From positions 1-25,863 of IMG/VR virus record IMGVR_UViG_3300025617_000100: a stretch of 25,863 nt of DNA; one strand, 5' to 3'. Shown piece by piece: positions 1-25,863 of the stretch (the first letter of the stretch is position 1; the number at the start of each line of letters is the position of its first letter). Origin of the DNA: a virus. A program made the position numbers and the translations under genes. Under the pieces are notes generated by a model that was not told the origin of the DNA, did not search any database, and was given only the letters and a program-made list of their open reading frames with translations.

Positions 1-912
1 CATCCTACCTACGATCAAACAAGTCCTTTCTATCCTCCAAGCCTCTGTGATATCGTTTGGCTTCTCCCACTTGCCAGCCTCATCAAGGTATAGCATATGA
101 AGCTTCTCACCGTCGTATGCGTTGGTGGTGGTGTTCTTCCAGTTTACAACTGTATTGAGAGCCTCCCCTACGTTAGATGTCTTATTCTTCTTTGTGATCC
201 TCTTAGAAGGCTCCCTAAAGGCAAGCTCCATACGAGGGTTTGTTGTACCATCCTGAATAGGCTTGAAGAAGAATGGGTAGTTCCTGAATATAGGGACCAC
301 CTTTTTCATGAATATATTCTCTTGAGCGTCCTTACCAGTCTTTGACTGTATGCCTAGGAGCTTTTCCTTAACCTGCGTAGACTCGTCGTTAAGTACAGAA
401 GCGCATATATTGGTGTAACCAGAACGGCGGCACTTAGTATATAGCTGACCAATACAACGTGGGTCAAGCTCGCACGCAGCCATGTGAAGAAAGAGGTCTC
501 TTTGAAAATTAAGGAACGAGGGGTAACCGATATCAATCTTACTCCATTGTAAGAACATGTAGTGTCGGCCAGTAATATATGTAGGTTCGCCGCAATTGTA
601 AAACCAAACACCGTTGCGCCTACGATCAAATTCCTTTTTGATATAGTTGCTGTACTTGTCGCGGAACTCTCTGGGTCTCTCCAGCCAGTCATCCATACCT
701 GTAATCTTTTGCAGCTCCTCTGGCACAGGAAGTCTTCCCCACATTTGCAGCTCCTCTGGTTTTTCATGGAAGAGAATCTCCTGTCTTTCTGGGACTTTCG
801 GAAGAGCAATGAGAACCCCATAATGCTCGATGATTTCTCCGACTGATCCGTTTGGGTCAATAACGACAGCTTTATCATTGTATCCTTTTACTTCGATTAA
901 ATTCTGATTCAT
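1..912 (-). CDS. terL: Phage terminase large subunit, N-terminal part (runs off left edge)
   Basis: The first 304 codons of an open frame that has no stop before the window's left edge. The product would be the ATP-driven DNA-packaging motor that pumps the genome into proheads. Visible features: a Walker A-like stretch KCRRSGYTN at about residues 160-168, and a Walker B LHMLYLDEAG at about 271-280, where the acidic DE pair fits the catalytic site. The C-terminal nuclease domain would lie beyond the window. The ATG at 912 is the first in frame and sits only 5 bases after a TATCTTTG promoter element (925-918), so the mRNA may be leaderless. It follows the tRNA cluster on the same strand. The Walker A lacks the usual GKT/GKS, as in some divergent terminases. 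Identification rests on the Walker B context and overall pattern and is fairly sure. Confidence 0.85.
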   Translation of the reverse strand, partial: MNQNLIEVKGYNDKAVVIDPNGSVGEIIEHYGVLIALPKVPERQEILFHEKPEELQMWGRLPVPEELQKITGMDDWLERPREFRDKYSNYIKKEFDRRRNGVWFYNCGEPTYITGRHYMFLQWSKIDIGYPSFLNFQRDLFLHMAACELDPRCIGQLYTKCRRSGYTNICASVLNDESTQVKEKLLGIQSKTGKDAQENIFMKKVVPIFRNYPFFFKPIQDGTTNPRMELAFREPSKRITKKNKTSNVGEALNTVVNWKNTTTNAYDGEKLHMLYLDEAGKWEKPNDITEAWRIERTCLIVGRM

Positions 913-1158
913 TGATACAAAGATAGCTAGAAGTCAAACCTCAGCTTCCACATCAGAAAGTAACAGGACAAGTGCCACTGTCCATCATAACCAAAACCTC
1001 TTGGCTCTCTAGCCAAACAAATAGATGGGATCAAGTACCATCTGTGTGTGCGTGCTTCAATATAGAATGACATATCGTTCATTATGTACCCAAAAGGGGG
1101 TTAATGAATCATTATTCATTCATTTATACCCTCTAAGGTGTTTTTATTAATACGTTAG
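913..1158. other. Gap between terminase and tRNA cluster, with hairpins
   Basis: No supported gene. Three inverted repeats are visible: 966-983 (GGACA..TGTCC with a bulge), 1001-1016 (TTGGCT-CTCT-AGCCAA, perfect) and 1098-1131 (GGGT and AATGAAT pairing with ATTCATT and ACCC). On the minus strand the last two lie just downstream of the tRNA genes and are followed by short T-rich stretches, so they could end or process the tRNA transcript. None has a classic long U tract, and termination is an inference. Confidence 0.4.
918..925 (-). promoter_or_regulatory. Bacteroidota-type -7 element for the terminase gene
   Basis: On the minus strand TATCTTTG matches the Bacteroidota -7 consensus TAnnTTTG exactly. 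No convincing TTG element is seen at the expected upstream spacing, so it may be weak or activator-dependent. The gap to the ATG is 5 bases, which would put the transcription start at or next to the start codon. Confidence 0.5.
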
Positions 1159-1244
1159 TACTCGAAGCGGGACTTGAACCCGCACGGCCCATTCGGGCCA
1201 ACAGATTTTAAGTCTGTCGTGTCTACCAATTCCACCATTCGAGC
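1159..1244 (-). tRNA. tRNA-Leu (UAA)
   Basis: An 86-base class II tRNA. It has a 7-bp acceptor stem (GCTCGAA with TTCGAGT, G1-U72 wobble), anticodon TAA in the loop flanked by CAGAC/GTCTG-type pairing, a long variable arm (GGCCCGAATGGGCC) and a T arm with loop TTCAAGT. The CCA end is not encoded. It reads UUA and UUG codons, which are common in the leftward late genes. It is separated by only four bases (CAAT on the minus strand) from the upstream tRNA-Arg, which suggests one polycistronic precursor. Confidence 0.95.
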
Positions 1245-1248
1245 ATTG

Positions 1249-1322
1249 TACTCCCGACAGGGTTCGAACCTGTGACCGTCTGCTTAGAAGGCAGATGCTC
1301 TATCCAACTGAGCTACGAGAGC
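1249..1322 (-). tRNA. tRNA-Arg (UCU)
   Basis: A 74-base tRNA with acceptor GCTCTCG/CGGGAGT, D arm AGCTCAGTTGGATAGAGC, anticodon TCT in the loop CTTCTAA, and T arm with loop TTCGAAC. No encoded CCA. It reads AGA/AGG, codons used heavily by the leftward structural genes and rarely by the 5.4-10 kb block, which prefers CGN arginine codons. Confidence 0.95.
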
Positions 1323-1326
1323 ATTG

Positions 1327-1400
1327 TGCGCCTGCTAGGACTTGAACCTAGGACCTGTCGATTATGAGTCGAATGCTCTAACCAGCTGAGCTACAGGCGC
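1327..1400 (-). tRNA. tRNA with CAU anticodon (Met elongator or Ile2)
   Basis: A 74-base tRNA with a perfect 7-bp acceptor stem (GCGCCTG/CAGGCGC), D arm AGCTCAGCTGGTTAGAGC, anticodon CAT in loop ACTCATAAT, and T loop TTCAAGT. No encoded CCA. A CAU anticodon means either elongator Met or Ile2 with a lysidine-modified C34 that reads AUA. The TCGACTCATAATCGA arm resembles that of E. coli ileX. AUA is frequent in the late genes, so Ile2 is plausible, but the identity elements were not tested. It is the first of the three tRNAs in the transcript. Confidence 0.93.
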
Positions 1401-1439
1401 ATATAGGTTAGTCTTCGTATTCGTCGTTCCACATAGCTA

Positions 1440-1733
1440 TTACTTTTTACTGAATTGTTCTGCAAAACCACTAGAATAGTCTTTCTCCCCCTCTATAGAC
1501 CCTGTATCCTTAAGCTCTTTTATCATCTGCTCTAGTCTCTGCCTCTCTACGATAAGCTCTTTGCAGTCCACTGCTGTTTGCTTAACGGCTTGTAGCTCTG
1601 CTTTTCTAGCTGACCCGCCAGCTTCTGGATCTACAGGCTTCTTTACCTCTTCGATCATATTGTCTATAGCAATCTCCATGCTGCTCATCAGTCTTTCTGA
1701 GGCAGAGATCGTAGTAAACTTAGGCTTGCGCAT
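1440..1733 (-). CDS. Coiled-coil protein upstream of terminase (possible small terminase subunit)
   Basis: 97 residues, not recognised by family. Residues about 44-78 (RKAELQAVKQTAVDCKELIVERQRLEQMIKEL region) look like a long amphipathic helix or coiled coil, and the protein is highly charged with a basic end (FAEQFSKK). It overlaps the upstream co-chaperonin gene by 14 bases, so the two are translated from one message, and it is the last protein gene before the tRNAs and the terminase. Size, helical content and position would suit a small terminase subunit, but nothing in the sequence proves this; a scaffold-like accessory protein is equally possible. Confidence 0.7.
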   Translation of the reverse strand: MRKPKFTTISASERLMSSMEIAIDNMIEEVKKPVDPEAGGSARKAELQAVKQTAVDCKELIVERQRLEQMIKELKDTGSIEGEKDYSSGFAEQFSKK

Positions 1734-2307
1734 ACAGGAAGTCTTCTGGTCTCATACGAAGATACTCAACACCGTCGATATTCATGGTATATCCGATCTT
1801 ATGATTGAAAAAAACTTTGTCTCCTATGCTCACCCCGATGCTTTCTATATCATCTGGAGCGTACATAAGTACACCGTGATCGACAGGCTTCTTCTCAAAG
1901 GAGACTTTTATCACTCCTGAGTCTGTTGTTTCTTCCTCTGGGGATTTCTCTTCTTTTTTCAGCAGCAAAGCCCATCCAGAAAGTACATTCAGCTCGTTTG
2001 TTTCTTTGCTCTTGTAAGCTACTGACTCGCTCATGAGTGGTGTGTCCTTGTCGTAGGAGACCATGTAGTAGTTCTCAAGCGAAGAGATAGGCTTCTTGTC
2101 CATGATCACCCTATGGTGGAAATACAACGTATCTCCTACAGCGGCTCCCGTGTCGTGTTTCTCTGGCACTGACACTATCTCTGCGGAACATACTCTGTGC
2201 TCAAACTCGTTGAACTTAGGATCTAAGTATATCTTCTGCCCTCCTACCTCTATCTCGTCTTTGAATTTGTTGTCGATCCTGACAATGAATTGATTTATAG
2301 ATCTCAT
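1720..2307 (-). CDS. Two-domain GroES-like co-chaperonin
   Basis: 195 residues, about twice the length of GroES. The second half (about 109-195) has the GroES layout: an N-terminal strand (GWALLLKKEE), a mobile-loop-like polar stretch, a glycine-valine-aspartate turn (SIGDKVFFNHKIG) and a C-terminal MNIDGVEYLRMRPEDFLYA that closely resembles the GroES ending (DGEEYLIMREDDILA). The first half repeats this more weakly: QFIVRID, then GAAVGDTLYFHH at about 54-65, ending in YYMVSYDKDTPLMSES. Phage co-chaperonins such as T4 gp31 replace GroES on host GroEL to fold the capsid protein; placement in the structural block agrees. The first ATG in frame at 2307 is 1 base from the upstream stop. Whether one chain with two domains forms a seven-domain or pseudo-symmetric lid cannot be told. 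Confidence 0.75.
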   Translation of the reverse strand: MRSINQFIVRIDNKFKDEIEVGGQKIYLDPKFNEFEHRVCSAEIVSVPEKHDTGAAVGDTLYFHHRVIMDKKPISSLENYYMVSYDKDTPLMSESVAYKSKETNELNVLSGWALLLKKEEKSPEEETTDSGVIKVSFEKKPVDHGVLMYAPDDIESIGVSIGDKVFFNHKIGYTMNIDGVEYLRMRPEDFLYAQA

Positions 2308-2308
2308 A

Positions 2309-2545
2309 TTAAAATTTTAGGTCAAACTCAAGCATACATGGCATGTCGTCTACAGCTTTCCACAGAACTGTACCGTCTTCATCTTCTATATACACTAAGT
2401 ATCGTTTCTTACCGTAGTCGTGGAGGTGCTTCATATCTTCTATGATTGCTGAAACCTTTCCCTTCCCTGCTGGCATACCTACGTAGTAAGCCATACCGTT
2501 CTTAGGGTCTTTCCCTATAACGATCTTTCTTATCAACCCGTCCAT
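2309..2545 (-). CDS. Hypothetical small phage protein
   Basis: 78 residues, family not recognised. It is a compact, mostly beta-looking sequence: RKIVIGKDPKNGMAYYVGMP, then KVSAIIEDMKHL and RYLVYIEDEDGTVLWKAVDDMP. There is no signal peptide, membrane segment or cysteine motif. The ATG at 2545 overlaps the upstream stop codon as ATGA, and the stop is followed one base later by the co-chaperonin start, so it belongs to the same translationally coupled string. A role in virion assembly is suggested only by position. Confidence 0.75.
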   Translation of the reverse strand: MDGLIRKIVIGKDPKNGMAYYVGMPAGKGKVSAIIEDMKHLHDYGKKRYLVYIEDEDGTVLWKAVDDMPCMLEFDLKF

Positions 2546-2847
2546 CAGTTCAAGCTTATACCAGTTCCGTTAAGAAGATCATCCAACCCATCTTCGCTTT
2601 TGTATACCTCATCCATCATCTCTGCTACTTGCTTTAGCTCCTCTTTGTCTCTAAGGTTAAAGCTGTAGAGCGATCTTACGTTGAAGAACTCTTCACCGCT
2701 ATCTCCATCCTCTTCTGTATCTTCTATCACACCTACCATTATAGCAGACATTATGACGGGTCTCATCTCAAACTTGTCTATAAGATTCTCTATCTGTATG
2801 ACACGATCTTGGACTTCCATCAAAAACTCAAATACTTTATCGTCCAT
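2545..2847 (-). CDS. Hypothetical acidic phage protein
   Basis: 100 residues, family not recognised. An N-terminal helix (MDDKVFEFLMEVQDRVIQIENLIDKF) is followed by a hydrophobic beta strand (VIMSAIMVGVIED), an acidic linker (EDTEEDGDSGEEFF) and a second helix rich in E and K. It is the first gene after the divergent promoter gap at 2848-2885, where a TATCTTTG element (2872-2865) precedes its start by 17 bases. The downstream start overlaps its stop (ATGA). The alternation of helix and strand suggests a small soluble assembly or regulatory protein; no function is assigned. Confidence 0.75.
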   Translation of the reverse strand: MDDKVFEFLMEVQDRVIQIENLIDKFEMRPVIMSAIMVGVIEDTEEDGDSGEEFFNVRSLYSFNLRDKEELKQVAEMMDEVYKSEDGLDDLLNGTGISLN

Positions 2848-2852
2848 ATTCT

Positions 2853-2872
2853 TAAATTTGTAAACAAAGATA
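2853..2872. promoter_or_regulatory. Back-to-back -7 elements with an inverted repeat
   Basis: In the 38-base gap between divergent genes, the minus strand carries TATCTTTG (2872-2865) and the plus strand TAAATTTG (2853-2860), both fitting TAnnTTTG. Between them lies the inverted repeat TTTGT-AA-ACAAA (2857-2868), which overlaps both elements. The layout suits a single regulator controlling both directions, for example the product of the adjacent gene at 2886. Upstream TTG elements are not obvious on either side. Confidence 0.4.
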
Positions 2873-2885
2873 CAGAATTAAAAAG

Positions 2886-3317
2886 ATGCCTAGATCCATT
2901 ATAAAGAAGATAAAGAAGTTTAGGGAGTTCTCTAGGCTAGACAAGCGATACGTAAAAAGGAACTACCTGAAGCACTTGAGAAAAGCTAGATCTATTATGG
3001 TGGATAGTGGTATCCCCAACAGGTATCTGGACTTTATGCTGTGGTGTTACGATCTAGAGTTCTTCACTATAGACTTCGCTGCTGAAACCTTTGAATACAG
3101 GAAGAGTAAGTTAGCTGACAGGGTTATATACCCTATGGTCAACGAGGGTTTGCTATACAAGCACTTTGACAAGCTCACCCCAAGCGGTAGTGAATCCGAC
3201 TATCTCTTTAGAGACGAGACGAAGTTCAACTATCGCGTGAGGTATGCTTTAACTCAAAAAGGCAGGTTACACGTCCAGAGGTTCTACAGGTTATGCGAAG
3301 GGCTTATAGAAAGTTAA
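2886..3317 (+). CDS. Possible winged-helix DNA-binding protein
   Basis: 143 residues, the only plus-strand gene within the leftward late block. The first 40 residues are strongly basic (MPRSIIKKIKKFREFSRLDKRYVKRN). Residues about 50-125 have a MarR-like order of helices: a helix RYLDFMLWCYDLEFF, a helix-turn-helix-like segment TIDFAAETFEYRKSKLADRVIYPMVNEGLLYKH, then a wing-like section and YALTQKGRLHVQRFY, reminiscent of the LT-x-KG-R ending of winged-helix regulators. Its start faces a divergent promoter gap with an inverted repeat, so it may control the late block or itself. Its last 27 bases overlap the M15 peptidase gene tail to tail. The regulator call is by pattern only. Confidence 0.65.
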   Translation: MPRSIIKKIKKFREFSRLDKRYVKRNYLKHLRKARSIMVDSGIPNRYLDFMLWCYDLEFFTIDFAAETFEYRKSKLADRVIYPMVNEGLLYKHFDKLTPSGSESDYLFRDETKFNYRVRYALTQKGRLHVQRFYRLCEGLIES

Positions 3318-3755
3318 GTTCCTTTCCTTGACAGCCCTCAGCACTTCCATCCTGTTCTCAGAATCCTTTTTATAAGAGACGTGAACCCATGCAGGATTGT
3401 TGTCATCACCAAACTCCCATATGAGCTGATCAAACTCCAGATTGTCTTTGATATAGTCAAAAATTTGTCTATTGCTGACTTTACCATAGATATCAGCGTC
3501 GATATCGAGCGCTTGACCAGTAATATGTTGCGAGCGTCTTGAACCGCCAATCGCATCGTTGAGTTCGTCTGATCTATATCCAGAGGATATTCCGATCGGT
3601 ACACGAAAGAAGTCTCGTAAGGGCTGAAATACATATCTAGCTATACTCTGCAAGTTATCAATTACCTCGATAGAAGGTTCATTATCTATCCCCTTTCTTA
3701 TCGCTGTTACTGACTTTGTAGCCTCCCTTAAACTGAGATTTTTGCTTAGAAGCAT
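3291..3755 (-). CDS. M15-family peptidase, probable endolysin
   Basis: 154 residues, close to the usual size of the phage peptidase M15A family, which cuts peptidoglycan cross-bridges during lysis. The family pattern is clear: an N-terminal helix pair (LSLREATKS..AIRKGIDNEPS), YVFQPLRDFFRVPIGISSGYRSDELN at about 41-66, then SQHITGQALDID with probable zinc ligands His77 and Asp84, and WVHVSYK with His125. The ATG at 3755 keeps the full N-terminal motif. It has no signal peptide, so it needs a holin to reach the wall; a holin-like gene is present at 23571-24017 rather than next door. Its start lies inside the small basic frame 3682-3837, and its end overlaps the convergent gene at 2886 by 27 bases. 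Confidence 0.9.
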   Translation of the reverse strand: MLLSKNLSLREATKSVTAIRKGIDNEPSIEVIDNLQSIARYVFQPLRDFFRVPIGISSGYRSDELNDAIGGSRRSQHITGQALDIDADIYGKVSNRQIFDYIKDNLEFDQLIWEFGDDNNPAWVHVSYKKDSENRMEVLRAVKERNLTFYKPFA

Positions 3756-3837
3756 CTATTCTGTTCTTCTTCTGTGTTTCCGCTATCCACTGAGGAGATA
3801 TCCTCTTTACTCTTGGGTTGTGGTATTTCTTGTTCAA
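3682..3837 (-). CDS. Possible small basic protein overlapping the M15 peptidase gene
   Basis: A 51-codon frame from a TTG at 3837 (there is no ATG) to TAA at 3682, lying in a different frame over the first 74 bases of the peptidase gene. It fills an otherwise empty 91-base gap. The product would be very basic and hydrophilic (KYHNPRVKRISPQWIAETQKK, then NRIDASKQKSQFKGGYKV). The composition resembles the neighbouring small Lys-rich proteins at 4347 and 4489. A stop codon lies directly upstream of the TTG in frame, so no longer form exists. It could be spurious; coupling to the neighbours is the main argument in favour. Confidence 0.4.
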   Translation of the reverse strand: MNKKYHNPRVKRISPQWIAETQKKNRIDASKQKSQFKGGYKVSNSDKKGDR

Positions 3838-3846
3838 GAAAAAACC

Positions 3847-4350
3847 TTATCGGTTTCTCATCTTGCCTAAGAGCATCTGAAGACGACGGCTAGAGTCCAT
3901 ATTACCACCAGCACCGTATCTCTTTACATTACCACCACCATAGTACTTCTGTGGGTCACCGCTCATGTCTGGACGCTTATACTGATCCATACCCTCACCG
4001 AGCTCAAAAGCTCTCTCGTCAAGAACGTAATCACCCTCTTCGTTCATGTAGATAGGGTAGTCATCATCAGCAATCATGTCACGACCTTGCTCATCACGAG
4101 AAGCAGAATACTCATTCCAGTTGCCGTATACCTTGATCGTGTCTTGACCGTTAGGGTGCTCATACAACACATACTCACGACCAGTGGGTTCGTCTTGCTG
4201 TACAGGAGAAGTGTACTGACCAGTCATAAGCATTGGTCTTTCCTTCTTAGTCTGTTCTTTCTCTCCTTGCTCGCCACCTTGCTTTTTCATCATGGCTTGC
4301 TTGAGCATGGCCTCTAAACCACCACCCTCGTTAAACTTCATATAGTTCAT
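3847..4350 (-). CDS. Hypothetical phage protein, Gly- and Lys-rich ends
   Basis: 167 residues, family not recognised. The N-terminus is GGG-containing and Lys/Gln-rich (KFNEGGGLEAMLKQAMMKKQGGEQ), the middle is acidic and tyrosine-rich (YVLYEHPNGQDTIKVYGNWNEY, then DDDYPIYMNEEGDYVLDE), and the end is glycine-rich and basic (KYYGGGNVKRYGAGGN, then RRLQMLLGKMRNR). Low-complexity ends around a compact middle are common in minor virion or head-decoration proteins, but this is inference. The start ATG overlaps the upstream stop (ATGA at 4347-4350). Confidence 0.75.
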   Translation of the reverse strand: MNYMKFNEGGGLEAMLKQAMMKKQGGEQGEKEQTKKERPMLMTGQYTSPVQQDEPTGREYVLYEHPNGQDTIKVYGNWNEYSASRDEQGRDMIADDDYPIYMNEEGDYVLDERAFELGEGMDQYKRPDMSGDPQKYYGGGNVKRYGAGGNMDSSRRLQMLLGKMRNR

Positions 4351-4502
4351 GACTTCTTCTTTTTTCTAGCTCTGATTTTGTCTTGCTTCTTTTCCTGCTT
4401 GTCTTCTTGCTTGGTAGCACCCTGATAGTCGTACTTACCCTTAGCCTCTTTCTTATCCTTCTTCTTGGCTCTAATGCCTTTACCGATATCAAGCTTTCTC
4501 AT
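4347..4502 (-). CDS. Small Lys-rich protein (51 aa)
   Basis: A 51-residue frame starting MRKLDIGKGIRAKKKDKKEA and ending KIRARKKKKS. About two fifths of its residues are Lys or Arg, with Asp, Glu and Gln between, so it may be disordered and nucleic-acid binding. It exactly fills the gap between its neighbours: it overlaps the upstream gene's 3' end by 14 bases, and its TGA overlaps the next ATG as ATGA. That coupling, plus the absence of any other frame here, supports it as a real gene although very short. Confidence 0.65.
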   Translation of the reverse strand: MRKLDIGKGIRAKKKDKKEAKGKYDYQGATKQEDKQEKKQDKIRARKKKKS

Positions 4503-4668
4503 CATTCTCTTCCTTAACAGGTTCTACAGACTTCTTGGCTTTCTTCTTTGGCTGCTTCTTCAAAACAGCTACGAACTTCCCGTTGACATAACTGATCTCG
4601 TAGTCCTTGGCAGACTCCCCCAGCTTGTTCAAAAGGAATTCTTTGGTATTTGCTATAATCTTGTTCAT
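4489..4668 (-). CDS. Small basic protein, first gene of the leftward block (59 aa)
   Basis: 59 residues from the ATG at 4668: MNKIIANTKEFLLNKLGESA, then KDYEISYVNGKFVAVLKKQPKKKAKKSVEPVKEENDEKA. A longer reading from 4716 would start inside the promoter at 4687-4720 and add hydrophobic residues that do not fit, so the downstream ATG is preferred. The first 40 residues look folded (helix then beta hairpin) and the Lys/Pro-rich tail disordered. Not recognised. It heads the leftward string with two promoters upstream. Confidence 0.7.
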   Translation of the reverse strand: MNKIIANTKEFLLNKLGESAKDYEISYVNGKFVAVLKKQPKKKAKKSVEPVKEENDEKA

Positions 4669-4686
4669 TTTAAGCACTTGTGCAAT

Positions 4687-4720
4687 GCAAATATAAAAGA
4701 TTATCCACTCACTCAAACAA
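4687..4720 (-). promoter_or_regulatory. Bacteroidota promoter for the leftward late block
   Basis: On the minus strand a perfect TATATTTGC (4695-4687) lies 18 bases before the ATG at 4668. TTG candidates are found at 4720-4718 (22-base spacing) and 4716-4714 (18-base spacing). It fits the consensus seen elsewhere in the window and would transcribe toward the terminase. Confidence 0.7.
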
Positions 4721-4842
4721 GACCAGTAGAACAGATTCAGTATGTACAGTCTTTGTGCCTATACAAATCCTACCGTCACAGCTTAATTGCTTTAAGTACA
4801 CCCAAAACCCCTTTCTAAACTGCTACCCCCTTTGATTTGCTG

Positions 4843-4874
4843 GCAAAGTTACAAATAAATTCTGACATATGCAA
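4843..4874 (-). promoter_or_regulatory. Second leftward Bacteroidota promoter
   Basis: On the minus strand TTG (4874-4872), a 20-base spacer, then TAACTTTGC (4851-4843) match the Bacteroidota consensus. It lies about 175 bases upstream of the first leftward gene and would give a long leader that runs through the proximal promoter at 4687-4720. Confidence 0.55.
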
Positions 4875-5136
4875 GCTTTTCACGAATAAAGTTTAAAAAA
4901 GAACAGAGTTACTGTGTAACAGTTAGTTACGAGAGTCGGTTAAAGTAAATTCTAAGCGCGAAAGAGATCTATGGGCTGAAAAATCGGTTGAGAAATGTGT
5001 GATGTGGGGATTCAACGTAACATAACACACACGCGAGCGTACACCCAAACGCATTCCCATACGTACCCCTTGCTGCTTTAGCAGCTGCCTCGAAAAAACT
5101 TTAAGCATTTAGGTCAACCCCACTGGAATTCAGCAA

Positions 5137-5159
5137 GTTAGAGGAGTTGAGTTAGAGGA
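5137..5159. repeat. Short direct repeat, two copies of GTTAGAGGA
   Basis: GTTAGAGGA occurs at 5137-5145 and 5151-5159, a 14-base period, inside the gene-free region. It could be a protein-binding pair; two copies are too few to call iterons. Confidence 0.4.
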
Positions 5160-5290
5160 TAGAGTGAAGTAACAGACGCTAAGTGACTGATACTCAAGCA
5201 CTTGACAACCCATCCCCAAACCTATGCTTCACCTCCAAGCAACCCCGCACGGGGGCACACATACGGGGCACGGCCTGCACCCTGCGCCTT

Positions 5291-5350
5291 CGCGCTGCAC
5301 GCTGCACATGTGTACACATACGCGCTGCACACGCTGCACATGTACACACG
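5291..5350. repeat. Imperfect 30-base tandem repeat with GCTGCAC units
   Basis: Two adjacent 30-base units (5291-5320 and 5321-5350) both read CGCGCTGCAC, an optional AC, then GCTGCACATGT and TACACA-type sequence, differing by compensating 2-base indels. GCTGCAC occurs four times (5294, 5301, 5324, 5333), and each unit contains an ACATGT/GTACAC palindromic stretch. It may be a binding array for a replication or repressor protein. Confidence 0.65.
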
Positions 5351-5365
5351 GTCTGATGGGGTTTC

Positions 5366-5386
5366 TTACTATACGTAGTATAGTAA
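5366..5386. promoter_or_regulatory. Perfect 9-bp inverted repeat upstream of promoter P1 (operator-like)
   Basis: TTACTATAC-GTA-GTATAGTAA is a perfect inverted repeat with 9-base arms, ending 21 bases before the TTTG element of P1. A T-run (CTTTTTT) follows, so it could also act as a weak terminator, but the stem is almost all A/T. The core ATACGTAGTAT recurs in a second palindrome at 6813-6829, which favours a protein-binding site. Confidence 0.55.
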
Positions 5387-5407
5387 CTTTTTTATCAGAA
5401 AAAAAGA

Positions 5408-5441
5408 TTTGGAATTTCGGAATTCGTTTCCGTATCTTTGC
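5408..5441 (+). promoter_or_regulatory. Promoter P1 of the rightward block
   Basis: TTTG (5408-5411), a 21-base spacer, then TATCTTTGC (5433-5441) form a near-perfect Bacteroidota promoter. The spacing and -7 sequence are the same as in P2, P3 and P4. It is followed by a 42-base leader ending in ATCAAACCTCTCACTC just before the ATG at 5484. Because the promoter covers the in-frame ATG at 5409, that upstream start is ruled out. Confidence 0.85.
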
Positions 5442-5483
5442 AGAGCCGATGGCAACGTCGCCACGGCATCAAACCTCTCACTC

Positions 5484-6164
5484 ATGGCAAACGCCACCTA
5501 CACTCCCACTCACTGCCCAACCACAGGGCGCAAGTTCAGCAAAGCTGAACGTAAGGCTGCAAACAAGGCCAAGTACGCAGCACTTCGTGCTGAACAACCC
5601 AAGACAGCGAAGCCGAAGGCTTCCAAGCCTGCCAAGCCGAAGGCTACTCAGCCGAAGGCTGCTCCTCAGCCGAAGCCTACACCGAAGGTGACCAAGGCTG
5701 GACTCATGCGGCTCACGAAGGCCGAACTCGTGGCTCTCATCCTCAAAGAGGATGTGAAGCCTGCTGAGGTTGCCAAGCCGACTGCAAAGGCGAAGCCTTC
5801 AGCCCCCAAGCGCACCAAGCCCTCTAGGGCTTCGAAGCCAACCCCAGACCAACGCCTTGAGGCTCGAATGCAGCGTGAGTCTCTTGCAAAGCAAGAGGGA
5901 AAGCGAATCAAGGAGGCTGACAAGGCACGTAAGGTGGTCAGCAAAGCTGACGGCAAGGAGGCTCAGCCGTTCGAGGAGCGTGTGGAGGTGACCGTCCCTG
6001 CGAAGGAGCACAGAGCCAAGCGTGAGGCAGTCACTGAACTGCTTGGTTTGCAGGGCCTTAGCGTCGAGGATGCAGCACGCCGTGACCGCATGATTGCGGA
6101 GCGTGAGGCACTTGAGGCCGCGTTGCTCGCTGACTTCGGAGGCTTCGAAGATGCCCCATTCTGA
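5484..6164 (+). CDS. Histone H1-like Lys/Pro/Ala-rich protein with an SSB-like tail
   Basis: 226 residues from the ATG that follows P1 and its CTCTCACTC leader. The order is: a short N-terminal segment (MANATYTPTHCPTTGRKFSK), a Lys/Pro/Ala repeat region built on PKA and KPK units (about 45-75), a helical motif LMRLTKAELVALILKED (about 74-90) like the SAP/Rho-N type of nucleic-acid-binding helices, a second KPxxP stretch, then a long charged helical region and an acidic hydrophobic tip FGGFEDAPF. The repeats resemble histone H1-like proteins, so DNA binding or compaction is likely. The final residues mimic the tail by which bacterial SSB recruits partners (canonical DDDIPF). No enzymatic motif is seen. 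First gene of the rightward transcript. Confidence 0.75.
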   Translation: MANATYTPTHCPTTGRKFSKAERKAANKAKYAALRAEQPKTAKPKASKPAKPKATQPKAAPQPKPTPKVTKAGLMRLTKAELVALILKEDVKPAEVAKPTAKAKPSAPKRTKPSRASKPTPDQRLEARMQRESLAKQEGKRIKEADKARKVVSKADGKEAQPFEERVEVTVPAKEHRAKREAVTELLGLQGLSVEDAARRDRMIAEREALEAALLADFGGFEDAPF

Positions 6165-6170
6165 TTGATT

Positions 6171-6194
6171 ATCAACAACTTAACTCTCACACAT
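6171..6194 (+). promoter_or_regulatory. CTCTCAC start-associated leader before the gene at 6195
   Basis: ATCAACAACTTAACTCTCAC followed by ACAT immediately precedes the ATG at 6195. The same ATCAA...CTCTCAC arrangement precedes the starts at 5484, 6519, 7774 and 9059 and, more weakly, 8530. There is no promoter here, so the motif is tied to the start codon and not to transcription. Confidence 0.6.
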
Positions 6195-6440
6195 ATGAGC
6201 ACATTCAAGCAAGAGCGCGTGGTGGAATTCTACGTTCACACCACTGACAATGAGGACGTTATCTGGTTTCGTCGCTCATGCAAGTCACCCAACCGCACGA
6301 ACGAGTACAAGCGCATCATGTCTGCGCTCTCACACCCAAGCGTGAAGCACGTAGGCTGGCGTTTGCTGCGCCACGCATCGCATGATGCTCAGTTGTACAA
6401 GCAAGTGGACATGACCACCTGTGACGGCCTACCATTCTGA
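6195..6440 (+). CDS. Hypothetical 81-aa protein with SSB-like C-terminus
   Basis: 81 residues, family not recognised. The start at 6195 is chosen because the CTCTCAC leader lies just before it; an in-frame TTG at 6165 would add residues encoded by the leader. The sequence reads as beta strands and a helix: RVVEFYVHTTDNEDVIWFRR, then TNEYKRIMSALSHPSVKHVGWRLLRHAS. It ends DMTTCDGLPF, again resembling the SSB tip (D-x-x-P-F). It is in the P1 transcript 30 bases after the H1-like gene, which also ends in such a tip, so both may dock on the same SSB-binding partners. Confidence 0.7.
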   Translation: MSTFKQERVVEFYVHTTDNEDVIWFRRSCKSPNRTNEYKRIMSALSHPSVKHVGWRLLRHASHDAQLYKQVDMTTCDGLPF

Positions 6441-6444
6441 CTCT

Positions 6445-6497
6445 CAGTGAGTTAGAAAATAAATTTGGAATTGTCAATCTGTTTGCCGTATCTTTGC
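6445..6497 (+). promoter_or_regulatory. Promoter P2 with CAGT box
   Basis: CAGT (6445-6448), AAAATAAA, TTTG (6464-6467), 21 bases, then TATCTTTGC (6489-6497). The CAGT-to-TTTG distance (19) and the 21-base spacer are identical in P3 and P4. The leader ATCAAAAATCTCTCACTC follows directly and ends at the ATG at 6519. Confidence 0.87.
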
Positions 6498-6518
6498 GGT
6501 ATCAAAAATCTCTCACTC

Positions 6519-7244
6519 ATGACGAACAATCGCATCGTATGGATGGACACAGACAATGTGTTCGTAGTCCGCAAGGGCACAACCACCAACGCCAAGATTG
6601 CCCCGAAGGGGGCCAAGGTAGTTCAAACCTACACCTTCAGCCGTGCACAAGTGGAGCACGTTCGTGACTGCGACCGAGACGGCATCAAAGTAACTCTAAA
6701 GAGTTTCTTCGCTCTCGATGCATCGAACTGCCTCGACTGCCCGCTGTCAGGCAACTCAGGCTCAGGCAAGTGCTACACACACAAGTACATGCAGTTCAGC
6801 GGCTTCCTCTCCATGATACGTAGTATCATCAAGGAACCTATCCCTACACGGCTTGACGCAGAGATGCGGGGCGCGATCACGAAGATGTGCGAAGGTGTGT
6901 ATGTTCGCTTCGGCACATACGGGGAACCATCCCTCCTCCCTATCGATTTGGTCGGTGACATGGTACTCGGTGCATCCTCATGGACAGGCTACACACACCA
7001 AGCCCTCAAGCCTTGGGCACAGCCTTTCAAGGCCTACTACATGGCATCGGCTCACTCAGACCGAGAGGCTGTCTCACTCACGGGGTGGCGGTCGTTCGTA
7101 GCCCGTGACAAGTCAGAGACTTCAGAGGCTGTTGTTTGCCCTGCATCCAAAGAGTCCGACTACGCTAGCAACTGCGCTAAGTGTGGGCTGTGCTCAGGTA
7201 TGGCAGGCAAGGGACGGAAGAACGTTCAAATCCAAATCCACTAA
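6519..7244 (+). CDS. DUF7227-like cysteine-rich phage protein
   Basis: 241 residues from the ATG after P2 and its leader; an in-frame ATG at 6465 lies inside the promoter and is rejected. The pattern matches a phage and plasmid family of unknown function (I recall it as DUF7227): an N-terminal Cys cluster CLDCPLSG..GKCY (Cys71, 74, 85), a middle VRFGTYGEPSLLP and ASSWTGYTHQALKPW, then MASAHSDREA..LTGWRSFVAR and a C-terminal cluster VCPAS..NCAKCGLCSG (Cys207, 219, 222, 225). The paired Cys clusters suggest metal (zinc or iron-sulfur) binding. The reaction is unknown. A palindrome (6813-6829) lies inside the gene. Two bases separate it from the next gene. Confidence 0.8.
   Translation: MTNNRIVWMDTDNVFVVRKGTTTNAKIAPKGAKVVQTYTFSRAQVEHVRDCDRDGIKVTLKSFFALDASNCLDCPLSGNSGSGKCYTHKYMQFSGFLSMIRSIIKEPIPTRLDAEMRGAITKMCEGVYVRFGTYGEPSLLPIDLVGDMVLGASSWTGYTHQALKPWAQPFKAYYMASAHSDREAVSLTGWRSFVARDKSETSEAVVCPASKESDYASNCAKCGLCSGMAGKGRKNVQIQIH
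6813..6829. promoter_or_regulatory. Inverted repeat inside the DUF7227-like gene
   Basis: ATGATAC-GTA-GTATCAT is a perfect 7-base-arm inverted repeat with the same GTA spacer and ATACGTAGTAT core as the palindrome before P1. It encodes part of SMIRSII, so it could be chance, but the shared 11-base core makes an internal operator worth considering. Confidence 0.35.
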
Positions 7245-7246
7245 TC

Positions 7247-7480
7247 ATGCGACACACGATACTCACTCACGCACTTGTGGCAGCTACATACGCCACGTAC
7301 ACCTTGCTCACTTCGAGCGGCATCGTGTTCCACACGACAGCCCTCCTGCTGTGCTTCACCATCGCTGCCTTGACAGAAGGCGAAGAGGGCTCGCGATTCA
7401 TGAGCGAAGTCAGCCTCAGCTTTGCTGTCAACGCACTGGTCTGGATATTCATCCACATGGCAAACCTGCTAAGTCACTGA
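7247..7480 (+). CDS. Small membrane protein (77 aa)
   Basis: 77 residues from the ATG at 7247, two bases after the upstream stop. Three hydrophobic segments are seen: about 6-19 (LTHALVAATYATYT), 21-42 (LTSSGIVFHTTALLLCFTIAAL) and 56-72 (LSFAVNALVWIFIHMAN), separated by a short acidic loop (TEGEEGSRFMSE). That suggests an inner-membrane protein with two or three spans. Family not recognised; roles such as superinfection exclusion are typical of early small membrane proteins of phages, but nothing here proves one. Confidence 0.65.
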   Translation: MRHTILTHALVAATYATYTLLTSSGIVFHTTALLLCFTIAALTEGEEGSRFMSEVSLSFAVNALVWIFIHMANLLSH

Positions 7481-7482
7481 GT

Positions 7483-7713
7483 ATGATGCACTTCCAAGTA
7501 TGCTATCGCACAGACGACACGCTCAATCACCCGCCCATCTGGGTGCGTGATGCAGAGGAGGCACTCGCAGTCATGAGGGCGCGAGCAACCGCAGGTGAGC
7601 ACTCATACGTCTATGCTTACCCTTGGAAGCGTGCATGGTTCCCACAACACACCTTCAACACGGAAGCTGAACTTGAGTCATACATCGCTGAAAATCAGTC
7701 AGTTGAAAAATAA
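7483..7713 (+). CDS. Hypothetical 76-aa protein
   Basis: 76 residues from ATG ATG at 7483, two bases after the upstream stop. It is a soluble-looking alpha/beta sequence: HFQVCYRTDDTLNHPPIWVR, a helix DAEEALAVMRARATA, then YVYAYPWKRAWFPQHTFNTEAELESYIAENQ. The strand-helix-strand order with aromatic residues may be a small ferredoxin-like fold, which is a guess. It is the last gene of the P2 cassette; its stop codon TAA lies within the AAAATAAATTTGG upstream part of promoter P3, so the promoter and the gene's end are fused. Confidence 0.7.
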   Translation: MMHFQVCYRTDDTLNHPPIWVRDAEEALAVMRARATAGEHSYVYAYPWKRAWFPQHTFNTEAELESYIAENQSVEK

Positions 7714-7748
7714 ATTTGGAAGTTAGCTTCTGTTTGCCTTATCTTTGC
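7696..7748 (+). promoter_or_regulatory. Promoter P3 with CAGT box
   Basis: CAGT (7696-7699), AAAATAAA, TTTG (7715-7718), 21 bases, then TATCTTTGC (7740-7748). The geometry is the same as in P2 and P4. The CAGT box and A-tract lie within the last codons and stop of the upstream gene. The leader ends ATCTCTCACCG before the ATG at 7774. Confidence 0.87.
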
Positions 7749-7773
7749 ACCATCAATTTCAAATCTCTCACCG

Positions 7774-8118
7774 ATGAATTACCCATCACATCTCGTAGCA
7801 CCACGCTACTGCTCATTCACTCACCAACCCATGTTCGAAGGATGGTGTGTCCAAGACGGAGAAGCGTACATCAAGTACGAGTCTGACGCTCTCAAGTGCG
7901 CCAAGGACGCAGGCTATGATGACCTCGAAGAAGCCTACGAAGACGACTTCATCTACTACACAGACTGGGTGGACATACCCGAAGACGAGTGGCACGAAGT
8001 GCCCGCTGAGGCTGTCATCAATTCCCTTGTGGATGACGCTGAAATCCTGCTCTTCTACATCGAAGATGAGAAGGTCAAGAACAGATACCAAGCAATCGTA
8101 AACAAGTACAAGCAATGA
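7774..8118 (+). CDS. Hypothetical acidic protein (114 aa)
   Basis: 114 residues, first gene after P3. The N-terminus RYCSFTHQPMFEGWCVQDGE has two cysteines and a histidine but no clear zinc motif. The rest is very acidic (DDLEEAYEDDFIYYTDWVDIPEDEWHEV, in two parts) and ends with a helix VNKYKQ. Small, strongly acidic early phage proteins sometimes mimic DNA or bind host enzymes; that is only a possibility here. Its stop overlaps the next start (ATGA at 8115-8118). Confidence 0.75.
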   Translation: MNYPSHLVAPRYCSFTHQPMFEGWCVQDGEAYIKYESDALKCAKDAGYDDLEEAYEDDFIYYTDWVDIPEDEWHEVPAEAVINSLVDDAEILLFYIEDEKVKNRYQAIVNKYKQ

Positions 8119-8267
8119 AAGACGAAATCCTCCTGAGGCTCAAGTACGTCGAGGAGACGTATGCAGGCGAAGCCGAGACGTGGCTCGATCCCGTGACAGG
8201 CACACACTACCTCATCCCCATCAGCATCATCCGAGACTTGGACAATGCAAAACCCATCAACCAATGA
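8115..8267 (+). CDS. Small hypothetical protein (50 aa)
   Basis: 50 residues: MKDEILLRLKYVEETYAGEA, then ETWLDPVTGTHYLIPISIIRDLDNAKPINQ. Both ends are coupled by ATGA overlaps, with the upstream acidic protein at 8115 and the downstream lipoprotein at 8264. It contains an N-terminal amphipathic helix and a beta-like TGTHYLIPISI. Not recognised. The double overlap and the conserved codon style make it very likely real in spite of its size. Confidence 0.7.
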   Translation: MKDEILLRLKYVEETYAGEAETWLDPVTGTHYLIPISIIRDLDNAKPINQ

Positions 8268-8434
8268 ACGACAGCTTCAACACCCTCGCTCGCGTAGTCA
8301 TCGGCGCGTGCATCATCAGCGTAGTCACTTGCGCTCTCACCTCATGCTCAACCACACGTCACCACAGGGAGTCATGTCCACAAGCATACGGATACAAGAA
8401 CCACACATACAGCAAGCCTTTCATAAACCACTGA
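8264..8434 (+). CDS. Small lipoprotein (56 aa)
   Basis: 56 residues starting at an ATGA overlap (8264). A hydrophobic signal segment RVVIGACIISVVTCALTSC ends in the lipobox LTSC, with Cys28 as the predicted lipidation site. The mature part is only about 29 residues (CSTTRHHRESCPQAYGYKN, then HTYSKPFINH), with one further Cys. Similar tiny Cys/Tyr/Gly-rich lipoproteins occur in Bacteroidota genomes. As a phage product it would sit in an envelope membrane and might alter receptors or exclude other phages (inference). Last gene of the P3 cassette. Confidence 0.7.
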   Translation: MNDSFNTLARVVIGACIISVVTCALTSCSTTRHHRESCPQAYGYKNHTYSKPFINH

Positions 8435-8438
8435 TTGT

Positions 8439-8491
8439 CAGTCGTTTGGAAAATAAATTTGGAAATTAGATTCTTTTTCCCTTATCTTTGC
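8439..8491 (+). promoter_or_regulatory. Promoter P4 with CAGT box
   Basis: CAGT (8439-8442), AAAATAAA, TTTG (8458-8461), 21 bases, then TATCTTTGC (8483-8491). It is followed by a 38-base leader containing ATCAAAACATTCTCACATC directly before the ATG at 8530. It rules out the in-frame ATG at 8488, which overlaps the -7 element. Confidence 0.85.
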
Positions 8492-8529
8492 ATCGTCAAT
8501 TCGACACAACATCAAAACATTCTCACATC

Positions 8530-8940
8530 ATGAGCATCACAACAAACAAGCGTCGGCACTCAGGCGTTACTCGCCGCATCTCCAGCACTCAATCCCTCAG
8601 CAAGAGCGGTAAGTACACCATCGAAATCAACCATGCGTTCGAAGGCGAAGGCTTGACAGAAGTAGGTGCAGGTACACTCGAAGAGTGTGAGATGCAGTTC
8701 AATCATACACAGGTGGAGGTGTACATTTGGGAGCACACCACAGACTACGAGGGTTACCCGAAGAAGGAAATCATCAACAGCAGACGAACTCTGTTCAGAG
8801 GGGAGTTCAATGGTGAGGTTCTTGGGGTGGTAAGCGGCTACAATCAGAAGGCTGAACGAGACTACTTCAAGCACAGCCTCTCACCTGCCGAGGCACACAT
8901 CGCAGTCATGAACTTCGCCAACAAGTGGCTCAAGCAGTAA
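8530..8940 (+). CDS. Hypothetical protein (136 aa), first gene after P4
   Basis: 136 residues from the ATG at 8530, after P4 and the leader. A basic Ser/Thr-rich N-terminus (MSITTNKRRHSGVTRRISST) precedes a likely folded domain with strands KYTIEINHAF, QVEVYIWEHTT, TLFRGEFNGEVLGVVSGY, and a C-terminal helix SPAEAHIAVMNFANKWLKQ. Family not recognised. A tRNA-like element follows 12 bases after the stop. Confidence 0.7.
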   Translation: MSITTNKRRHSGVTRRISSTQSLSKSGKYTIEINHAFEGEGLTEVGAGTLEECEMQFNHTQVEVYIWEHTTDYEGYPKKEIINSRRTLFRGEFNGEVLGVVSGYNQKAERDYFKHSLSPAEAHIAVMNFANKWLKQ

Positions 8941-8952
8941 TCGACTGCACAC

Positions 8953-9030
8953 AACCGAGCGTATGCTGAGGTCATCGAGGTATGCGGGAACAGGGTACAC
9001 CCTGTGGTGGTTCGATTCCACCTTCGGTTC
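8953..9030 (+). ncRNA. tRNA-like structured element with T arm but no anticodon arm
   Basis: A 78-base element between two genes. Ends AACCGAG (8953-8959) and TTCGGTT (9023-9029) form a 7-bp acceptor-like stem with one G-U pair. A canonical T arm, GGTGG-TTCGATT-CCACC (9006-9022), abuts the 3' acceptor strand exactly as in tRNA. Just before it is a hairpin ACAGGG-TACA-CCCTGT (8990-9005), placed like the long variable arm of class II tRNAs. The remaining 30 bases are too short for both D and anticodon arms, and no 7-base anticodon loop is found. It may be a decayed tRNA, a processing signal for RNase P/Z that splits the transcript, or a regulatory leader. Confidence 0.5.
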
Positions 9031-9040
9031 TATTTTCTAA

Positions 9041-9058
9041 TCATCAAAATTCTCTCAC
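9041..9058 (+). promoter_or_regulatory. CTCTCAC start-associated leader before the gene at 9059
   Basis: TCATCAAAATTCTCTCAC is joined directly to the ATG at 9059. It matches the leaders behind P1-P4, yet no promoter lies here; the gene must be read from the P4 transcript, downstream of the tRNA-like element. This supports a translational or RNA-level role for the motif. Confidence 0.6.
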
Positions 9059-9364
9059 ATGGACTACAAGTTCAACACCAACGCCCCTTTCTTTCAGCTT
9101 TTCGAGAGCGGCATGAACACAAGCGTCGGGACTACACAGGGCACAGCCCCTATCAACACAGCTATGGTTAAGCTGACCTTCACCATCTCCGCCATGCGAC
9201 CATACGTCAAGTGCGGAATCGCCCCTTACCGAGGCTTCCGCCTGAAGGATGTCAAGGAATTCTACGGCATCAAGGGGAACAAGCAACACATCCTCGATGC
9301 GCTCTTGCACTTGCGAGAGACCATGAAGAACTACGAAGTACTCAAGTCAGAAGTTGAACAATGA
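9059..9364 (+). CDS. Hypothetical protein (101 aa)
   Basis: 101 residues, family not recognised. The start is fixed by the adjoining CTCTCAC leader. The N-terminus DYKFNTNAPFFQLFESGMN is polar and aromatic, the middle MVKLTFTISAMRPYVKCGIAP looks like two strands, and RLKDVKEFYGIKGNKQHILDALLHLRETM is a helical C-terminal half that could be a helix-turn-helix (VKEFYGIKGNKQHILDAL). The stop overlaps the next ATG (9361-9364). Confidence 0.7.
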   Translation: MDYKFNTNAPFFQLFESGMNTSVGTTQGTAPINTAMVKLTFTISAMRPYVKCGIAPYRGFRLKDVKEFYGIKGNKQHILDALLHLRETMKNYEVLKSEVEQ

Positions 9365-9639
9365 TATTCAAATCAATCATGAACGGACACGCAAACTACG
9401 AGACATGGCTCACCCATGTATGGGAAATCCCCACAGCTATCGCTGACTCATTCGAAGAAGACTACCGACCCGATGCTAAGTACTGCCACGAGTGGGTGCA
9501 AGAGTACCTGCGCATTCAAGACATGGAGGCAAGCTACTTGTCTGACCTCATCAACAGCGCACTCGACAACGTGAAGTGGTACGAGATAGCTGATTCCGTA
9601 AACGAAATCCTTGACGAACGCAAAGAAGACGCGGCATGA
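9361..9639 (+). CDS. DUF7249-like phage protein (NGHANYETW family)
   Basis: 92 residues, start at an ATGA overlap. The motif MNGHANYETWLTHVWE near the start is the hallmark of small phage proteins of the NxxxNYETW type (recalled as DUF7249), whose function is unknown. The rest is helical and acidic (SDLINSALDNVKWYEIADSV, then NEILDERKEDAA), as in the family. Translation could also begin at the second Met (9379), but the ATGA coupling favours 9361. The family is common in tailed-phage early regions. Confidence 0.75.
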   Translation: MIFKSIMNGHANYETWLTHVWEIPTAIADSFEEDYRPDAKYCHEWVQEYLRIQDMEASYLSDLINSALDNVKWYEIADSVNEILDERKEDAA

Positions 9640-9881
9640 CACAACATCCATTCAACATCGGTGTGCACTACATCCCCTCCCTCGTGAACGGAGACCCACC
9701 TGTGGATCCAAGTGACGAGTTCCATCTCGAATCCTTCATGGAGGAGATTGACCCCATCATCGAAGACGCCAACCACTGGCATTGGGATGTCATCACAGAC
9801 AGCGAAATCATCTGCAAGTGTGAAGTATCAGGCTTGCTCAGCAATTGTTACGAAGTAACCTTAAATGTTTATCACAAATGA
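9636..9881 (+). CDS. Hypothetical acidic protein (81 aa)
   Basis: 81 residues, beginning at an ATGA overlap with the previous gene. Sequence features: FNIGVHYIPSLVNGDPPVD, an acidic helix ESFMEEIDPIIEDANHW, then beta-like DVITDSEIICKCEVSGLLSN and CYEVTLNVYHK with three cysteines. Not recognised. Coupled at its end to the next gene by ATGA (9878-9881). Confidence 0.7.
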   Translation: MTQHPFNIGVHYIPSLVNGDPPVDPSDEFHLESFMEEIDPIIEDANHWHWDVITDSEIICKCEVSGLLSNCYEVTLNVYHK

Positions 9882-10084
9882 CACAGATTAAAAACAGCTC
9901 CCTCGTATGGAGCACGGAAGACGTATACGTCAACATGACGGAAGAGATGCGCAACAGCAAGGAGTGGACGGAGGAGGAGTTGCATGATTTAGGTGAGCAG
10001 TTCTTCGAGACTCACGCCGATTGGTTAGGCGAGCGCATCAACGATGCTATGAGCGAGTTCCTGCACTTCGAGGTCAAACAATAA
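9878..10084 (+). CDS. Hypothetical acidic protein (68 aa)
   Basis: 68 residues. The start at 9878 overlaps the upstream stop (ATGA); a longer reading from 9845 would run through the previous gene and is not needed. The sequence is Glu/Asp-rich and probably helical: VYVNMTEEMRNSKEWTEEEL, HDLGEQFFETHADWLGERIN, DAMSEFLHFEVKQ. Not recognised. In the same P4-led string of short genes. Confidence 0.65.
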   Translation: MTQIKNSSLVWSTEDVYVNMTEEMRNSKEWTEEELHDLGEQFFETHADWLGERINDAMSEFLHFEVKQ

Positions 10085-10095
10085 AACACAGTGAT

Positions 10096-10440
10096 ATGAA
10101 TATTTACGCAAAAGCGGCTGCGCAAATGCGCAAGGCAGGTATTGATGCATTTGTCGGTACAAGCTTGGGGGGAGGTCTGTTTATCAACGCAGGCAACAGC
10201 AGGAGAGATGTCGTTGAGTTACACCTCCGTGAGGTACAGAAATGGGCTAAGTTGTATGGCAATGATGAGGTCGAGGAAATCAGGAACGAAGACCCTCGCT
10301 ACTTACTTGGCGAGATTGCCAAAATCTTCCACACTCATGGGTGGGTACTACATGACGCAGGCATCGAGCCTGAAGTGACGGAAGCGAACGAGAAATTTTT
10401 GGAATTGATTTACAAGGCATTCAAGCCACAAAGAAACTGA
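10096..10440 (+). CDS. Hypothetical protein (114 aa)
   Basis: 114 residues from the ATG at 10096, 11 bases after the upstream stop. MNIYAKAAAQMRKAGIDAFV is a helix, followed by a glycine-rich turn GTSLGGGLFINAG and NSRRDVVELHLREVQKWAKLYG, then a second helical part to FKPQRN. The Gly-rich strand-turn has no full Walker or Rossmann signature. Family not recognised. A single base separates it from the next gene. Confidence 0.7.
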   Translation: MNIYAKAAAQMRKAGIDAFVGTSLGGGLFINAGNSRRDVVELHLREVQKWAKLYGNDEVEEIRNEDPRYLLGEIAKIFHTHGWVLHDAGIEPEVTEANEKFLELIYKAFKPQRN

Positions 10441-10441
10441 C

Positions 10442-10663
10442 ATGACAACTTACACATTGACAGAACAGCAAATCAGAAGCCTTTTGAATCAGGCGTTTGA
10501 CATGGGGTATATGTACACCATGGATATGGTGCACAAGACAGAGCGCAATGCATGGAACAGGGATATGCTCGACCATGAGAATGGCGCACTGAATGACATC
10601 TGCGAAGATGTCCTGTCTGAGACACCTGAAGCCCGCAAATCACTACGAATCTTCACGCCATGA
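10442..10663 (+). CDS. Hypothetical protein (73 aa)
   Basis: 73 residues: TLTEQQIRSLLNQAFDMGYM, YTMDMVHKTERNAWNRDMLD, then an acidic helix LNDICEDVLSE and a basic end ARKSLRIFTP. The N-terminal TLTEQQI-x-x-LL resembles the start of many small helical phage proteins but gives no function. The stop overlaps the next start (ATGA at 10660). Confidence 0.7.
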   Translation: MTTYTLTEQQIRSLLNQAFDMGYMYTMDMVHKTERNAWNRDMLDHENGALNDICEDVLSETPEARKSLRIFTP

Positions 10664-11103
10664 CTGAAGCAACACGAATCAAATACCAAGCGAACACAGT
10701 CACCCTCATGGGTGAAGTGGAGAAGCTGTTGTCTATCGCTGACAGCAAGCCCGTAAGGTTCAAGAACCTCAAGGGTTACAAACGTGAGTACGCTCTCATG
10801 CTACTCGAACGAGTGGTGTGGTACAAGCTTATCGGTGGCTCAGGCGGGGCAAACCTAATCGCTGACCTGTACGGGATGTGCAAGAAGAGCGTGTACAAAC
10901 TTCAGAAGAAAGCTGAAGACCTTGAGAAAGAAGATGTTATCTTTCGCCGACACATCCGAACCATATGCAACAACTGCTCACTCCCGTTCCTTGTGGAGGG
11001 GTACACCAAGAAAGACAGCCAAAGGCTCAGATACATTGAAGACCAATTGGTTATGCTCCAAAGACGTAAAGAAGAAATCCTAGAAAAATCAGCATTCCCA
11101 TGA
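10660..11103 (+). CDS. Hypothetical helical, basic protein (147 aa), possible HTH
   Basis: 147 residues from an ATGA overlap. It is almost wholly helical and rich in Lys and Arg. A segment GGANLIADLYGMCKKSVYKLQKKAEDL (about 65-90) could be a helix-turn-helix, followed by HIRTICNNCSLPFLVEGYT, where a CxxC pair (ICNNC) could bind metal only with distant ligands, and a C-terminal coiled coil RLRYIEDQLVMLQRRKEEIL. A DNA-binding role is possible but unproven. Coupled by ATGA to the next gene. Confidence 0.7.
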   Translation: MTEATRIKYQANTVTLMGEVEKLLSIADSKPVRFKNLKGYKREYALMLLERVVWYKLIGGSGGANLIADLYGMCKKSVYKLQKKAEDLEKEDVIFRRHIRTICNNCSLPFLVEGYTKKDSQRLRYIEDQLVMLQRRKEEILEKSAFP

Positions 11104-11501
11104 GTAAGTACAAGATTCGTTTCAACCTAGGCAGAGGGGAGAACTTCATGAAGTGGCAGGTCACCTACCCCGAAGGCAATGTCGAGTACTTCGATCCCGC
11201 CCAGTTCACACTCGTCATGCGTGACTGCAAGCTGCGCAACCAACCATCCACCGCACAGAAGATTCACGATGGTGCGAACAAGACTGTCTGCGCATGGATT
11301 GATGCAGAGGATGTGGAAGTGATGGAGGATTACGACATTGACATCAATTGGTACAACGACAAGCGCATCAACTTCAACCCTCGCAAGCAACCCAACTGGG
11401 TGTATGAGAATGATATTGAGAACATTGACAATAAAGAGTTCTCGTTGTTGACTACGTCAGGACGCAGTGTGTATGTACTGAAGGGATGGTGTTATGAGTG
11501 A
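11100..11501 (+). CDS. Conserved Bacteroidota-phage protein of unknown function (133 aa)
   Basis: 133 residues. The pattern KIRFNLGRGENFMKWQVTYP, NVEYFDPAQFTLVMRDCKLR and AQKIHDGANKTVCAWIDAEDVEV is one I recall from small proteins repeatedly found in phages and mobile DNA of Bacteroidota, without a known function. The first 90 residues form the conserved, probably beta-rich part; the last 40 (NWYNDKRINFNPRKQPNWVY onward) look variable. Starts at an ATGA overlap and its end overlaps the next gene by 8 bases. Confidence 0.75.
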   Translation: MSKYKIRFNLGRGENFMKWQVTYPEGNVEYFDPAQFTLVMRDCKLRNQPSTAQKIHDGANKTVCAWIDAEDVEVMEDYDIDINWYNDKRINFNPRKQPNWVYENDIENIDNKEFSLLTTSGRSVYVLKGWCYE

Positions 11502-11649
11502 GCAAGAGAAACGCACGTATATGCACACGATATGGAGTGCTGTGTGCCGATGCATTGACAGCGAGCAGTACACTTACGCTGACGCACATATGCGCAATTA
11601 CGAATCAAAGGTTAGGCTTGATTGGCCTGACGTAAGAACTGAACTATAA
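11494..11649 (+). CDS. Small hypothetical protein (51 aa)
   Basis: 51 residues: MSEQEKRTYMHTIWSAVCRC, IDSEQYTYADAHMRNYESKV, RLDWPDVRTEL. The ATG lies 8 bases before the end of the previous gene, in another frame, typical of the coupled genes here, and it fills a gap of about 160 bases with normal codon usage. Probably helical. Not recognised. Confidence 0.65.
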   Translation: MSEQEKRTYMHTIWSAVCRCIDSEQYTYADAHMRNYESKVRLDWPDVRTEL

Positions 11650-11659
11650 ACCAAACATC

Positions 11660-11842
11660 ATGAATGTATCAGTAGACATGAACGAACTTCTTGAGTTTGT
11701 CAAGAAGAACGCCGCGATGCGGGGATACCTGAAGAGTATCATCAAGACAGCACCTATCAACGAACCCCTGAAGAAAGACCTTCAGGTCGTGCTAGACGAA
11801 ACAGATTTTGAATTCAAAAACATCAGCAATGAAAGAGATTGA
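11660..11842 (+). CDS. Small helical protein (60 aa)
   Basis: 60 residues: MNVSVDMNELLEFVKKNAAM, RGYLKSIIKTAPINEPLKKD, LQVVLDETDFEFKNISNERD. It looks like a two-helix acidic/basic protein without membrane or Cys motifs. It starts 10 bases after the upstream gene and overlaps the next by 14 bases. Function unknown. Confidence 0.65.
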   Translation: MNVSVDMNELLEFVKKNAAMRGYLKSIIKTAPINEPLKKDLQVVLDETDFEFKNISNERD

Positions 11843-11966
11843 AGAGTTTGTGTGGGAGTACACGTACAATGGATCTAGGTACGTGACCCCTTCGGGCAGT
11901 TGGGCAGATTATCGAGGGACAGATGTCAAGTGCGTACACTACACCAAAGAGATTGTAAATGACTAA
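11829..11966 (+). CDS. Small hypothetical protein (45 aa)
   Basis: 45 residues: MKEIEEFVWEYTYNGSRYVT, PSGSWADYRGTDVKCVHYTK, EIVND. Aromatic- and glycine-rich, probably a small beta sheet. Overlaps both neighbours (14 bases upstream, 8 bases downstream), which is the usual arrangement here; without it there would be a 116-base hole. Not recognised. Confidence 0.6.
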   Translation: MKEIEEFVWEYTYNGSRYVTPSGSWADYRGTDVKCVHYTKEIVND

Positions 11967-12285
11967 CGAACTGGCGATTAAGATTTTAAACGAAAGTTTT
12001 TCCACAGAATCCTTTCTTCCTGAGAAAACAGCCCTTATATTTGCATCGGAAAACATCGTAAACGACGACATCGAGACGTTCCTTTCTAGGAGTCCGAGTG
12101 ACCTTATCAGAGAGATGAAGGCATTCATGCTTGAAGGTATGGTGCAATACTCAGAGGAAGTTGACAGCGAGTTTCAAGAACAGGCTGACGACATACTCTC
12201 AAAAGCAAGCATGACCTTTGACTGCTTCGAGTCGTATCTAAAGATGCATGAAAAGTTAACGGAGGAGAGTAAGTCAGAACGCTGA
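11959..12285 (+). CDS. Hypothetical acidic protein (108 aa)
   Basis: 108 residues, mostly helical and acidic: MTNELAIKILNESFSTESFL, then SPSDLIREMKAFMLEGMVQY and EEVDSEFQEQADDILSKASM with a charged C-terminus LTEESKSER. No family recognised. It starts 8 bases inside the previous gene. Its stop codon lies within a small hairpin GTCAG-AACG-CTGAC (12272-12285), and a structured non-coding element follows before the ERF gene, so this looks like the end of the small-gene string. Confidence 0.7.
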   Translation: MTNELAIKILNESFSTESFLPEKTALIFASENIVNDDIETFLSRSPSDLIREMKAFMLEGMVQYSEEVDSEFQEQADDILSKASMTFDCFESYLKMHEKLTEESKSER

Positions 12286-12292
12286 CACTCAT

Positions 12293-12366
12293 GTCCAGTG
12301 CGTATGGTGTACAGGGAGAACCTGTAACATAGTATGTGAGAGTACTAGATGAAACAAAGCACGGAC
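12293..12366 (+). ncRNA. Structured three-way-junction RNA element upstream of ERF
   Basis: A 74-base element. Its ends GTCC-A-GTGC (12293-12301) and GCAC-GGAC (12359-12366) form an 8-bp closing stem with one bulge. Inside are two hairpins: TACAGG-GAGAA-CCTGTA (12310-12326, perfect) and TAGTA-N8-TACTA (12330-12347). Shortly downstream lies TTTTTTTT (12373-12380). The order closing stem, GCGTATG, ACAGG/CCTGT hairpin, second hairpin, closing stem parallels the tRNA-like element at 8953-9030. It has no TTCRA T loop. It may be a processed small RNA or a regulatory leader for the recombination genes. Confidence 0.45.
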
Positions 12367-12403
12367 ACCTCTACTGAAAGCAATTTTTTTTAATTCATAT
12401 CAT

Positions 12404-12997
12404 ATGAACATTAACAAACAACTCCGCGAATTGCAAGCGGAACTTAAGGCCCCCAAGGGGCAACGCAACAGCTTCGGCAAGTACAACTACCGCTCTGCCG
12501 AGGACATCCTTGAGGCTTTGAAGCCATTGGCCGTCAAGCATGGACTAACATTTGTCCTTTCGGATAACATCATCGATGTAGGCGATCGAGTCTACGTGCA
12601 GGTTACAGCGTCTGTGACTAACGACGAAGGTCAGCTTGCAGAGTCAACAGCTTATGCTCGTGAAGAAGAGAGCAAGAAAGGCATGGATGGTAGTCAGGTG
12701 ACAGGCGCGGCATCGTCTTATGCTCGCAAGTATGCCCTCAACGGATTGCTCTTGATTGACGACACGAAGGATGCTGATGCCACCAACACACACGGCAACA
12801 ACTCTCAGCCTACACAGCAAGCGTCGGAAAAGCGTCGGGAAAGTGTCGGTAAAGCAGAGGAGAACATCATGGACAAGGCTGTTGCTTACATCAAGTCACA
12901 GACGAACAAGTCAGCAGCTTACGATGCGATCATCTCTAAGTACGGGGATCAGCTTTCTGACAAGCAGAAAGAAGGACTCAAGAAGTTTGTACGATGA
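12404..12997 (+). CDS. erf: ERF-family single-strand annealing protein
   Basis: 197 residues. ERF proteins bind single-stranded DNA and anneal complementary strands during phage recombination or circularisation. Diagnostic parts: NINKQLRELQAELKAPKGQRNSFGKYNYRSAEDILEALKP (in two runs, about 2-42), HGLTFVLSDNIIDVGDRVYV, then MDGSQVTGAASSYARKYALN and GLLLIDDTKDADAT at about 93-126, the hallmark G-AxSYxRKYAL-LL--DD motif. A Gln/Asn/Ser-rich linker and a Lys-rich C-terminal helix follow. It begins after an AT-rich leader with an 8-T run. It is followed by a nuclease and an SSB-like gene, the usual partners of a phage recombination module. Ends in an ATGA overlap with the next gene. Confidence 0.92.
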   Translation: MNINKQLRELQAELKAPKGQRNSFGKYNYRSAEDILEALKPLAVKHGLTFVLSDNIIDVGDRVYVQVTASVTNDEGQLAESTAYAREEESKKGMDGSQVTGAASSYARKYALNGLLLIDDTKDADATNTHGNNSQPTQQASEKRRESVGKAEENIMDKAVAYIKSQTNKSAAYDAIISKYGDQLSDKQKEGLKKFVR

Positions 12998-13188
12998 AGA
13001 TGGGATTAGAGAAGGTGGTGAGCGTACTATTTGTAGTAGCAGTCATGGGGTTGTTTGCACTCCCCTTGGCTGTGCTCCCCAACGTATTCGGATACAGAGT
13101 CTGTTACTATGCTCTGGCCGTGTTGACACTATTGCAAGTGCTTCGCTTCCTTGTCGCGGTAGTCAAGAGGGCAATAAATGAATTGTAG
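12994..13188 (+). CDS. Small two-span membrane protein (64 aa)
   Basis: 64 residues starting at an ATGA overlap with ERF. Two hydrophobic segments, about 8-30 (VVSVLFVVAVMGLFALPLAV) and 36-55 (VCYYALAVLTLLQVLRFLVAV), separated by a short loop (LPNVFGYR) and with positive residues at both ends (MKMGLEK, VVKRAINEL). That predicts an inner-membrane hairpin. Family not recognised; it is odd inside a recombination module and may be a small holin-like or exclusion protein, but no evidence decides this. Confidence 0.65.
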   Translation: MKMGLEKVVSVLFVVAVMGLFALPLAVLPNVFGYRVCYYALAVLTLLQVLRFLVAVVKRAINEL

Positions 13189-13191
13189 ACA

Positions 13192-13983
13192 ATGAATAAT
13201 TTGAAAGACCAATTGATGGAGAGATACGGGAAGAGTTACCTCTCGTACTCTTCTATCAAGCAAGCCTTGGGCGACATGGCTTCGTTTGATATGTACATGA
13301 AGGGTGAACTGAAGTTCAAGTCAGATGCGCTTGACTTCGGTACTCTTTACGATATGATTCTCTTTGAGAAAGACAAGGCTCTAGATACGTACCAAGTACT
13401 GAACGAGCAGAACGTTGTTGACAGCTTATCAGACAAAGCTAGAGCGTCAAAGAAGCCCAAGCTGACAAGTGAGTACAAGGCTGCTATTGCCAAGCTGAAC
13501 ACTGAGGCTATTGAGAACAACAAGGTGATCGTCTCGAAAGAGGATTGGACAAAGGCGAATGACATGATCGACCGATTGATTGACTGCGGCCTAAGTGAAT
13601 CTCACCTCACTGGCAAGTACCAAGTGGAGTTCAACGAGGAGTTGAACGGAGTTCCTGTAAGGGGATTCTTGGACTGCCTAGGTGACGGGTTTATCAGCGA
13701 CAGCAAGTCGACTCAGTCTGTTAACAAGTTCAGGTACAGCGTTCGTGACTTCAGCTATGACATCCAAGCTTACATCTATACTCAGGTGTTTGGCGTGGAG
13801 GACTTCTATTGGGTGGTTCAGGAAAAGACATATCCATATACTCCCGCCCTTGTCAAGTGCACAGAGAACACTATCTTTACTGGTGAGATGAAGTTTCATC
13901 AAGCTATCGACAAGATCAGAGAGTTTTTAAACAAGGGAGATGAGTACTCCCCAATGTCAGAATACGTTGAATTCGAAGTATGA
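13192..13983 (+). CDS. PD-(D/E)XK exonuclease-like protein (RecE/exonuclease VIII type)
   Basis: 263 residues. The order of motifs fits phage exonucleases that resect DNA ends for annealing proteins: an N-terminal SYSSIKQALGDMASFDMYM, a LDFGTLYDMILFEK segment (about 47-60), then strand-turn-strand GFLDCLGDGFISDSKST with Asp161 and Asp170-x-Lys172 as the catalytic D and DxK, followed by YDIQAYIY (Gln192), the conserved QxxxY helix, and FYWVVQEKTYPYTPALVKC. Next to ERF, it likely makes the single strands that ERF anneals. The usual His in the early motif is replaced by Asp54. Four bases separate it from the membrane-protein gene. Confidence 0.82.
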   Translation: MNNLKDQLMERYGKSYLSYSSIKQALGDMASFDMYMKGELKFKSDALDFGTLYDMILFEKDKALDTYQVLNEQNVVDSLSDKARASKKPKLTSEYKAAIAKLNTEAIENNKVIVSKEDWTKANDMIDRLIDCGLSESHLTGKYQVEFNEELNGVPVRGFLDCLGDGFISDSKSTQSVNKFRYSVRDFSYDIQAYIYTQVFGVEDFYWVVQEKTYPYTPALVKCTENTIFTGEMKFHQAIDKIREFLNKGDEYSPMSEYVEFEV

Positions 13984-14083
13984 CGATAAGCAAAGGATGA
14001 TGTTGTTTGGACTCATGTCCATAGGCATCTACCTTACATTTCAAGCAATTATTCAAATCTTTTTAAATTTTATTTTATCATGA
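13940..14083 (+). CDS. Small single-span membrane protein (47 aa)
   Basis: A 47-residue frame that overlaps the 3' end of the nuclease by 44 bases and ends in an ATGA overlap with the SSB-like gene. It reads MSTPQCQNTLNSKYDDKQRM then MLFGLMSIGIYLTFQAIIQI and FLNFILS: a polar N-terminus and a hydrophobic C-terminal half long enough for one membrane span. Without it the nuclease-SSB gap of 96 bases would be empty. The start may instead be the Met pair at 13997 (28 residues). The AT-rich 3' end also serves as leader for the SSB-like gene, so it could be fortuitous. Confidence 0.5.
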   Translation: MSTPQCQNTLNSKYDDKQRMMLFGLMSIGIYLTFQAIIQIFLNFILS

Positions 14084-14382
14084 GCGAGCAAAAGTATGAC
14101 TCAGACTTGATCGGGTGGGCAGAGGAACCACGCCGTAACGACAACAACGAAGTAGTGTCTTGGACATTGCGACTGAAGGATCACGAGATGAAGGACATCC
14201 TTGATAACTACGTGACATCAAAGAACGACAAGGGCCACGGAGGTAATGTGTACCTGACGTTGTTTATGAGCAAGGCAGGAAAGCCATGTGCACGTGTCTA
14301 CAATCCTAACAGCGAAGCTGCAAAGGAGAAGCGTGCAGAAAAGAAGGTGACACAAGAAAGCACTAGTGACCTCCCCTTCTAA
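14080..14382 (+). CDS. SSB-like protein with canonical-style acidic tip
   Basis: 100 residues. The N-terminal part is OB-like: SDLIGWAEEPRRNDNNEVVSW then TLRLKDHEM and NVYLTLFMSKAGKPCARVYN, a beta pattern with a basic/aromatic face. A Lys/Glu-rich linker leads to TSDLPF, which matches the SSB tip D-x-(I/L)-P-F that docks partner enzymes. Position after the ERF and nuclease genes is right for a single-strand DNA-binding protein. The length is short for SSB (usually about 150) and the OB fold was not verified, so it is called SSB-like. Confidence 0.65.
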   Translation: MSEQKYDSDLIGWAEEPRRNDNNEVVSWTLRLKDHEMKDILDNYVTSKNDKGHGGNVYLTLFMSKAGKPCARVYNPNSEAAKEKRAEKKVTQESTSDLPF

Positions 14383-14710
14383 GCTGATTGCATTATACGG
14401 TTCTCTGGAATGGGGGTTGAGGGATATTGAATTCCTTGGCCCCCATTCTTTCCGTTGCAATCATGGTAAATTTCTATGCAGGGCACGCAATCATGAAGAT
14501 GCGAAGATATTTGTTGAGTGGTTGGATGATGATAGTGATGACTTGTATGTGGTGTATATCATAATGAACAAAGCTGGAGATAACTGCGTGCTGTTTAAGG
14601 CGGCAGATATAGCTGAGATGTCAAACAAATGGATATCATTCGAATGGATAGCAAAGAAGTACAAGAAGAAGTGGCGGGTGGACTACCACCCATCTACTTC
14701 TGCAACGTAA
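14366..14710 (+). CDS. Hypothetical protein (114 aa)
   Basis: 114 residues from a GTG at 14366 that overlaps the SSB-like gene by 17 bases; no upstream ATG exists in frame. The sequence is aromatic-rich, with KLIALYGSLEWGLRDIEFLG, HSFRCNHGKFLCRARNHEDA, then FVEWLDDDSDDLYVVYIIMN and IAKKYKKKWRVDYHP. Two Cys and three His are spread in the middle without a standard zinc motif. Not recognised. Its 3' end overlaps the next gene by 82 bases. Confidence 0.6.
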   Translation: MTSPSKLIALYGSLEWGLRDIEFLGPHSFRCNHGKFLCRARNHEDAKIFVEWLDDDSDDLYVVYIIMNKAGDNCVLFKAADIAEMSNKWISFEWIAKKYKKKWRVDYHPSTSAT

Positions 14711-14934
14711 GCATCACGTATAAGAAAGGCAAGAAGAAGCTGTCCACTCACAACAAGAAGGTGGATCTAGTGAGCAGGTACAACACGCCTGCATCTATGC
14801 AGAAGGACAAGATTACTATGGATAGGATTGCTGACGATGTGTACGGGTCGGCATACAAAGGTCAGAAGCATATGATGATCAGGAGTGTTAATAGTTACAG
14901 AGTAATAGGGTATGTAAACTCAAGCGCAATATGA
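14629..14934 (+). CDS. Hypothetical protein (101 aa)
   Basis: 101 residues. The first ATG (14629) lies 82 bases inside the upstream gene; the second Met (14644) is an alternative. After a short acidic start, the core reads PPIYFCNVSITYKKGKKKLS, THNKKVDLVSRYNTPASMQK, then DRIADDVYGSAYKGQKHMMI and RSVNSYRVIGYVNSSAI: basic, beta-rich. Not recognised. The end is coupled (ATGA) to the DUF3310 gene. Confidence 0.6.
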   Translation: MDIIRMDSKEVQEEVAGGLPPIYFCNVSITYKKGKKKLSTHNKKVDLVSRYNTPASMQKDKITMDRIADDVYGSAYKGQKHMMIRSVNSYRVIGYVNSSAI

Positions 14935-15167
14935 AGAAACAAATTGGTGGCGACCACTACGCAAAGATGGCGATACAGCCATGGGAGTATGCTGAGCAGA
15001 ACGACCTCTCCTTCTTACAAGGGAGTGTCATTAAGTACGTCAGCAGGTACAGAGACAAGGGAGGGATTCAAGACCTCAGGAAAGCTATTCACTGCATTGA
15101 GTTGATGATTAGCATATTCCCTCAAGAGACTATCGATCGTGTCAACTACAACTTGAAAGACAAATAA
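14931..15167 (+). CDS. DUF3310 family protein
   Basis: 78 residues. It shows the full DUF3310 pattern: GGDHYAKMAIQPWEYAEQND, LSFLQGSVIKYVSRYRDKGG, then QDLRKAIHCIELMI. The family is common in phage genomes, sometimes fused to or annotated with nucleotide-kinase-like proteins, but its reaction is not established. Placement beside MazG, ThyX and RNR hints at a link to nucleotide metabolism (inference). Starts at an ATGA overlap. Confidence 0.88.
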   Translation: MKKQIGGDHYAKMAIQPWEYAEQNDLSFLQGSVIKYVSRYRDKGGIQDLRKAIHCIELMISIFPQETIDRVNYNLKDK

Positions 15168-15173
15168 CCTTTT

Positions 15174-15218
15174 CGCTGATAGAGACGAAAACACTGACTA
15201 TCGGCTATTGAGACGAAA
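15174..15218 (+). repeat. Direct and inverted repeats in the mazG-thyX leader
   Basis: The 70-base gap before the MazG gene has GAGACGAAA twice (15182-15190 and 15210-15218, 28-base period, flanked by CGCTGATA and CGGCTATT), an inverted pair TTTTCG/CGAAAA and GATAG/CTATC. No -7 consensus is seen. It may be a regulatory leader or a site for an RNA- or DNA-binding protein. Confidence 0.4.
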
Positions 15219-15237
15219 CCTTTAACACCAAAGAGAA

Positions 15238-15540
15238 ATGAAAACATTTGAAGAACTGCAAGAAGCAGTATTAGAGTGGGCTGACGAGCGTGACTTGCTC
15301 GAAGCTAACCCAAACAGACAGTTCCTTAAAGTCGTAGAAGAGCTGGGTGAACTGGCTTCTGCTATGGCTAAGAACCAACGAGAAAACGAGATTGATGCTA
15401 TGGGAGATTTATTTGTAACTCTCATCATCCTTTCTCGACAGATCAACCTTAACCCAGTCAAATGTCTTGAAGTAGCATACAACATGATTGCTGACAGGAA
15501 AGGTAAAACAGTAGACGGAGTATTTATCAAAGACGAATGA
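15238..15540 (+). CDS. mazG: MazG-like nucleotide pyrophosphohydrolase
   Basis: 100 residues, the usual size for single-domain phage MazG. These enzymes hydrolyse (d)NTPs to monophosphates and may also act on (p)ppGpp or house-clean altered nucleotides. The metal-binding pattern is clear: KVVEELGELASAMAKNQREN with ExxE (E34-E38 area) followed by EIDAMGDLFVTLIILSRQ with ExxxxD in the second helix. It shares an ATGA overlap with thyX, so they are translated together as a nucleotide-supply pair. Confidence 0.88.
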   Translation: MKTFEELQEAVLEWADERDLLEANPNRQFLKVVEELGELASAMAKNQRENEIDAMGDLFVTLIILSRQINLNPVKCLEVAYNMIADRKGKTVDGVFIKDE

Positions 15541-16292
15541 ACGTACAACTAATCAACATCACCCCTAGTGCTGAACAGCACATCGTAGAGGTGGCAAGGG
15601 TCTCTTCTAAGAGGCAAGACAAGAAGCAAGACTACGCAGGTCTTATCAGGTACTTGATCAAGCACAAGCATTGGTCTCCTTTTGAACACGCTTACGCTAC
15701 GTTTGAGATCCATACAAGCAAAGCTATTGGGATACAGCTTATCAGGCATCGAAGTTTCACTTTTCAAGAGTTCAGTCAACGATACCAAGACGTAAGTCTT
15801 ATCAACGACGACATCTTCGAACCGATCGAGTTGCGCAAGCAAGCAACAAACAACAGGCAGTCGTCAACAGACTTGTTCGTAGACAAAGTCAAAGTTGAGG
15901 GTGGGTACATGAACATCAATGACATGGTGGAGAGTCACTTGGCTAACGCAAAGAGGTTGTATCGTTTGATGCTATCAGAAGGTGTAGCACGAGAGACAGC
16001 CCGCATGGTGCTACCTTTGGCTACCAAGACCAAGATCCACATGACAGGATCTATTCGTAGTTGGATTCACTTCTTGGAACTCAGAGACGACGAGCACGCT
16101 CAGAAAGAAATCAGACAGATAGCCAAAGAGATTCGTTGCTATCTCAACGAAGCCCTCCCAATCATAACAAAAGCACTTAGCAATGACAGTAACGATATTT
16201 CAGAACGTCTTTCAGAAAGACCAGCCCCATCACATACAACTAGCGACAGCCCTCAAGAGGATTCAGGAGGGGAGTTCTGCAACCACGATTGA
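15537..16292 (+). CDS. thyX: Flavin-dependent thymidylate synthase ThyX
   Basis: 251 residues. Converts dUMP to dTMP using FAD, NADPH and methylene-tetrahydrofolate. The signature RHR-x7-S is present as RHRSFTFQEFS (residues 70-80), preceded by HWSPFEH (45-51), and the C-terminal part carries VARETARMVLPLATKTKIHM and SIRSWIHFLELR with the substrate-binding arginines. The last 36 residues (after about ITKAL) are a low-complexity Ser/Asp/Pro tail; they are encoded by the region that overlaps the start of the primase-helicase gene for 110 bases, so this tail looks overprinted on that gene. Starts at an ATGA overlap with mazG. Confidence 0.95.
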   Translation: MNVQLINITPSAEQHIVEVARVSSKRQDKKQDYAGLIRYLIKHKHWSPFEHAYATFEIHTSKAIGIQLIRHRSFTFQEFSQRYQDVSLINDDIFEPIELRKQATNNRQSSTDLFVDKVKVEGGYMNINDMVESHLANAKRLYRLMLSEGVARETARMVLPLATKTKIHMTGSIRSWIHFLELRDDEHAQKEIRQIAKEIRCYLNEALPIITKALSNDSNDISERLSERPAPSHTTSDSPQEDSGGEFCNHD

Positions 16293-17991
16293 GAATGTAA
16301 GATCAGGAAACAAAGAAGCCAAAAAGGAGCTCCCCGTTGTACTATTCAGCGGGGAGTTTTCATCTCGTAGTGATGAGGCTCTGTTCGAGCACAGCGGATT
16401 CATCGTTCTCGACTTTGACCACATTGATGTAGAAAAGTCCAAGTCTGTTCTTTCTACCGACCCGTATGTTTATAGCTGCTGGATATCACCAAGTGGGGAC
16501 GGCTTGAAAGCACTGGTAAGGATTACAAATCCAGAAAGGCACAGAGACCACTTCAGGTCTTTGGTTACGTACTTTCGGAAGTCTTATGACCTAGAGGTCG
16601 ATGAGTCTGGAGTTAATGAATCTAGAGCTTGTTTCGAGTCATACGATCCAAACATAATCATCAAGTCAGACTCCCAGCGGTTTGGCGCTTTCGCTTCAGA
16701 GAAGTCTGAATCTGTTCAGGAGGCTAGGAAGGGAGTAGTCACTGACTATATGAAGCTGAACCTTGCATGCCGCATTGTCCGTCAAGCGGATGATGGGGAG
16801 AAGCACTCGGCTTTACTCAAGGCTTCTAGACTCGTTGGTGGATTTGTAGCTGCTGGCAGGTTAGAGGAAGAAGAAGCGGCAAGAGTCCTGTTCAGGGAGA
16901 TTTGCAAAAGAGACATAGACTCAGAGGATCACGCCAAGAAGACGATCAGGGAAGGCATTGAGAAGGGCAAGCAAGATCCTATTAGAGATGTTATCGACAA
17001 CGAGAAGGAGGCAACAAGAGATTTGCTCATCAACGATGGTGATATGTCTTTTATATCCTCTGACGACGAGGACTTCAAGTGGATCAATGACTACGCCAAT
17101 GGGAACATCAAGGTTGGTTTGGACACTGGAGACGACAACCTCGACAAGTACTTCCGATACAAGAAGGAGTTTGTGATTATCAATGGTCACTCAAACGTAG
17201 GTAAGACAACCATGGCTTTGTACATGATGGTCAACTCTGCCGTTAGACACAACTGGAAGTGGGTGGTGTACTCCTCGGAGAACAGAACAGCTTCCCTGAA
17301 GATGTCTCTCATGCAATTCTCTGTCAACAGACCAATCGGCTCCATGACATACGACCAAAGAAAGGCAGCATATCGGTGGGTCAATGAGCACTTTACTGTG
17401 ATCAGCAACCAACAGGTGTACAGCTACTCTGACATCATCGTATTCCTAGAGAAGATTATCAGGCAGCAGGATGTGGATGCTGTCTTTGTTGATCCATACA
17501 ACAGCCTTAAGCTGGACATGAAGAATTCAAACATAGGAACACATGACTACCACTATGAAGCCGCATCAGAGTTCTTGACATTCTCTACAGCTAATGACGT
17601 TGCTGTGTGGTTAAACATGCACGCAGTCACAGAAGCTCAGAGACGTAAAGGAGAGGACGGACTCCCAGTAGCTCCATTTGCAGAAGACACCGAAGGAGGC
17701 GGCAAGTTTGTAAACAGAGCAGACTGTTTCGTCACTATACACAGGAAGGTTCAACACCCAGATCACAATCAAAAGAAAACAACAGAATGGCATGTTAGAA
17801 AAGTAAGAGACACAGAGACTGGCGGAGAGCCAACACCCTTTGACGAACCTGTTTTATTCACCATGAATACATCAAAAACAGCCTTTAGGGTTAATTCAAC
17901 TTCAAGTGAACTATTCCAATCTATTGAGAATGAGTTTGATAACTACAGACAATTTAAACTGTCCCCCAATATGAGTTTTCTCAGCGATTAG
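16183..17991 (+). CDS. Primase-helicase with VirE/BT4734-like N-terminus and RecA-like helicase
   Basis: 602 residues. The N-terminal 165 residues follow the VirE-N/BT4734-like primase-associated domain known from Bacteroidota mobile elements and phages: TIFQNVFQKDQPHHIQLATAL, LPVVLFSGEFSSRSDEALFE, SGFIVLDFDHID (72-83), SPSGDGLKALVRI (102-114). A middle helical part follows. The C-terminal part is a RecA/DnaB-like ATPase with Walker A GHSNVGKTT (335-343) and Walker B DAVFVDPYN (about 432-440), then AVWLNMHAVTEAQRRKG. It should prime and unwind DNA at the replication fork. The start is fixed by the match to the family's N-terminus and lies inside thyX. The polymerase is not in the window. Confidence 0.85.
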   Translation: MTVTIFQNVFQKDQPHHIQLATALKRIQEGSSATTIENVRSGNKEAKKELPVVLFSGEFSSRSDEALFEHSGFIVLDFDHIDVEKSKSVLSTDPYVYSCWISPSGDGLKALVRITNPERHRDHFRSLVTYFRKSYDLEVDESGVNESRACFESYDPNIIIKSDSQRFGAFASEKSESVQEARKGVVTDYMKLNLACRIVRQADDGEKHSALLKASRLVGGFVAAGRLEEEEAARVLFREICKRDIDSEDHAKKTIREGIEKGKQDPIRDVIDNEKEATRDLLINDGDMSFISSDDEDFKWINDYANGNIKVGLDTGDDNLDKYFRYKKEFVIINGHSNVGKTTMALYMMVNSAVRHNWKWVVYSSENRTASLKMSLMQFSVNRPIGSMTYDQRKAAYRWVNEHFTVISNQQVYSYSDIIVFLEKIIRQQDVDAVFVDPYNSLKLDMKNSNIGTHDYHYEAASEFLTFSTANDVAVWLNMHAVTEAQRRKGEDGLPVAPFAEDTEGGGKFVNRADCFVTIHRKVQHPDHNQKKTTEWHVRKVRDTETGGEPTPFDEPVLFTMNTSKTAFRVNSTSSELFQSIENEFDNYRQFKLSPNMSFLSD

Positions 17992-18006
17992 GTGTAACTT
18001 GCAAGT

Positions 18007-18462
18007 GTGAAGCAACAGCGGAAAGGTACTCAACCAAGAAGAAGCGCTAGAAAAAGGAATTTAGGTAGGTATAAGAGCGGTCTAGAAAAGCAATGCGCAG
18101 ATCTGTTAGCTGAGAACGGCGTGAAGTTTGACTATGAGGAGCGTGAATACATACTTGTAGATTCCTTCAGATACGAGGGCAAGTACCTCAAGATGACCAC
18201 TAAGAAAAAAGAACTTAGTGACAGGACTGGTAAGGTAGTACTCCCGATAAAGTACACCCCAGATTTCGTTGACAGAGAAGAGAGGTGGGTTATAGAGACC
18301 AAAGGGTACACACCATCACATCACGACTTTCCAATGCGTTGGAAGCTGTTTCTTCGGTATTTAATGACTAACTTTGAGAACCCGCCGATGGTTTTCATCG
18401 TAAGGAATAAACAACAGATTGAAGAAGCAATTAAAGTGATAAAGGATGGACTCCAAGGATAG
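18007..18462 (+). CDS. T7 endonuclease I-like Holliday junction resolvase
   Basis: 151 residues from a GTG at 18007 (no ATG is available before residue 63). The layout matches T7 gp3: a basic N-terminus (RRSARKRNLGRYKSGLEKQC), KSGLEKQCADLLAENGVKFD with Glu27, then YTPDFVDREERWVIETKGYT containing Asp86, Glu97 and Lys99, the PD-(D/E)XK catalytic set seen as E20, D55, E65, K67 in T7. These enzymes cut branched DNA before packaging and help degrade host DNA. Residues 55-80 form an insertion compared with T7. It follows the primase-helicase by 15 bases and overlaps the next gene by 17. Confidence 0.85.
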   Translation: MKQQRKGTQPRRSARKRNLGRYKSGLEKQCADLLAENGVKFDYEEREYILVDSFRYEGKYLKMTTKKKELSDRTGKVVLPIKYTPDFVDREERWVIETKGYTPSHHDFPMRWKLFLRYLMTNFENPPMVFIVRNKQQIEEAIKVIKDGLQG

Positions 18463-18664
18463 CCTATACAGGTCTTTCTTCGTTGCGTGTGACAGAATAC
18501 ATAGTCTGGTTTCGGATATGTATGAGAAGCTACACGATGTTGACGTAGAAGACAACCAATCCAGCACAGAAGAAGTGTCTGAGATAATTTCAGAGTTCAG
18601 GAACGGACTGAACATTGAGATTGACATGATCAGAGAACTTGTAAAGCAGCACAATGAATCGTAA
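18446..18664 (+). CDS. Small acidic helical protein (72 aa)
   Basis: 72 residues, mostly helix: DSLYRSFFVACDRIHSLVSD, MYEKLHDVDVEDNQSSTEEV, SEIISEFRNGLNIEIDMIRE, LVKQHNES. Acidic, with heptad-like spacing in the second half, so it may form a coiled coil. Not recognised. It overlaps the resolvase by 17 bases and the next gene by 11, so it is part of one coupled replication-module string. Confidence 0.65.
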   Translation: MDSKDSLYRSFFVACDRIHSLVSDMYEKLHDVDVEDNQSSTEEVSEIISEFRNGLNIEIDMIRELVKQHNES

Positions 18665-19148
18665 GATAGCTGCTTCTTCCATGCGCATTGGTAAGACTAC
18701 CGAGATCAGGTTCAAACGCGCTGCTGAGAACATGGGATTCGGGGTCAAAAAGTCTTCATATAAGGAAGACCGATACGATCATGTTGACTTTTGGTTGTCA
18801 TTCATGGGAGATGGTTCTTGGGGTGTAGATGTAAAAGGAAGTAACCTGCCAGAGTACATATGGTGTGAGTTCAAAAACGTTGCTGGAGAGTCAGGTTGGA
18901 TGTACGGGAAGTCAAGCATCATAGCATTTGAAATGCCAGAGGTGGGAGGCTTCGTTATTGTAGGTACAGAAGATCTGAAAGGTTACTGCGAAAAAGAAAC
19001 ATCTGAAGAGGTAGTTTCTTCTAAGATCAATGCATACAAAAAGCGTTACACAAGGAAGGACAGACAGGATGTCATCACCTACGTAACACTGCATGATCTT
19101 CAAACTCTAAGCACCTATAGGGTGTGGGAGTATGACTGCAAGTATTGA
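18654..19148 (+). CDS. PD-(D/E)XK nuclease-like protein (164 aa)
   Basis: 164 residues. The first half has a plausible nuclease core: helix RIGKTTEIRFKRAAENMGFG with Glu17, strand DRYDHVDFWLSFMGDGSWGV with Asp45, then VDVKGSN with Asp59 and Lys61 in D-x-K, the E..D..DxK order of PD-(D/E)XK enzymes. Then YIWCEFKNVAGESGWMYGKS and SIIAFEMPEVGGFVIV continue the alpha/beta core. No closer family is recognised. It could cut branched or host DNA like the resolvase upstream. The assignment rests on the motif only. Confidence 0.65.
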   Translation: MNRKIAASSMRIGKTTEIRFKRAAENMGFGVKKSSYKEDRYDHVDFWLSFMGDGSWGVDVKGSNLPEYIWCEFKNVAGESGWMYGKSSIIAFEMPEVGGFVIVGTEDLKGYCEKETSEEVVSSKINAYKKRYTRKDRQDVITYVTLHDLQTLSTYRVWEYDCKY

Positions 19149-19157
19149 TATATTTGC
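19149..19157 (+). promoter_or_regulatory. Bacteroidota -7 element before the ribonucleotide reductase
   Basis: TATATTTGC, identical to the -7 of the leftward promoter at 4687-4720, starts just after the preceding stop codon and is followed by a 27-base AT-rich leader to the ATG at 19185. No TTG is seen at the expected upstream distance, so activity is uncertain. It would allow the RNR gene to be expressed separately from the replication string. Confidence 0.5.
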
Positions 19158-19184
19158 AGCCCTTTCTTTAAAACTTATTTATTC

Positions 19185-21071
19185 ATGAAAAAAGAAATTC
19201 CTTGGGGGGAAGTAGGATACCCCGTCTTCAAAAGAACCTACTCACGGCCAATGCAGAACGGTCAAACAGAAGAGTGGGCTGACACTATTGAGCGCGTCAT
19301 TGACGCATGTAGGGATCAGCTGAATTGTGGTTTCACAACCTTCGAAGAGGGTCAGGTGAGGGACATGATGATGGATCTCAAGGGTACTGTAGCTGGTCGC
19401 TTTCTGTGGCAGCTGGGTACTGAGACTGTTGATCGCCTCGGTCTGCCTTCGCTTCAGAACTGCGCCTTCACTGTAGTCGATGACCCTATCCGTCCATTCA
19501 CATGGGCATTTGAGATGCTCATGCTTGGTAGCGGTGTAGGCTTTAACATTCAAAGAGAGCACGTCTACCAGCTCCCAAAGGTCAAGGCTCGTGTTAAGGT
19601 TGAGAGAAGCGACGTTAATGACGCTGACTTCATCGTGCCTGATTCTCGCGAAGGATGGGTAGAGCTTCTTAAGCGAGTATTGGAGGCATCTTTCGTCACT
19701 GGTGAGGACTTCACCTTCGGCACTCATTTGATTCGCTCTAAGGGTTCTCCTATCAAAGGTTTTGGAGGAACAGCTTCTGGCCCTGAAGACTTGGTATGGG
19801 GCATGATTGAGATCAACAAGGTGTTGAATAAGAAGAGCGGTCGTAGGCTGTCACCAGTAGACTGCTTGGACATCATGAATATCATCGGTCGTATTGTGGT
19901 GGCTGGTAATGTGCGTCGTTCAGCTCAGATTGCACTTGGTGATAGTGATGACATTGAGTACTTGCGTGCTAAGCGTTGGGATCTGGGCAACATCCCCAAC
20001 TGGAGGGCTATGTCCAACAACAGCGTAATCTGTTCTGATATCACTACTTTGCCTGACGAGTTCTGGGAGGGGTACAATGGTAATGGAGAGCCTTACGGAT
20101 TGATCAATCTTGAAGCGTCTCGCAAGCAAGGACGTACGTTTGAGAATCAATATCCTGATCTTGATGTAATGGGCTTCAACCCATGTGCAGAGCAATCCTT
20201 GGCTAACTTTGAGACTTGCTGCTTGGCTGAGATTTACCTACCAAACATCGACAACTACGAAGAACTGCTTCGTGTGTCTAGGCTGTTGTATCGCATCAAC
20301 AAGCACAGCTTGGCTATCCCTTGTGCCATCAAGGAGACAGAAGATATCGTACACAAGAACATGCGTATGGGTATTGGCGTGACAGGCTATCTTCAGGCTA
20401 CTGAAGAGCAGCGGTCATGGTTGTCTGATTGCTATGAACAACTAAGAATTTATGACGATGAGTATTCACGACTGGCTGGGTTTCCAAGTTCTATTAAACT
20501 CACAACAGTTAAGCCATCAGGAACACTTAGCCTTCTCGCTGGCGTTACATCAGGAGCACATCCAGCCTATGCTCAGCACTACATCCGTAGAATTAGAATG
20601 GCATCAGATAGCGCTCTTGTTGGGACAGCTAGAGGGAATGGATACCCCGTGGAGTACGTAAGAAACTTCGACGGTACAGAAGATAAGAGCACGTCAGTAG
20701 TGTCCTTTCCTTGCTCCTTCCCCGAAGGAACAGCCTTGGCTGAGGATATGTCGGCTGTGGATCAGCTTGAGGTTATCAAGAGATTGCAAGCAGAGTGGTC
20801 AGACAACGCTGTCTCTGTGACTATCTACTACCGCAAAGAAGAACTTGAGCCGATAAAAGAGTGGTTGCGGCTCAACTACAAGAACGTAAAATCTGTTTCA
20901 TTCCTTTTGCATAACGACCATGGATTCGACCAAGCCCCACTGGAAGCCATCACTAAAGAAGAGTTCGATAAGATGTCAGCGCTTGTTACGCCTATTACAT
21001 CTCTTACGGCCATCAGCATGGACGATGTTGACATCCAAGATTGTGACACAGGAGCATGCCCAGTACGATGA
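19185..21071 (+). CDS. nrdJ: Adenosylcobalamin-dependent (class II) ribonucleotide reductase
   Basis: 628 residues. Reduces ribonucleotides to deoxyribonucleotides with a radical generated from coenzyme B12, so it works with or without oxygen and requires host cobalamin. The sequence follows the monomeric Lactobacillus RTPR type: redox Cys93 in SLQNCAF, active-site Asn332, Cys334, Glu336 in NPCAEQ, second redox Cys345 (ETCC), VKPSGTLSLLAGVTSGAHPA (442-461), and a C-terminal redox pair CDTGACPVR (Cys620, Cys625) that passes electrons from thioredoxin. It is about 110 residues shorter than the Lactobacillus enzyme. It follows a possible own promoter and is coupled to the next gene by ATGA. Confidence 0.95.
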   Translation: MKKEIPWGEVGYPVFKRTYSRPMQNGQTEEWADTIERVIDACRDQLNCGFTTFEEGQVRDMMMDLKGTVAGRFLWQLGTETVDRLGLPSLQNCAFTVVDDPIRPFTWAFEMLMLGSGVGFNIQREHVYQLPKVKARVKVERSDVNDADFIVPDSREGWVELLKRVLEASFVTGEDFTFGTHLIRSKGSPIKGFGGTASGPEDLVWGMIEINKVLNKKSGRRLSPVDCLDIMNIIGRIVVAGNVRRSAQIALGDSDDIEYLRAKRWDLGNIPNWRAMSNNSVICSDITTLPDEFWEGYNGNGEPYGLINLEASRKQGRTFENQYPDLDVMGFNPCAEQSLANFETCCLAEIYLPNIDNYEELLRVSRLLYRINKHSLAIPCAIKETEDIVHKNMRMGIGVTGYLQATEEQRSWLSDCYEQLRIYDDEYSRLAGFPSSIKLTTVKPSGTLSLLAGVTSGAHPAYAQHYIRRIRMASDSALVGTARGNGYPVEYVRNFDGTEDKSTSVVSFPCSFPEGTALAEDMSAVDQLEVIKRLQAEWSDNAVSVTIYYRKEELEPIKEWLRLNYKNVKSVSFLLHNDHGFDQAPLEAITKEEFDKMSALVTPITSLTAISMDDVDIQDCDTGACPVR

Positions 21072-21316
21072 GACCAGAAGATGACGCTTTGATGAAGATC
21101 CTAGAAGAAGAGGGGTGTCATGTATACCCAGCTTTTTCTGCGGCACTCGTTGGCTACTCAAACGGAGCCAAGCTTGTCGGTGTGTATGACTATGCGCTGT
21201 GCGTTCATATTCTTATGGAGGATACCATGACATATGAGCAAGCAGTGGAGTGGATGGAGTACAATGTAGTCAGCTCTGTCGGTGATCAATATCCGATCTT
21301 CGTAAGCTTTTGCTGA
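21068..21316 (+). CDS. Hypothetical protein (82 aa) coupled to RNR
   Basis: 82 residues from the ATG at 21068, which overlaps the nrdJ stop (ATGA); a start at 21056 would add four residues. The sequence MRPEDDALMKILEEEGCHVY, PAFSAALVGYSNGAKLVGVY, DYALCVHILMEDTMTYEQAV, EWMEYNVVSSVGDQYPIFVS looks alpha/beta. The YDYALCVHILMEDTMTYEQAVEW-type stretch occurs widely in small phage proteins of unknown function. Last gene of the rightward block. Confidence 0.75.
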   Translation: MRPEDDALMKILEEEGCHVYPAFSAALVGYSNGAKLVGVYDYALCVHILMEDTMTYEQAVEWMEYNVVSSVGDQYPIFVSFC

Positions 21317-21407
21317 TGAAAAGGATTGATCAATGCTGGGTGATGCAGATGTATTATCTTAGCAACGTTACACGGACTAAGTGCTGAGTGACGTTACCTT
21401 AAAATGT

Positions 21408-21446
21408 GAGGGGAGGCCCATTGTAGGCTTCCCCTCTTTGTTTTTA
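21408..21446. terminator. Bidirectional rho-independent terminator
   Basis: GAGGGGAGGCC (21408-21418) pairs with GGCTTCCCCTC (21426-21436) as an 11-bp GC-rich stem (one G-U pair) with a 7-base loop, followed on the plus strand by TTTGTTTTT. On the minus strand the stem is followed by ACATTTTAAGG, also T-rich. It separates the convergent rightward and leftward blocks; the minus-strand stop codon (21444) lies in the T tract. Confidence 0.9.
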
Positions 21447-21779
21447 ATCGTAAGCGCTGTCTATTATAGACTGTAAGCTGTCTAGCGATACTGTAGGCTC
21501 TAGCATTATATTGCCTCCAAACATGGCTAAGGTTTCCTTTCCTTTGTAAACAAGTATTACAGGGACGTTTGGGAGTTTTCTCTGAACCGAAAACGGTTGA
21601 TCTTCCAGATAAGCATTTTGCTTTTCACATCTCTGTAGCGGAGTTAAGTCAACCGAGCTAGACCTATTCCACCTGCTGTTTATCTGTATAACCTTTACTT
21701 CATAGTTATCACTGTTCACAACAGCCGTGGCCGCCATAGCAGTAAGCAAGAAAGCCAATAATATTTTTACACTGCTCAT
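21444..21779 (-). CDS. Exported thioredoxin-fold-like protein lacking CxxC (111 aa)
   Basis: 111 residues. A signal peptide is likely (KILLAFLLTAMAATAVVNS). The mature part EVKVIQINSRWNRSSSVDLT, RCEKQNAYLEDQPFSVQRKL, PNVPVILVYKGKETLAMFGG ends with helix LDSLQSIIDSAYD. The VPVILVYKGKE...FGG stretch resembles the cis-Pro strand pair of thioredoxin folds, but the catalytic CxxC is absent and only one Cys remains. The fold assignment is tentative. Last gene of the right-hand leftward block, coupled by ATGA to the gene before it. Confidence 0.65.
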   Translation of the reverse strand: MSSVKILLAFLLTAMAATAVVNSDNYEVKVIQINSRWNRSSSVDLTPLQRCEKQNAYLEDQPFSVQRKLPNVPVILVYKGKETLAMFGGNIMLEPTVSLDSLQSIIDSAYD

Positions 21780-22048
21780 TGCGTCTGATCATAAATTCTT
21801 TGCTCAAGTACCTTTAACGTCTCTTTTATTTCTGATATATCCCCTTCCATTGTCATAATGGCGGATCTAATCATCTCATCTTTGTAACGGAACTCTTCTT
21901 GACTTACTGTTGGTATTGGTAAGCTTTTGGCTTCTTCTATGTCACTCTGCAACGTGAAGTACAAGCCTATAACCGTAGACATACCAATAGTATATGCTAT
22001 CAAATCCTTAGCTGTTATGGTAAGGCTTGTGTTATCCAAAAAACTCAT
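21776..22048 (-). CDS. Membrane-anchored coiled-coil protein (90 aa)
   Basis: 90 residues. One hydrophobic span at about 14-33 (DLIAYTIGMSTVIGLYFTLQ) is followed by a polar helix rich in Glu, with heptads in DEMIRSAIMTMEGDISEIKE and TLKVLEQRIYDQTQ. This N-terminal anchor plus C-terminal coiled coil is typical of phage spanin-like or lysis-accessory proteins (i-spanin/Rz-like), and the lysis genes lie upstream, but the type is not proven. The start is 4 bases after a TATCTTTG element, so the mRNA may be leaderless. Ends in ATGA. Confidence 0.7.
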   Translation of the reverse strand: MSFLDNTSLTITAKDLIAYTIGMSTVIGLYFTLQSDIEEAKSLPIPTVSQEEFRYKDEMIRSAIMTMEGDISEIKETLKVLEQRIYDQTQ

Positions 22049-22052
22049 AAAA

Positions 22053-22060
22053 CAAAGATA
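22053..22060 (-). promoter_or_regulatory. Bacteroidota -7 element before the gene at 22048
   Basis: On the minus strand TATCTTTG (22060-22053) fits TAnnTTTG exactly and ends 4 bases before the ATG. No good TTG at standard spacing. If active, the transcript would start at or next to the start codon, as at the terminase gene. Confidence 0.45.
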
Positions 22061-22078
22061 GTAAATATAAAAAGCGTT

Positions 22079-22321
22079 TTATTTGGAAGCTTTTTTCTTC
22101 AGCCTCGACTTCTCCCTCCTACCCCTGTTCTTGGATTCGCTTTCGAACCCAGAGATAGATCCGTTCTTATGAGAGGCATCTAAACCATCACCGTTTCCAT
22201 AAGTACCTTTCTTCCTGTTGTACTTATTGAGCTTGACTCTGTAAGCAATCTTCTCTGGAGAAGACTGAAACTTCTTGTACTCTTTCTTGTAGTTTCTTTT
22301 CTTGGCCTTCATTCTCTCCAT
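22079..22321 (-). CDS. Small basic phage protein, HNH-like degenerate motif
   Basis: 80 residues, very basic. KKRNYKKEYKKFQSSPEKIA, YRVKLNKYNRKKG, then GNGDGLDASHKNGSISGFES and ESKNRGRREKSRLKKK match a family of small phage proteins of the pattern (Y)xSxPEQIAxRxxRNKxRR..GxGxDVxHKDGNxxNNxxxNLxxxSKSxNR. That pattern looks HNH-like; here the core is DGLDASHKNGS, with His present but the second Asn/His region altered, so catalysis may be lost. Role unknown. Starts 13 bases inside the metalloprotease gene. Confidence 0.7.
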   Translation of the reverse strand: MERMKAKKRNYKKEYKKFQSSPEKIAYRVKLNKYNRKKGTYGNGDGLDASHKNGSISGFESESKNRGRREKSRLKKKASK

Positions 22322-23571
22322 ATGTTAATCCTGTCCCTGAAGTCTCTCCATGGCTGATCCGTCCTAACTCTTCTGTTTGGGTTTTCGATAGGGGGCGCTT
22401 CCTGCCTCTCTCCGTTCATATCGTAGTCATACAATGGACCAGCACATTCCAACCCATAAGCTGTATTAAAGAGCAATACATCTGTAGACCCAATCTGACC
22501 GTCGAAGTTTAAGTCACAAGCTTCACAATCCCCAACAGGCTCTTCCTCCCAACAAGCTAGTATGCTGAGTAAGTCGTTCATCCCTACAACATAGTCTCCG
22601 TTCACGTCACCAAGACAGGTAGGATCGTTGTCGTCAATGATACTCGTTCTGATGTGATGCATATGATTGTGCATGTACAAGAACTGGTCATTGGTGAAAG
22701 CTGTTCTGCAACTGTCTATGTAGTAGTCCATGTGGTTGTTGTGCACATACCCTTCCCAAGGCTTTCCTTCCCAAAACGTCTCGTCAGAACACGTAGGGTC
22801 TTCACAACTCCAGTTAACCCCCATAGGTGGAGTGTCGCATATATTGTCTTGTATAGCTGAGCAATCTCCGTTCACGTTTTGGTTGCATATCTCTGTGCCA
22901 TTGAATGGGTGGTGCAAGCCCAAGTAGTGCCCCACTTCGTGAACAAATGTCTTGTTCTCTTTACGAAGGTTAAGCAAGTAGTCCCCATCCAGTCCGAACA
23001 CGTTTGTCTTCACCCATACCCCATCCATCCAGTTGTAGAATGCTGGGTTGCGGAAAGCAAAGCCAAGTATGCTGCTGCACATATCAGGGAGCAGGTGCAC
23101 ATTCATAAACTCGTTGGTGTCCCACACCTTGTTGCCTATGTACCCTACAAGCGCAGTCTGACCGTATGGGGCACAAGTAGCCCCTGTAGCCAAGTTGTAC
23201 CCATCTGATCCACCATCCTCAATCATATCGTGGTACTTGATCTGGATGGTCTCGAAGCTGAACATGTACTCAGCGAACTGCTCGTTCAGGTCAGCCATAG
23301 CTTCTTCTACGTGCCACTGTGGGATGTTGGCCCACTCGTCATAGATAGAATAGTGAACGTGAACAACAACCTTGATCTCTTTCCAGTATACATTGGCTGG
23401 ATTGGTCATGTCCAAATCCTCTCTACCCTCAACAATAAAGTCCTCACCGAGGATAGCGCACGGGGATGTAGTATCTGCTCTCTGTACTGTTTGAGCATCG
23501 GTCAGGTTGTAGCCTGACATAAGCATAGCAATCGTCAGGACAATGCCTGACAAGTTAAGTGGGTTTTTCAT
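22309..23571 (-). CDS. Secreted M43 (pappalysin-type) zinc metalloprotease with dockerin-like repeats
   Basis: 420 residues. A signal peptide (LSGIVLTIAMLMSGYNLTDA) precedes a metzincin domain: zinc motif HEVGHYLGLHH (HExxHxxGxxH, His211, Glu212, His215, His221), the family-specific QDNICDTPP (241-249), and the Met-turn HNNHMDYY around Met281. The C-terminal part has two calcium-binding dockerin-like repeats, DVNGDYVVGMNDLLSIL (322-338) and DLNFDGQIGSTDVLLF (353-368), then a Pro/Arg-rich end. Such enzymes are typical secreted proteins of marine Bacteroidota, unusual in phages. It lies between the holin-like gene (TAATG overlap) and a small basic gene, so it is expressed late and may aid lysis, release or host-surface cleavage. 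Confidence 0.9.
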   Translation of the reverse strand: MKNPLNLSGIVLTIAMLMSGYNLTDAQTVQRADTTSPCAILGEDFIVEGREDLDMTNPANVYWKEIKVVVHVHYSIYDEWANIPQWHVEEAMADLNEQFAEYMFSFETIQIKYHDMIEDGGSDGYNLATGATCAPYGQTALVGYIGNKVWDTNEFMNVHLLPDMCSSILGFAFRNPAFYNWMDGVWVKTNVFGLDGDYLLNLRKENKTFVHEVGHYLGLHHPFNGTEICNQNVNGDCSAIQDNICDTPPMGVNWSCEDPTCSDETFWEGKPWEGYVHNNHMDYYIDSCRTAFTNDQFLYMHNHMHHIRTSIIDDNDPTCLGDVNGDYVVGMNDLLSILACWEEEPVGDCEACDLNFDGQIGSTDVLLFNTAYGLECAGPLYDYDMNGERQEAPPIENPNRRVRTDQPWRDFRDRINIWRE

Positions 23572-24017
23572 TATTTTTTATTGGTTGTTTTTTCAATAGT
23601 TCTGCCAGCAAAGTAAGCTCCAAAAACAGTGAGCATCAATACTTGCAGCAAATCTATGAAAGAATCTCTTGGCATAAACTGCTCATTTAGAGCATCCCAC
23701 AGAGTTACAACCATGAAAAATAACAATAGGGCTATCATTATACTTGGCCTGATAATTTTAGCAATTTTTACATCGCTAGACATGTCAGCTTCCCACCTCC
23801 TAGTAACATTTTCTTGTCTTGCTATCTCAATCTGTGATTTCAAGTTCTCGAATTCCATCTTGTCCTGAGCAGGTATTTCTGGGTCACTATCTACCAGTCG
23901 TTTTATAACACCCAGTACACCAGCGTCTGGCAAAAGGTCACCAGCAATGTCCAGTATTTTAGGTGATTTACTTGACAGCCACTCACCTATCTTAGTGTCC
24001 TTTATTGGCTTATTCAT
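23571..24017 (-). CDS. Holin-like protein (3TM holin family)
   Basis: 148 residues. An N-terminal amphipathic part (SPKILDIAGDLLPDAGVLGV) and a helix with EFENLKSQIEIARQENVTRR lead to RRWEADMSSD (73-82), the marker of the 3TM holin family (GTA-holin type), then IIRPSIMIALLLFFMVVTLW (88-107) and IDLLQVLMLTVFGAYFAGRT (121-140) as membrane spans and a Lys-rich tail. Holins open the inner membrane so that endolysin, here probably the M15 peptidase at 3291-3755, reaches the wall. It overlaps the large upstream gene by 8 bases. Confidence 0.83.
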   Translation of the reverse strand: MNKPIKDTKIGEWLSSKSPKILDIAGDLLPDAGVLGVIKRLVDSDPEIPAQDKMEFENLKSQIEIARQENVTRRWEADMSSDVKIAKIIRPSIMIALLLFFMVVTLWDALNEQFMPRDSFIDLLQVLMLTVFGAYFAGRTIEKTTNKK

Positions 24018-25863
24018 CTGCGATAGTTTTTAGGTATTGTTTTTCTATGAAATCCAGAGCCTGTATTGTGTGAGGCTTGAAGCTGTTCCCATCGTATTCC
24101 TTCAAGGAGTTGTAGCTGTCATGTATCTCGTTCATAGCCTCAATCCTTTCTTTATCAGTCATCTTGAGATACTGCCTAGAGTTAATCAACGCCTCAAGAT
24201 CTTTGTACCTCTGCTTCCCAGATATCTCCATGAGCTTGTTTATCTGATCTGTAGTGAGCGCAACACTACCGTTAGAGAACTCTTCATCCTCCATGAACTT
24301 ATACTTCTTGCCAAGCTTCTTGAAGGCCACCTTTTCTTTGTTTGTTCTCAGGCTCATTGAAGGGACACTGATCTTTCTCTTCTGGGCGTAGTAAGGAGTG
24401 CCAACAGCTTTGGTCAGATCTTCTGTTCTCTCGTACAGATTCCATATCTCATTGGACACGGCATCCGCTTCTCCCTGCCTAGACTTAGTTATGTCAAAGA
24501 TCTGATACGCATACGGGTTTGTACCTCTGGGCGTTTGCTGTATAGGCTCACCCTTCCAGTTTACCCTCACTGGTATACCATCTGTATTAAGGACTCTGTC
24601 CTTGATAGTATACTCCATCTTCTTCAGTATTCTTTCTTCCCAAGGCATGTCAGATGTTATCCTCATGTCTGGCATATAATCCCTGTCCATTCTGTTAATG
24701 GCAGACAGGGTGTTTGGAAGAACGGTTGCGGAAACAGCTTGGAACATAGACCCCATCCATCTCTCTGATGTTTTCTCAAGGTCATCTACGTCTGATGAAG
24801 ACAGCACATTAACCAAGTTTGTCATCCCTTGCAAGAAGCTCTGATCCATCATGTGAGCAATTGAAGAGAATGCGTTGATACCGAAAGCATCTCTAAGGAT
24901 CTTGTTTGCAGAGAAGGGATCAATCTCAGCATCGCTCATGTCTCTTTGAGTAGACTTAGCCATTGCTCCGAAGATTGCACCCAACACTCCAAGCTTGTTA
25001 TAACCAATAAAGAAATCATCTCTTTCTTTTTCAGGAGATCCTCCGTTGATCCATCTCTTCAGTCCAGATACATTGATACTGTTCGGAGGGAACTGGTCGT
25101 AAGCGATGTTCTTTTCTTCTTCCTCATCCCACTCAATAGCCCCAGAGAGTAGACCCTCCTTTACAAGCATAGCTGCTGTTTGAGCAGCCGCTGTACCGAT
25201 AAGAAGCTTAGCAAGAGTCTGAGAAGCTCCTCTTGTGTCGTTGTTGTTCAACTCAGAAAGCATCCTAGGTATAGCTATGTACGGGGTCACAAATGTGAGC
25301 GTATCGTACAGGATGTTTGCTGGAGTCCTGACGTAAGGAACATTTGCTCTGACGAAGAACTTACCAAACGCTTTACCATCAACGTAAGGCATCCAATCAA
25401 ACCCTCTAGAGAACAGCTTCTCAGCAAACGCTACAGCATCCTCAGCCATTCTGGAAGCAACAGTCTCCTCTTGGAACGTCAGTTTTCTTCCTTCGACAGC
25501 TGCTCTTTCCATCTGCTGCCTTGTTGGATACTTGAGGAACGACTTAAGTGCTTCACCTTCCAGTCCCATAGCTAAACCTGCCTGATAAAGCTCGTGTCCT
25601 TCTACCATCCTTCTGAATGGCGTATCACCAAGTGACAAGAACCTGAACATAACCTCTGCTGGCACGCCAAGAGTACCCTGAACGAACAGCTTTGCCCTTT
25701 GAGAAGCAGATGCCTTTCCGTCTGGACCAAGCGGCAGCATGTCACCACCTTTGTATGCAGCGACTATAGATCTGAACGGAGCAAAACCTCTATTCATTCT
25801 CCACTCAGTAACTCCTGACTCCTGACCAGTTACGATCTGATCGAGAGCTTCTACGAATCCAGT
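24010..25863 (-). CDS. C-terminal part of a large virion or polyvalent protein (runs off right edge)
   Basis: At least 617 residues; the frame stays open to the right edge, 22 codons beyond the first visible ATG (25797), so the true start lies outside. Segments such as PFRRMVEGHELYQAGLAMGL and FGKFFVRANVPYVRTPANIL, with PYVRTPANILYDTL, resemble the LPD38-type region of very large phage polyproteins that are injected or form the internal virion. Alanine/leucine-rich helices (LIGTAAAQTAAMLVKEGLLS) may be membrane-active. The C-terminal 200 residues are charged and helical. No catalytic motif is visible in this part. Position upstream of the holin fits a late virion gene. The domain name is recalled by pattern. 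Confidence 0.75.
   Translation of the reverse strand, partial: TGFVEALDQIVTGQESGVTEWRMNRGFAPFRSIVAAYKGGDMLPLGPDGKASASQRAKLFVQGTLGVPAEVMFRFLSLGDTPFRRMVEGHELYQAGLAMGLEGEALKSFLKYPTRQQMERAAVEGRKLTFQEETVASRMAEDAVAFAEKLFSRGFDWMPYVDGKAFGKFFVRANVPYVRTPANILYDTLTFVTPYIAIPRMLSELNNNDTRGASQTLAKLLIGTAAAQTAAMLVKEGLLSGAIEWDEEEEKNIAYDQFPPNSINVSGLKRWINGGSPEKERDDFFIGYNKLGVLGAIFGAMAKSTQRDMSDAEIDPFSANKILRDAFGINAFSSIAHMMDQSFLQGMTNLVNVLSSSDVDDLEKTSERWMGSMFQAVSATVLPNTLSAINRMDRDYMPDMRITSDMPWEERILKKMEYTIKDRVLNTDGIPVRVNWKGEPIQQTPRGTNPYAYQIFDITKSRQGEADAVSNEIWNLYERTEDLTKAVGTPYYAQKRKISVPSMSLRTNKEKVAFKKLGKKYKFMEDEEFSNGSVALTTDQINKLMEISGKQRYKDLEALINSRQYLKMTDKERIEAMNEIHDSYNSLKEYDGNSFKPHTIQALDFIEKQYLKTIADE

Follow-up and report, generated by a model that had tools for sequence, protein, structure and literature searches.

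The window examined here is an entire virus record (IMGVR_UViG_3300025617_000100; 25,863 nucleotides, or 25.9 kb) whose terminase resembles those of Flavobacterium and Cellulophaga phages. On its minus strand it encodes a metalloprotease, which a sequence-only reading of the same DNA had set at 22309-23571 without giving a strand; those coordinates are right. The gene and the features that bear on it are:

22309..23571, minus strand: gene for a 420-aa M43 (pappalysin-family) metalloprotease whose C-terminal domain is dockerin-type (Pfam and AlphaFold2)
23571..24017, minus strand: holin, upstream neighbor of the protease (PHROGs phrog_3427, lysis/holin, E=7.8e-17)
22079..22321, minus strand: small basic protein, phrog_6437 (PHROGs, 4.6e-14); 13-base overlap with the protease gene
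21776..22048, minus strand: small protein with a single N-terminal transmembrane (TM) span plus a stretch predicted to form a coiled coil; on inspection its topology resembles that of an i-spanin
21444..21779, minus strand: small exported protein, hydrophobic at its N-terminus; its gene shares 4 bases with the TM/coiled-coil gene and travels with it
21408..21436, no strand assigned: strong G+C-rich hairpin between converging operons; 11-pair stem, T run on the plus strand
3291..3755, minus strand: M15 peptidase (Pfam Peptidase_M15_3, 1.6e-17; a homologue matches endolysin phrog_894 at 3.7e-41)

The holin stop and the protease start overlap by exactly one base, TAATG (...AAAAAATAATGAAA...), as had been claimed for what was then called a “holin-like” gene. 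The hairpin is likely the end of the late operon, and the M15 peptidase is likely the window's endolysin; its gene lies apart from the holin in the window and immediately upstream of the holin in the related loci L072-L075 and L079. The two small genes at 21776..22048 and 21444..21779 had no family match in Pfam or PHROGs. Elsewhere in the window, the stretches 1720-2307 (minus), 15238-16292 (plus), 19185-21071 (plus) and 1158-1400 (minus) hold genes for a GroES-like protein, a MazG-type pyrophosphohydrolase, ThyX, a B12-dependent ribonucleotide reductase and three tRNAs (Leu, Arg and Met), and a mosaic-like segment at 5001-9500, made up mostly of unassigned plus-strand ORFs, has a G+C content of 0.49-0.54 versus about 0.44 elsewhere.

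Within the protease, the following parts can be told apart (counts are of phage homologues):

23494..23571, minus strand: Sec signal peptide, aa 1-26, ending LTDA/Q (A26/Q27), from the sequence and the Bacteroidetes Q-rule
23458..23460, minus strand: Cys38, candidate cysteine-switch residue near the mature N-terminus, from its conservation and comparison with promirolysin
22630..23397, minus strand: M43 catalytic region, about aa 59-314 (Pfam; PDB profile match to mirolysin, E=9.6e-23)
22909..22941, minus strand: zinc-binding motif HEVGHYLGLHH, aa 211-221; H211, E212, H215 and H221 invariant
22723..22737, minus strand: Met-turn NHMDY, aa 279-283; M281 and Y283 in 52/52
22714..22716, minus strand: Asp286, equivalent of mirolysin Asp289 (S1' pocket), at +5 from the Met-turn Met as in mirolysin
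22573..22608, minus strand: first dockerin-type calcium loop, aa 322-333; D322, D326, G330 and D333 in 52/52
22480..22515, minus strand: second dockerin-type calcium loop, aa 353-364; D353 in 51/52, D364 in 52/52
22312..22443, minus strand: variable C-terminal tail, aa 377-420, without a T9SS sorting domain and modular-looking

The signal peptide, HEVGHYLGLHH, DNICDTPP (aa 242-249), the Met-turn and the two calcium loops had all been named from the letters of the window, and all are present. The M43 and dockerin assignments are far beyond chance, since the Pfam scores exceed the curated cut-offs: Peptidase_M43 (PF05572) matches aa 145-304 at E=1.5e-12 (48.1 bits versus a cut-off of 23) and Dockerin_1 (PF00404) matches at E=4e-6 (27.4 bits versus 22.9). 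PF05572 is also matched by 52/52 phage members (E up to 0.001). Searched against the PDB, a profile of the phage homologues found mirolysin (9.6e-23), ulilysin (5e-20 to 3e-19) and the human pappalysins, with cellulosomal dockerins as a separate match. An AlphaFold2 model built from 112 sequences reached a mean pLDDT of 82.5, with most of the catalytic domain's first half above 90, and replaced a model from 22 sequences that had reached pLDDT 60. Its best solved folds in Foldseek were ulilysin (1.8e-12), promirolysin (4.7e-12) and mirolysin, all with E about 1e-12 and with TM-scores of 0.57-0.70 when normalized to those smaller targets. Profile, fold, zinc motif and Met-turn together place the protein in the M43 (pappalysin) family, and score and Asp conservation mark its two calcium loops as being of the type I dockerin kind.

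The sequence-only reading had allowed for an inactive zinc site in relatives, and none was seen. The four residues H211, E212, H215 and H221 are unchanged in an alignment of 54 viral (54/54) and 58 cellular sequences, and HExxH with the third zinc His is present in 34/34 distinct M43s of a mostly holin-selected set (the window, its near-copy L002, and the remainder from holin-selected loci); among loci gathered by the M43-profile scan, conservation of the zinc site is partly built in, as the search words there include the zinc motif or Met-turn. At position 218 of HExxHxxGxxH, 36/52 phage members have G and 16/52 have S; in mirolysin the matching residue is Asp (PMC6949598). At position 286, 47/52 have D and 5/52 have E; in mirolysin, Asp289 sets the P1' preference for Lys/Arg (PMC6949598).

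Ten cysteines are invariant in 52/52 phage M43s, and C237 and C245 are kept in 50/52. The invariant ones include a pair, C133 and C165, present in 54/54 viral sequences; the cellular M43s have Cys at 165 in 6/58, and Cys is not among their common residues at 133. Cys38 is kept in both groups (54/54 viral and 57/58 cellular). In promirolysin the zinc is capped by the Cys of Q20-R-T-C23, which comes three residues after the mature Gln (PMC8259862, PMC6949598), and this Q+3 spacing is common to mirolysin and many phage members; in the window protein the distance, from Q27 to C38, is longer, the Cys-Gly motif is not kept at Cys38 (Cys-Ala/Val instead), and the pro-segment was modeled at a pLDDT of about 50. 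From the conservation of Cys38 and the promirolysin precedent we may fairly infer that the enzyme is probably kept latent by a predicted cysteine switch. Calcium would not keep it inactive, since calcium is plentiful in seawater.

A search for homologues in the same position, which the earlier reading had proposed, found M43 genes recurring beside holin or endolysin genes in related phages. When 80 viral loci were fetched with the holin protein, M43 playing no part in the choice, an M43 gene lay <=2.2 kb downstream of the holin in 26/53 distinct loci with enough downstream sequence. Among distinct loci selected by M43 (2.5 kb flanks), 29/38 had a same-strand holin or endolysin <=2.5 kb away, which was phrog_3427 in 26 cases and in the other three depended on queries drawn from these same loci; the expectation, from the density of lysis genes elsewhere in the same loci, is about 0.02 per locus. 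The start overlaps the preceding stop by four bases (-4) in 17/61 phage M43 genes and by one (-1) in 1/61. Its repeated occurrence in an operon with holin or endolysin genes places the phage M43 gene in the lysis cassette.

The company that the gene keeps varies in detail. The order is M15 endolysin-holin-M43 in L072-L075 and L079; M43 adjoins an unrelated holin, phrog_2359 (5.1e-12), in L113 and an amidase endolysin in L149 and L089; it follows the holin and homologues of the window's two small genes in L091, L098, L101, L127 and L157; and in L103, L108 and L138 it adjoins an XhlA-like gene, with the holin elsewhere. In L139-L145 it is next to GroEL, and no phrog_3427 or phrog_2359 holin was found in the records searched; it directly precedes the phage GroEL in L139, L140, L142, L143, L144 and L145, a GroES-like gene then following in L139. 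An in-frame TGA at the boundary upstream raised TGA recoding in the relatives' holins as a candidate, which was rejected as the holin ORFs looked at were open. M43 is dispensable, an accessory that comes and goes, since about half of the holin loci are without it and six gains or losses are needed on the holin tree. A place in the late operon, adjoining large virion-type proteins, would also suit a protease carried in the virion to cut surface proteins at adsorption or genome delivery, but we think this quite unlikely: across these contexts the gene is linked to lysis genes and not to those of the tail, and a Sec signal peptide with a disulphide-rich secreted architecture is ill-matched to a virion protein.

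Among 50,697 phage records searched by tblastn, there was no relative from a cultured phage; the one hit covered part of the protein, about 98 residues, in an unannotated 7.6 kb fecal record. Scanned against PHROGs, two phage M43s (those of the window and L060) matched no family, so that routine phage annotation may miss these genes.

A phylogeny, the comparison with host enzymes that the sequence-only reading had called for, was built from 61 viral and 77 cellular M43s; in it 60/61 viral sequences form a single clade separate from the others (SH-aLRT 98). The remaining one, a host-type protein of 638 residues in L061, groups with cellular sequences and sits between a holin and a ribonucleotide reductase; it is independent of the main clade and lies downstream of the same holin. 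By eye, this M43 has a T9SS-like C-terminal end, and a protein bearing the type IX secretion domain CHU_C overlaps it (L061:9571-12632), apparently as T9SS cargo encoded by a phage. A search of about 85,000 genomes with short search patterns gave no near-identical cellular gene among the matches listed; the best of these had E=3e-22 at 29% identity, none exceeded 36% over parts of the protein, and the closest were from Bacteroidetes and Planctomycetes. A nearer cellular gene may lie beyond these matches. The phage clade probably derives from exported pappalysins of Bacteroidetes. Between close phage M43 pairs dN/dS is 0.05-0.20, which indicates that the protein is maintained, and over 39 distinct pairs M43 distances rise with holin distances (r=0.60, 0/5000 permutations).

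These results also bear on whether the gene is a host exoprotease gene that was captured recently and by chance and does nothing for the phage. Pappalysins are indeed common in Bacteroidetes hosts, but the separate viral clade, the low dN/dS, the recurrent position and the phage-typical C133/C165 pair make such a capture hardly credible. Absence from relatives together with identity to one host gene, the pattern that the earlier reading had linked to chance capture, was not seen: many related phages have the gene. Its view that this is not a casual insertion was well founded, and the M43 is a phage-owned gene.

The predicted export signal follows the Q-rule of Bacteroidetes signal peptides (PMC5837995), with Gln at the cleavage column in 49/52 phage homologues and a Q-type site in 60/61. 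At the other end of the protein, the T9SS sorting domain (Por_Secre_tail) was found in 0/52 phage M43s versus 29/44 cellular M43s, so that by this domain the phage enzymes are not T9SS exoproteases, and Dockerin_1 is commoner in the phage proteins (20/52 versus 2/44). The likening of the protein to typical secreted host proteases is therefore incomplete. With a Sec signal and no recognized T9SS tail, the product should remain periplasmic until lysis. The tails that follow the dockerin part are of a few exchangeable types (RGRSPFPFK, LLDLLNKH, VFPDAIRE; e.g., L064, L022, L062) on otherwise similar proteins; the idea that a shared tail is a sorting tag was rejected, as the tails were not on other proteins of the same locus, bar one chance-like match.

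The missing tail weighs against the proposal that this is an auxiliary or conversion gene, one that alters the exoproteome of the infected cell or feeds the host by degrading environmental protein. The host relatives are secreted exoproteases and L061 pairs a host-type M43 with a CHU_C neighbor, as such a role would suggest; the main phage family, however, is without T9SS tails, sits among late lysis genes, and forms a separate clade under strong purifying selection. We regard it as improbable; a change of the exoproteome in the living cell, which the sequence-only reading had offered among its roles, is unlikely given the different tails of host and phage versions, and its suggestion of S-layer degradation found no specific support. 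The roles that it named in release and in the freeing of progeny may hold.

Outer-membrane disruption is the step at which spanins act, and the window protease itself, with a cleavable signal peptide, no lipobox and a soluble protease fold, is not a spanin. No ORF with a lipobox was found near the holin in 63/64 loci. The sole lipobox ORF found in the window (8264-8434, plus strand; 56 residues, lipoprotein signal CALTSC) lies in the plus-strand, early region. Croceibacter phages P2559S and P2559Y and Bacteroides phage B124-14 are on a list of phages without a recognizable spanin (PMC6139136). A complementary distribution of M43 and o-spanin was considered and rejected, as phages with and without M43 alike have no lipobox ORFs near the holin. 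The overlapping small-gene pair of the window (21444-22048, minus strand) accompanies holin and M43, with homologues in L027, L068, L091, L098, L101, L127 and L157; its exported member has, by eye, a thioredoxin-like fold without CxxC, and the pair is possibly an unrecognized spanin-like pair of Bacteroidetes phages. Small one-TM coiled-coil genes also lie near the holin or protease in L030, L033, L038, L042, L063, L103 and L138; they occur in phages with and without M43, give weak XhlA/Rz-like spanin matches, and are unnamed in current libraries.

We lean, with modest confidence, toward a late, exported and latent predicted protease of the lysis cassette that is active at or just after the breach of the envelope and loosens the outer membrane. 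Judging by the overlapping genes, the protease would be made late along with the holin. It would be exported by the host Sec pathway, cut by signal peptidase I between Ala26 and Gln27 (as the conserved site suggests), and, without a T9SS tail, held in the periplasm, where Cys38 may cap the zinc as in promirolysin and keep it latent. Once the envelope has been opened by holin and endolysin, the enzyme would become active and digest proteins of the periplasm and those associated with the outer membrane, by prediction favoring bonds that precede Lys/Arg, so that the outer membrane is loosened, debris is cleared and progeny can exit. It could aid the outer-membrane step in phages without a recognizable lipoprotein spanin in the sequenced lysis region. 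Counting against this reading are the dispensability of M43, the lack of a pattern in which protease and o-spanin alternate, and the phages whose M43 lies away from any recognized holin.

Somewhat unlikely, though the most serious of the rivals, is an action confined to the time after the burst, in which the protease, once set free, removes receptors and sticky proteins from host debris or neighboring matrix and so keeps progeny from being trapped, with no part in breaking the envelope. The position among lysis genes and the patchy presence suit such an accessory, and the dockerin and variable tails could bind debris. Nothing in the sequence sets this role apart from action at lysis; a cytoplasmic protein would be freed by lysis anyway, yet the Sec signal is kept in 60/61, although it may still serve disulphide formation. 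Returning to the lysis-cassette protease, the M43 enzymes of many uncultivated Bacteroidetes viruses probably provide a predicted protein-cutting step that helps dismantle the host envelope.

A conserved protease that is specific to phages, tied to the holin in many of them and fitted with a signal for export by the host makes a definite candidate for an extra step of lysis in the passage of Bacteroidetes phages through the outer membrane. It is also a host exoprotease family that phages have domesticated with a change of address: the surface-secretion tail is gone and an extra invariant cysteine pair is present. If the enzyme acts at lysis, it bears on how lysis of Bacteroidetes converts particulate protein to dissolved matter.

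The nearest known enzymes, mirolysin of Tannerella forsythia and ulilysin of Methanosarcina (both M43B), share the catalytic domain, zinc site, Met-turn and S1' Asp with the phage protein, and its C237/C256/C261/C288 align with the mirolysin disulphide positions C243/C262/C271/C291. They are its best sequence and fold matches, yet identity in the fold alignment is about 20-23%, and the phage M43 differs in its dockerin-type C-terminus, the lack of a T9SS tail, the extra invariant Cys133/Cys165 and the holin neighbor. Cytophagalysin and other exported pappalysins of Bacteroidetes belong to the same family and to the host phylum, but are larger, with PKD, SprB and T9SS domains; 0/91 cellular M43 genes lay beside lysis genes.

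Among phage systems, two-component and unimolecular spanins would serve the same step, disruption of the outer membrane after holin and endolysin, but they are fusion proteins tethered to membranes and include a lipoprotein, whereas the phage M43 is a soluble, exported, predicted protease. The Bacteroides fragilis prophage-like element Bfgi2 carries a host-type exoprotease, the C10 protease Bfp3 (PMC2873492), which, unlike the phage M43, is a cysteine protease found in a single element with no shown link to a lysis cassette. Maribacter phages Molly and Colly encode a 199-aa zinc metallopeptidase, a metzincin in a cultured flavophage (PMC8776804); it is a lipoprotein with a matrixin-type rather than an M43 domain, and gave a weak fold match. 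LysB of mycobacteriophages is an extra lysis-cassette enzyme for a host-specific outer layer (PMC5707550); as an esterase acting on mycolyl-arabinogalactan, with no homology to the phage M43 protease, it is a precedent in its working only. Searches of the open-access literature turned up no account of phage pappalysins, of M43 peptidases in phage lysis or beside a holin, or of phage-encoded proteases in lysis cassettes. The M43 enzyme family and, in principle, extra lysis enzymes such as LysB are known already.
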